NCBI GenBank assembly: GCA_019633425.1
Contig: WSUB01000040.1
Location: forward strand, 62,001-126,000
Direction: 5' to 3'
Length of the DNA stretch: 64,000 nucleotides
Source: Tulasnella sp. 424
Taxonomy: Eukaryota; Basidiomycota; Agaricomycetes; Cantharellales; Tulasnellaceae
Position numbers and translations under genes: made by a program. Positions 1 to 64,000 of the stretch are shown one piece after another. Every line of letters starts with the position of its first letter. The stretch's first letter is position 1. Below the pieces are notes generated by a model, which was not told the origin of the DNA, made no database searches, and saw only the letters and a list, made by a program, of their open reading frames with translations.

Positions 1-228
1 AAAAGCCGGTTCTTCAAAACCGAACCGACCGAAGGGAAATCCAAAATTATTCCAGCTGGGCTTATTCGGAGCTGGAAAGGGGTATGGCGTGGGAGTCGTT
101 CCCTGACGTGTTTATTGGTGAGGAATCGGGCTATTGCCAGCGATGCAGAGCCAGCAGGTTTTCTCTGGATCTATCCATACGCCTCCTTGCTAGGCACCCA
201 ACTCAGCTCTAGTACGATCTAAACGCTA

Positions 229-2721
229 ATGGCCTCCCCTATACTTCGTGGCATCACGCGTCCTACGTATACCCGAAGGAGCAATCGGAGAATTTTGATA
301 TGGACTTTCCTCACCTGCACCGCGGTCTACGTCTTCCTCTTTGGGTTTGTGTCCTCAGAGCCCGACGACTACGACGACCTGTTCGGTGAAGACACCCATA
401 CTACGACGGCCCAAGCTGTAATCCCAACTCCGCCTCCTTCGAAGGGAGTGTCGCGCCTACCACCGAAGGGCATAACCCGATGGCCCCTCGGGCGAAGTGG
501 CAAGATATCTGTGCCTGTCGATGATACGGGAGACGTGGAGCCACCGGATGGTGCCAAGCCTCGACATCCTGTACTTGATTTGATTGAAGGCGCGGAAAAG
601 AAGTGGAACGAAATGGTCCGCAGGTAGGAAGTTTGACGCGCCGGCGGTGGGAGACTCCGGACTGAAACCTCTTTGGGCAGGCAAAGTCCTACACTGCCAG
701 ATGCAGTAAAGGAGTATCAAAGACGATACGGACGGATGCCTCCAAAAGGCTTTGACCAATGGTGCGTCAATGTCGCTGCTGTCCTCCGGTTCTTTCGTTG
801 TTTGCTGGTCAATAGTGTTACTGTCCCCCCCCCCCCCATTCCTCTTGTTGCGTTTCGCCGCTAAGTCACTTCATCCTTACTAGGTTCAAGTTTGCAAAAC
901 AACACAATGTTGTACTGGTCGACGAAGTAAATCTTCCCACTAAAACCAAAAAATTCCTCGCCGCTAACCGCGCTCATCCGTAGTTTGATCAAATCGAGCA
1001 TGACATTGCCCCATACCTTGCTCTTAAGCCTCGCGCAATGAACCAACGCATAGACAAGCTTTCAACCCACAAGGACTCATTCCATCTCATTTTCAAAGAC
1101 GGGAATCTCACCTACACAAACACGCAAACGAGGGACTTGACCAGAATCACCGACATGGTTGCTTTGGTAGAAGACTTCGCCGAATTCCTACCGGATATGG
1201 AGGTACATGCAAGCTTGCACGATACTGGCTCCCACATTCTACGGGAGGATTTCCGGAAAGAGGCTTTAAGGAATGTTGACGCGCGGGGCTGTGAGTGTTT
1301 GTTGGAAGTTGGGGTTCTCGGCCATCGTTCTCACTTAACCGCCACCGCTAGATCTGACAAAAGAGAGAATGTGAGTAAACAAGGGTTTCCCTTTAGCGGC
1401 ATTGTGTGTCTTACCCCGTGCTATGTAGCACGTACTTCGAGAACAAGAAGACGAACCCTCGAAAACGTGTAACGAAAGCGTGTCTGGACGATGCGCCCGC
1501 AGTTCTTCAAGAAAATGGCGTTTTGCCACAGGATGCTCGCGGAAAATCAAGTAATGTTTTCTTTTACACGTCCGTTCTTACAGTGTCTAACTCAGTCTTT
1601 CCGACTTCGTTTAGTGGAGTTCATTCAAGATCATTTGACGTCCATGAACTTCTGCCACAACCCCGAGATCCTCGCCTCTCATGGTTCCTTCATTTGGGAC
1701 CTTGCCCGAGATTCCTTCCTCGAGCCGTTCTTCGTTGGGTGCAAGCTCGCTCAAGGTCCGGAGATCCTCATGCCCGCTCTCTCGGGCTTTTCGGACGCCA
1801 AAGGCGAGGCCCCTCCCGCGTGGTCGACGAGGAAAGCAATGGCGTTCTGGCGTGGATCGACCACTGGAAACCATTATACCATCAAGGATTGGAGGCGGAG
1901 CCACCGGATCGCGTTGCACTTCCTCGCCAATGGCCAAGACGGACAAGAGGCGGTGTTGGTCGAAGACCCCAAGAAGGGTCTCGTGTCCAAGTCGTTTTCA
2001 AAGAAAGTGCTGAACGAACGATACCTCGATATAGGCCTAGTTGGCAGGCCGATTCAGTGCGAGAAGAAGGATGGGACTTGCGAGGAAATGACGGCGAAAA
2101 TAGACTTCAAGCCCCGAGCGGCCCCGAACTTAGGGTCCAAGTACAAGTATGCCGTTGACGTCGGTGAGTTTTTGAGGCTTCAAGCTCCCTAACCCGAGTC
2201 ATCTTACCAATTCTGGACATGTAAGATGGAAATGGTTGGTCTCAGCGGTATCGACGGCTTCTCACCTCGGGATCGGTTATCCTCAAGGCCACCATTTTCC
2301 CCGAATGGAACGCTGATTGGCTGATCCCATGGTACCACTATGTGGTACGCCCCTGTCTTTTGCCTCTTCAAGGAGAACATGACTAACATGATATCTTCTT
2401 ACGCGCAGCCCATCCAAATGGACTATTCCGACCTGTACAATATCATGTCGTTCTTCGCCGGTTCGCCCGACGGAAGTTCTCAGGGTCACGATAAACTTGC
2501 AGAGAAGATCAGCCAAAATGGTATGCGGTTCGTCAAAGAACATTGGAGATGGGAAGATATGCAGGCATATGTTCGTGGCCGTGCATCGCTATTTGAATTG
2601 AACTTTTTCCAGGCTAACTTCGCGCGGCATCATTTTCTTCACCGGATAGATGTTCCGACTTCTCCTTGAATACGCAAGAGTGGCTGCGGAAGACCGTGAA
2701 GCGATGACATACAAGCCCTGA
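229..2721 (+). CDS. CAP10/GT90-type glycosyltransferase, type II membrane protein
   Basis: The spliced protein starts at the first ATG of a clean N-terminus with a short basic head, one membrane segment (about residues 22-41, ILIWTFLTCTAVYVFLFGF) and a Pro-rich stem, as in Golgi type II transferases. Downstream exons carry family landmarks: PPKGFDQW, the WRGSTTG motif near 1850, and a late block DGNGWSQRY...TIFPEWNADWLIPWYHYV around 2225-2340, followed by a helical end with RWEDMQAY. The stop is TGA at 2719-2721. At least five or six short introns are needed, for example 624-680 and 934-984; the splicing between about 1285 and 1620 is uncertain. GT90/CAP10 proteins of basidiomycetes include capsule and xylosyl transferases acting in the Golgi; the sugar donor cannot be read from sequence alone. 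A 12-nt C run lies in the second intron near 827. Confidence 0.85.
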
Positions 2722-3970
2722 GAGATTGTTGATGTAGAGTCTTGGCTCTGCGGTCCGACCCTGCCCGAACGACGCCCGGCTTACCGGAGGCGGTGGCGGT
2801 GGCGACCTCAGCGGCGGACGAAAGGGAATCGCCGTATGGACCTTTTGGCATTCTTGGGAGTATAGTTGGTGAAGAATAAAGCGCCTAATCTATCCTTTTT
2901 ATTCGTTTGGGCTCTTGATTTGCTAGTACGTCCATCAATTAATATGTGCTGTAACGCTCAGTTCTTCACTGCCAGTGTAATCTATCTCCTTCATCCGTCA
3001 CCCTTACCCCGATCCTGGCTGCGGTTCTGGCCGCCGTATTCACTGTGCTCTTGAATAGCTTTGGGCGCCGAGGCGTTTTGGCTCTCTGGGTGATTAACCG
3101 GCGAGTCCCCGCATTACCCCTCGAACGCTACTCGCTCGTAACGGATTCACATGCCGTATAACGCTAGCACCTCTTCACCCAGGCAAGACACTATCCCGAA
3201 GAGCGAATGCATGCCACAGCAGTGTTATTTCTTCTCAAGAGGAGGACTCGTCAGCCCTGCTGCGCCGCCTGCCGCCGTTAGGGGCAGTCCGTTCACGACG
3301 AGGGTTCAACATCCCTGCTCATCAACGGGATTTGAGACCGTTATTCGGCAATACCAATTCAAGCGCTGTCGCGTTCTTGGGGTTCGTGCCGGTTCAGTCG
3401 TCATCGCCAGCGTGCGCAGCGTAGCTCTGCGGCCCGCGCCATCTAGGACGTTGACATTCTGACTACAGTCTGGAAGAGAGGAGGACCGAAAAGGGGGCGG
3501 TTCGAATAAGGCATTGGCCCTGACGCGCTAATGGAAGTTACGCCGCCGAGCGTAGAGTGCGTGAACCCGAATAGAGACTCAACCCCCCTACCCGTGGCAT
3601 CGGAGGAGGATCCGCCGGCGCCGAGACTGGAGAAAAGATATCTGTATTGCTTGTTCGCCTCACTAAGAGTTGGTGGACGGCTAAAGTATTCGCGCGCTCG
3701 TCGCTGACTAGTCTGGTCGAAGGACCGTCCGATGTGCAGTTTGAAGAAAGGTGTGTGTTTCTAGCAAATAATTACAGCGGCGGTTACATGACTGACTGCA
3801 AGAATAGCAGCTCGCGGCGGTAGTAAACGACAGCAAAATTATGTTATTTCATTTATTCCTTCACACTTGCTTGGGCTTTTGGGGGGGTGGGGTGGCGAAT
3901 GATGTTCAGCGACTTTACGAACAAGGGTTCCCTCTCAGTGACGCCTGCATACCTTTTAAACTCATGCAGG
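2722..3970. other. Intergenic stretch, no gene recognised
   Basis: About 1.25 kb between the end of the glycosyltransferase and the converging end of a minus-strand dsRBD gene. Only short open frames occur and none shows a recognisable domain, a paired splice structure or similarity to other parts of the window. The first part presumably holds the 3' ends of the two convergent neighbours. Confidence 0.5.
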
Positions 3971-4324
3971 TCAAGGCAAGGCTTGCACATCAATGCCAAT
4001 AGCTTCAAGTGCAGCCTTCGCAGCAGCATCCCGAGCTTGTTGTTTGGATTTGCCATCCCCCGCATACACCGGCCAGAAACCTTGTACCATACGGCCGTCT
4101 GCACCCTTCACCCAAAGAACTGATCACAAAGTGTATTCCAAATCTAAGCAAACCGTGTTGAAAGAAGGATCAGAACACTTACTTTGTATATCACTCTCCC
4201 ATCGTTCGTCATGTCTCGGGCCGTACGGACGGGGCTCGCTTTCTACGTAGCCGACCTGTTGCATTGCTCTTAGATTGTGGAGGTGCATCTGATACCTGGG
4301 AGGCTTTCCGGAAGGAGATGGCAT
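3971..4324 (-). CDS. Small single-dsRBD protein (D1)
   Basis: Two exons, 4324-4183 and 4119-3971, joined over a 63-nt intron (GTAAGT...CAG, phase 1), give 96 residues that consist almost entirely of one dsRNA-binding motif. All three classical contact regions are visible: helix 1 (YQMHLHNLRAMQQVG), the beta1-beta2 loop with a canonical GPxH (GPRHDERW), and helix 2 with a basic start (GDGKSKQQARDAAAKAALEA). This is the most canonical dsRBD in the window. Its single intron sits at the same position and phase as the last intron of the other dsRBD genes here; the two upstream introns seem to have been lost. No other domain is present, so it could act as an RNA-silencing cofactor, an inhibitor, or a partner of the kinase-dsRBD proteins; that is inference. 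Confidence 0.85.
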
Positions 4325-4486
4325 TGTTGGGAGGGGAGGAAGAACGGTGTGGTGTCAATTCGGGAAGCTTGTGGTGCAAATTCCCTCACTTGAAATAATA
4401 TCCCTCAAGAGGCGATGAGGGATAGAATAGTGCCCCGTACAGGTCCCTCAGCGCCCGCTTTTAAGGAGGCACCGGGCAGGCCGTAA

Positions 4487-5024
4487 TCACCCACATAAAG
4501 GGACTAACAAATAGGGCGTCACTTGCACCACTGGGAGTGTGGCTGATTTCCATTGTCGTCCGGCTGGAACTTCATGACGGGCTGAAACCCCGAAAAGGCG
4601 GCTCCGATGTCCGTTGCTCTGCCTTAAGGAAAGTAGAGCATTGTATGCCGCCTGGTGGACTTCAAAGTGGCAAAGGTGACTAGCCCACTCGGATGTCCAA
4701 AAAAGGCAAGTCGGCGCGTTTGAAAAGTTGAACCACCCGGTTTGACCGTGGAGCCCCATCCAATTCAAGCCAGATGTGGACAGATCCTCGTAAATTATGA
4801 GTGTATATCGTACGATATTCGTACATAGCGCCCGTATGAGTGAGCGATTGGAGGAGTTCCGTGAGTCATTGTGCTCGAATTGGCATAGCCGCGTTCTACG
4901 CTTGTCGCTACTGGCCAGCGACGGTAGATCCGGCACGTGCAACGAGATTGCATGTGTGCAATCAAGCTGGGAAGCTGATGGACTGACCCGAGTCGTTGAG
5001 GTGGTGTTCGTTGAAAGTAGTCAT
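4487..5024 (-). CDS. Possible degenerate dsRBD-like small gene (D0)
   Basis: A TATA-like TTATAAAGG lies about 60-75 nt upstream of an ATG at 5024, and a GT...CAG intron is possible at 4911-4987. Translation gives a helix-like start (HHLNDS then VERGY), a loop GTPPIAHSYGRY that recalls the dsRBD GPxH region, and further down a stretch HQAAYNALLSL that resembles dsRBD helix 2. These parts do not lie in one frame and need a further splice near 4800. It sits between two proven dsRBD genes on the same strand, which favours a relic or a diverged member. The ORF may equally be noise. Confidence 0.3.
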
Positions 5025-5496
5025 GTTGATGATGGGGAAGGGTGTGGGTAGATTCCAAATGACTCTTGATACCGAGTTTGTGCCTTTATAATCAAACAAA
5101 CAACTCTCAGGAAACGGAGTGAGTTGAAATCGGTGTTGAACGGTTCGCCTGTATCGGTGTTTGTTGCGAGAAGAGAAGGAGACAAGCAAACTGTTGTCCG
5201 AGGGCATGATTTTGACTTGCTTGTCCGGACGCATGTACGGGGGCTGACATTGATTTCGAGGCACTAGCAGCGCCCCTGGACACCACTGGGTTCTCGAACT
5301 AGCCGAGGGCAGGGAGAAGGAAAAAATCGATACCATGCGAAATAATATCTAATGCTACAAGGAGTGCTATAGGAAAGTCTATGGGGCCATCGGCATGATA
5401 GGAGAGGAACTGGTGCGGTATTGACGAATTGGCGGACCAACTCATCCCTCTCGCCAGAGGAACGAGCAAACTTTCAAGGCTCAGCTTCTAAGACCA

Positions 5497-5986
5497 TCAC
5501 TTCTGTCCCGTCTTGGGAATCTTACCATGCTCCTTGAACAGGTCAAGCATCTGCTTACTTGCAGCGTCATTTGCGTCAGTTCTCTTTTTAGCCCTACTCT
5601 CCTTCTTCGTTCCAACCGGTATTTTCTTGGCTAAATCTTTTGAAATCCAGGTTACTAAATCAGATAAATTGAAATCAAGACTGTGAGCTTATGTCTTCGG
5701 TTTAGTACTCGATGCATAAATAAGCCGCACCAGTCACTGTGCTAACCCAATCTCCAATATGAGGTTCACCGTCCTGGTATTCCTGATGACCAGAATAAGG
5801 TAAGCGAATACAATTCGTCGAAGCCTATGCTTATAACATACCTCGAAGTTGAATGTCGCATCTGGCACTTTCCCTTGCGAAAACGTATTCAAATGCATCT
5901 TATACTGCTTCGACACGTCCTCTGCGACATTCGCAAAGAAAAATCAGAGAGGACCTTTTCGAGTTTTATTTTGACTCACTTGTCAT
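5497..5986 (-). CDS. Small single-dsRBD protein (D2)
   Basis: Four exons (5986-5980, 5921-5842, 5782-5731, 5654-5497; 7, 80, 52 and 158 nt) with GT...AG introns give 98 residues. Helix 1 reads YKMHLNTFSQG, the beta1-beta2 loop keeps a partial GPxH (GEPHIGDW), the strand VSTVTVTW is split by the last intron, and helix 2 reads RTDANDAASKQMLDLF after a very basic loop (KKESRAKKR). The 7-nt first exon, which holds the ATG, is a family signature shared with the genes at 20140 and 23413. The last exon matches the C-terminal end of the broken kinase-dsRBD gene at 28213-30000 most closely (158 nt in both; IPVGT shared). A TATA-like box lies about 112 nt upstream. The gene is convergent with nothing and shares strand with D1. 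Confidence 0.85.
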
Positions 5987-6096
5987 GATTTGCGAGGTCT
6001 GGTGATACCGGTCGACGATGGGCAGCTGCTGACTTTGCTTGTAGGGGAGGGGAGTGGTTTGGATGATGGGTGAAAAGCATTGCACCTCTGCCAGCA

Positions 6097-6104
6097 ATTT
6101 ATAT
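6097..6104 (-). promoter_or_regulatory. TATA-like box of dsRBD gene D2
   Basis: ATATAAAT on the minus strand, about 112 nt before the ATG of D2. The same spacing (about 115-120 nt) is seen for the TATA boxes of D3 and D4, which supports both this promoter and the tiny first exon. Confidence 0.5.
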
Positions 6105-8165
6105 TGGACCAGCTTTACAGATAGTTTGTGCTGGGGTTGAGTCGATACGCTAAAGAAAAAGTGCCGCGCCTGGCCAGATTCAGTCTAGACCACGTTTCGT
6201 CACGAACTTGTCAAGCCGGTATCCTTCTAGGAGCCACAAAGCACAAAGAATCATTGTTCGTCCAGGGTCTTGAGTTCTTTCCGCTTGACAGAAGTCGGTT
6301 GGAAGTGGGGCAGAGTTGCGCCTTCGGGATGGCAAAGTACCATAGGTCAAGCTTCCACGATTGACGGACTAGATTAGGCGTTACCTTTCACAATGCCTCC
6401 GCAGTGGCCCACGTTTTGTCTTGCGGAAAAGGTATTGGGGCTTAGGCCCGCCTAATCCTGGAGCCTAGCAGTCCGACAGTTACCAAGACTTCCGAATGAA
6501 ACTTGATTTCGGCGAATGTAAAGAGCGCAAGTCGCGTTCTCCTGTCTACGACCTGCTTCTCCAAACGATCCCTTTTCGTGCCCCAGATGACGAAAACCAA
6601 GCCTCTCTGGAATCCCAAATCGGCGGTGGTGTGACTCCGACAGTCATAATCACCGACTTGGAAAGGCCTCGGTTCCAAATGTCAACGCATGAGGCATTTT
6701 TGATATTTGTCGAATGACGATAGGTTGGTCAGGTCCCTTGGAATAGGTTGATCACTGCCCTTGTGATTGATTAAACCTGCTCTTGGTCCCGTCGTCGGCT
6801 AGTCATTAACTTGTGGGGCGTCTTCCTGTACAAGGGAAACTATCTGCCTCTGTCCTCCGAACGAAAATTTGAAGAGAGAGACCGGAAAAGGGGTTGGCGT
6901 TGCTCAGGGTTCATTCCCAGCGGCTGTAAAGTGAGTCAGTGTGAAGATGTGAGGTAAGAAGCTCACGTGAGACCCCCTTGCAAAGTGACGGGGTGCCTTA
7001 ATTTGTCAATAATATGGCGGAGAAATGATCATCGGTGACGAATGGTTGAATAGTTCTGCATGGTGGGGGCATTGGTTGGCATCTCGGTTGCCACTGCATT
7101 CCCCCAAACGAAACTTTTATGAATCTACATAGACGCCCAAAGTCATATAGTCCCTCAAGCGAGTGGGCACCGCCATAGACGGGCCGCAACTCGCTCTGTT
7201 GTCCTCATTCCGCGGCTTTTGCTATCGGTCCGCAAAAAAAGCGCGGGGAAGCAAAAAAGTCTCAAAGACAGAAACAAATAGCTCCTTGAGGCATATAGAG
7301 CAATTTTGAGGTGTATAGTCTTGACGAGGCTATGAATTCTTTGGGAAAAGACCTCAGCATGCGGGAGGGCAGTTCCAGTCCCCACTCAGGCCGATGCCAT
7401 GATCATGGATTGGCAAAGAGACTCAGAAAACAGAGCGGTGCTTGTCTGCAAGCAGCCGAAAATTTAATTACTGCCTTAAGGCTGTTACGCGTTGGTTCCA
7501 ATGCTGTTATTGTGTAGCGTTCAAGGGGATCGGAGGTAGCACCCCCGGGACCCCGGCGATATTATGAGCACGCGGTACAGGAAGTTCGTTTCAGCAAGCC
7601 AAATCGAGGAGGTATGTTAGGGAGATCTGCGAGTGTAAGGTCTTAGAGCGATTGAACGGTTATTGGAGAATATGGCAGCGAGGTAGTCAAGACTGTGAGG
7701 TGGTGAGGGGACGTCCCACGGTTCGTGTCTACCTCAGAGCCTAGGGATGTCGTGACCATTTTGCTGGTATTACCCAAATGCAAAGCTGTAACAGAGTCTT
7801 TGGTAACTATTTTCAAAAGAAAATCATACAGTTTCCAGCTTGGAATAGGATCGTGCCAAGGCCACTCGACATCTCTCGACATACACCGAAATGGGACCTG
7901 AATTTCCCAGTGCGCGCGAGGTCTAAGCTCTCCTTTAGGAAAAAGAAGTCGGAGTCGATATCGATAATAGCATAGTCTCAAATGTCTCTCTGCTGGTCAA
8001 CACATCACCTGCAACTCAACTGCCTGTATTCAGCAATGTCACCCGAACGGGAAATGTGAATACTCAGAAGTCACCGTTCTCGCGACGCGTGCTTTCAATC
8101 CCAACCGCCGTCAACCACTTGCCCTACGCGATCTCGAATACCCCTCACGTTCTCAACTCTTAAAG
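6105..8165. other. Intergenic stretch, no gene recognised
   Basis: About 2 kb with only short open frames (the longest are near 6496-6717 and 7643-7981), no domain and no matching splice structure. The last 150 bases before 8166 are presumably the CSN2 promoter and leader. Confidence 0.45.
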
Positions 8166-10302
8166 ATGGATGAAGATGATATGGACTATCTGGAGCAAGC
8201 CGCCTCCGACGAGGTGAGCCGCTTTTGCCTATTAGAAGAGCCGCATGTTGCTCAGCCCAGACGGCGTACCCTTCTACCGCTAGGACTACGGCTTCGAGTA
8301 TTCTGATGACGAGGGAGATAATGATGACAGATCCGAGGACGTAGAAAATATGTACTACAAAGCCAAAGGTATCTCAGATTTCGGAATGGATGGCAGGAAC
8401 GGTGCTAACCGACCGCGCTCAAGGTCTGAAGGAGGATGAACCGGAGGAGGCTCTCAAGGCTTTCCGTGCCATCGTGACATCGCAGCCCGAAAAAAACGAA
8501 TGGTAGTGGCGCTAGCATATCACGAGGCAAGCATTGATTGATTGAAATGTTCTATCTAGGGGATTCAAAGCTCTCAAGCAATCCACTAAACTGCTCTTCC
8601 TTGTCCTACAACGCCCAGCAGACGCCCTCGCCACTTACACCGAGCTTCTCTCATACACCAAATCCGCCGTGACGCGCAACTACTCAGAGAAGAGTATCAA
8701 CTCGATTCTCGACTACGTCGGAGAAGGCGGCAAGACTGGGAAAAAGAAAGGTGGAGTGGGCGGCAAAGGAAGCGTCAAAGTGGATGTGGAAGTGCTTGAG
8801 AAGTTCTATGAGGTAACCAGGGAGGCGCTCGCCGAATCGAAGAATGATGTGAGTTGCTTTGCACCACGCGTGACTGGGGTGTCTCTGAAGCGGCAAGCGC
8901 GTTCCAGAGGCTCTCCACGAAGACAAACCTCAAACTTGCGAAGCTATGGCTAGACAAGAAGGAGTATATGCGTCTCAACAAGGTTAGACCAATGTGCGGA
9001 ACAATCGAGAATATGTCTAAGGGTTCTCGGTTTTCAGCTTATTCGTGACTTGCACGAGGCTATTTCGGCTGGTGACGACTCGGATCAATCCAAGGGCACG
9101 GTCCTGCTCGAGGTGTACGCTCTTGAGATTCAAATGTACAACGAGACCAAGAACTTCAAGAAGTTGAAGGTGATTTAATCAAGATAAGCCCTCGCTTAAG
9201 CTTAAATGACTGAGGTCATCTGCCATTCCAAAGGAAATCTACAACGCTTGTCTCCAAGTCCGGTCCGCAATCCCGCATCCTCGTATCATGGGAGTGATTC
9301 GAGAGTGTGGCGGCAAAATGTGGATGGGCGAGAGTGAGTCATTATTAAGGCACGCCACCAAATTCCTGATTCTTATTTGTCGGGGGGATCACAGAGAAGT
9401 GGAACAATGCGTCCGAGGATTTCTTCGAGTCATTCAAGAACTATGACGAAGCTGGCTCTCCCCAAAGGATCCAAGTGCTGAAGTACCTTGTCTTGGCTCA
9501 TATGCTCGTCGGAAACGAGATCAATCCATTCGACAGTCAGGAGACGAAGCCGTGGGTGTGCCGCCAATCGGCGGAGAAGCGAGAATGACTGACCCCAGGC
9601 TTCGATTCTAGGTACAAGAACGACCCCGAGATCACCGCCATGACCGATCTTGTTGACGCGTATCACCGCCGGGAAGTCCATACTGCTGAGAAGATCCTGC
9701 GAGGTTGGTGCATGCTCCACTCCAGTACCACCGCCGGCTTACGCCTGGTCCTTCAGATCATAAGGCCACGATCATGGATGACCCATTCATTCGTCAATAC
9801 ATCGGTGACTTGCTGAGGACACTGAGGACTCAGTATCTCCTCGACCTTATCAAACCCTACACACGACTAGAGCTTTCGTTCCTCTCGCGGGTGCGGAGAG
9901 TCTGAGGGCCTTTGAGCGTCACCACTCTGCTGACGCTACGCTTCTCTCCACAGCAACTTAATATAGAAAAGGACGAAGTAGAAGAAATTCTTGTTGGGCT
10001 CATCCTAGAAGGGAAAGTTGAAGGTCGGATCGATCAAGTTGGAGCCCGTCTGGAGCTTGATAGACAGTGCGTACCTGTTTCATGTGGAGCCTCATCCGAC
10101 ATGGCTCGGCTGATCAACTATTTATATCCGTGTTCCATGAACGCATAGCTCTGCGTTAGAGAAGAGGAGATACGCAGCACTGGATAAGTGGACAACAGCC
10201 TTGGAGGGGGTTCATGGCGCGATTGCGTCAAAGAGCGGTGGCAGCGGAGGTGCCGCGAGCGAGAGGATGATTATGGGAGGTGGATTCGAGATCATGGTTT
10301 AG
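8166..10302 (+). CDS. CSN2: COP9 signalosome complex subunit 2
   Basis: Multi-exon gene whose conceptual protein follows CSN2 from end to end. The start is acidic ([16 protein letters not shown], then [12 protein letters not shown]), followed by the NMYYKAKG segment, helical repeats ([34 protein letters not shown]), the stretch [20 protein letters not shown], and [19 protein letters not shown]. The C-terminus is a PCI/winged-helix region ([42 protein letters not shown]) and ends in a helix. The first intron lies right after DE (8214 onward). CSN2 is a structural PCI subunit of the CSN complex, which removes NEDD8 from cullins in nucleus and cytosol. The stop is TAG at 10300-10302, about 290 nt before the FAB1 start on the same strand. 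Confidence 0.93.
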
Positions 10303-10592
10303 CTTTGGGTGGCGTCCTCATCTCGACTGCTATCGCCGGCCATTCTCCCTGTAAATTTACTTGATTTTGTCCGTGTTTGGAAGGTGGTCGAAGAGTTGCC
10401 TGGCATGGAAATCCGTACTGTGGGAAAGAGTCCCTGACATGCGCAAGTCCCAGTCTCCCAGTCTCCGGTCCCCTGCCCACCACCTGCACATTGTGCCTTT
10501 CCTGTTGCCCTTGAATCCACCTTGCTACTCGTATACCTTATCCTCTACCCTAGAGCCAAAGATACGCAAGTTTTAGTCAGCTGAAGTCGCCG

Positions 10593-13500
10593 ATGGAGAC
10601 GGCAAGCGTGATATCTTCTAGAAGTTCGAATATAGGCGGCAAAGGGAGAACCGTACTCAGCATCAACGACGACCCGCATACCCTCACAACTTTCGGCAAT
10701 CCATTCGCAGAGGACGAGAAGGAGGACACATCCTTTGCATATGTCTCTTCGCTGTTCTCCAAAGTCAAGAATACGTTCGCTACGGTTCCCTCCTCCACCA
10801 CCGCTACTTCGACCTCGACCACCGGAGGAACAGGGTCCACCTCCTCAATATCACCGGCAGCAACTGTCGAACAATCAGTGATCGCCTCTCCAAATCCAAC
10901 TAGAAAGGGATCTACGGCGACCACCAAGTCCGTGGTATCCTTCGCCTCAACGTCTCGGCAAGAGAAGGGAAAGGGCAAGACATTTGCGATCCGCTCATCT
11001 AACCCTGCTCCTCCTCTCGTCTCCCTCACACCCGTCATATCCGAACAACCATCATTCCCTGGGGATAACCACTCCGACGCTGGATCCACGAGAGGAGGCC
11101 CCAGTCCATCTCCTTATCACCAACAGCAAGGTGGAGGAGGAGAGCCATCGGAGGGACCCGGTTATGGTCATTTCATTCCAGGCTTCCAACTTAATGATGA
11201 CGCAAGAAGCATCAAAACCGTAGCTTCCGGGCGCAAGAGCGCATCAGCTAGCCAAGTTATTAGGCGGCTACGAGGCGAAGGTGGGCGTTGATTGTGATTT
11301 CCGTCATCGCGGCGGAACATTTGCTTACTCAGAACCCCTGATCGGCGCGCAGGCCTTTCTCGGGAATATTGGATGGACGACGAAACCTGTACCGAATGTT
11401 ACGACTGCAAGAGCGTCTTCTCGACTTGGAGAAGGAAACACCATTGTCGTATTTGTGGTGGGTAATGGCATGTGTACGTGTGGGGCGAGCCTAATGCTAA
11501 CGCCGTTGTTCACCCTCTAGGCCAAATTTTCTGCTCTAGATGCGCCTCCAATATCATCAAAGCCTCTAGATTTGGTGCTGAGGGCATGCTTCGTGTATGC
11601 AATCTTTGCCTTCAAAAACTGGAAGAGGAGGATGATGATGAGGACGACCGCCGAAGTGTCCTTTCAGTGTCGACCAACTTCCCTGCCCATCAACTAGACC
11701 TCATGCATACTGGGCATCATCATGCTTCACCTTACTCTACTATGCACGGTGGATTGCCAAGATCTGCCGAAACTGGGCATCTGTACTCGATCGGGGAGAT
11801 GAGGCGGAAAAGCAGTTTCGACGCCTTCGACTCCTCATCACGACCCTCGTCCCCAGCAGATGCTGAAGCATCTCACGATCAGCACTGGGAAGACTCGGCT
11901 GCGTCGCATGTAGTCCACCCTCCATTCAGACGCGGACTTGCGGAAGACGAAAGAGTACCAGCGAACCCATTGGAGGCCTTTATTTCATCATCCCCGTCGA
12001 GCGCAGTAAGACCAACTCTCATTGCGTCCCCTGTCGCTCTCCCTCCCAATCTCCCCGGTCAATCATCCATCGCATTTCCTGGCTCCCCTGGCTCGTCCGA
12101 AGGAGGTCACAGCCCTGCCCCACTCCGATCTCGCTTCAACTCTTATGCAACAGAGTACGACCCCACGACAGGGTTTGGGCGAAATCGTGTACATAGTCGT
12201 TTGGACCTGACGGGTGATCTTGGAGAACCTGGGTGGAGGACCCGAAGAGAAAGCAGCGCGTGAGTTTACCATCGTTTAGCCTCTGAGATGGTGGCTAACC
12301 TGAAATTATTGCTAGTTATGCCGCAGAGCTGAACGCTGCATCAATGCAGCACTTGCGCACGATGGTCCGACAAATGCTTGCGAAGGAACGCGTCCCTTAC
12401 CAGGGTGAATGGGAGGAGACTTTGATGAAGTTGGCGTTGAAGGTTGCTACACACCTGAAGCTCAGTCCTCGTGTGTTTGCAATGGACGCTCGCTGGTACG
12501 TCAAGATAAAGAAGCTACCAGGCGGCGCTCCTCGAGACTCCGAATACGTCGATGGAGCAGTCATCACCAAAAACGTGGCCCATAAACAAATGTCCCGGCA
12601 CATCCGTCAACCTCGTATCATGCTAGTCACCTTCCCCTTTGATTACAGTCGTGTCGAGGGGCAACTCATGTCCATCGGGCCTATCCTTGCCCAGGAGAAA
12701 GAGTACCTGAAGAACTTGACTGCTCGAGTTGCGGCTCATCATCCACACGTTCTATTGGTAGATGGCCCGGTGTCCAGGCTGGCGTTGGAGTACCTGTTGG
12801 AGAAGAAGATTGCTGTCGCTCGTTCAGTCAAGCCGAAGGCGATCCAGTTCGTCTCTCGAATCACGCAGTCCGATATCATCTCGTCGATGGATCGACTTGC
12901 CTTGGAGCCTAGGATGGGTGACTGTGCAAGATTCCGGTTGCAAACCTTCGAGCATGCGCTTATCCCCGAACGGAGAAAGACCTTCATGCGCTTCGAAGGG
13001 TGTAGTAGGGAGACGGGATGCACTATAATCCTTCGCGGAGGAGACGTGGACACGTTGAAGAAGGTCAAGAAAATTGCTAGCTTTGTCGTTTTCATCGTGC
13101 GCAACCTCAAGATGGAAACGTACCTCTGGAAGGACCACGTCCTCACGTTACCCCCTCTTACCGCAGAGGCAGCTCCCGACCCTTTCCGCCCAAGAGTTTT
13201 GTCGAGTTCCTCGATGTTTACTCTTTCTGGGTTACAACCTTCCAACTCTAGCAGTTCTTTACACCCCCCGAAGTCTGCAACATTCGCAACTCCCACCCAA
13301 GGTCGTCTGTCGGGACTCTCCATCAGCTCCCTTCCCCGCGCCATGTTGGACGAGGATGAGGATGAAGAATCACTGGACGAGGACGCCCAGCAACGCCGCC
13401 TTTCGCACAAAATACAGACCGCTATCCACCCCTACCTCACGACATTCATATCTGCTTCTGCCACCCTGAGGTTCCCTCCTCCTTATCCGGTACGGAAAAT

Positions 13501-16500
13501 GAAAGAGTTAGACGATTCTCTAGCCCGCGCCAAGAAGGAATGGCAGGAGGCTGAGGCAGCGATGATCATTAAGGAGGAGGAAACTCACAGGCAAAAAGCG
13601 GATCTCGAAGCAAGGGCGGTGTCCGCGCTGGATATCACTCTTCTAGCACCCGGGAGCAACGATGCAACCCCGACCGTGGATATCGGCACCCCGAGCAAGG
13701 AACCATCTGCGTTGCCAGGAAACGGACTTGAGGGCTTACCCCCGACAGGAGGCGCGAGTGCACTGCTCAAGTCCGCAGGTGAAACTCCAGAGCCCGACGA
13801 CGCGTCAATTGCCATTAGGACCCCCATGTCAATCTTGTCCGACTCGGCTAGTAGCTCATACTTTGATCAGCGCCGAAGCATAACTTCCGAAACGTCGCTC
13901 ATTAGCTCCGTTCTATCATCGCACAAGGGTCCAGAGACGCAACCCCCATTACCTTCGGAGCCCCTCGAGTTGAAAGAGGTGTCTTGCATTGCGCAGGATA
14001 GTCAGCTGGCAGCTCTGAGGTTTGAGCAACAGGAGACGCAACGGCTGTGGGAATGGTACCTCCGTAAGAACAAGGACGACTTTGTGGTGGAACATTACCA
14101 GAAGATCACCGTCCTTACTTCCACGGTTCCAACAGTAGAGCTCGACCTCAGGCCACCTTGCATCGCGCCGAGACTGGAATGCATCCCCTTTTACGGAGAG
14201 AACGATCATACCCTTGGTCAAGTGGTGGAAGAAGCCTGCCGGAATGCTCTCGAGAATCGACCCTGCAGTGTTAAAAGCTGCAAGGCTCCCGGAATACAAC
14301 ATAGCCAGATTTACATTCATAACGAGAGTCGTGTCATTGTCTCAACACAGCCATGGCCTGCCGGCACTGAGTCCAAGATGGTGTTCACCAGCCCGATGGA
14401 CATCGTGACGTTCAGCTTCTGCAACATTTGTGGCAAGAATTCCCCATACATCCCGATGACTGAGGAAGCCAGGAGGTATTCATTCGCCAAATTGCTCGAG
14501 CTTCACTTCTACCCTGCCGATGTACGGTTACTTCGGGGAGCCGGCTGTTTCCACAATATCTACCTCCACCACATTCGGTACTTTGCTATGAACAATGGCA
14601 TGGCCATGCAAATGCAGACCGAACCCGTCACCGTGTTCGAGATTGTCTTCCCCCCCATGCGGACACACGTCAAGCCCGAGGAGCTTCTGGAGCTCAAGAA
14701 TAGGGACTTCGCCGAAATGGATAAGAGGAGTGAGGAGTATTGGAGCTCAGTCGAGGCCCGTGTCAAGCAGTGGGAGTCCTACGTTGGTGGACAGGCAGAC
14801 ATCGCTGCGCAGGAACGAGGTGCTCCGCCTCTGGGGACAGCCGTGATGGAACTTCATGGGAGACTGGACCGGGATCGGAAAGAGATCACGGACCTTATTC
14901 GACAAGCATATAAGGAATCGACTCCCATCGACACACTCGCAGTGGGCCCGATGCGAACTGCCATCCAGAACAAGGTCGTGTTCTACGACAACGAGTTTGA
15001 CAGGTTGGAAAAGGCGTATTTCTCTTTCAGAAACTTCTTGACCACCGACAAGGAGCTCAAGAAGCTCACAGGTGCAAATTTGAAGAGGATGTACGACTTT
15101 ATCAACGGAGGAACAACGTCGGGCGTGTCAGAAGCAGAAGAAAAAGCCTCTTACCGTGTCCCTGCCGCTCAGGTCCTTGCTCCTCCCTCGTCCGCCTCGG
15201 AGAACGAATCTGCGACCGATGCCGAAAAGGCATCAGAGCCGTCTCAGTCAGAAGCGGAGATCAAACCAGTCACGGCAGCTCCAGAGCCAGCGCCACCTCC
15301 AACGGAGGAAGTCGTGGAGGCGGAGAGTGATTCAACCATTGGTGCTAGTCGTTCGCAAGAAGCTGTTTCCGCCGTTCCGGAGGGTTTACCTAACGAAGAT
15401 ACCATGGAGAAACTCATCGAGGAACAAGAAACCATTCCAGAAGAGTCCAGTGTGGTATCGAAGCTGCCCCGCCGAGCCAAACCTCAAAATTCGGTAGCGG
15501 ATCTTGTCAAGCAGTTCCAGACGGGTCCATTCAAAAACGAGCTTCCCATCTCGATGCCTCCACGATCGGGTCTTGTTTCGGAAAGCGATCAAGAGATTGA
15601 GGTGCCCGTTCGACGCCGGACCAAGAGTAAGGGTCCGACAGCCTCGCTGTCGAGGAAGCCTGGATCTGATGCAGAGCGGAACAGCTCGGCCAAGTCCACA
15701 CACCGCCAGGCGGGTTATGCGCGACGTCAACTCGGCCAGCTAAGCTCAACGAGTCGCATACCTATTCCAGTTCCTTTAAGCGTTGCCGGGGAGTCGTCCC
15801 ACAACGAGGCACCGCCGGTGCGTACGTCATCCCGACCTCGCCATGTGGCCACCACCCCACCAAAGTATGAACGAGTCGGGCGCGGACCGCTTGCCATCAA
15901 TGAGGAGTTGGACCGCAAAGGACCGCATCTTCCTAAGCATGTAACCGGCAAGTCACATTCGCGGCATGGTTCCAGTGACCGCTCCACGTCCAGAACTGCT
16001 CCCTCGGCTCCCCAATCAAGCAAAAGCAATGCCAGGCGTATACCTTCAGCCAAAGGCAGTAATGTCACCACACTGGCAAGACAGTTTGAGCGACTCTCTC
16101 GAGATAGCGAGAAGGCAAATCGCCGTTACGCGATCATGAAAGGACGAAGGGCTCGGCCTGTGGCGTCATCAAAGGCGAAGGTTGAAATATTCGATAACTT
16201 ACTGGATGCAGCGAGGGATGACTCCGAGGACGGAAGCGAAGCTTCAAGTGAAGCGGACGACGAGGACGAAGGCGATGAATTTGGAAAGCGCAAAGGCTCT
16301 CCAGACCAGCAGTCGCTAACCGACATCGTTCCAGAAGACTCCCAGGCACCTCCAGAACCAGAACGGCTCAAGATCCCTGACCCAACACTGCCTGGTTCGG
16401 AGCGTGACGATTATTTCGACCTTACTTCCCCAACTGTAGAGAGGCCGCCACCTCTCGAGCCCGAGAAGCGCTTGCCACTTGCAGTCGTTCCTGGCACGGA

Positions 16501-18363
16501 GATTATCACTTCTCGGCCCGCTTCACCGTTGCCAGATATTAGCCCAGTTGCTCCGATCAGTTCGTCGTACCAGTCGAATCATTCGGAAAGCGAGTACAGC
16601 GTTGGTGGTGGAGGCGAACGCCAGTCGGTGATAAACACCATGTTTGGCTACTCTGGTTTCAGCTGGATGCGAGAAGCAACCCCAAGCTTCGTACATTTGA
16701 AATACCCCGCGTAAGTACCTACATTTCCCCTTCGGATTCTGGAGACTCATCGGACGTTTTAGTCTGCCCTCCGAACATCTCTTTGAGGAGGCTCCAATCG
16801 CCGTTCGGGAGGACGAGCCCACATCCATCATCGCTTTCACTCTTCAGTAAGTTCCAATTAACAGCAGCGGGACCCTGTCGCTGAAGGAGTTCTGGTTGCA
16901 GGTCTCCAGGGTACCTCGCTGCTTTGACCAAGACCAAAGTCACCGTCAAAATGTCCGATCGACCTGAGGCGTTCATGCCAGACAACGATGGCTCCGTCTC
17001 GGACTCGCAGTCATGGGGAATTATTAGCCTTGACGGAATGTCCGACGCCGTAAATGAAATTCGGGAACCCCAGACAATCACCCATCCTGTGTTCCGTAAG
17101 TCTCTCGAGCGCTCCGACTTTTCCATCACGTTTACAATTCCGCATTAGATTTCGAGAGTGGCGGTGTTCAGATCTCGTGCACCGTCTTCCATGCCGAGCA
17201 GTTCGATGCACTAAGGCGAAGTTGCTTCTGTGAACAAAGTATGATCGAGTCTTTGGCTCGTTGCGTGAAATGGGACGCCAGTGGCGGGAAATCGGGATCC
17301 GCTTTCTTGAAGACGCGAGGTATGTGTTAATGTTCGATCCCTTTCGTCCAGGCTGACCGATCTTGCCGCTAATTTTCCGCAGATAACCGTTTCATCGCAA
17401 AGGAGCTATCACGAAGCGAGCTGGACGCCATGTCAAAGTTTGCCCCCAAATACTTCCAGTACATGTCGGACGCTATCTCTGCGAAGGTTCGCTTCGCGCT
17501 CGATTTCCTACGCGAGGCATGTGTTCACCATTGCATTTTAGCGACCGACCCTGCTTGCCAAAATCTTTGGCTTCTATAAGATTGTGTACAAGAACCCGGT
17601 ATTGGGCAAGACTGTCCGTATGACGCTCCTCGTCATGGAGAATCTTTTCTACGATCATAAAGCTTGTCAGGTGAGCACAATGGTTCCCCCGAACTTATCA
17701 ATATACTGAGCTAGTGTATACCAGGTGTACGATCTGAAAGGCTCATCTCGAAACCGCCTTGCCCCGGTTACTTCGTCGAATCCTAATCAGGTTTTACTAG
17801 ACGAGAACCTTCTCAACAGTAAGTCTAACTCGGTACCTACAGGATCTCGATTGACTTGGATTTCTCGTGAAAGATTTGCACTTGGCACCTATGTATATTC
17901 GAGAACACTCCAAGCGAATCCTTCGAAGCGCACTTTACAGCGACAGCCTCTTCCTCGAGGACCTCAACGTGATGGACTATTCGCTATTGGTAGCTGTGGA
18001 TGAGAGCAAGAAGGAGATAATCGTAGGAATGATTGGTATGTGTTACTCTGCGGGAGCCGGATTGTCGACTGATAGCCGGCGTTGTCTTTAGACTACATTC
18101 GCACTTACACTTGGGACAAGAAGCTAGAGTCTTGGGTCAAAGAGTCCACTTTCCTCGGAGGCGCCGGCAGAGGGGAGCCTACCATCGTAACACCAAAGCA
18201 ATACCGGACACGATTCCTGGGCGCCATGGAGCGATACTTCTTCTTGGTTAGTGGCTGCACATATTCAAAAATGGGCTTATTACTGACTCTCTTCAAGGTG
18301 CCGGATCGATGGATGAAGACGACGTACACCCCCGAGGAGGATCCAGCGAAGGACGAGTGGTGA
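10593..18363 (+). CDS. FAB1: 1-phosphatidylinositol-3-phosphate 5-kinase (Fab1/PIKfyve)
   Basis: A protein of roughly 2,350-2,400 residues from about a dozen exons. Order of domains: a low-complexity Ser/Thr head; a FYVE zinc finger at 11380-11610 (TCTECYDC, the [10 protein letters not shown] ligand motif, then CSRCAS and CNLC), which binds PI3P on endosomes; a chaperonin-like CCT domain encoded around 12340-13140 ([27 protein letters not shown]); a long disordered, acidic/Ser-rich middle within one 4.4-kb exon; and the PIPK catalytic domain at about 17380-18363 ([54 protein letters not shown]). It makes PI(3,5)P2 on late endosome/vacuole membranes. The start is the first ATG of the coding exon, 290 nt after CSN2. 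Introns are 50-75 nt; those flanking the FYVE finger are at about 11280-11366 and 11460-11520. The stop is TGA at 18361-18363. Confidence 0.93.
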
Positions 18364-18800
18364 TCGCGGTATTATATTTTGCGGCTCTCGGCCATTAGTA
18401 TCCTATTTCTCGTTCTTGGCATCTCCTCCCTATCATACATATGTCTCACTAAACCGCATACCTCTGTCAAGCAATACCCATGTACCACTATATATTTCCT
18501 CTGTACGTTCGATTCACGAGCGCCTGATGCGACCTCCGATCCAACTTGCTCGCGTCATAAACCGTGTTTCACGGATCCGATGCAGTAGAAACATGCAGGA
18601 TGATGAACGGTCGGGAAGGAACAAGGTTATTGTCCCTTCCGTACGTAATGTGATCACAGTTGTCGATTATTGGCATAAACTCTCGGATGTATCTCTCTCC
18701 ACAGTGCATAGCACAGTACGCCAGCACGAACGAGGACGTTCCTCCCGCCCGCCGATAAGAAAACCCCGAATTCCATTGATAATGATTACCTTCTATGGGC
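18364..18800. other. FAB1 downstream region
   Basis: About 440 nt after the FAB1 stop with no recognisable gene. It is unique in the window and ends where the first repeat unit of the dsRBD/kinase cluster begins. Confidence 0.4.
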
Positions 18801-20139
18801 GTTCTAGATGCTAGGACAATTCAACGTTTGGTCCCACGTCGAGCTGAGATGTTTTCGCTGAGAAGCATCCAGCGCCAAATCCAGTTAGCTCGTCGCAAAA
18901 ATTCCGCAACACGTTGCGCCCAGTTCAACTTGCCCCTTTGAACCACCTGCAAACATTTTTGGTGTTCAGCTATTGCTATATAAGGTTATATTGGATTTTT
19001 AGCTGCTCGTAGAACATAAAAGATGCGATCCCAGGTCGAGTACGCTCGAACTATCCTTCTTCCTCTCCAACACTCTCTCCTGTGATCGGTTCCAACTCCG
19101 TTGTCAAAAACCCCCGCAGACGTCAGAACTCTGGCCACGGTATCTGCAAACGCATGATTCACGCTCGGCACACGGGGTGCAATCGCTTCCGGTCAAAATT
19201 CAAAGCAAAACCCTCGGCTTTCTGAGCTCCACTCCCAGAGTATAACACAACCGTTGGCAACGGCTTCGCCTAGAAACAAGGGAATTCCTCTGTGATTCGA
19301 CGAAGATATTGACTGTGACTCGCCAATGCTGGGGATGGTGGCGCTCCAATCAGAGCGAGCGAATTACCAGTCCAACTCCACAAACGCCTCTCTTGGCACC
19401 GTCTTTTTTTCGCGCTTGACTCTGCATATGTGCAATGGGTATTCAATTATGACGATCACAGAAACCTTCAACGAGTCTAGCAACAGTCTTTAGGTGGAAG
19501 GGACGCACGTGGGGCTGGGTACCTGATTGTTTGGTACACATTTGTGTGGCTGGCTCCGCAGCGACTTGGCTCTGACTCCTCTGACACAATCGGTGCCTCG
19601 CAACTTTGTGCTTCTTCTTCTTATTCTAGCTCTTTTGTGGTCTGTGGAAGAGAACACACTACCTCATTAGCCGTCAGGCTGTTGGACGGCTACGGCGATT
19701 GCAGTTACCGTGATCTAGGCATAGTCTCCTTTGCAGCGACCGAGAGAGCTTGCCTTCGCTGAGAACAAGTTAATCATTCCTCTCTATTTCCCCGTTGTTG
19801 CTTCCCCCCGCGCATAAGTCCCGCAATGACTGGCTTTCCTGCCACTCGTCACAGCGATACCGACTTGTCGAGCAGTCAAGGACGCGTACGTTAGCCAGTA
19901 TCGCTAACCCCACAAACTTGCTGAGCCCCAACGATAAACTGTTCGCAAATGAGGCGTTTCTTTGACATGGAAATGGAAATCACTCTTATGGGTATGAGAC
20001 GCGCCTTGGATGGTATATAAAACGCGGTCATTTCAATAGTCCCCCATCAGCCATCTGCCAGCGTCTCTACACTCAGCTCCTACACCTCGACATCTTCCTT
20101 CCTCACATCTACCAAAGCTCTCTTATACATCTTATCGTC
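18801..20139. repeat. Duplicated upstream region of dsRBD gene D3
   Basis: About 1.3 kb that is visibly collinear with 22060-23412. Shared strings include TTTTCGCTGAGAAG near 18850 and 22125, CATAAAAGATGCGATCCCAG near 19015 and 22290, TGATTGTTTGGTACACATTTG near 19525 and 22815, and GGCTACGGCGATTGCAGTTACCG near 19687 and 22968. Short open frames in one copy are interrupted in the other, so I see no conserved protein. The end of the block is the D3 promoter and leader. Confidence 0.75.
20014..20022 (+). promoter_or_regulatory. TATA box of dsRBD gene D3
   Basis: TATATAAAA about 118-126 nt before the D3 ATG, followed by a CT-rich leader. The D4 gene has a TATA box in the same place of its duplicated upstream region. 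Confidence 0.6.
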
Positions 20140-20611
20140 ATGTCTCGTGCGTCTAGGCGTCCTTTGGGCTCTGCGATCTCATTTGCTTACCGCATTTTTC
20201 ATCGCCAGCCAACCCATCCGAGCAATACCGCATGTTACTCAATACCATTGAGCAGGCTGGATACGCCACGTTCGATGTCAAGGTTAGCTCGTTGAGGAAC
20301 CCACTTTCGACAAGATAGCTAACGCTGTACATACGGCCCTGCTAGGCTGAAGCTGCTCCGCCCGCCAACAAGCCGACATGGGTGGCCGTGGTAACAGGTA
20401 TGTCCGACTTTGCAAACAACGTCAGATTTTAGGTTAACGGGTGTACGGCTGCTCAGTCACCGGCGTTGCTCCTGTACTGTCAAGGTCTATCTACGTCGGT
20501 ACCTATTGCCAAGGCTTCGGGTCGACAAAGAGCTTGGCGACCGACGCAGCGTCAGAGCAGATGCTTCGTCTGTTCGCAACTTATGGCGTTTACCCTACTA
20601 AAAAACGGTAG
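20140..20611 (+). CDS. Small single-dsRBD protein (D3)
   Basis: Exons 20140-20146, 20209-20282, 20346-20397 and 20457-20611 (7, 74, 52, 155 nt; phases consistent) give 95 residues. The protein is a dsRBD fold by pattern: helix 1 YRMLLNTIEQAGYATFDV, strands around TWVAVVTVTG, and helix 2 GSTKSLATDAASEQMLRLF. The GPxH loop needed for minor-groove contact in classical dsRBDs is replaced by PPANKPTW, so RNA binding may be weakened or lost. Exon sizes equal those of D4 and of the C-terminal domain of the intact kinase fusion. A TATA box precedes it. It is followed by the shared 3' repeat and then by the scrap of a kinase gene. Confidence 0.85.
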
Positions 20612-21411
20612 ACGCTCGAATTCTATCACTTTCTCGTGTCGAGTCAGGTAAGAGTCTCTTGAAGCTTAATCATAGCAAAGGGGGCGCATCTGAAATCTTC
20701 GCCTTCCAGGCTGTCTGTTCCTCGTTATATTAGCCGATACCCCCTCCCTAATTCATTGGACACTTGGACCCTTGGACAATGCCCACGCAGCGTGTAGCTT
20801 AGATATGTATTCCCCACTGTCTTGTATGCATACTATGGTTGTTATTTATTGTTTCTCGCTGGGAATCTCGACGTGTGAGGTCAATCGGAAAAGGGGCGAT
20901 TAGCCAACGTCCAACAGGCGGACTTCGGGGAATGGCATCGACTCTGATGAAGTAGCAGAAGAGGGTGCTCTGACTTCGTGCTGTTGGCCAACTAGTATGC
21001 CTTCACGTTGGAAATTAGGACCTGCGAGTAACGCGAAGCTCCCGGCCACGCGGGAAAGATCAGACCATCAACTCTTAACGAAGCGAAATACAATAGTACC
21101 CTCAGGGGACCCTTCTTAACATCTATTTCCATGCCCGCAAATTCACTTCCCTCCTCCGGTAACGTTGGTACCATATGGGCAAGGCTAGGAGGCATTCATG
21201 CAGAGATGGCGGACAAAAATGTTCAATCTGTTCTATCCCGCTTCATTCTCAATGACCGCTTTGGAGACATGACGAAAGGTGGGAAGCACAAGGTGGGTAC
21301 GTTGACGGCACCAGTCTGTAGCGTTCCCCGTGAGACCGACGTGCAACTGAGCCGACTCTTGCCAGTGCACCATCCCATCCTCCCTCTGTCATATCGTAGA
21401 TCTCCTCCAGA
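20612..21411. repeat. 3' flanking repeat of dsRBD gene D3
   Basis: Two blocks recur downstream of dsRBD ends. One, near 20790-20850 (AGCTTAGATATGTATTCC), also follows D4 and the kinase fusion. The other, near 20935-21115, contains CTGATGA and ATTAGGACCTGCGAG and recurs near 24210-24390, 26865-27030, 27745-27930 and 30090-30270. From about 21130 the repeat continues as the upstream region of the kinase genes (compare 24400-24695 and 27950-28212). The short frame at 21131-21454 spans this region, but its counterpart is broken at 24500, so I do not call it a gene. Confidence 0.7.
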
Positions 21412-21478
21412 ATGTTTGAGGAACTCGAGATGGTGGACTTATACCCAAGTATAACTCTTTCCGAAAGAACGGGCGTTT
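21412..21478 (+). pseudogene. Remnant of kinase-dsRBD gene: first-exon start only
   Basis: An ATG at 21412 and about 65 nt after it match the start of the kinase gene at 28213: an acidic beginning, then DLYPSI and a basic turn ending at GCGTT. After that the sequence jumps to material that in the other units lies far downstream of the kinase (a GGATCTCGTAGCAC-type string, compare 27565 and 30815). The kinase body is absent. This is the scar of a large internal deletion in this unit. Confidence 0.65.
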
Positions 21479-22059
21479 CGATCGTGCCCGAGAGTCCAGC
21501 GGGTCTCGTAGCACGCGTGCCGTAGACTGTGGACTCTCCATCGCCAGCAAATATGCGCGGCAGTTGGGAATATATTTACGACCTCGCTGAAAAGAGCTGC
21601 GCTGAATGTTGAAGAATACGCGGCTCGTACCGCTGATGGCTCAGAAATGCTGGAACTCGAGTCGTTGCGCAAGCTGTTTCGACCGAAAGGCCTAATTGTT
21701 CAGGACCATCTGAGCCTCCTGCATAAGCCGGGGTATTAGAGATATTTAAGCTCGGGGAAGCGTCAGGCCGTAAGAACTGGGGGCTTAAGAGGTACGGCAA
21801 ATCTGCGTTGTCCTCCAAGTCTGTGGTGTTCAATGGAGTGAGAGGTATTACTAGAGACATGTTCGTTGTAGATGTTCAAGGTAGTAAAGATCTTCATGTT
21901 ATAGTATCATCCCTATGTTCTTTATGAGCGGCTGTGGTAACACGTTGCTGGCTGGCTCCGCTTGCGATCTCCTCATTCTTGACCTACGGGAATGCGGGCA
22001 TACTCCCGCCCACTCACGTCAAACATTCCAGAGTTCAGTGATAACCATTACGTGCCATG
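21479..22059. other. Tail of first repeat unit and unit junction
   Basis: The first ~120 nt match the far-downstream tail seen at about 27565-27680 and 30815-30920. The rest is unique in the window, with no gene recognised; it leads to the start of the second duplicated upstream region. Confidence 0.45.
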
Positions 22060-23412
22060 GCTGTTCTAGGTATCAGGCCGAGGACAGCTCAGCGTTGTGG
22101 TTGACCCACGTCTAACTGAGCTGTTTTCGCTGAGAAGTATCCGGCCCAGGGCCAATCCAGTTAGCCCGTCGCAAAAAAACCGCGACACGCTGCCTTAAAA
22201 TCAATTTGTTCCCTCGAACCACCTTCAAAGAATCTTTCTTGTTCAGCATTACCCTATATGGCTATATTGGACACTCAGGTGCTTGTCGAACATAAAAGAT
22301 GCGATCCCAGAGTCCAATTTGGTCGGAGTATGCTCGAACTCTCCCCCTTCATCTCCAACACACTCTCTCCTGTGATCGGCTCAAACTCTACTGTCAACAG
22401 GTCCCGCAGACATCAGGATTTAGGCCGCATTATCTCCAAACGTATGATTTACGCTCGCCGCATCGCTTCCGGTCAAACTTCAAGCAAAAGTCTCGGCTCT
22501 CTGAGCTTCCCCCTGCCGGAGTACGACACAACTTTTGGCGAAGCCATCTCCTGGAAATGAGGGGATATTTCTGGGACTCGACGAAGATATCGATTATGAC
22601 TCGTCTATGCGGGGGATGGTGGCGCTTAAATCGGGCAAAATACGAGTGCAACCCCACAAACACCTCTCTTGGCATAATCATTTTTTTCGCGCTTAACTCT
22701 GCATATTTGCAAGCTTATAAGAGGTATTTAATTATGACAATTACAAAAACCTTCAACGAGTTCTAGCGACGGTCTTTAGGTGGAAGTGATGCACGTGGGG
22801 CTGGGCTGGGTCCCTGATTGTTTGGTACACATTTGAGGGAGGCTGGCACCGCAGCGACTTGGGTCTGACTCCTCTGACACAATCGGTGCTTCGCGACTTT
22901 GTCGAGCTCTTTTGTGGCCTGTGATAGAGAACGCATCACTTCCTTGGACATTGGCTGTTGGACGGCTACGGCGATTGCAGTTACCGTGGTCTCGGCATAG
23001 TCCCACTTGCAGCAACCGAGAGAGTTTGTGTTATCTTCGCGCAAGTTACTTATTCCTCTTCATTTAACCGGTGCTGTTCCTTCGCGCGCATAATTCTCTC
23101 AATGGCTATCCTGGCTGTCGTCACGATGATATCGACTTGTCGAGCAATCAGCGATGCGTCCGTTAGCCATTTATCACTAACACCACAAACTCACCCAACT
23201 TGTTGAGGCCCAACGACAAACTGTCCGTGGATGAGGCGTTTATTTGACATTGAAGTCGAAATCACTCGTACGAAGGAGAACACGCCTTGGATGTTATAAA
23301 ACATGCATATGATCGTTTCAAGAGCCCCCATCAGCCATCCGCACTCAGCTCCCGCACCTCAACCAGCTTCTTCCCTCACCTCTACCAAAGTTTTCTAACA
23401 CATTTTCTCGCC
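22060..23412. repeat. Duplicated upstream region of dsRBD gene D4
   Basis: Second copy of the region at 18801-20139. It contains a 155-codon open frame at 22299-22766 whose counterpart in the first copy hits a stop after about 20 codons, so a coding role is not supported. The last 120 nt hold the D4 TATA box and leader. Confidence 0.75.
23294..23301 (+). promoter_or_regulatory. TATA box of dsRBD gene D4
   Basis: TTATAAAA about 112-119 nt before the D4 ATG, in the position equivalent to the D3 box. Confidence 0.55.
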
Positions 23413-23884
23413 ATGTCTAGTGCGTCTCGGCACCGTTTGTAATCTTCTATTCTGCTGGCTTACCGCATTTTCCAACGACAGGCAACCCGTCTGAACAATA
23501 CCGTATGCAGCTCAATACTATTGCGCAAGCCAAATACGCCACCTTCGAAGTCAAGGTTAGTTTGTTGTGAAACTCACCTCCGATAAGATTGCTGATGATG
23601 GAAATGTGGCGCTTGTAGACCTACCAGACGGCACCCGCCAACAATCCGACATGGGTGGCTACGATAACAGGTATGTCCGACTGTATAATCAATGTCAAAC
23701 CTCGAACTAACGCGCTTATGGCTGCTAAGTCACCGGCATTGCTCCTGGCCTGTCAAGGTCTATATACGTTGGGACCGTTTGCCAGGGCGTTGGACCGTCA
23801 AAGAGCTTAGCGACCGACGCGGCGTCGGAGCAGATGCTCCGTGTTTTCGCAGCTTGTGGCGTTGTGCCTACTATGAGACGATAG
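23413..23884 (+). CDS. Small single-dsRBD protein (D4)
   Basis: Exons 23413-23419, 23482-23555, 23619-23670 and 23730-23884 have exactly the sizes of D3 (7, 74, 52, 155 nt) and give 95 residues. Helix 1 is YRMQLNTIAQAKYATFEV, the strand is TWVATITVTG, and helix 2 is GPSKSLATDAASEQMLRVF. As in D3, the GPxH loop is lost (APANNPTW). The third intron ends in AAG|T, an ordinary AG acceptor. D3 and D4 are recent duplicates with their promoters; both have stayed open while other repeat parts decayed, which suggests they are still used. D4 lies about 810 nt upstream of the intact kinase-dsRBD gene on the same strand. Confidence 0.85.
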
Positions 23885-24695
23885 ACGCTCGAATTTGAAT
23901 CGGCTTATAGTGTAAATTCAGGTAAGAACTTCTTTGTGTCTGGTCTTAGCAATGTAGATACATCTGAAATCCCCGTCTTCCAGGCTGTTTGTTCTTCGTT
24001 ATATTAGCTGAGATACCCCCTCCTTAATTCTTTGGACACTTGGACAATACCCATGCAGCGTGTAGCTTAGATATGTATTCCCGAATGTCTTGTATGAATA
24101 CTATGGTTGTTATTTCTTGGTTCTCTCTGGGGATCTCGACATGTAGGGCCGATCGGAAGAAGGGCGGTTATTAACGTCCAGCAGACCGACTTCAGGAGAT
24201 TTAAGCAGCAACGACTCTGATGACTAGCCTAACAGGGTGCTCTGATTTTGTGTTGCTGGCAAGCTAGTATTTCGCGTTGGAAATTAGGACCTGCGAGGAG
24301 CGCGAAGCTCCTACCAAGCGGGAAACGAATAGATGATCGATTCTTAACGAAATGAAAGAAACAGTGCCCTCAGGGGTTCCTTCTTGACATCCATTTTCAT
24401 ACCCGTGAATTCAATGCCCTCCTCCAGTAACGCTGGTACCTATCAGGGCATATGGACAAGGCTGGGAGACGTTCTCGCAGAGATGGCGTGCAAAGATATT
24501 CAATCTGCTTATCCAGCATCATTCTCAATAATCGCATTTGAGACATGGAGAACGATGGGAAACATAAGTTGTGCACGTTGGTGGCACGAGTCTGTGGCGC
24601 TACCCGTGAGACCGACATGCGAGCGGACTCTTGCACCATCCCCCCCCCCCGTCGTATCCTATATCTCCGCCAGGGTATCTGAGGGTATCGGGGTC
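23885..24695. repeat. 3' repeat of D4 and upstream region of kinase-dsRBD gene
   Basis: Collinear with 20612-21411 and partly with 27700-28212. A frame that is open in the other copies (around GDMENDGK at 28070) has a 1-nt deletion and a stop here near 24510-24542. This argues that it is 5' flanking or leader sequence and not a conserved exon. A run of about 11 C lies near 24641. Confidence 0.65.
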
Positions 24696-26555
24696 ATGGG
24701 CTCATATCTAAGTACGAGTATGGTTATCCAAGGAGAGTTTGACTCGCAAGAGTCCCGCCAGGGTGATTCAGATTCAGTCGGGGGTGCTGCTGAGGTATGG
24801 TCACCACTTTAATCGCTGAAGTCTTGCCCCCAGATGGCTGGCCCATTTTTACTCACGACATTCATTTTATAAGACCGCACGAAAAAGAAGGAGGGTGGAG
24901 TCGGACAATGTCGCAGGGAATTCCAATTCATTCAGAATAATCGATGAACCTTCGGTCCACCCTGGCGCTCTATCCGGGGAGGACGCCGGAGAACTTGAAG
25001 GAACCCTGGTAGTACCTGGTACTCCTATTCTGGCTGGTGGCTACGCAAACATCTTTCAGGGCACATGGAGAAGCCCCGATGGCACTCCAATGGACGTTGC
25101 CGTCAAAATCCTAAAGCCGGTCCAGCCAACATCGATGTCACTTAGGCTTAGCCTCATCACTTCACAGCGGATAAGGGAAAAGGTGAGAAACGCCACCAAA
25201 ATTAGACTTGAACTCGCTAAACTGTTACTACTACATCCGGAACGCAGCGCCTGAAACGTGAAGTCGCAGTCTGGACCCGGATCGTTCATCCAAATATCCA
25301 CCCTCTCCTAGGATTTAGGACCCAGCCCGAACCTTGTATTGTCAGCCCATGGTGTCAGAATGGAAGTTTGGTGAGCTATCTCGACAACAATCCCAATCTC
25401 TCCCGGCCCAAAAAGATCCAACTGGTGAGTTATTCAACATCACAGTTTTCCTTGTGTTCACTCCATGTCTTTTAGCTAGAACAGATTACGCATGGACTTG
25501 CTTTTCTTCACTCTCAATCACCTCCTATCTGCCACGCTGACATTAAACCCGAGAATGTCCTCATAAACGACCTGTGCGAGGCAACATTATCCGATTTTGG
25601 TTTAAGCCGTGTCATCCAGGAAATCGATATCTCGACCGGTTTTACTACTGGGGATGGACCTAAAGGCAGTCAGAGATTTATGGCCCCGGAGCTTTTCGAA
25701 GAAGACAATCCGAAGCCTACATTAGGAACCGATATTTACGCTTTTGGTGGACTGGTGCTGGCGGTACGTCTTCAAACCGGGGTGTTGAATAGCAACATTA
25801 AGGGCTGGTTATCAGGTCATGAGCGGGAGCCCTCCGTTTGCTCACATCAAGGCACCCGCAAAAGTTATGTTTCGTATAATTAGCGAAGAGCACCCGAAAC
25901 CCGAGGAGCATCCAAAATTAGAGCGAAATGACCCACTTTGGTCTCTAATGGCTCTATGCTGGGCCCGCGAACCTAAGATGCGTCCCACAATAAGCGATGT
26001 CAAGGTCGAAGTTAGTACCCTTGGTTGCAACAATGATATGTCGAGAATTAACCGAACTGACCTTATTTCTGCCTTTTGAATTTAGCTAAAGAGCCGAAAC
26101 GAGCCGACTCAACCCACCACCGCTACCCCGTTGGTCATCACGTCTGTATCGGGCGACCCATACAAACTATACCGGATGTATCTCAATACCATTGAGCAAC
26201 GTGGATACGCCACGTTCAAATTCGAGGTTACTTTGTTGGTAAATCTACCTCCAACAATATTGCTGACGCTGTACATACGGCCCTTGCAGACTTTGCCGAC
26301 CGGACCCACCCACAATCTGACATGGGTGGCCACGGTAACGAGTACGTCCGACTCTGCAATCAATATTAGACTTCAGCCTAACGGGCGTGCGGCTGCTCAG
26401 TCACCGGCGTCGCTCCTAGCCTGTCAGGATTTTTACCCGTCGGGATCACTTTACAAGGCGCTGGACCAACAAAGAACTGGGCGACCGACACGGCGGCGGA
26501 GCAGATGCTTAATCTGCTCGCAACTCATGGCGTTGAGGCTGTTCCAAGAATGTAG
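24696..26555 (+). CDS. TKL-like protein kinase fused to C-terminal dsRBD (KD5)
   Basis: Eight exons (24696-24794, 24874-25182, 25248-25424, 25476-25763, 25816-26010, 26086-26226, 26290-26341, 26401-26555) keep one frame and give 471 residues. Residues 34-41 are a basic, NLS-like TARKRRRV. The kinase spans about 82-356: glycine loop GGYANIFQG (88-96), VAVK with Lys111, a likely helix-C Glu141, catalytic loop HADIKPEN (Asp217, non-RD), DFG at 235-237, MAPE at 264-267, and the late CWAREPKMRPT block typical of TKL-like kinases. Residues about 380-465 are a dsRBD: YRMYLNTIEQRGY, a GPTH loop (retained), TWVATVT, and GPTKNWATDTAAEQML. Its last two exons (52 and 155 nt) equal those of D3 and D4. If the intron at 26011-26085 is retained, translation stops after 23 more codons, giving a kinase-only form. 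The closest known layout is PKR, with reversed order and unrelated kinase class; dsRNA sensing is inferred. Confidence 0.85.
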
Positions 26556-27699
26556 CCGCTCGAATTCTATCACCTTCTTACGTCAAGTCAGGTAAGAGTC
26601 TCTTGGGGCTTGATTATTAGCAAAGTAGACACGCTAAATCTTCGTCTTTCAGGCTTTTTATTCCTCGTTCTTGGGTGAGAAACCCCTCCTGAATTGTTGG
26701 ACACTTGGGCAGTACCCACGCAGTGTGTAGCTTAGATAGGTACTCCCGAGTGTCTTGTATGCGTACTCTGGTTATTGTCTACTTGTTCTGAATGGAAATC
26801 TTGACGCGTATCAAGGTCGAAAGAGGGTGACGATTCCAACAGGTGACCTCTAGGAAATAGCATCAACTCTGATGACGTAACTGAAGAGGGTGCCTGAAAT
26901 CCGTGTTGGTGGTCGGGTGGTACGATGTATTTCACGTTGGATATTAGGACTGGTGAGAAAGATGGAAGAGAATATACCGCCGATGCTTAACTAGGTGAAA
27001 TACGATAGTACCATTCAAAGGTTTCTTCCGAATATATGAAACACTTGGGAGCGGTTTGCGTCCAAGGCATACATGGGGCGACTTCACCCAAATTTGTATG
27101 AGAAGCTAATTCTACTTACAGGGGGATGCGATCAGAAGAAGTCGTCGATCCCCCTTGGTTCGAAGGAGAAGTGATCGAGACAGCAAGTTCTGGGGAATTC
27201 CGGAAGAAGACCCTCATGGATATAGCCATAATTAGAGCTGTAGTGAATCTCGGAAGGCGCTAGATAGATCCCCAAGGCGGATATATGTCTTTTGACTTGT
27301 TGATTCGGACTGACTAGGGCCGAGATACTTGTATCCGCATACCGGAGGTTCTTCTTTGAGCCCTACAAGGAAATAAACGAGTTTGCGACTTCTTCACATT
27401 TTAAGAATATGGCCTACCGGTGGGCTGAAGGACCGCAGCTGCCTTTATACCTCTGTCACCGCCGGAAACGTAACCCGTTCGCTGCGCATTCATCTCGAGG
27501 TAATTTCTTCCAAAAGTTACCATAAATTCGAGTAAAATAGCCCGCGCGACGAGCCGTTCATGCCGTGAGTCCACCGGATCTCGTAGCACTGTATGGAGGA
27601 CCGTGGACTCTCCATTGCTTCCAGGTGTGCGCGGCAGTCGCTAGATGGATATACGACTTCCTTGATCGATGAGTGGGAACATTTTCATTTCTGAACATG
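26556..27699. repeat. Tail region after KD5, repeated after KD6
   Basis: The first 480 nt carry the 3' repeat blocks described for D3. From about 27050 the region is collinear with 30290-30955 (shared AGTTCTGGGGAATTCCGGAAG near 27185 and 30430, ATACTTGTATCCGCATACCGGAGG near 27326 and 30573). Open frames on either strand differ by indels between the copies, so no conserved protein is supported. Confidence 0.6.
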
Positions 27700-28212
27700 T
27701 TTAAATTCAACGTCCAACAGACGGACTTCAGGAGATTTAAGTAGCAGCGACTCCGATGACTAGCCGAACCGGATGCTCTGATTTTGTGTTGCTGGCTAGC
27801 TAGTATGCCGTTCGTATTGAAAATTAGGACCTGCGAGTAGCGCGAGGCTCCGGGCCAAGCGGGAAAAGAATAGACCATCGATTCCCAACGAAGTAAAATG
27901 CAATAGTGCCCTCAGGAGACCCTTCTTTAACATCCATTTTATACCCGCAAATTCACTCCCCTCCTCCAGTAACGCTGGTAATTGGCCAAGGCTAGGAGGC
28001 GTTCACACGGAGATGGCGAGCAAAGATGTTCAATCTGTTCTATCCCGCTTCATTCTTAATAACCACATTGGAGACATGGAGAACGATGGGAAATACAAGT
28101 TGGACACGTTGGCCGCACGAGTCTGTGGCGTTACCCGTGAGACCAAGGTGAAACCGAGTGGACTCTTGCACCATCCCCTCCTCCCCCTGTCATATCGTAT
28201 ATCTCCGCCAGA
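27700..28212. repeat. Orphan dsRBD 3' repeat plus kinase upstream region
   Basis: Starts abruptly with the block that otherwise follows dsRBD genes (GACTTCAGGAGATTTAAG, compare 24185) and runs into the upstream region of the second kinase gene. There is no dsRBD gene in front of it, so a stand-alone dsRBD gene has probably been deleted from this unit. Confidence 0.6.
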
Positions 28213-30000
28213 ATGTCTGAAGATATCGAGATGATGGACTCATATCCAAGTATAAATATTTCCAAGAGAAAGGGCGTTACCCAGGGAGAGTTTGACCCGC
28301 AGCCTGAGGAGGCCGGCCAGGGTGATTCGTATTCAGTTGGGGGAGCTGCTGAGGTACGGTCACCATTTTAGACGCTGGGGACTTACTTCCAAATTGCTGG
28401 CCCATTTATACTCACGAACTTTACTCATTAAGACGGCACGAAAAAGAAGGAGAGTGGAGTCGGACAATATCGCAGGGAATTCTAGTTCATTCGAAATGGT
28501 CGATGAACCCTCGGTCCACGCCGGCGCTCCATTCGGGGAGGACGCCGGAGAACTTGAAGGCAATCTGGTGGCACCTGGTACACCTATCCTCTCCGGTGGT
28601 TATGCAAACATCTTTCTGGGCATATGGAGAAGTCCCGATGGCACTCTAAGAGACGTTGCCGTCAAAATCCTAAAGCCGATCCGGCCAACATCGATGTCGT
28701 GCAGGTATGACCTCATCACCTTACAGCAGAGAAGGGAAAAGGTGAGGGAACCCACCAAAATCAGCCCTGAAGTCGCAAGGCTGTTACTAATACGTCCAGA
28801 ACGCAGCGCCTGAAACGTGAAGTCGCAGTCTGGACCCGTCTCGATCATCCGAATATCCACCCTCTCCTGGGGTTTAGGACCCAGCCCGAACCTTGTCTCG
28901 TCAGCCCATGGTGTCAGAATGGAAATTTGGTGAACTATCTCGACAACAATCCCAATCTCTCCAGACCCGACAAGATCCAACTGGTGAGTTCTTCCATCAC
29001 ATTTTTCCTTGTGCTCACTCCAGGTCTTTGTAGCTCGTACAGACTGCGGGTGGGCTTGCTTTTCTTCACTCTCAAGCACCTCCTATCTGCCACGGGACCT
29101 AAAGGCAGCCACAGATACATGGCCCCAGAGCTATTCGAAGAAGAAAATCCGAAGCCAACATTAGAAACCGATATCTACGCTTTTGGTGGACTGGCACTGG
29201 CGGTAAGTCTTCAAACCGGGGCGTTGGACAGCAGCCTTAGGGCTTGGTTATCAGGTGATGAGCGGGAGCCCCCCATTTGCTCAAATTAACATACCCGCAA
29301 AAGTCATGTTTCGTATACTGAACGAAGAACACCCGAAACCCGAGGAGCATCCAGAATTAGAACGAGATGACCCACTCTGGTCTCTAATCGTTCGATGCTG
29401 GGCCCGCGAACCCAAGATGCGTCCCACAATAAGTGATGTCAAGGTCAAAGTTAGTGCCCCCGGATGCAACAACGATATGTCGAGGACCCACCGAGCTGAC
29501 CTTGTTTCTGCCTGATGAATTTAGCTCAAAAGGCCCCATTGGGACCCTGCTTTTTCGTTTTTCACTCGCACCTCGTTTTCAAGGGGCCCCGACGAGGCCA
29601 TGCAGTTTCGCTCGCTTTTGAACGATTTTGAGCAGAAATGGCGAGTGGCGGGATTCATGTTTGACGTATGTTGTAGATATTGGCCTCGACGCATTGTATC
29701 TGACTCCCTTATCTGGATATCAGGCTTATCACCGCGGCCCAGATCACTGTGGAGAGTGGGTTAGCAAAGTGACTGGTGTGCCCCATTTATGCACCAAGCC
29801 CTAAACTGAAGTCGCGTGCTCATAGAATTTCTTTTGATTTAGTAACTTGGATCGCACGTGATTTAGCCAACAGAATACCGGTTGGAACGGCGAGGGAGGG
29901 CAGGGGTTCCACTAAGGCTCAAGCGACGGACACTGCAAGTAGGATGATGCTTGACCTGTTCGGAAAACATATGTCTGCCCCAGGACGCGAGAAGAAGTGA
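28213..30000 (+). pseudogene. Broken kinase-dsRBD fusion gene (KD6)
   Basis: Paralogue of KD5 with matching exons: 28213-28353, 28433-28741 (309 nt, as in KD5), 28807-28983 (177 nt, as in KD5), then an exon from 29034. In that exon, right after CH of the expected HADIKPEN loop, a 119-nt stretch present in KD5 is missing. The loss removes the catalytic loop, the DFG motif and the activation-segment start, shifts frame and creates a TAA at 29100-29102 after about 231 codons. Downstream exons are still open in the other frame (APE region, CWAREPKMRPT). The C-terminal dsRBD exons at 29525-29665, 29724-29775 and 29843-30000 keep family sizes (141, 52, 158 nt) and a GPDH loop. That dsRBD resembles D2 more than D3-D5. 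A truncated N-terminal product or an RNA role cannot be excluded. Confidence 0.8.
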
Positions 30001-30955
30001 AATTTCCAGAAGTTGAGCCTTTAAGGTTTGCTCGTTCCTCTGGCGAAAGAGATGGGTTGGTCCGCTAATTCCCAATCTGGCCTCAGGAACTAGCATCACT
30101 CTGATGACGTAACCGAGGAGGTGCTTGAAATTTGTGTTACTGGCAAGCCGGTTGGTCTTTCATGTTTGTTATTAGGACTGTCGAGTAGTGGGAAGCACCA
30201 GGTCAGGCGGGAAGAGAAGAGACCAACGGTCTTAACTAGGTGAAATACAAGAGCGTGGCCATTCGGAGGTCTCTTCTTAATGCAGCAACATATCAAATAC
30301 ATTGAGCTATTTATGGCCAAGGCACGCGTGAGGCGAATTCGCCAGAATTTGTATGAGAACCAATTCTGAGGAGATACGATAAGAAGAAGTCGTCGATCCC
30401 CCTTGGTAGGGAGAAGTGATCGAGACGGGCAAGTTCTGGGGAATTCCGGAAGAAGAACGTCATGGATATAGCCATAATTAGAGCTGTAACAAATCTCGGA
30501 AGGCGCTATAGATAGATCTCCGAAGCGAATATGCGTCTTTTTGACTTGTTGATTCATACCGACTCGGGCCGAGATACTTGTATCCGCATACCGGAGGTTC
30601 TTCTCCGAGCCCCGCAAGGAAATAACGAGTTTGCGACTTCTTCACATTCTGAAAATATGACGTGCCGGTGGGCTGAAGGACCGTAGCTGCCTTTATCCCT
30701 CTGCGTCACCATCTCAAACGTAACCCAACGCTGCGCATTCATCTCGAGATAATTTCTTCCCCATATTACCCTAAATTCGAGTAAAACAGCCCACGCAACG
30801 AGCCGTTCATGCCCGAGAGTTCACCGGATCTCGTAGCACCGTGTAGAGGACCGTGGACATTGCCAGCAAATGTCTGCGGCAGTCGCTTGATGGATCTACG
30901 ACTTCCTTGATCGATGAGTGGGAACATTTTCATTTCTGAACATGTTTAAATTGGG
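30001..30955. repeat. Tail region after KD6
   Basis: Begins with the dsRBD 3' block (near 30090-30270) and continues as the second copy of the 27050-27690 tail. A 173-codon minus-strand frame at 30096-30617 is interrupted in the other copy and shows no domain. Confidence 0.6.
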
Positions 30956-31781
30956 AGGCAGATCATGAGGCGTCGGTTGAGAGGGTTACGTCCGCCCAAT
31001 AGGGTTCGACGACGTTCAGCCGCGGTTCAACGTCGGCAGGATCCTTTTATGGCGAGGAGAAGCAGTAACGCAGTCCTCGTGGCGGGAGATGAGCCATCCT
31101 TTTTAGGTTGTGAGAAGCCCAGCGAAATGATTGCCCTGTTTCAGCCGCTTGAAATGGGGAAGCGAGGATATTTCGGAAAGACAGGCGTCATCACGTCAAG
31201 CTTAAGACAAGGTTTCTTTGTTTTTCGTTCTTCCCAGCGAATGACTAAAACGTCGATGAGCGGGAAGTGCTGTGAGAGGTGAAGGGGCATGCGACCTGGA
31301 ATATTAGCATTAGAACCCACGTCAATGGCAGTAGATATTTTGTATTAGAGGAAGGGGATGAGGTGCTGAGACCGTTTTGTGGTTGCTAAGGAAAGAGAAG
31401 CAAATAGACTCCGTAAGCTGGGACTGGCTGGCTTTGCTACGGGACGGCGTGCGACTCCTGCCAGAATAATTTCCATACTGACCAATTTCCCCTTCATCCT
31501 CAACACTCAAACCCCCAACCCCCCTCTTCAACGCCCTAGACGCTCATTCACAAAAGCTCTTTTTCTTCAAAAAAGCTCACCTTTCACCCTTCAATCCCCA
31601 AAGACACGCGAGGGGAAACGGGGACTCGCTTTCCATTCACTCACTCGACTCGCCTTAGACATCACATCTTTCCAGCCAGCCTCGTGTCCAAAGACCGCAT
31701 TTCCATATTCTCTCCTTTACTCTCCGTTCGCGTCCTTCACTCCCAAACCACAGGAGGGTACACGTCCATTTCAACCCATCC
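30956..31781. other. Intergenic; RhoGEF promoter region
   Basis: Unique sequence after the repeats. No domain is seen in the short frame at 30965-31282. From about 31480 the sequence becomes strongly pyrimidine-rich (CCCCAACCCCCCTC), as is common in fungal promoters and leaders of housekeeping genes. Confidence 0.45.
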
Positions 31782-34700
31782 ATGGTCGACGACCATTCAA
31801 CTCCTCCAGCAGCCTCAAAAGTCACGTATGTCGTTGCAGCAGACGGCAGGCTTGCCACCCAAGATCGCGGCGACTCCCCTTTGCTAGGATGGGGCAGACC
31901 ATCTGCAGAGGAACACAGAGTGGCAACAGCAGCAGCAGGTTCACTCGTCCCCGGAGGATATCCAAGTCCAACGTATAGAGAGGACGACGACGAAGGAGGC
32001 TACGTCGGGCGAAATAGCACCGACAGCGGTGAGTAGCGTTCACTCAATAATGTCTGCCCCGTCCCGCCCCGGTTGGGTTGCACGCGTTCCAGAGCTCTTT
32101 GCCTTTGAGGGGACCTGTTCCTATTACGGGACTCGGAGCCGCCTTGTGGATGTGTGCGTGCAATGCCCGCAGACCTTTTTGCCCACCTTGAGGGTAGCAG
32201 GTCCCTGGCAGGGGGGGGGGAGGCAAACTTCCCCTTTCTCGCCATCGACCCCTTACCCCCAAAACGGAGGAGGCGCGTCGGATGTCGTTCTTTTGCGTTG
32301 AACGAGTGTGCGCCAAGCGGGTGGCAATACCGTTTCTGGGACTTGTCTGCATTGAGACTGACTTTTTCCTTCTTTTGCCTTCTGTCCGTGCCTCTCTCTT
32401 CGCGCGCCTCTTTCCCAAATTCAACCGACCGCCCCGGACGCTCTCCAACCTTCACGCAACATCCCTCTCTCGCCATCCCCGGTTGCCATTTACCCACCGA
32501 CCCGACCTTCCTTTTCTCGACCCGACGTGAAAAAAAATCATGTCCACTACGTCGGTCTCAGACCTCTACAATTTCTACTCTGAAACTCTCCACGATCCAC
32601 CCCCGCTGAGTGCTGCTTCACGCACCGACTCTGTCGATATGCCTGCCCTCTCCGCCCTCTCAAACATCCTCCTCAAGACACATCCAGACGGTGGAGCGCA
32701 CTTGGAACCTTCCAACCTCTCTGCTCAGACTGGGCATCCTGGAAACGACCAACTTTCCGCTCGCCGCGACTTTGCGCATCACGGCTCAGAGACTTCAGAG
32801 CAAGATTCACCGATCTCAGACGACAGGGATATCATTGATCCAGATCCTACGATGAGGTTCCCGCCAACAGCGCACACTCAGCTTCTCAGGAGGCCAACGC
32901 TTCCGAATAGCGGGGTCAGCCAGGGCGTCGAGGGCGGACACGCCACGAACGCGGCCGACATCAGACCAAATTCCAATCCAACCGACGCGAATCCAACATC
33001 CCCTTCCTCCCCGACGCTTTCCGCCGTGCAAAAAGCGGCAGGTTATCCCGTGACCTCAACACCGAACGCGTCGTCTGGGCTTGGTGATATGTCGCGGTCG
33101 ATCGTGTCTCGTGCTGGTCAGATGCCCCCACCTGGCTCGATCCCTGCAACCGCTGCGACTTCAAACTCTTCCATGCCCTCGCGCTCTCGGTCGAATTCAT
33201 CAGCTGTTTCTCCTGGATCGTATTTCGCTGGGCCTCTTCCTCCAGCGGGATCATCATCGTACATGCACTCGAACCCTGTCTCTCGTTCAAACTCAAACGC
33301 ACAGGGACACTCGCCATACGCACCGGCAAGAGACTTGCCCTCTCTACCTCCCCAGCAGCAACAGCAACTCTCCCATTCGCTTACTCCCCGACAATCTCCA
33401 ACGTCGTCTCCGAAGCCTTCGTCGGCAGTTCCACCAGCAGCACCGGCGCCTCTCGCTTCAACGACTGTCTCGGCAAACGGCCTCCCGTACTCTCAACCCA
33501 TTCCTCGCCCACACCGTTCGCGGAACGACGCGCTGCACTCCTTGCATCGAGGAAGCTCTCTCTCCGGTGGCAGCCACAGTAGTCCGCCGTCAAGCCACTT
33601 TTCTCGATCTTCAGGGAGCCCGCCGATCCCTTCCACAGCGACAACGACCAACCCGAGGAAGAGTGCGGCTAGTAGGCAGAGCGGATTACGGTCTAGCATC
33701 GTTTCTGAGGAGATGCAATGGGAGGATGGGGAACGAAATGGTTATACAGATCATGCTAATGACGGTGCGTTTTTGCTCGCAGTTTGTTCCGAGAGCGTCG
33801 AGGCTGACTTGTATTTCGGATAACCCCTTAACCTTTTGGTTTGATTAGCTACAAGATCATCTGGTATTATGTCCAACGATGGACACATCAGCCATGCTTT
33901 TGGAGACGAAGCCATAGCAGGTGCTGGAATCGAGCACGCGCGCTCATCGTCTCCAGATCAGTCTTCCGCGTCGTACAGCTCGGCGTTCCGCGCGGGTTCC
34001 AGCTTCATCGCGTCTTCAAGACCTCCATCTGGATATCAAGATTCTGGACGAGGCTCGGGATACGGTTTCCAAGGCGAGAATTCACCAATGACCGCGGATA
34101 CCTCGGTCGCTCAATCCGTCGCGTCGTCGCCCCAGCAACTCAAACGCGCTCCGAGCCTACATAGTCGTCCTTCTCGATCGAATCTGCAGCAACAGTTGGC
34201 CATGTCGCCTTCGAACAATGGCGGTGGATTGGGTTTATCCAGGTCGACTTCGAGCGGAAGTTTGATGGGTGGTGGTGGTGGGGGACCGTCGAGGTCGAAT
34301 TACGCCGGACAGAGGACTTCGCCGGGTGGAAGAGTTTTGTCGAGGACGACGAGTGCGACAGCGTTGAATGCTTCTGCGAGGTCGTCTTCGGGAACCAATT
34401 TAAATCAACTTGGTAAAGTGGGTCAAAGTCATGGACTGTCGCGATCGAATTCGTATTCGGCTCGGTCGGTGAACTTCCCTCGAGGTGCGTTCGTTTGCGA
34501 TGCCAAGGCAACCGGTACCTTGAAGGACTAACTCGGGAGCTGTCTCGGTATTGTAGGCGAATCTCCAGAACCCCCTGTACCCCCGCTGCCAGCGAACGTC
34601 CAGTCGATGGTCGAGCAGAATGACGTTCCTATTGGTATGGCGGCGACATCCGATGAACCCGTCCAAGTGTCGAAGCAGGTCAACCGGTCTAGGGCGTCCT

Positions 34701-37700
34701 CTATAACCAACCAGGATGGTCCTGCTGCTTATAGCCACACTCTAGGCACCGGTCGAACGTCTTGGGGAGGTCATCCACCACCGCCTCCTCACCTGGCATC
34801 CCAACGAAGCAGCGAATGGGGGCCTCTCCCCGAGGACGACGGAGAAGTTAGTGTATCGGGAATGAGCACAGACCTGGAAGCCGACGCCGATTTGGAAGAA
34901 GACGATGAAGGAGATCATACTTACAACTCTGCTCACCGCCGTCCGCCGAGCAAAGGTCTTCAAAACGGTCAATCTCTCAGCTCGAGCGGTCTGTTACCAG
35001 GTCTTGCGCCTGAAGTTCGGCCGCATAGCGAGAGGACGGCGAGGTACAGCGTTGGAAGCAGTATCGCCGATGAGAACGAGTGGGAGACGGACGAGAGTGG
35101 GAGGAAGTACCGAAAGCCTGCGCCCGCGCGGACTGATGCGGAGGCTACGGACGCCAGTGAGATGAGCGACTCTGATCTTGATGAGGTCCTTGGAAGGAAG
35201 CAGAGCGTCCACGAGGTTGAAGAAGAGAGGACTACTGCTATCATACTCGCCGAAGAAGGAGAGGGAGTTATCACGGCGAGCAGGGCTGAAAGTTTAGTTG
35301 GCTTCGAGGTTAAACCTGGTACGTGTGAAGTGATTACACGGAAAGGCATTTTGCTCAATGGTCACTTCTAGGTACCACGCATCTTGTCATCGAGAGCACT
35401 ACCACACCAGATCTCGCTCCTGCCTTTTTGGACAATATCTTTACGTTCCTCCCTCCAACACTCTTGGCGCTCGACATCTCGGGGAATCAGCTCACTTCGC
35501 TCCCTATTGGCCTCGCTGAATGTAGCGCCCTTGAAGAGCTCAAGATCGCATACAACCCACTCCGCACTCTTCCGGCTTGGTTAGCGAACCTGCAAAGCCT
35601 GCAGGTCCTCATGGCCGATTCGATCGAATTGGAGTTCCTTCCAAACGAGCTGTCTGCGTTGTCGGGACTCAAGCTGATCAGCTTGAGAAACAACAACTTG
35701 CATTCACTTCCGGCGTGGCTCTGCCTGTTGAACGGAATCGAGTGGCTGCTGGTGGATAACAACCCGTTCGTCGCACCTTGGCGGCCAATCATAACGCCAC
35801 TGCTAAACGCCATCCCGTCTACGCCTGGACTCACTCCTCGGACACCATTCTCCGCTGTTTCTGGGGAAAGCACGTTGACTGGGGACTCGCTAAGCCCCCC
35901 GCAATCTGCTATCCCTGGCCGAGGGAGGGACGATGGGCTCGGCGACCAGACAATTACGCTTCCAACACGTTTGTTCCCCAATTCTGGCTTAACCCCGACT
36001 TCTTCAGCTTCGTCCCAGCCTCCTTACCACATTTATACACCATCCGTTTCCGGCTTCCCGATGGCTCCCACTCCAGATTCCGGTCTCTCGGCACCTTCCC
36101 CTCTCGGCGTTGGAACTCCGTCCGCCCTTTCGGATATGCCCTATCCGGCTTCAGCAACATCGTATTTCCCTCCAACCCCCATCCGGGCGACGACCAGCTC
36201 TGCACCTCCCAAAAATAGAAGGACCTATGCTGATGGCGAGAGCGTCGAAGTCTTACGTGTCCCTCCGATGCCTCCGCCGCCGCCAAATGCTGCTCCGCGG
36301 TTCCCTCCGGGGCTCGATGGGGCGCAAAGCGACTCAGAGAGGAAATCGTTGAAGAAGATGAAGAGCGCCGATGATGTCAGGAAGCGCGCTCGTGCAGGGT
36401 CCGTGTCGGCTGCTGTCGCTGCAGCGTCCAACATGTTCAAGACGACAACCCAGCCCGTTCCGGCCCTGCCCTCGGCTTCTCCTATGCCTTCGCCCATGCC
36501 CTCGCCCGGGCCGAATCGTTTGCCATTGGGTCCTGATGCAACACCAGAACGAGGACAACCTCCAAAGTTCATGAGTCTGGCTATGCGAAGTGGGAGTTCT
36601 CTCAATCACTCTCCCAGCCACCAGCGTGCTGCTCTGACCAACTCGCTTTGGGAACCACCTGAGCCTGGTCAAGTCACGGAGTCCCCTGTCGACATGAGCG
36701 ATTCGAGTCCGAGGACGGAAGCACGGACCTACAATGGACCTCCGCCATCGAAGAGCAGTCAATTCACGTCACCAAGTCAAGATGATGACACCTTGTCGCG
36801 GGAAAAGGGTCGAAAGTGGGGATTCTTAAAGAAGATGAGCATGGGCAAGATGCGCGCTGCTGCAGCTGCGCCCAGTGCGCAAGAAACGCTGCGATCAAAC
36901 AAGTCCATCAAAGTCAAGCGTCCGTCAACTGGCCAAGGAAGTCGACCACCGTCCGAGTTTGGTCAGCATGCACCTGCTCGTCAATTTGGCCAGGTGACAA
37001 ACTCGGTCGTGGACTCCACATCCTTCCATACTCTTCAAGATGTTCGAGGCGGGCTAGCACCTTCGGGTAGTACCAGCAGCCTAAACGGCGGTCTAAAGCC
37101 CGTGGATTTGGGATCCCCAACCTTGATCCCACCTCCAACAACCACTCGCTCGGGCCGAAGGCGAAGCTTCCTACCCCTCGATGGACCTCCACAGTTGAAC
37201 ATACCGATTGACAAGTCACCTTTGATGCCGACCATGACACTCGGTGGGCTCGGGAACGGACCTGAACGACCCGAAATTGCTATCTCCCCGTCTGAACCTT
37301 CTGTAAGAGGAACTGGCTCCAACCCTTCGTCCGCACGGCAATCTCAGAATTATCAAGAGATCTTGATCAATTTGCAGCCTGAGCAGATGATCAGTGCTCT
37401 ACCCTCCCCGGCAATGAACGAGGCGTATGCAAAGGCCCTACGGATGGTCATGGCCTACTTGCGAGATTTGCTCGATCTAGGCGGCTCGATCCCGGCTCCT
37501 CAGGCTGGTGCAGTTCCTGTTCAATCGGTGCCACCTTCGGTCGCAGGATCAAGCAATTCCTCGCCAATGCCAGACCGCCGGCGTCGTCCGACGTTGGTTG
37601 GCGGAGAGGCTCCCACCGACAGCGTCTTCAGCGCAACTTTCGCTCCACCGAGTCGTGGTCTGCGCACCATGCCCTCGACAACAAGTCTTCGTGGAGGACC

Positions 37701-39387
37701 AACTGCTAGCACTTACACAGCCGACAGCGGAGGTTCAGGAACAGGTGGTGGAACCGAAGAGAGGAAGGTCAAGGACGACAAGGCGAAGCGAGCTTACTTG
37801 GTCAAGGAAATCGTCGAGTACGTCTTGATGATTACTGTCACCAAGCTTTCTGTCTAACATATTCCGACTTACAGTACGGAACGGACATATGTTAACCAAC
37901 TGAAAGAGCTAATCGAAATCTACATTAGCCCTTCCGCTCAACCAACTGGCTCACTGGCTGGCAGAGGGGAAACCATTGTCCCAGTCGCCGAGAGGAGAAT
38001 TGTTTTCAACGGATTAGAAGCTTTGTTCTCGTTCCACATGAACAATTTCCTTCCCGCTTTGGAGAGAAAAGCGGCGCCATTGATGTCGAGGCAACCAGGG
38101 TCTGAAGTGGATGGAGAGATGTCCGCTCGCGTAGCCCGCGACGTGGCTCAAGTGTTTGTTAGCCATGCGGCCTTTATGAGGATGTATTCAACCTACATCA
38201 AGTGAGTCTTCCCGGATCTACTATGATGCATGGCAAATACCGACTCCTCTCCCATAGCAACTTTGATAACTGTCTTTCACGCTTGAAGCAATGGACCACT
38301 GCCCCGCCTCCGTCAGTGGCGCCTATTGCGGCGGCTCCGAACTCCAGCACGGCGCATGTCGTTGGACTTGGTTTGTCAATGAGCGGCATGGGGGCTGTGT
38401 TGCCTCCTGACACTCCAACCGCTGTTTCGCCCTTGTCGAACAGTCAACGCAAGAGAATCAAAGAGTTCTTAAAGAAATGCCGCCGGAACCCAAAACATTC
38501 CCAGCTTAATTTGGAGGGTTACCTGCTTCTACCTGTCCAACGAATTCCTCGATATAAACTCTTGGTAAGTCAGCGTCGTTTCCTACCCTAATGACGCCGC
38601 TGACCGTGTCCGAAAGCTCGAGGGACTTGTTAGCAGCACTCCACCACGACCGGACTCGTACGATGACCCGATCGAGAAGGCACTCGAGGAGATCTCGTCT
38701 CTTGCTCTCAATATGAACGAAGGAAAGAGGGAATCGGAGTCCCGGAAGAAACTTGTCCAATGGCAGACCAGGATTGGAGGCAGCAGCAAGTTCCCTAGCC
38801 CCCTCGTCCAGCCTCATCGGTAAGTTGGAGTGATTTTTAAAGCTCTTCTTAGCTAACGACATCTTCTCTTTCAGTCGCTTGATAATGGATGGCTACCTTC
38901 AACTATCTCGTGTTGTCCGGAAGAAGGGGGAATACTGTCAATCCGTCAGTGTGACTGGTGAAACGGTCTTGATCCAAGTCGAGTGCCTTGAGCCGGAGAA
39001 CACACCGCGGCAACTCGTCGCCATTCTTTGCAACGACCTGTTGGTTTTGTGCAAGGACCCGTCTCGAGGCCAAGATAAGAACGCACAAGTTGATCTCTGG
39101 GCCGTTTTGAGGATGCAAACATTACCTCAGCCAGCCAGTATCGTCAATGGGCACAGTGAGTAATTCAAAGCACGATTGTCGGTCAGTATAATCTAACAGC
39201 AACGCGTAGCTCTCCGTTTGGTCGACCACAAGGCCATCATGTACTTCTCAATGAACTCGACGTCCGACGCCTTGACATGGTCAAGAGGTAAGATTCTAGC
39301 CCTGCGGACTAGGAACGTCGCTGACTTTCAGCCGCCGTCCAGCTATCAACATGCATATCCCAGCAAACCGCACTTAGCCTGCGATAA
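31782..39387 (+). CDS. LRR-DH-PH domain Rho guanine nucleotide exchange factor
   Basis: About 2,170 residues. A first exon 31782-32028 (82 codons, phase 1, donor GTGAGT) splices in frame to an acceptor at 32560-32561; the alternative start is ATG 32540, eight codons before that acceptor. The N-terminal half is Ser/Pro/Gln-rich and disordered. Leucine-rich repeats are encoded at 35450-35770 (LLALDISGNQLTSLP, LEELKIAYNPLRTLP, LKLISLRNNNLHSLP). Then comes a long disordered linker, a DH domain at 37870-38640 (TERTYVNQLKELIEIYI; RRNPKHSQLNLEGYLLLPVQRI, then PRYKLL) and a PH domain at about 38880-39380 (MDGYLQLSRVVRKKG; LVAILCNDLLVLCKD). The VQRIPRYKLLL helix is the signature of Dbl exchange factors, which load GTP on Rho/Cdc42 GTPases at the cortex. 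The last intron is about 39288-39333 and the stop is TAA at 39385-39387. The target GTPase is not predictable here. Confidence 0.88.
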
Positions 39388-39917
39388 ATCAAAATTTCCC
39401 AACTCTATCGGTCACGCTCGTTTTAGTGCTTCAATCTCTTATCCAATATGCCTCTAACTGGCTCTTGCGCTTCTTATATGCTATCCCCCTTCGTTCGTGT
39501 TTCTTGGATTTTTCTTTGATTACACTCTTCTCCCATCTCTTCTCTGCATATGCCTATTTTTAGCAATTATCTTGTGTTATACTCCTCACTGCACCCATTC
39601 TGTACGCGTTTGCAATAAATTCTTTTCGCGTTATCCTTTGAGACAAGGTGCGCATAATCTGGGAATCAGGCGGAAACAGACTGCTAGAGCCTAGATAGAA
39701 CAAGGGCAATGCTATGATATATTGTAAATAAGCAAGCAATACAGCATTGTTAATGTGGAAAAACGGCCGTGGGGCATCCGGGTTGAGAATGGTGTCCAGG
39801 TCAACGGAGAGTCTAACGGGGCACAACTTGACTGCCTCTAAAACCCCGACAGTGGTATTAAGTCCCAGCTATAGGCGATCGAAAGTAGCACTTGTATCAA
39901 CGGAAACTAACTTGGAG
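39388..39917. other. Convergent intergenic region
   Basis: Separates the RhoGEF 3' end from the minus-strand DUF1770-like gene. The triplicated unit begins near 39700 (AGGGCAATG followed by ATATTGTAAATA), a string that recurs at 42465 and 45352. Confidence 0.5.
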
Positions 39918-40600
39918 TTATTTCGCCAAAGCCACGTCGGTTTCCACACCGCCTAGGAGACTCCTGACCCATCGCCGCCATGGTCCAACCTCCGCTTGAG
40001 TCGCAGGAGGAATGGCGTCTTTGGTAGAAGCTGAAGGAGGTCCTGAAGACGAAGGGCCACTTCCAGAGCCAAATAGCTGCGCAATGCTTTGTCGGGCGAG
40101 TGGGATCAGGAATACGGTAGCCGTCCCCCAAGCGGCACCTTGGAGGAGAGGAGAGATGACCTATGGAGAAACCTAAATTAAGATACTCGGGACGCTTTTT
40201 TTAATGGGGACCGTACCTGGTCTCGTAAGGTCACCCAAGCAACTGAGCCCCAGTCGATCCGCAGTGGTACTCCATAGACTGAATTGGTCTCTGTCAAGAC
40301 ACCTTCCTGAACCAACATGGAAGCATCTCTCTTTGAGCTTTCCTTCTCTCCACCCTTTTTCACATCTTTATCTCCTTCGTTCCCTGGATGGATGAACGGC
40401 TTGATGCTGAGTAAATAGGATTGTTCAAATCGAAGTTCGGGTATCTTCGGTAGGTGAGGTACAGGTTGATGGTGACCATGGGAAGGATGGGGATAGGCGG
40501 ATGGTCTGTCTCCCTCCCTGTCGAACGAGTACGCTGCTTGGCCCCATCTGTCTTCCCTGCCGAATGGGTTGGGGATGTGGGAAGGGTCGAGGGACGTCAT
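39918..40600 (-). CDS. DUF1770/Atg43-like tail-anchored protein, intact copy
   Basis: Two exons separated by an intron at about 40160-40216 give roughly 208 residues from ATG 40600 to TAA 39918-39920. The middle reads LPKIPELRFEQSYLLSIKPF, the hallmark LPxLRFEQSYL motif of the fungal DUF1770 family. After DWGSVAWVTLRDQ comes a hydrophobic stretch (VISPLLQGAAWGTATVFLIP) that is a likely single outer-membrane anchor. DUF1770 includes fission yeast Atg43, a mitochondrial outer-membrane mitophagy receptor; that link is from memory and the function here is inferred. A longer in-frame upstream ATG at 40801 exists, but the matching sequence in the other copies favours 40600. The gene is tandem and co-directional with the DUF7330-like gene upstream. 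Confidence 0.7.
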
Positions 40601-40788
40601 GGTTGAGATTTGGACGGAGAACTTTGGGATGGAGTTATGTCCGATAGAGCCGTCCTCGTTTGTCCCCGGCCCTAACCTCGGTATCCATATATTTAAATCC
40701 CACCCGTCAAGTATACGTATGCATGAATTTAGCATAAAACAATACAAAACAACTAGAATGAAGATGCAAATTACAACGACGCGTGCGA

Positions 40789-41667
40789 CTACTTGAACCA
40801 AGAGCTGAAGAAACCACCGCCAGAAGCGTTAAATTCGTCGATGTAGCGCACCTTCACTGACCCATTTTTAGTGCCGGCAATAATCTCATCTCCCATCCAC
40901 TCGGCTCCAGCTTGGGTGACCTCCCCGTATCCAGAGGACGACCAGTCACCAATGAAGCCTTTCGTCGCCCTCCGGTCAAGGTCAGAAAATAGCGTAAAAT
41001 TCTGCTTGACTGCATCGGAGAGATCTAACCGTCCGTTGCCTGTGGAAGACGTGACGGGGCCAACGAAACTCCTGGGCAGATACACAGTGACAGTGCCGTT
41101 CCAGGATTCAGCCACCAGTCGGAACGGACAATTGATACGCGAGAGCTGTGAATTCATGGTAAGCGACTGATCTTTTACTGCATTTATAGAATTTATATAA
41201 TCGATCGAACTTACGAGTTTGAGCTCTGCACTTCCGTTGTGGGTCTTGGCAACTAGTGAGGCGCGTTTGTCCCCTCTACCAACCAAAACCACATCCGCCT
41301 TCACGCTCCCGTTATTCGAGGTCAAACTAAGATTTTCCAGTACTTCTCCAGGGGCCGTATCTGGGAGGAGTTGTGGAGGGACAACAAGATCTACATCCAC
41401 CGTATAGCTCCCAGTGACGCTGGAATTTCCTTTATGGACGTAGAAGTGATTGACGCGGCCTGAAGGTGGGCCTGTAGGTGGTGAGCTTGGCCCCGCAGCG
41501 TCATATGGTGGCGGATTAGGGTAATTGGAATTGTCTCTGACGACTGGCTCCCGCACAGGATCGTCGATTTTGAATGGGGAGTCGGTAGAGGCAGAGAATG
41601 AGGTGATTCCAGAGTCCGATTTGGCATCGTAGTCGGACTTGACGTCTTTGTCTGATGGGAGGATCAT
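40789..41667 (-). CDS. DUF7330-like protein, copy 1
   Basis: An open frame of 292 residues, but it contains a typical phase-0 intron without stop codons (GTAAGT...CACAG, 69 nt, around 41148-41216). Spliced, it gives about 269 residues. Unstructured acidic and Pro-rich head (NYPNPPPYDAAGPSSPP), then a repetitive beta-rich domain with recurring NGS/NGT units (SNNGSVKADVVLVG, THNGSAELKL, SWNGTVTVYLPRSF, TKNGSVKVRYIDEF) and GFIGDWSSSGYG. This matches my memory of the DUF7330 domain common in agaricomycetes, whose function is unknown. There is no signal peptide. Copies 2 and 3 are at 43518 and 46389. Confidence 0.7.
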   Translation of the reverse strand: MILPSDKDVKSDYDAKSDSGITSFSASTDSPFKIDDPVREPVVRDNSNYPNPPPYDAAGPSSPPTGPPSGRVNHFYVHKGNSSVTGSYTVDVDLVVPPQLLPDTAPGEVLENLSLTSNNGSVKADVVLVGRGDKRASLVAKTHNGSAELKLVSSIDYINSINAVKDQSLTMNSQLSRINCPFRLVAESWNGTVTVYLPRSFVGPVTSSTGNGRLDLSDAVKQNFTLFSDLDRRATKGFIGDWSSSGYGEVTQAGAEWMGDEIIAGTKNGSVKVRYIDEFNASGGGFFSSWFK

Positions 41668-42405
41668 GATATTGATATCAGGAGTTTGGAGGTAACTGGT
41701 TGAAATTATAAGGGGTGAGTCGGGTGATGCGATTCCTTGGCGTCGGAGAGCTTATGTACTGTGGCTCAGATAGGGCCGCAGCTCGGGTGGTGAGGCTTGC
41801 TGCCTCTTCTTCACTGCGAGCTGCGATGGAAGCTATCTTGGGCGGCACAGCGATGCCGCAGCTAATCTCGCTTACCGAAGTCACGTGAGCCATACACCGC
41901 TCGGTCTTAAACAGCGCACCTACTACGACCCAGCATGAAGACGGTGCATGGTCGCTTCGAGTCCCTTCAACATAATTGCTGCTTCCTCTGTCAAGTTTAT
42001 TTCGCGATCGTCCAGCATCTCCGCAGTGACCGCAGCTTGTCTCAAGGTTGTGCTTTGCAACTTCGCCTGTTTGGGAACGAAGACACCTCTTCTGTGATTC
42101 GTATCTCGCTATGAGCCCAATGTTCGCTGCATCCCCTGTGCACTGAGCCGCATGTGAAGCAGGAATTGTCTCGATGCGGGTGATATCTGCCGATAGACGC
42201 TCGGAGAAAGCAGGTCAACCCAACCAGTTTCAACGCTTCAAAGAATCTACTTCAAAGCACGCTGATTACCTTCGATGCTCTATCCAATCGACTATCTTGG
42301 AGAAATTGATCACTGGGCCTTAAATCAGCACTCGAGTTGGTTGAACGGCGTCGTCTCCCTTCGAATTCGAACGTTTCCGACGCTCTGAAAAAGCACCTCC
42401 TCCTT
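41668..42405. other. Divergent intergenic region, unit 1
   Basis: Runs between the minus-strand DUF7330-like gene and the oxidase remnant. It corresponds to 44565-45292 and 47262-47983. It holds a degenerate copy of the minus-strand frame described at 44801 and 47496; here that frame is broken by a 1-nt deletion near 42070-42080. Confidence 0.5.
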
Positions 42406-42460
42406 ATGTTTGACGAACTCTCCATCAGAATTGGTCCCTTCGACCCCGAAAAGATAGTTG
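42406..42460 (+). pseudogene. Truncated start of oxidase gene, unit 1
   Basis: ATG followed by codons for DELSIRIGPFDPEKI, matching EELSIAIGPFDPEKI of the full oxidase at 47984, then an abrupt switch to the sequence that starts the next repeat unit. It is a duplication scar and no enzyme can be made. Confidence 0.75.
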
Positions 42461-42659
42461 ACCAAGGGCAATGATATTATATATTGTAAATAGACAAACG
42501 ATACGGCATTGTGGAGGTGAAAAAGTGCTTAAGACCTGGCCCGAGAATGACGAAGAGTCTAACGGGGCTTGGCTTGACTGCGTTTAATACCCCGGGAGTC
42601 GTATAGAGTCTCGGCCCCGAGCAATCGAAAGTAGCATCCGTGTCAACGGAAACTAACTC

Positions 42660-43320
42660 GGAATTATTTGCCAACGCCACGTTCAAACGTTTGTTTCTAC
42701 ACCTCCTAAGAGACTCCTGACCCATCGTCGCCGTGGTCCAACCTCCGCCTAATTCGCAAGAGGAGTTGCGTCTTTAGTATGAGCTGAAGGAGTTCCTGAA
42801 GACGATGGGCCGTCTCTAAAGCCAAATAGCTGTGCAATGCTTTGTCGGGCGGGTGGGATGAGGAACACGGATGCCGTGCCCCGAGCGGCGCCTTGGAGGA
42901 GAGGAGAGATCACCTATAGTCGGAACAAGCTTTCTATCTAGATCAATACTTAGTCTCTTAAGCTCACCCAAGCAACTGAGCCCCAGTCGATTTGCAAGTG
43001 CACCCCACAGACGGAAGGGGTCTCTGTCAAGACACCTTCCTGAACTAACATGGAAGCGTCTGCCTTTGAGCTCTCCTTCTCTTCTTCCTTTTCGCATATT
43101 GATCTCCTCAATTCCATGAATGGATGAACGGCTTGATGCTGAGTAAAAAGGCCTGTTCGAACCGAAGTTCGGGTAGCTTCGGTAGGTGAACAGGTTGATG
43201 GTGGCCATGGGAAGAAGATCGATAGGCGTATCGACTGTCTCCGTCCCGACCAAACGAATACGCTGCTTGGCCCTATCTGTCTTTCCTGCCGAACGGGGTC
43301 GGGATGTTGATAGACGTCAT
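42660..43320 (-). pseudogene. DUF1770/Atg43-like gene, broken copy 2
   Basis: Aligns along the intact copy at 39918-40600 with the start at 43320. A Trp codon after GRKDR has become TAG, and a Glu codon after PFIHSWN has become TGA, with no indel needed. The C-terminal end also reads past the ancestral stop (a codon change near 42662). The LPELRFEQ block is still readable. Confidence 0.75.
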
Positions 43321-43517
43321 AGTTAAGATTTCGATGGAGGACTTGGGTCGGAGTTATGTCTGATAGAGCCGCCCTCATTTTTGCCCCCTGCGCCAAGCTC
43401 GGTTTTAAATCTCACTAGCTAAGTATACATGAATTCAGCGTAAGACGATACTACATAAAGAAGAGAGTACAATCGCAAGTAGTTAGAAAGAGGATGCAAG
43501 CTATAACATGTGTTCGA

Positions 43518-44564
43518 CTATTTGAACCATGAGCTGAAGAAACCACCGCCAGCGTTGAATTCGTCGATATAGTACAATTTTACTCTCCCGTTTTTAGATC
43601 CGGCAACGACCTCGTCTCCTGTCCACTCGGCTCCANNNNNNNNNNNNNNNNNNNNNNNNNNNNNNNNNNNNNNNNNNNNNNNNNNNNNNNNNNNNNNNNN
43701 NNNNNNNNNNNNNNNNNNNNNNNNNNNNNNNNNGAATTCGTCGATATAGTACAATTTTACTCTCCCGTTTTTAGATCCGGCAACGACCTCGTCTCCTGTC
43801 CACTCGGCTCCAGCTTGCATGGCCTCCCCATATCCAGATGACGACCAATCACCAATGAAGCCTTTCGCCACCTTCTTGTCTTCAGAAAACGGCGTGTAAT
43901 TCTGTTTGATCGCATTGGAGAGGTCCAACCCTCCGTTATCTGTGGAAGACGTGACTGGGCCAGTGAAGTCCCGAGGCAGATATACGGTGACGTTGCCATT
44001 CGAGGATTCAGCGACCAGTCGGAACGAACAACTGTGTCGCGAGAGCTGTGAATCATCGCAATTGTAAGTGACTGATCCTTTCCTTGCTGTTGTAGAATCG
44101 ATTGAACTTACGAGTTTGAACTTTACATTTCCGTTCTTGGACTTGGCAACTAGGGAGGCACGTTTGTCCCCTCTGCCAACCAAAGCCACATCCGCATTTA
44201 CGTTCCCGTTATTTGAGCTCAATCGAAGATTATCCATTGTTTCTTCAGGGGCCGGATCTGGGAGGAGTTGTGGAGGGACGACGAGATCAACATCCACTGT
44301 ATAGTTCCCGCGGACACCATCATTCTTTCTATGGATGTAGAGGTGATTGACCCGGGCTGAAGGGGGACCTGTAGGTGGTGAGCTTGGCCCCGCAGCGTCA
44401 TATGGTGGCGGATTGGGGTAATTGGAATTGTCTCTGACGACGGGCTCCTGCACAGGAGTGTCGGTTTTGAATGGGGAGTCGGTAGAGGCAGAGAATGAGG
44501 TGATTCCAGAGTCCGATTTGGCATCGTAGTCGGACTTGGCGTCTCTGTCTGATGAGAAAATCAT
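43518..44564 (-). CDS. DUF7330-like protein, copy 2, interrupted by assembly gap
   Basis: Same family as the genes at 40789 and 46389, with the same phase-0 intron (GTAAGTTC...TTCACAG, around 44050-44112). A run of 98 N at 43636-43733 is flanked on both sides by the same 79 nt. Removing one flank and the Ns leaves about 870 nt, the length of the sister genes, so the real gene is very probably intact and the apparent length is an artefact. The NG-rich repeats and the C-terminal GGGFFSSWFK are conserved. Confidence 0.7.
   Translation of the reverse strand: MIFSSDRDAKSDYDAKSDSGITSFSASTDSPFKTDTPVQEPVVRDNSNYPNPPPYDAAGPSSPPTGPPSARVNHLYIHRKNDGVRGNYTVDVDLVVPPQLLPDPAPEETMDNLRLSSNNGNVNADVALVGRGDKRASLVAKSKNGNVKFKLVSSIDSTTARKGSVTYNCDDSQLSRHSCSFRLVAESSNGNVTVYLPRDFTGPVTSSTDNGGLDLSNAIKQNYTPFSEDKKVAKGFIGDWSSSGYGEAMQAGAEWTGDEVVAGSKNGRVKLYYIDEFXXXXXXXXXXXXXXXXXXXXXXXXXXXXXXXXXGAEWTGDEVVAGSKNGRVKLYYIDEFNAGGGFFSSWFK
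43557..43812. other. Assembly gap with duplicated 79-nt flanks
   Basis: Positions 43557-43635 and 43734-43812 are identical over 79 nt, on either side of 98 Ns. Two contig ends that were not merged would produce this. Confidence 0.9.
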
Positions 44565-44800
44565 GATATCAGGCGTTTAGGGGTAACTGGTTGAAATGAT
44601 AAGGGGTGAGTCGGGTGATGCGTTTCCTTGGCGTTGGAGAGCTTATGTACTGTGGCTCAAATAGGGCCGCAGTTCGGGTGGTGAGGCTGTGCAGCCTCTT
44701 CTTACTGCGAGCTGCGATGGAAGCTATCTTGGGCGGCATAGCGATGCCGCAGCTAATCTGTCCGCTTACCGAAGTCACGTGGGCCATACACCGCTCGGTC

Positions 44801-45028
44801 TTAAACAGCGCACCTACTCGACCCAGCATGAAGCCGGTGCATGGTCGCTTCGAGTCCCTTCAACTCCATTGCTGCTTCTTCCGTCAAGATTATTTCGCGA
44901 TCGCCCAGCATCTCCGCAGCTTGTCTCAAGGTTATCCTTTGCAACCTGGCCTGTATCGGGAACGAAGACTCCTCTTCTGTGATTCGTATCTCGCTATGAG
45001 CCCAATGTTCGTTGCATCCCCTGTGCAC
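44801..45028 (-). other. Conserved minus-strand frame in unit 2
   Basis: A frame with EIRITEEESSFPIQARLQR and ITLRQAAEM has a close counterpart in unit 3 (47496-47790). The two differ by a 9-nt indel that keeps frame. Unit 1 adds a 9-nt insertion but also a 1-nt deletion. The stop differs by a 1-nt change. This may be a small real gene or conserved promoter DNA; start and exon structure are unclear. Confidence 0.3.
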
Positions 45029-45292
45029 TCAACCGCACGTGAGGCAGAAATTGTCTCGATCCGTGTGATATCTGTCGATAGACGCTCGGAGAAAGCAAGT
45101 CAACCCGAACCAGTTTCAACGTTTCAAAGAATCTACTTCAGATAAAGTCAGCTGCCTTCGATGTTTGACCTCTATGCGATCGACTATCTTGGAGAAATTG
45201 ATCACTGGGCCTTAAATCGGCGCTCGAGCTGGTTAAACGGCGTCGTCCCCCTCGAATTCGTTTCCGACGCTCTGCAACGGCACCTCCTCCCT

Positions 45293-45343
45293 ATGGTGAG
45301 GGGCTCTCCGTCAGAATTGGTCCATTCGACCCCGAAAAGATAG
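45293..45343 (+). pseudogene. Truncated start of oxidase gene, unit 2
   Basis: Second scar of the oxidase 5' end, ending at the same breakpoint (CCCCGAAAAGATAG) as the unit 1 scar. A deletion near the start codon has shifted the frame. Confidence 0.7.
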
Positions 45344-45549
45344 TTGACAAAGGGAAATGCTATTATATATTGTAAATAGAGAAACGATACGGCATTGTGG
45401 AGGTGAAAAAGTGCTTAAGGCTTGGCTCGAGAAGAACGAAGAGTCTAACGGGGGACACGACTTGACTGCGTTTAAACCTCGTGAGTCATATACAGTCCTG
45501 GTCCCGAGCAATCGAAATTAGCACCTGCCTGAACGGAAACTAACTTGGA

Positions 45550-46191
45550 ATTATTTCAACGCCACGTTTAAACGTTTGTTCCTACACCTCCTAAGAGACT
45601 CCTGACCCATCGTCGCCGTGTCCAACCTCCGCCTACGTTGCAGGAGGAGCTGCGTCTTTAGTATGAGCTGAAGGAGGTCCTGGAGACGAAGGGGCGTCTC
45701 TAAAGTCAAATAGCTTTGTCGGGCGGGTGGGATGAGGAATACGGATGCCGTGCCCCGAGCGGCGTCTTGGAGGAGAGGAGAGATCACCTATCCTCGGGAC
45801 AGGTTCTCTATCTAGATTAATACTTAGTCTCTTAAGCTCACCCAAGCAACTGAGCCCCAGTCGATTTGCAAGTGTACTCCATGACTGAATGCGTCTCTGT
45901 CAGGGCACCTTCCTGGACTAACCTGGAAGAGTCTCCCTTTGAGCTTTCCTTCTCTTCTTCCTTTTCGCATATTCATCTCCTTAATTCCATGAATGGATGA
46001 ACGGCTTGATGATGAGTAAATAGGCCTGTTCGAACCGAAGTTCGGGTAGCTTTGGTAGGTGAAGAGGTTGATGGTGGGCATGGGAAGAAGATCGATAGGC
46101 GTATTGACTCTCTCCGTCCCGACCAAATGAATACGCGGCTTGGCCTTATCTGTATCCTGCCGAACGGGTCGGGGATGTCGATGGACGTCAT
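45550..46191 (-). pseudogene. DUF1770/Atg43-like gene, broken copy 3
   Basis: Start at 46191 aligned with the intact copy. A 2-nt deletion after FGR shifts the frame within the first 15 codons, and the position after PFIHSWN is TAA. Other blocks, including LPKLPELRFEQ, are recognisable only in shifted frames. Confidence 0.75.
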
Positions 46192-46388
46192 GGTGGAGAT
46201 TTGTATGGAGGACCTGGGATGGAGTTATGTCCGATAGAGCCGCCCTCATTTTTGCCCCCTGCGCCAAGCTCGGTTTTAAATATCACTAGCCAAGTATACA
46301 CGAATTCAGCGTAAGACGATACTGCACAAAGAAGAGAAAACAATCGCAAGCAGTTAGAAAGAAGATGCAAGCTATGATACGTGTTCGG

Positions 46389-47261
46389 CTATTTGAACCA
46401 TGAGCTGAAGAAACCACCGCCAGCGTTAAATTCGTCGATATAGTACAATTTCACTCTCCCGTTTTTACAGTCGGCAACGAGCTCATCTCCCGTCCACTCG
46501 GCTCCAGCTTGCATGGCCTCCCCATATCCAGATGACGACCAATCACCAATGAAGCCTTTCGCCACCTTCTGGTCTTCAGAAAACGGCGTGTAATTCTGCT
46601 TGATCGCATTGGAGAGGTCCAACCCTCCGTTATCTGTGGAAGACGTGATCGGGCCAGTGAAGTCTCGAGGCAGATATACGGTGATTGTGCCATTCGGGGA
46701 TTCAGCGACCAGTCGGAACGAACAATTGTGGCGCGAGAGCTGTGAATCATCGCAATTGTAAGTGACCGATCCTTTCCCGGCAGGGATAAAATCGATTGAA
46801 CTTACGAGTTTAAACTTTACACTTCCGTTTTTGGACGTGGCAACGAGGGAGGCACGTTTATCCCCTCTACCAACCAAAACCACATCCGCATTTACGCTCC
46901 CGTGATCTGAGCTCAATCGAAGATTATCCATTGCTTCTCCAGGGGTCGGATCTGGGAGGAGTTGTGTAGGGACGACGAGATCAACATCCACTGTATAGTT
47001 CCCGCGGACACCATCATGCTTTCTATGGATGTAGAGGTGATTGACGCGGGCTGAAGGGGGGCCTGTAGGCCGTGGTGAGCTTGGCCCCGCAGTGTCATAT
47101 GGTGGCGGATTGGGGTAATTGGAATTGTCTCTGACGACTGGCTCCTGCACAGGAGTGTCGGTTTTGAATGGGGAGTCGATAGAGGCGGAGAATGAGGTGA
47201 TTCCAGAGTCCAATTTGGCATCGTAGTCGGACTTAGCGTCTCTGTCTGATGGGAAAATCAT
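46389..47261 (-). CDS. DUF7330-like protein, copy 3
   Basis: Open frame of 290 residues that contains the same phase-0 intron as the other copies (around 46738-46803); spliced length is about 268 residues. Very close to copy 2 (NYPNPPPYDTAGPSS, FVGDW-type block as GFIGDWSSSGYGEAMQAGA, C-terminus GGGFFSSWFK). It is divergent from the oxidase gene at 47984 with about 720 nt between the two ATGs. The adjacent DUF1770-like copy is broken but this one is intact. Confidence 0.7.
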   Translation of the reverse strand: MIFPSDRDAKSDYDAKLDSGITSFSASIDSPFKTDTPVQEPVVRDNSNYPNPPPYDTAGPSSPRPTGPPSARVNHLYIHRKHDGVRGNYTVDVDLVVPTQLLPDPTPGEAMDNLRLSSDHGSVNADVVLVGRGDKRASLVATSKNGSVKFKLVSSIDFIPAGKGSVTYNCDDSQLSRHNCSFRLVAESPNGTITVYLPRDFTGPITSSTDNGGLDLSNAIKQNYTPFSEDQKVAKGFIGDWSSSGYGEAMQAGAEWTGDELVADCKNGRVKLYYIDEFNAGGGFFSSWFK

Positions 47262-47495
47262 AATATCAGGAGTTTAGGGGTAACTGGTTGAAATGATAAG
47301 GGGTGAGTCGGGTGATGCGATTCCTTGGCGCTGGGGAGCTTATGTACTCTTGCTCAAGATAGGGCCGCAGTTCGAGCAGTGAGGCTGTGCGGCCTCTTCT
47401 TCACTGCGAGCTGCTGGGCCGCAGCGGCTGATCTCACGCCCAGCTTGCCGAAGTCACGTGGGTCATACATCGCCCGGTCTCAAACAGCGCACCTA

Positions 47496-47795
47496 CTACG
47501 ACCCAGCATGAAGCCGGTGCATGGTCGTTTCGTGTCCCTTCAACGTCATTGCAACTTCTTCTGTCAAGTCTACTGTGATTGATTTTCGATCACCCGACAT
47601 CTCAGCAGCTTGTCTCAAGGTTATCCTTTGCAACTCTGCCTGCATCGGGAGCGAAGACTCCTCTTCTGTGATTCGTATCTCGCTATGAACCCAACGTTCG
47701 CTGCATCCGCTGTGCACTGAACTGCACGTGAGGCAGAATTTGCCTCGATGTGGGTGATATCTGTCGATAGGCGCTCGGAGTAGGCCGATTATCAC
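47496..47795 (-). other. Conserved minus-strand frame in unit 3
   Basis: Unit 3 counterpart of the frame at 44801: FCLTCSSVHSGCSERWVHSE, then an amphipathic stretch (LQRITLRQAAEM), ending HRLHAGS-stop at 47496-47498. Two CxxC/C-type cysteine positions are present. The frame stays open to 48008, but that would overlap the oxidase start, so the true 5' end is unknown. It may be shared promoter DNA. Confidence 0.3.
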
Positions 47796-47983
47796 CCTCG
47801 ATGAGTTTGAACGTTTGAAAGAATCTACTTCAAAGAAAGTCAGCTGCCTTCGATTTTCAACTTTTATCTGACCAAGTATCCTGGGGAAATTGATCACCGG
47901 GCCGTCAATCAGCGCTCGAGTTTCTTTAAAAGCCGTCGTCTCCCCTTGTTTTCGACGCTCGGCAGCTGCGTCTCCCCTCCACG

Positions 47984-50177
47984 ATGTCCGAGGAACTATC
48001 CATCGCAATTGGTCCCTTCGATCCCGAAAAGATCACTCCTCCTGAACTCGGCCCTGATGTTTATGGTCTCCACGGCAAGAATCTCACTGAAGAGCACCTA
48101 GCTACCAAGGTCAGCGGACCTGGCGGCACCATCATTCCTCCTACTATGCCTCCCAATTTTGCTCAATCCAGAGCAGATGATAAAAGTGTCCCCGGAACTG
48201 TCGGCATTCTTGGGGCTGGAGTCGGAGGGCTCTACGCGGCGATGATGCTTCACTCTCTCGGCATTCCATTCGAAATCCTCGAAGCGTCCAATAGGACTGG
48301 AGGTCGGGTCTTCACCTTTCCATTCTCAGAGAAAAAGCACGACTACTACGTACGTGTGTTGCCTACGTGATTGAATTGCTTACTAATCGAGAGGCTCGAA
48401 CTCTGTTCAGGATGTGGGAGCTATGAGGTTTCCCAAAGAACCAGCCATGCGGCGCCTATTTCATCTCTTCCATTCACATCAGCTCAACTCCGACGGAAGA
48501 CATGTCGCCTCAAAGCTGATCGAATACAAGTTTAGCTCAGATGAATCCTTCCGTTACTTCAACCAGCGCAGAATCAGAGCGAAGGATGTCGAGCAAGAGG
48601 ACCAGTTTGGATTCGCTGCGACCGGAGTTCCTCGTCAAGACCTGACTTACGGTTACGAAGCTATCCTCGATGACACGTTCGGGCCGTTTGTTGAAGCACT
48701 GAGGAACGACTTGAAGCCTCCGGGCAGCAGGAGGGGGTGGCAGAGGATGATGCGCCAAGACAATCACTCGGCTCGGTCGTATATGGCCGTTGCCTGTAAC
48801 CTTCCCATGCCCACAATTCATTGGTGCGAGACCATGGATGCTTCCACAGACTCGTACGACAAAGCCTTCTCCGAGGCCTGCCTGGACATGGTTGCCTTTG
48901 GTACGAAAGAAACGAAGTGGCAGTGTCTTGAGTAAGTACTCTTATTTAATCACTTTCCTCTTGTCCGCTTGACTTACCGGGACCCTCAGTGGTGGATCGC
49001 AAGTGCTTACCGACGCCATGACCAATTTCATCGAGCAACACAGTCGTGGCTCGCTGAAAAGGAATACACGCGTCACCGGGCTTCGCACTATCCGAAACGT
49101 CCGTGACCATGTCGTTGGCATCAATGTCCAAACGGGAGAATCGACACGTGCATTCCGGCACGTCATCTCGACGATACCGTTACCCGTCTTCCGCACGCTT
49201 GACCTCAACGACAAACGTCTCTTCAATATCCAACAGACAAATGCTCTGCGAGAGCTCTCGTACAGTGAGGCCGTCAAGATCGGGATCAAATTCAAGTCGC
49301 AGTGGTGGGCGGCGGAAGGATTAGATATTGTTGGGGGCCAGAGCTACAGCGATACGTGAGTCTCTCGATCGATTTTGGAATGGGTTTGATTATTTATGGA
49401 TTTCCTGCGCCTAGGAATATTCGGACAACCGTTTATCCCAGTTACGGACTCCAGGATCCCGACAAGACAACCGTCCTGATCGCCAGCTACGCGTGGACCT
49501 CCGACGCCGGTGCTTTGGCTGCTCTTGTCAGCCCAACCGACGCAGCTCGTAGAAGGCTCAGAGAAATCATTGACTCCGGCGGTGAACCCCCCGAATGGCT
49601 CAAAGATCTCGCCAAGTCGGAAGAGGAAGTCCGCGAACGGCTTAAAGATCTCGTTTTGCGAGACCTCTCCCTGGTCCATAACGTTGATATGAACATGCTG
49701 AAAGCCGAATTTGACGAAATGTTCCCTTGGGCGTGGCAGAACGATCCCCTTACCCAAGGTACGAGGTCCATGATGGCTTCCGGTTGCAGTATGCTAATCA
49801 CTTGTTCATAATCCCCCTTAGGGGCCTATGCTTTCTTCGGACCCGGACAATTCGGCCGGTTATATCGGAGCTTGGCCCGCCCGGTTGGCGGTTATCATCT
49901 ACACATGGCTGGTGAGGCATTGAGCGTACGCCACGCATGGATTGTTGGCGCTCTTGACGCGAGCTGGCGAGCTGTCTACGAGATTGTCTTACACAGCCAG
50001 GACAAGGAGCTATACAAAAAATTCCTGCGCTTGTGGGGTAAGAACGAGGAATGGATCCCATCCCCGCACTTCTTCAGACATATTGGGATGGAGGGCCGCA
50101 AATGGGGCGAAAACGCTGAAATCGATCTCGACCTGATGATGCTCAACATCTTAGCCCATGATTCTGAAGATGATTAA
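47984..50177 (+). CDS. L-amino-acid-oxidase-like flavin amine oxidase 1
   Basis: Five exons (about 47984-48350, 48412-48931, 48990-49356, 49416-49758, 49823-50177) give about 650 residues. After an 70-residue head comes the FAD-binding Rossmann motif GILGAGVGGLYAAMML with its acidic strand end (FEILEAS), and the RTGGR GG-motif. Next are DVGAMRFPKEP and the substrate-domain block GYEAILDDTFGPFVEAL. HVISTIPLPVFRTLD and the C-terminal FAD signature GYHLHMAGEALSVRHAWIVG follow. The layout fits the L-amino-acid oxidase branch of flavin monoamine oxidases, which oxidise amino acids to keto acids with release of ammonia and peroxide. No signal peptide is visible, so it is probably intracellular. The start is supported by the matching codons in the two truncated copies upstream. 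It is tandem with oxidase 2. Confidence 0.82.
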
Positions 50178-50868
50178 ACAAGGATCGAGTACTCTAGTGT
50201 AAAGAAATTGTAACAGAATTAAATGAATAATGAAAGGGTTGCTTTATCGGAACCCCCATTGCGATGTTGTCCTCCACGCCACGCGCCTCAAATCGCGCAA
50301 CCGGCCAGGTGACCGGCCATTTTTCTTAACGTGTCAGCTAAGAAGACCCCCCCCCCCAAGCCCTAGTTCTGGCGGTGCGTCCATGTCTTGAGAAGACGGT
50401 GGGATAGGATCGTCGACTCTGCTCACTTGATATCGTGACCAGGACCATTCATCTGATTTCGTTCCGCCTGCCGGCCGACTACCGGCGGTTCAAGTAGTCC
50501 CCGGCAGAACCCGCACACCCAAAACCAATCCGGGTGAGAATATTCCCTATCAGTTGAATCGAAACGCGTGCACCTAGTTATTTCCGCTGCTGTGTCTTGT
50601 CCTTATTGGCTGAGAGAGAGTTAATACTTGCTATTCGGCCTAGGAGGCTGAATTGGCGCCCGAAAGAAGCAGTCAAAGGCTCCGAACAGCGCCAGATCCA
50701 CAAAATTAACTGGGAAGGCACCGAGTCTACTTCGGCTCCATCCGCCTGCGGAGTTCTGCTCGGTCTCCTTACTCGGCGATTCCCTGTTTCAAGCGCTCAG
50801 GACGCAATGAACCGTATAAAGGTCGCGCCTGCTGCCCACCGGGTTGGGGCTAACCACGCTCACGCGAA
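50178..50868. other. Intergenic region between the two oxidases
   Basis: About 690 nt; no gene recognised. Contains an inverted GGCCAGGTGACCGGCC string near 50303-50318 and a run of C near 50346-50357. The end serves as promoter of oxidase 2. Confidence 0.45.
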
Positions 50869-53053
50869 ATGGCATCAATCCCCTTTGACCCATCCAACAT
50901 CACCCCTCCCGATATCGTTCCAGATGTACATGGCCTCTATGGCAGGTACCTCATACAGAGACATATCGAAGAGAAGATAAAAAAAGCAACCGTTCCATTT
51001 CCCCTCCCTTGGTCGCTTCCATCGCTCAAGCCGAGTTCTCTAAAAACCGATGACCACGACGGTCCTGTTGGGATCCTTGGGGCTGGAGTTGGAGGTCTTT
51101 ATGCCGCTCTGATCCTTGACTCCCTCGACATACCTTTCGAAATCTTGGAGGCATCCGACCGAACTGGAGGTCGCGTCTTTACGTATGAGTTCTCGAAGAA
51201 AGAGCACGACTACTATGTACGTGGGTTAAGTCGTCGAGCGAGTAGCTTAAGAGTGCGTTTCTAATGCTTCCTAATCGTGTCAGGACGTTGGCGCGATGAG
51301 GTTTCCAGACGAGCCAGCAATGAGACGTCTCTTTCACCTTTTCCGCTGCCACCAACTAAACTCCGATGATATCAGCGTTGAGTCCAAACTCATTCCATAC
51401 TACTTCGAGTCCTCTGCCAAGAACTCCTTCCTGAATTTTAACGGTATCTCGGCGAGAGAATCTCCGGACAAGGTTCTACCCAAGGACGCATTTCAGTTCT
51501 CCGACGCGGGAGTACCTCCAGAAGATTTGGAAAAAGGATACAGGAAGATTATGAAAGAGACATTCGGAGAGTTTGTCGAGAAGCTGAAGCAGGACCTGGA
51601 GAACGGTGACTCCAAAAAGGAAGGCTGGGATAAGCTAATGACGCAGGACAAGCATTCTGTCCGGTCCTATATGGCTTTGGAGAAGAAGATTGCCCTCCCT
51701 ACTGTTCGCTGGTGCGAGACCATGGACAACTCCACAGACTCTTACGACAAAGCTTTCTCCGAAGCCTGTCTCGATATCATAGCTTTTGGGGAAGACGATA
51801 CTAAGTGGCATTGCCTTGAGTACGGATTTGTTTCACCCTTTGCACTTTGTTCACTGACGATGATCGCCGTTTGCAGCGGAGGCTCTCAAGTCCTCCCAAA
51901 CGCAATGACGGACTTTATTAAAAGAAGGCGTCCGAATTCACTTTTATTGAACAAAGCTGTCACAGGACTTCGTTGCGCGGAGGGCTTGCAAGGCGGGGTT
52001 GACGTCTTGGTCAAGGGCGAAGACAAGCCTCGTTCGTATAAGCACGTGATCTCGACTATCCCTCTTCCCGTCCTCCGCACCCTCGATATCGACAATGAGG
52101 GTCTCTTCACTGTCGAGCAGAGATGCGCTCTGCGTCAACTCTCGTACGGTCCGTCGGTAAAAATCGGGATCAAGTTTAAGTCGCAGTGGTGGAAGGATCA
52201 CAACGGTCCGGATGGGAAGCCGTTAAACATCATCGGAGGGCAGAGTTCAAGCGACAGGTAATGTCGTTGAGAAGCTCACTAATAGCCTCAATCCACTAAC
52301 CGTTCCGCTCCCAGGGTGATTCGGACGACGGTTTATCCAAGCTACGGAGTTGAAGGTCCAAACAAGACTACAGTGCTGATCGCTAGTTACACGTGGACAT
52401 CTGACGCCGCTGCCATCGGGGCACTCGTCACTAATCGACGTGTTGCGGATGATAGACTCAAAGATGCCGCTCTACGTGACGCAGAGGATAGACTCAAAGA
52501 CGTCGTCCTACGTGATCTATCTCATGTTCATGGCGTTCCTCTCAAGGTGCTCGAGGAAGAGTTTGTCGACTGGTTCTCTTGGGACTGGCAGCATCACCCA
52601 CTAAGCCAAGGTACGATATCCGTCCTGTGAACGTTTCCTCCGTGTATTTTCTGACTCGGGTACTCATTGTAAGGTGCCTTCGCTTTCTTTGGCCCCGGGC
52701 AGTTCGACAGGCTGTACCGGAGCCTTACTCAGCCCGCCGCCAAAGGCTATCTTCATATGGCCGGAGAGGCAATAAGTCCCCGACACGCCTGGATTGTCGG
52801 TGCTTTGGATGCAAGCTGGCGCGCTGTATCGGAATACCTATGGACAAGTGGGAGCAAAAAGATTCCACTGTTCAAGAAATTGTGGGGGGATAACGAGGAA
52901 TGGGTCCCCTCTAAGAAGTTTAAGAAGTTAGTTCCATATGCACCCATCGAAATGGGGGGGATGGAGGACGAGGACGAGGCAGAGTCTGCCACAGAGACTG
53001 TCGAGCCGGACTTGCTTTGCTACCAACTCATGGCGCATGGCTTCTTGTCTTGA
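50869..53053 (+). CDS. L-amino-acid-oxidase-like flavin amine oxidase 2
   Basis: Paralogue of the upstream gene, with the same five-exon plan (about 50869-51217, 51285-51820, 51877-52257, 52316-52610, 52675-53053), giving about 646 residues. Motifs: GILGAGVGGLYAALIL, EASDRTGGRVF, DVGAMRFPDEPAMRRLFHLF, HVISTIPLPVLRTLD, and GYLHMAGEAISPRHAWIVG. The head is shortened and diverged (IPFDPSNITPPDIVPDVHGL). The loop after the NADPH-like middle differs in length, so the duplication is older than the triplication next door. The stop is TGA at 53051-53053. Confidence 0.82.
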
Positions 53054-53650
53054 CAGGAACTCTGCGCTGCTCGTTTAGAGCTATAATCTCTTGACTAAGA
53101 CGAGTATAATAGTAATGAACTTGAAACCTTTGCAGAAACGTCCGTTCCTCCTTAGCAGCCGGGACGCTACGCGTAGGCTTGGCTTTATTTTCCTGATTTT
53201 ACGGTAGAAAGATCCCTCGACGCCACCCCAGTTTCATAAACTCAATAAGAGACTCAAAATTAGAGCCAAAGCATGTCTTCATGACTTACTATTCCATCCC
53301 TGTATATCTACAGCTGCAGGGAAGGTGGAGTATATTCAGTTCTACGTAACCAGGGGACCAGGATACTGTAGACTACTAAGACGGCTTGAAATACGCCAAC
53401 AATGTCCTTCCTCATCTGTCCTGAGTAGTAGAGACCAGCTCCAAACGCGTGCACTGATTACTGATGCTGTTGATGTACTCAAAGGAGGTTCGCCTCTACG
53501 CCGCAGTATGCAGGAATGGTTCAATCGCCTGATCCCCTGCTGACCAGAGAAAAAAGCCCTCAAGCTGAATTGAACTCAAAAGCAGAACTCTTCGCTAGAT
53601 CAATATTGCGACAAACTGTCTGGGAACGAACAGAGAAGCCGACGACGGGT
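53054..53650. other. Intergenic region, convergent 3' ends
   Basis: About 600 nt between the oxidase 2 stop and the convergent secreted-protein gene S0. Only short frames; nothing recognised. Confidence 0.45.
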
Positions 53651-54290
53651 TTAGAACAAGCAGGATGCCGCTGCCAGACCTAATAACACTGGCCCTAGCC
53701 CTGCCGCAGCGAGGGAATAGCCGGTCGAACCTGTGGCACTATTCGATTTGGACGAAGAGGAAGTAGAGGATGCCGAGGGAGCAGACGATGATGAAGTTGG
53801 CTCCGATATGGCGGTGTTGCCTTGAATGGGGTGGCCAGCTTTCCCGCAATCGCTCACATAATCTGGAACGGAAGAAACGATGTAAGACTAGGAGCGGTTT
53901 TACCAGAATAAGAATGATACAAACTCCTGTAGTAGCTCATCACCTGTGACTTGAGCGATCCAGTTGAGGCAAGGTCATAGGTGCACTGGACACAAGTGTG
54001 ATACTGCGTCGACATGTCGGACGAACATAGACAAACACTATCGGCACCACAGCTCTGTAACGTCATGGAACATCATGAGCAAAATTTGCAGCCGGTTTCC
54101 TGAGATCAGATCACTTACGGCAATTTTGGAGTCCACGATAGTCACCATTATTTGCTTGTCTTAGCGAGAGGTGAGGTGACCGAGCAAGGACCTGATGAGG
54201 ATTCGTGGCATTTTCAAGGGCAGTCGCAGCCGTAATAGTAAAGGCCAGCGTAAGGAAAGAGAGTGTCGAAAGGAGAGTATTGGAGTGCAT
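53651..54290 (-). CDS. Small secreted Cys-patterned, GPI-anchor-like protein S0
   Basis: Three exons from ATG 54290 to TAA 53651-53653. Signal peptide (LLSTLSFLTLAFTITAATA), then the family motif HQVLARSPHLSLRQ, a cysteine core (SCGADSVCLCSS, TCVQCTY, YVSDCGKAGHPIQGNT), a Ser-rich linker (SSSSAPSASSTSSSSKS) and a hydrophobic tail (GLGPVLLGLAAASCLF) as in GPI-anchor signals. Seven core cysteines are visible; the first C-x3-C pair of its relatives is reduced to one. The second intron seems to use a GTTTGT donor. It is the only member on the minus strand, diverging from the array S1-S7. Function unknown. Confidence 0.75.
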
Positions 54291-55165
54291 CGCTTGGAAG
54301 GGTTTAGCTTAGGGTTTGTATTACAGTAAACTGGCGGTGATGAGGCCTCAGCCAAGACTTTATAGCAGCTTGAAAGAGTCATAAAGAAGCGTTTTTGCCA
54401 GCTCGGAATCCGCGATTCTGTGATGGCCGATTTTGGTGCAGAGGTCTGACCTATTTGTCAACTCGGGTCGCCGCGGCACCCTGACGAAGCGTGCCGTTCC
54501 TCCCCGCCGGCAGACGTCCACGCTCACCACATTAATCAAATCACCAAAGGCATGGCCAAGAATATCAAGCCACCAGATATTTTGCCCCAGAGACGGCTTC
54601 ATAAAATTGGTTCACTGCCTGGTGGCGGGGCGACAGCAGCCACGTCCAGGTTCGTTGGAGGCAAATGGAGCTTCACACGCGTAATGGTCCATGGACGTGT
54701 TATATACAAAAGCTAGCCCTTTAGCTCTCACAATATTTACACTGACTTCGTGGACTAATCTATCTGATTTCTGAATTCGTGTTGGTCATGGACTTCTCCT
54801 CGATATCACTAAGGCAACAATACAAAACTCTTCTTTCGGGTCACCTCAGGGGAAAAGCCAAGCGCTTCTTTCACCCCTGAATTCCGGCGAAGACGTCTCC
54901 AGATAGGTCGAAAAGGATAAACGGAGTGAAATACCGTCCCCGAGCACGTGACATTTTCTCCGAAATCTGACCTAGGCATGTTGTCTCGCCAGCCCTTCTT
55001 TATGACTTGGTGCCACCTGGAAGCGCGTGTGTCCTGAGTGCTTCGTGGCTATAAAGACTTGGCAATACCCCGAGTATCTCACCAAAAAAAAAACCCCCCT
55101 CTCTTTCGACTCTCTCTCATCAATACCGTTTATCCACCGCTCAACTACGCACCGAAGCTACCATT
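54291..55165. promoter_or_regulatory. Divergent promoter region of S0 and S1
   Basis: No gene recognised. It contains the CACGTGACA element at 54945 and a TATA-like CTATAAAG at 55049-55056 upstream of S1, with a CT-rich leader. The S0 side holds a TATA-like string near 54355. Confidence 0.5.
54945..54950 (+). promoter_or_regulatory. CACGTG element upstream of S1
   Basis: CACGTG followed by ACA, 221 nt before the S1 ATG. The same element precedes S2 (198 nt) and S3 (222 nt), with similar flanks (TCTCCGAAA after it). CACGTG is the core recognised by many bHLH factors. Confidence 0.5.
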
Positions 55166-55800
55166 ATGCATCTTACGTCGTTCATTCCCGCCGTCGCTCT
55201 TTTCTTCATTTCTGCTGTCAATGCTGGTCAAGATGACGCACTGAGTGCCCATCACCTTGTCGCCCGTTCGTCGCACCTGGCGTTGCGACAGCTCGGTGGC
55301 AACTTTGGATCATGCGATAGCAAGTGTTCTCCGGTCCAGACTAAGCTTACTGTGAGTTTTCTTATGTTCCAAAGTCTTGTGGCAAAGTATATTCAATCGA
55401 GCCAATCTCTCATCGCGCGAATAGAGCTGTGGAACAAATGTATCCTGCCTTTGCGGCTCTTCAATGTCGTCTCCTTTCCACGATTGCGCAGAGTGCGCTT
55501 ATACTCTCACCACTGATGCCACAACTAAGAGTCAGCTGATAAGCTACTATAACCGTACGTGCCATTTTTTCTCAACACGACGGGACCCCAGCTGATGTGT
55601 CGAGGGAATTAGAGTACGTTGCAGCTTGCAAGGATGCTGGATCTCCCGTCCAAGGAGATACAACTATTGGCGATGGATCTTCGAGCTCATCGTCGTCGTC
55701 ATCGACCAAGGCAAATGCTGCCGCTACCTTGTCATCTCGGTTACCTGTCGCCTTGGGGTTGCCCGTGGCTGCCGTTGCGGTTTCAGCTTTCTTTCTTTAG
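55166..55800 (+). CDS. Small secreted CFEM-like GPI-anchored protein S1
   Basis: Three exons. Signal peptide (FIPAVALFFISAVNAG), conserved HHLVARSSHLALRQ, then eight cysteines: CDSKC, CGTNVSCLC, CAEC preceded by FHDC-type spacing, and YVAACKDAGSPVQGDT. The tail is Ser-rich and ends in a hydrophobic helix (ALGLPVAAVAVSAFFL), as for GPI anchoring. The pattern C-x3-C...C-x5-C-x-C...C-x2-C...C resembles CFEM domains but with C-x2-C near the end. CFEM proteins sit in the wall or membrane and some bind haem; whether that holds here is unknown. Both introns fall at positions shared by all members. Confidence 0.78.
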
Positions 55801-56761
55801 CTGAGCCTTCCATTTTCTTGGCCGCCAAGCCTTTCCTGTCCCTAGAGTCCGGTATCTATTTGGCCTGTGATCCCCTTGCAGTCCCTGTAATTTATTGTTC
55901 GGAATCTGGCAACGGTTTTCTTGGTGCTGTGTTAGCTTAAGGTTTGGATCACAGCAAGATGTCGATGGTGAGAAGCCTGCCTTCCAAGACTTTCTTGCAC
56001 CTTAAAGAAGTCGGAAAGAAGCGTTTGTGCTGATTCCGTGACGGCCGCTGTTAATTATTTTAAGCCTGTCTTTCAGCTGGGGTCACCACCACGCACTAAG
56101 AAAGCTGCCGTTTCTCTCCGCTGACCTACGTTCCGGCCGTTACATTCATCAATTAGTCAAAGAGGCGATCAAGAACAACAGCCCGATGAATAGTCCTGAG
56201 CTGCTAGGTATAATTTCAAACCTGGTTCACTCGCTCGTGTGTGGCAATAGCACCTGTTCTGAGGGAAGAGAAACACAAACGCGTGACGGCTTATACATGC
56301 CGGTCAGTCATATCTATGCCAAGGCGACGACAAGTATGCATATGGAAACTGCCTTCGCAGACCAATCTATCTGATCAAATTCCATGTAAGTCTATTATCG
56401 ACATCTTTCCGACGTCACTAGGGCAACAATACAGAGCTCTTTTTCTGGGGTCACTCCAGAAAAACGCCAAGCGCTTCTTTCGCCCCTGAATTCCGCCCTG
56501 CTTGTCGACAGCCGTCTCAAGATTGGTTGACGCGGGGACACGGGTTGAAATGTCCTCCCCCAGCACGTGACATCTCTCCGAAACGTTGCATCGTCGACCC
56601 TTTTGTGCGACTTGCAGCGGCGACTCCAGAAACAGAGAAGAGTGTATGTTTTGGCATTTCGTGTGTATAAACCCCCAAGCCCCCCACCCCCCTCTCCTTT
56701 GACCCTCTTCACGATACAGTGCACTTATCCGCCCCACAAAACCGCGGTGAAAGCTATCATT
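55801..56761. other. Intergenic region S1-S2
   Basis: About 960 nt. The early part after S1 resembles the regions after S2 and S3 (for example TTTATCTGGCC/TTGGCCTGTGAT strings), so whole gene-plus-flank units were duplicated. The late part is the S2 promoter. No other gene recognised. Confidence 0.5.
56564..56569 (+). promoter_or_regulatory. CACGTG element upstream of S2
   Basis: Same CACGTGACA string as in front of S1 and S3, 198 nt before the S2 start; a TATA-like TATAAA follows at 56666-56671. Confidence 0.5.
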
Positions 56762-57430
56762 ATGCATTTTACGTCATTCATTCCCGCCATCGTTCTCTTC
56801 TTTGTTTCTAACACGCTGGCCATCAATGCCACCCAAGATGAAGCCCTGAGTGCCCATCAACTTGTCGCTCGCTCATCGCACCTTGAAATGCGACAGATTA
56901 GTGGTGATTTGGGAGCATGCGATACCAAGTGTTCTCCGGTCAATACAAAGACTTTCGTAAGTTTTCTTGCCTGCCAAGGTCACGTGACACGGTTAATTCA
57001 CCTGGCGCAATCCGTCATCGCACGAAATAGAACTGCGGACCAGACGTAGCTTGTCTCTGCTCCTCTTCAGTGTCCTCTCCGTTTCAAGATTGCGCAGAGT
57101 GCGTTTACGGGCTCACCACGGATGCCACACTCAAGAACCAGCTGATCAGCTCCTATATTCGTACGTACCATCCCCCGGGGGGAATGCTTTTGGAAGCCTA
57201 GCTGATACATATCGCGGGAATCAGAGTACGTTGAAGCTTGCAAAGAATCTGGAACTCCCGTCCAAGGAGATACAACTATTGGCGATAGCAAGTCGTCGTC
57301 ATCTTCATCGTCGTCGTCTTCGTCTTCGTTGACCAAGGACAACGCAGCCGTTACTTTGTCTTCTAGATTACCTGCCGCCTTAGGGTTGCCCCTGGCTGCC
57401 GTTGCTGCTTCAGCTTTCTTCTTTAGTTGA
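56762..57430 (+). CDS. Small secreted CFEM-like GPI-anchored protein S2
   Basis: Close relative of S1 and S3: signal peptide (FIPAIVLFFVSNTLA), HQLVARSSHLEMRQ, CDTKC, CGPDVACLC, FQDCAEC and YVEACKESGTPVQGDT. The Ser linker is longer than in S1 (a run of 12 Ser in [12 protein letters not shown], encoded by a TCG/TCA/TCT-rich stretch near 57290-57340). The tail AALGLPLAAVAASAFFFS ends one codon later than in S1. A possible N-glycosylation site (NAT) follows the signal peptide. Confidence 0.78.
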
Positions 57431-57764
57431 GCCTTCAACATTTTCTTGGCGGCAAGCCTTTCCTGTTCCCCGCATCCTGTATTTATCTGGCCTGTGATGT
57501 TCTTACAACCCCTGAAAACTGTTGCTGGGAGTCTGGCAATGGTCTTGGTGCTATTGCCGTTGCGGAGCTCCTACATCTGGAAGGCGAGTATCACGATGTA
57601 GCAGTGAGGCAGAGTTGGAAACTTCGGCCTCTTCGGGAACTCGACCGTGTCCCGTTGATTATCTAGCTTTCACAGGTCTCACGCCACATCCGGAAAACGC
57701 CGAGCGTCTTTTTCGCCCCTAAATTCCTCCCTTGTCGACAAAGGGGAGAAATGACCTCCCCGAA

Positions 57765-57770
57765 CACGTG
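57765..57770 (+). promoter_or_regulatory. CACGTG element upstream of S3
   Basis: Third copy of the shared element, 222 nt before the S3 start; TATAAAG follows at 57878-57884. Confidence 0.5.
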
Positions 57771-57986
57771 ACACTCTCTGTGAAACGTTGTGTCGACGAC
57801 CCATTTGTGTGACTTACAATGGCGACTCCGGAAACAAAAGAAAGGTGTACATACACTTGTGCTGGGTATTTCGTGTGTATAAAGTCTTGCCTATACCCCC
57901 TCGCTATCCATTCAAGACCTCTCTCCTTTAACTATCTCTACGATACAGTGTATCCACCCCCCAAGAACGCGGTGAAAGCTACTATT

Positions 57987-58613
57987 ATGCATTTTACGTT
58001 GTTCATTCCCACCGTCGCTCTCTTCTTTATTTCTAACTCTTTGGCCGTCAATGCCGCCCACGTTGAAGCACTGAGTGCCCATCAACTTGTCGCTCGTTCG
58101 TCGCACCTGGCGATGCGACAGATCAGTGGTAACTTTGGAGCATGCGATGACAAGTGTTCTCCGGTCAATGCTAAGCTTCAAGTGAGTTTTCTCATCTGCC
58201 AGGGTTACGTGGAAAGGTGTATTCACCAGGGACCATTCCTCACACACGAATAGAGCTGTGGGCCAGATGCAGGTTGCCTTTGCGACCCTTCAGTGTCTTC
58301 TCCGTTCCACGATTGCGCGGAGTGCGCATATGGGCTCACCACCGATGCCAAAAACAAGAACCAGCTGATCGGCTCCTATAACCGTACGTACCATTCTCCT
58401 CCAGCAATTCTGGACGCCTAGCTGATATACATAACGCGGTAATTAGAGTACGTCGAAGCTTGCCAAGCATCCGGAGCTCCCATCCAAGGAAATACAACTA
58501 TTGGTGATGGCACGTCGACCAAGTCGAATGCTGCCGCTACCTTGTCTTCTCGGTTCCCTATTGCTTTGGGGTTGCCTGTGGCTGCCGTTGCGGTTTCATA
58601 TTTCTTTCTTTAG
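57987..58613 (+). CDS. Small secreted CFEM-like GPI-anchored protein S3
   Basis: Third member of the S1-S3 subgroup: signal peptide (FIPTVALFFISNSLAVNA), HQLVARSSHLAMRQ, CDDKC, an eight-cysteine core (CGPDAGCLC, FHDCAEC) and YVEACQASGAPIQGNT. The Ser linker is very short (GTSTKS), in contrast to S2. Hydrophobic tail ALGLPVAAVAVSYFFL. Stop is TAG at 58611-58613. Confidence 0.78.
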
Positions 58614-58937
58614 CTGAGCCTTCCTTTTTCTTGATCGCCAAGCCTTTCCTTTCCTGTCCCCTGCACTGTATCCTGTAGTAATCTAGCTTGTGATGTTCTT
58701 ATAGTCCCTGTAATATATCACTGGGAATCTGGCAACTGTCTCCTTTGTGCTACGTTATTGCATAGCCGTCTCAGAGCTTCTACACCAGGATGGCGAGTAT
58801 CACGATGCACCAGTGAAAGGAGCTGTGCTCCGGCCTCTTCGGGGAACTCGAACATACGCCGCTGAGTATCTAGCTTACGCCACTCAGGGAACCTCATCCC
58901 GTCTTACTGTAAACTTTCTTACAGCGGTTGCAATCCA
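58614..58937. other. S3 downstream region
   Basis: Resembles the regions after S1 and S2 (TCTGGCAA strings, then GGCGAGTATCACGATG near 58794 as at 57580). No gene recognised. Confidence 0.45.
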
Positions 58938-59489
58938 TCATGATCTTAGGGTGGGCCAGCTTGAGAGCGTAGATGAGTCGGATGGGCACGAGCCCAATGC
59001 CGTGGAGCTTAGTCTTAAACTTTTCTCTCCCTCAGTCATATCGATATATGAAGACGGCGACGCTGAGCAGCTGGATGCCATCGTATTCTCTAAAAATCCA
59101 CCACACTGACTGCAGCTCCTTCGGTTCACCTTCTTCGTCCTTCTCACCCGGGACCTCTTCGTCTTCCGGGTTTGCGAGCCCTTCCACCAAGGCAGCCACT
59201 TGAAGCGACGCAACGGGTTTGGTTCATGGTTCGACAGCTCGAGGCACAGCGCGAGAAGCGTTTTTGAAGGGCGGTATATTGGGCTACGATACCTGATAGA
59301 TGTCAGTATCCGCATACCCCCTCGCTCCGGCAGGGGCTGAAGGAGTACCAAAAAAGGAGTGAAAGGGGGTCGGATAAAAATGTTTGATGCCTGAAGGCTA
59401 TTGTAGCGCCTCTTTGTCCAGGACTCGTCCCGTTCAAATATAGAAAGCGAAGATTGTGACATCTCTGCGGGCTCCTGCCTTCTCGGCAC
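58938..59489 (-). pseudogene. Possible fossil of an unidentified helical-repeat gene
   Basis: A 183-codon minus-strand frame looks protein-like in its first half (KTLLALCLELSNHEPNPLRR). With a single frame change near 59205 the neighbouring frame continues with QVAALVEGLANPEDEEVPG, then DEEGEPKELQSVWWIFREYD and GIQLLSVAVFIYRYD before a stop near 59040. The helical, Leu-rich and acidic character suggests an ARM/HEAT-like fragment, but I cannot name a family. It could also be chance. Confidence 0.3.
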
Positions 59490-59940
59490 GCTCCTTCAAG
59501 TTATTTCCGACGATGTGGAAGTGCTTACGTATGTTTTCGCACGCCAAGCATCTGTATCCCGGTAGATCAATCATCTTCCCCGCTTAAAGGTTCGGCTCAG
59601 TAAACACCGGTTCGCCTTGGCACTCATAGCGGCATGTTTAGGTAGGGGCATTCTTACCCCAGGGGGCGCTGGCTTTAACGGCGACGACTATGCCTTGCCT
59701 TGGATCCGATATATAGTCTCCCTTAATGCGCACTATTATGCAAGGTTCTTTCTGACTCTTTGGCGGTTGATCGTCCCGTTTTCATAATTTGGGTATGGGT
59801 AGTTTTCGTTTACCTCAGAATCATCGGTGCTATAAATCCAGGTCGCCTATACGACATCTACTTCGCATCACACTTCCCCTCATTAATCTCGCCGTCACTT
59901 TCTCTACATTCTAAATAACAAATTTAAGCGATACACCACC
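59490..59940. promoter_or_regulatory. Promoter region of S4
   Basis: No gene recognised. TATA-like TATAAAT at 59832-59838, about 105 nt before the S4 ATG, followed by a CT-rich leader. Confidence 0.45.
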
Positions 59941-60611
59941 ATGTATCTCACCACATTCCTTCCTCGCGTCGCTCTCTTCTTCCTCGCCACGTCTTCGGCG
60001 GTCGATGCCACCTCCAAAGATACCCTCGGCGTACACCAAATCATCGCTCGTTCGAATAGCCTATCGCTTCGACAGGATAAGCGATATTATCCGGCCTGCA
60101 CCTCCGTATGCGAACCTCTCGACTCTAAGATTCCGGTAGGTGGTTCACGGTCCCAATTGGTCGCTATCCTCGTCTTACCGGTGTGCATCTAGGCCTGTGG
60201 AAACAGTGACGCGTGTGGCTGCAGTTCGGAGCTGTCTACACCCTTCCACGACTGCATGGAATGCAGCTACAAACACACGACCTCTGCGTCGACCAAAGCT
60301 GAACTACTACAGGACTACAATGGTCCGTATAACCTGACTTGGGATCCTATCTTTTTGCATTTCTCACATGTCATAAAATAGAATACGTTGACGCATGCAA
60401 GGATTACGGGTACCCGATACAAGGCGATACATCTATCGACGGGGCACCGATCGTGCAGGGGTCTTCGTCTTCCTCCGCCACCGCTGCCGCCTCCTCTTCG
60501 ACCGCTTCCACAAAATCCGCTTCTAATGGAGCGAATGTACTGAGCTCTGGCTTAGTGTCTGGGGTAGCGCTTCCTTTGGCTGCAATTGCTGTATCTGCTC
60601 TCGTCCTTTAA
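59941..60611 (+). CDS. Small secreted CFEM-like GPI-anchored protein S4
   Basis: First member of a second subgroup (S4-S7). Signal peptide (LPRVALFFLATSSAVDA), HQIIARSNSLSLRQ, then CTSVCEP, CGNSDACGC with an Asp placed as in CFEM domains, FHDCMECSY, and EYVDACKDYGYPIQGDT. Ser/Ala-rich linker and hydrophobic tail ALPLAAIAVSALVL. Two introns at the family positions; the second intron (about 60325-60381) begins GTCCGT. Confidence 0.76.
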
Positions 60612-61190
60612 GTAGAGTATGGTGTCCTCGAAGTTGATCTTCCGCGAATACGCATCCCACTTTGGCGCGGTGGTTTCTATAAACTTCAATGTGTACAGGA
60701 GGGATTACGAGACCCGCTTTGCGAATGAGCCACAGGCAGCGGTGACCCACGGTTGAAAGAATCTTGTTGGACAATAGGCAATGTTACCTGCCCGACATTC
60801 TTGTTGAGGGTGTCGCCTACGTCTAGATGATCGCTCTTCACCAGTCTCCCCGTTTCCGGCGGCACCTTTCGGAATACCCGGGACCCGGCGGCGGCAAGTT
60901 TTGGTTGCTGTGCCTTAAACGGAGACCCGAATGCCTTGTCTTGGCATCCAGCCACATGAAATATTTCTCCGACATCAAATTCCCTGAACCTTTGGACGCT
61001 TCTTTATGACTCTTTTTGAAATTGTTTTGGCTGTTGGAAAGTGTTACGTTTGACTTTTTTATAATCACGAAGGTGTTTTTTTCGATGGTATAAAACCATG
61101 TCTACTACTGGCAACTGCGCTTAGCATCCATCTCCGCGACACTCCATCCGCATCCGACCCGTGACAGAAAAAGATTAATATTATAATAAT
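60612..61190. promoter_or_regulatory. S4-S5 intergenic region with duplicated promoter block
   Basis: The block near 60830-61020 (GGAATACCCGGGACCC, GCCTTGTCTTGGCAT, CTTCTTTATGACTC) recurs near 62130-62300 upstream of S6, and in part near 63600-63720 upstream of S7. TATAAAA at 61089-61095 precedes S5. No gene recognised. Confidence 0.5.
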
Positions 61191-61890
61191 ATGCATCTCG
61201 CATCGCTCCTTCCCACTCTCGCTCTTTTCGTCCTCACAGCGTTGTCAGGCGTGAACGCCGCCGCTGAAGGAACTCTTCGCCCACACCAGATCATCGCCCG
61301 TTCGCAGAGCCTTTCGATTCGACAGACCACTGGATACTATGGAGATAATGATGTCTGCTCCTACATGTGCAAACCTCTAGAAGATAAACTTGTTGTACGT
61401 GGTTCATGGTCCTACCCGATGACCGTCCTAGTCTGACCGGTGTACATACAGGCTTGTGGAGCCGACGACGCATGCGCCTGTACTTCAGAGATTTCTATCC
61501 GCTACCATGACTGTAGAGAATGTAGCTACGAACATACGGCTGATGCGAAGCGCAAAGCCAGCCACCTGGCTGAATATAAGGGTCCGTATAACCTGACTTG
61601 CATCGACCCAAGCTATCTGTCGCATTAACCACCTGGAATTCGTAGGATACCTCGACCAATGCAAGATTTCCGGGCATCCCATCCAAGATGCTCCGTCTAT
61701 CGCCGGGGCAGAGTCCGTAGGGGGGTCATCGTCCTCGGCTGCTTCGTCTGCTTCTGCCTCCGCAGCCGCCTCGTCGTCGACCGCCTCCTCAAAGTCCGCC
61801 TCTAATGGAGCAAATTCCTTGAGCTTTGGCTCGGTTTTCGGGGTAGCGCTTTCCTTAGCTGCATTCGCTGTATTCGGTCTCGTGCTTTAA
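61191..61890 (+). CDS. Small secreted CFEM-like GPI-anchored protein S5
   Basis: Signal peptide (LLPTLALFVLTALSGVNA), HQIIARSQSLSIRQ, CSYMCKP, CGADDACAC (Asp as in CFEM), YHDCRECSY and YLDQCKISGHPIQDAPSI. The Ser/Ala linker is the longest so far (SSAASSASASAAASSSTASS). The tail VALSLAAFAVFGLVL ends in TAA at 61888-61890. The second intron (about 61588-61644) begins GTCCGT, as in S4. Confidence 0.76.
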
Positions 61891-62490
61891 GTAGAATGCG
61901 ATGCCTTCGTAGTTGGTATTCCGAAAACATGTGATAATATTCCGCATGAGCGAGATACCAAGTTCAGCGTACGTTACAAGAAGTACAAACCCCGGTCTGC
62001 GAGCGAGTCACTGGTGGTGGTGATCAACCATTGCAAGCATTGTTGTTGCAATTGGACAACAGACCATGTTCCTGCCTAACGCTATCGTTGAAGGCGTAGC
62101 TTATTTCTGCGTGACCATTCTTGACTAGTCTCTTCATTTCGGGCGTATCTTCCGGAATACCCGGTATCCGAGGCGGCATATTTTGGCAGGGGGAGCCATG
62201 CCTGAAACGGAGACCAAGATGCCTTGTCTTGGCGTTCAGCTACATGAGAAGTTTCCCCGATATATGAGCCCCTTCACCTTTAAAAGCTTCTTTATGACTC
62301 GCTGTATAGCTGCTGCTGAAATTGTTACGTTGGAGGTTCCCTATAATCACGGTCGTTTCGAGGATTAGGTTGACGGTATAAAGCCATGCATGAATGCCCA
62401 ACGGCCCAACTTTGAACCCATCGCATCAACAAAAAAAGTCTTCTCACTCATCCTCTTTGAGCCTAAAAAACAGAAAGGGATAATAATACT
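61891..62490. promoter_or_regulatory. S5-S6 intergenic region with duplicated promoter block
   Basis: Second copy of the block described before S5, then TATAAAG at 62377-62383 about 110 nt before the S6 ATG. No gene recognised. Confidence 0.5.
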
Positions 62491-63247
62491 ATGTATTCCG
62501 CTTCGCTCCTTTCCACTCTCGTTCTTTTCTTCGCTACCTTGTCGTCAGGCGTCAGCGCCACCTCTGAAGGCACTCACCCGAGCCGTCCACACCAGATCAT
62601 CGCTCGCTCGCCGCATCTCTCACTTCGCGCCGGAACCCCTTGCGATGAAATATGCATGTCCTTGGATAACTCGTATTATGTGAGTGGTCTGAAACCCCCT
62701 CCATTTGAAGACTAGTAGCTCTTTGCTCACGAGGAATTTTGGCCCCTTCTCTCAATCTAGGCTTGCGGAATGATCGAAAAGTCATGCTCCTGCGCCCCCA
62801 AGTCTTCAGTACCCTTCCACGACTGTAACAAGTGCAGTTACGCGGCCAAAACCGACGAGGTGGCCAGGGCCAAACAGCTAAAAGCGTGGAACTGTTCGTA
62901 GACCCTTTCCTTTTTTCCAACCCTCTCTGACAAACCGAACTGACTCGTTCCTTGGGGTTTTAGGGTATCTTGAAGATTGCAAGGAAGCTGGATACCCCGT
63001 CCAAGGTGATACGGTCATCGCCGTCCAAGGAGCTGCAATCGTTACGGAGTCTTCGAGTTCTGCCGCTTCCACTTCCAAGTCCGCAACCTCCGTAACAGCC
63101 TCGGCCTCGGCCACTGCCACTGCCACTGCCACTTCAAATTCAATGAAGTCTTCTTCGAATGGGGCGATTGGTCTGAGCTCGGGCTCGGTTTCTAGCCTAG
63201 CGCTTCCCGTCGCCTTAATCGCCGCATATGGTCTTCTGCTTCTTTGA
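62491..63247 (+). CDS. Small secreted CFEM-like GPI-anchored protein S6
   Basis: Signal peptide (LLSTLVLFFATLSSGVSA), HQIIARSPHLSLR, CDEICMS, CGMIEKSCSC, FHDCNKCSY and YLEDCKEAGYPVQGDT. The linker contains a GCCACT hexanucleotide run near 63108-63136, coding for alternating Ala and Thr. Hydrophobic tail LALPVALIAAYGLLLL. The first intron begins GTGAGT at 62680; the second appears to use GTTCGT. Confidence 0.74.
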
Positions 63248-63959
63248 GTGGCGCATAGTAGACGATTATTTTTCGTGCGTGTGTGTTGAGGGGGGGAAGT
63301 TCCTGCCGAGTTGGTAGTTCGATACATACACATTCGGCTTCAGCGGCGTGGCTTTTCCCACTAGACGCTTCGAGAATAACACTTCCTGTCATATCTCTAC
63401 AGCAGTGATACACACCCAAGAGGCCGCAATGGCCGTCTTGCAAGACGAGGTAGGTGGTATTCATCTACCCCTTCCGGGCCGGAGGTCAGTTTGGCTTGGC
63501 GCGTGCCTTTCCCACTGTTTACCTCCACTCCGGTCGTTCCCCCGCGTAGTCAAGTTTACATCTGCCTACCGACCCTCCACGCCTAAAATGTTTACACGCT
63601 TGTGAGAAGGAGTTCGATTAGGCTTGGCACGTCTCAAGTACCCGTCCACGCAGGACAACTCGAAAACGGAGATGCGGATGCCTTGTCTGGGCATTAGCCC
63701 ACGTTGAGTGTTGAGTGGTTTCCCCGAGATCTGAGTCTAAAGCCGCCGGGAAAAAGCTTCGCTATAACTCGGTCGACCTCTCGAGTTTGCAACTCTGGGG
63801 TAGGTGGTTGACGTGTGTTGTTAGGAGTGAGGTTTTGCCTGCTATATAGTGCTCTTGCCGCAGGCTCCTTGAACACCAAAACCGGCGCCCTTTCGTCTAA
63901 ACCCGTCGATCTTTTTTCTCCCCCAACGCCTCAAACTTATAAAGTTTAATAAGCTAATT
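63248..63959. promoter_or_regulatory. S6-S7 intergenic region
   Basis: Contains a degraded copy of the promoter block of S5 and S6 (near 63655-63740) and a TATATA string at 63843-63848. No gene recognised. Confidence 0.45.
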
Positions 63960-64000
63960 ATGCACGCCGTATCGTTCTTTTCTACCATCACACTCTTTTT
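63960..64000 (+). CDS. Start of another secreted-protein gene S7, cut by window end
   Basis: ATG followed by codons for HAVSFFSTITLFF, the same kind of signal-peptide start as S4-S6 (M-x-x-x-S/T-F/L...LFF). Position and promoter layout match the array, so an eighth member is likely; the rest lies outside the window. Confidence 0.55.
   Translation, partial: MHAVSFFSTITLF

Follow-up and report, generated by a model that had tools for sequence, protein, structure and literature searches.

Does a gene of the orchid-associated fungus Tulasnella sp. 424 (Agaricomycetes, Cantharellales) join a protein kinase to a double-stranded RNA-binding domain (dsRBD) in a single polypeptide, and, if it does, is the product a counterpart of PKR or a protein of another kind? 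The gene (kinB) lies in the window, that is, the whole stretch of 64,000 nucleotides that was analyzed (C335:62001-126000); the genome in which we searched for its relatives is a 46.8 Mb assembly of 448 contigs.

The kinB gene and its two domains

kinB is a real gene, and its layout, a kinase followed by the tail, is confirmed. Its parts are as follows.

24696..26555, + strand: kinB, kinase-dsRBD gene; eight exons, one open frame, 471 aa
24696-24794, 24874-25182, 25248-25424, 25476-25763, 25816-26010, 26086-26226, 26290-26341, 26401-26555, + strand: exons of kinB (the last including the stop)
24874..26010, + strand: exons 2-5, RKRRR and kinase domain (residues ~87-356), by Pfam PF07714 and PDB matches
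26011..26085, + strand: kinase-tail intron (GTTAGT...CTGAC...TTTAG), at a position common to close paralogues
26086..26151, + strand: linker LKSRNEPTQPTTATPLVITSVS, in frame, preceding the dsRBD
26152..26555, + strand: dsRBD-family domain in exon pieces 26152-26226, 26290-26341, and 26401-26555, by profile and predicted fold

The eight exons in one frame that a preliminary description of this DNA had proposed were reproduced, and the automatic GenBank model FRC04_007761 (P0001) independently shares their kinase-tail junction. This model splices the next intron from a different donor (26239), so its tail is four residues longer and otherwise identical to that of the 471-residue model; it begins at MDVAVK, without the kinase N-lobe, and omits 37 of the 59 residues of exon 3. 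We infer the junction across 26011-26085 from comparison with paralogues and from the gene models. Because FRC04_007761 is already public (as a hypothetical protein), what is new here is the recognition of the dsRBD, its recurrence, and its putative exchange.

The kinase domain matches Pfam PK_Tyr_Ser-Thr (PF07714) with an E-value of 1.1e-36, and the catalytic residues named in the preliminary description are all present in the 471-residue model (K111, the non-RD motif HADIKPEN, DFG, and APE). Its best match in the PDB is RIPK3 (4.4e-27), and RIPK3, RAF, and RIPK2 fill the best 60 of 2288 matches; the 50 Foldseek matches listed are RIP kinases, MLKL, TNNI3K, and one GC-A kinase homology domain. 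These comparisons place the kinase in the TKL group, as a RIPK/RAF-like, non-RD member, in agreement with the earlier assignment. The domain is preceded by RKRRR, which resembles a nuclear localization signal; a similar stretch occurs in several paralogue models.

A profile search of the tail had been proposed as a check on its identity, and the answer depends on the profile. The tail alone falls short of the Pfam dsrm cut-off (E 0.034, 15.2 bits; cut-off 23; DND1_DSRM, E 0.01), but a nine-member family profile finds the dsRBDs of PKR (2.9e-7), TARBP2 (2e-6), ADAR2 (2.3e-6), and Staufen (2.6e-5) in the PDB, and a profile built from eight stand-alone relatives that are distant, with the nearest kin of the kinB tail left out, recovers this tail with an E-value of 3.5e-11 (40.2 bits). 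A chance dsRBD-like stretch was dropped as an explanation, the best of 2200 shuffles (11 tails, 200 each) having reached 8.8 bits with the latter profile. Among the relatives (listed below), the stand-alone domain L054a exceeds the dsrm cut-off (24.9 bits), dsB approaches it (4.5e-4, 21.2 bits; cut-off 23), and the kinC tail, the C290kin tail, and the ds5k domain have no Pfam match at E-values up to 1. In the predicted structure of P0001, residues 239-324 fold as H-E-E-E-H (pLDDT 56-80 in ten-residue blocks; whole model, mean pLDDT 45.5 and pTM 0.28), the alpha-beta-beta-beta-alpha order of the dsRBD fold; in the predicted model of dsB, helix 1 comes out as a strand, with low confidence, and the 14 best Foldseek rows for that model are all dsRBD-containing chains (best E 0.019). 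By profile and predicted fold, then, the kinB tail belongs to the dsRBD superfamily.

Is kinB a fungal orthologue of PKR, that is, an eIF2alpha kinase? The two share their kinds of domain, and the best PDB match of the family profile is the PKR dsRBDs; however, both sets of kinase matches given above (the best 60 in the PDB and the 50 listed by Foldseek) argue against it, as does a dsRBD that is single and C-terminal. We dropped this reading as exceedingly improbable: judged from its sequence, kinB is not PKR, from which it differs in domain order, dsRBD copy number, and kinase group. The preliminary description had called the layout PKR-like, with the order reversed and the GPxH loop kept; the pairing of parts, the reversed order, and the loop (GPTH) stand, but the kinase is RIPK/RAF-like, and one dsRBD lies behind it.

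The tandem array and the paralogues of kinB

The gene sits within repeats, preceded by two stand-alone dsRBD genes (dsA and dsB) and followed by a sister gene (kinC). This tandem array, the adjoining stand-alone genes, and the cassette exchange considered in the next section go beyond the preliminary description.

3971..4324, - strand: ds4k, stand-alone dsRBD gene, 95% identical to P0123 of Tulasnella sp. 427
5497..5986, - strand: ds5k, stand-alone dsRBD gene, this genome's nearest to the kinC tail (45%)
20140..20611, + strand: dsA, stand-alone dsRBD gene; four exons, 95 aa, identical to P0122 (FRC05_006177 of Tulasnella sp. 425)
23413..23884, + strand: dsB, stand-alone dsRBD gene; four exons, 95 aa, identical to P0121 (GenBank FRC04_007760)
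28213..30000, + strand: kinC, sister of kinB, with a 119-nt gap relative to kinB that takes out the catalytic loop and DFG
29525..30000, + strand: kinC tail, a different dsRBD-family domain by profile, in frame after the same intron

With its catalytic loop and DFG gone, kinC is broken as a kinase; its frame remains open if intron 3 is read through, and its product may therefore be a pseudokinase joined to a dsRBD. In the stretch 24676-24698, kinB reads GTA at the place of the first kinC ATG, and the next in-frame Met of kinB, at 24696, can be the start.

The fusion is no one-off. A dsRBD-like tail follows the same intron in six of the nine close kinase loci (kinB, kinC, C102kin1, C102kin2, C102kin3, and C290kin); the other three (C439kin, C121kin1, and C121kin2) have no recognizable dsRBD. 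Four of the six (kinB, C102kin1, C102kin3, and C290kin) combine an intact kinase model with an in-frame dsRBD; the catalytic loop of C290kin reads HADIKPGN, C102kin3 requires a less common splice, with a reading frame that continues beyond the domain, and C102kin2 has dsRBD pieces behind a decayed kinase, in an unsure frame. Contig C102 holds a second array (C102:56001-73850; L042 and L043), in which three kinases lie in tandem, each with a different dsRBD-like tail behind it. Of 16 further kinase loci (L016, L017, L019, L020, L023, L026, L029-L031, L033-L035, and L037-L040), none has a dsRBD within ~1.5 kb on either side when searched with the family profile; the tail survey thus covers nine close and 16 further loci of a genome with at least 225 kinase matches. 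Applied to the open pieces of 42 stretches (E up to 0.001), the same profile matches only the window array, C102, C290, and the stand-alone gene on C439.

The nearest database relatives of the kinB kinase are Tulasnella kinases. Among the matches listed (120 of 191 kinase matches), only P0001 and P0007 carry a dsRBD; this count is too low, because the database models of two close paralogues (P0004 and P0024) stop before the tail. P0007 (506 aa; 53% kinase identity) is encoded on a contig of 1793 bases, which leaves little room for introns, so it is probably an assembled spliced transcript. Its tail has no match in the Tulasnella sp. 424 genome, and a region query with its residues 380-490 returned only P0007 itself among 273 candidates, which is weak evidence of rarity because the method requires shared 5-residue words.

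These comparisons bear on whether the kinase and the dsRBD belong to separate genes, their fusion being an artefact of reading. The unspliced kinase frame would stop at 26077-26079, within the intron, and stand-alone dsRBD genes adjoin kinB; but the fused copy is without the start exon and upstream region common to dsA and dsB, the intron recurs in paralogues with its branch-like site and phase, and both the GenBank model and P0007 join the two domains. Two genes are thus very improbable, and we dropped them in favor of the single gene kinB.

Further dsRBD-like copies are found on C439, C425, C128, C65, C42, C184, and C124 and at C335:39.8-58.8 kb (exon-level matches, some of them weak). The small stand-alone genes (~90 aa) are clustered, and several have a tiny first exon. 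As far as such exon-level matches, some weak, can tell, Tulasnella has undergone an expansion of stand-alone dsRBD-like genes. A search of all frames of the genome with PF00035 matched only C395; this near-empty result does not mean absence, because introns split the small dsRBD genes. At two related loci (the window and C439) a stand-alone dsRBD gene lies directly upstream of a kinase, which suggests that it is a partner, a competitor, or a donor pool.

Elsewhere in the window, long open frames at 11466-16711 (+ strand) include a FYVE-like stretch (below the Pfam cut-off) and a TCP-1/Cpn60 domain, a combination as in Fab1/PIKfyve; an open frame of 842 codons at 35329-37854 (+ strand) has leucine-rich repeats; 2.8-kb units that are up to 87% identical are repeated in tandem at 39.7-48.0 kb, with DUF7330 in both open frames tested; and a duplicated stretch at 48198-52413 has a flavin amine oxidoreductase domain in the frame 51275-52258.

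Separate histories of kinase and tail

The kinB and kinC loci share 0.67-0.95 identity per 60 nt from 24173 to ~26093 (the kinC gap aside) and again from ~26873. Between these limits lies the tail.

26093..26872, + strand: putative exchanged cassette, with DNA identity to the kinC locus of at most 0.55 in every 60-nt step

The similarity of kinB to stand-alone dsRBD genes begins near 26152; its cassette has 0.60-0.86 identity per 50 nt to the dsA and dsB loci, including introns and 3' flank, and the kinC cassette has 0.52-0.80 per 50 nt to ds5k (inverted, at 5.5 kb). The proteins follow the same pattern: kinB and kinC are 83% identical in the kinase and 38% in the tail, C102kin1 and C102kin3 79% and 24%. 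Some tails have stand-alone relatives (kinB-dsA, 53%; C102kin1-C425a, 61%; kinC-ds5k, 45%); the kinC tail is also 87% identical to P0125, which may be a fragment of a fused gene. The best stand-alone relatives in this genome of the C102kin2, C102kin3, and C290kin tails (41, 32, and 38%) are none of them close.

The kinase tree supports kinB, kinC, and C439kin as a group (87/97) and C102kin1 with C102kin3 (100/98), and the AU test rejects sisterhood of the corresponding tails (kinB with kinC, p 0.008; C102kin1 with C102kin3, p 0.012), a grouping of all three C102 tails (p 0.017), and a single clade of all six fused tails (p 0.0006); placements of single tails are unsure, because some are long branches. 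Given tails that do not share the history of their kinases and partly match stand-alone dsRBD genes, we read the pattern as cassette exchange; that kinase genes acquired stand-alone dsRBDs is the simpler reading of its direction.

Constraint, function, and comparison with known systems

The kinase parts evolve under constraint, with dN/dS of 0.28-0.41 across six comparisons. For stand-alone pairs dN/dS is 0.30 (0.16-0.54; dsA-dsB) and 0.67 (0.23-1.73; dsA-C439), and for the kinB tail 1.21 (0.72-2.10) against dsA and 0.78 (0.44-1.46) against dsB. Under a rough neutral model, the kinB tail has 38 amino-acid changes where 35.1 are expected (probability of at least that number, 0.21), and the chance of its frame remaining open is 18%. 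Its changes spare the family-core positions (3/17 changed, compared with 42/93 overall; P 0.010, and 0.017 and 0.031 with stricter cut-offs); the corresponding values for the C102kin1 tail are 0.04 and 0.12. Given neutral-like change around a spared core, selection on the kinB tail may be relaxed, or it may be diversifying outside a conserved core. Could the kinB dsRBD then be a recent, functionless passenger, drifting neutrally after recombination in the array? The dN/dS near 1, the neutral-like count of changes, the decay of kinC and C102kin2, and the ease with which tandem arrays recombine all speak for it; the sparing of the core speaks against it, as does the recurrence of the tail behind one intron in six of nine close paralogues and in P0007. 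We regard a passenger as unlikely.

The consensus for RNA contact in dsRBDs is a GPxH loop and KKxAK in helix 2. kinB keeps the loop intact and reads K-N-W-A-T in helix 2, with one of the three basic residues; the loop is also retained in the kinC and C102kin1 tails and is altered or absent in those of C102kin2, C102kin3, C290kin, and P0007. The kept GPTH loop would favor RNA as the ligand of kinB; its partly lost helix-2 basic residues and the changed loops of other tails call for caution about RNA binding. The tail could instead be a dsRBD for contacts between proteins (as are TARBP2 dsRBD3 and Staufen dsRBD5) that pairs the kinase with stand-alone dsRBD or RNAi proteins and makes no contact with RNA; we consider this somewhat unlikely, given the intact loops of three tails and a helix 2 that retains K plus R/K in C102kin1, C290kin, C102kin3, and P0007.

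Our best explanation, which we advance tentatively, is that the one C-terminal dsRBD carried by this small Tulasnella family of TKL kinases is a swappable sensor. The ligand of the kinB dsRBD would be RNA, either structured or double-stranded, or else a partner among the stand-alone dsRBD proteins (PACT and TRBP are dsRBD partners of PKR); ligand or partner binding would bring two kinases together for trans-autophosphorylation; and the activated kinase would pass the signal on to a target that is not eIF2alpha; defense against RNA viruses or transposons is a plausible purpose. For kinB we thus infer the ability to bind RNA, activity as a kinase, and an antiviral role. A broader proposal, possible if on the doubtful side, is that RIPK-like kinases of Tulasnella make up an RNA-sensing repertoire, their C-terminal dsRBDs repeatedly replaced from a genomic pool of stand-alone genes. 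Fungi would then have a PKR-like tier of intracellular immunity that arose independently, its sensors being exchangeable and quick to evolve, and perhaps with dsRBD-only proteins that act as partners or decoys. Tulasnella lends itself reasonably well to the question of RNA sensing, because strains with dsRNA partitiviruses are known (available text of PMC9098641).

If the tail senses RNA, fungi would have evolved a dsRNA-responsive kinase on a scaffold other than that of PKR, with the sensor swapped like a cassette; whether fungi have intracellular RNA sensing with signaling besides RNAi thereby becomes a testable question. Searches of the open-licence literature turned up, among the matches listed, no fungal kinase that carries a dsRBD. 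The large number of TKL kinases in Laccaria (PMC2838846) and the TK-related FslK lineage of Agaricomycetes (PMC3937382) resemble kinB in that they are lineage-specific expansions of the same or a neighboring kinase group; in their available main texts the word 'double-stranded' does not occur and no dsRBD partner is mentioned. The effector-domain repertoires of fungal NLRs (PMC9815663, PMC10197012) are likewise modular, and their available text does not mention exchange between C-terminal dsRBDs and stand-alone genes; unlike these NLRs, the kinB protein has no NACHT or NB-ARC domain in a Pfam search.

kinB resembles PKR (EIF2AK2), which also has kinase and dsRBD in one chain and the same logic of sensor plus kinase, and whose dsRBDs are those closest to the family profile in the PDB. 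In PKR the dsRBDs are N-terminal, two in mammals and three, one, or partial in pufferfish genes (available text of PMC2291453). They accompany an eIF2alpha kinase domain, whereas in kinB a TKL kinase carries a single dsRBD at its C-terminal end. RIPK3 and RIPK1 with ZBP1 are a case of RIPK-type kinases tied to nucleic-acid sensing; there the sensor is a separate protein with Z-alpha, whereas in kinB the dsRBD lies inside the kinase protein.
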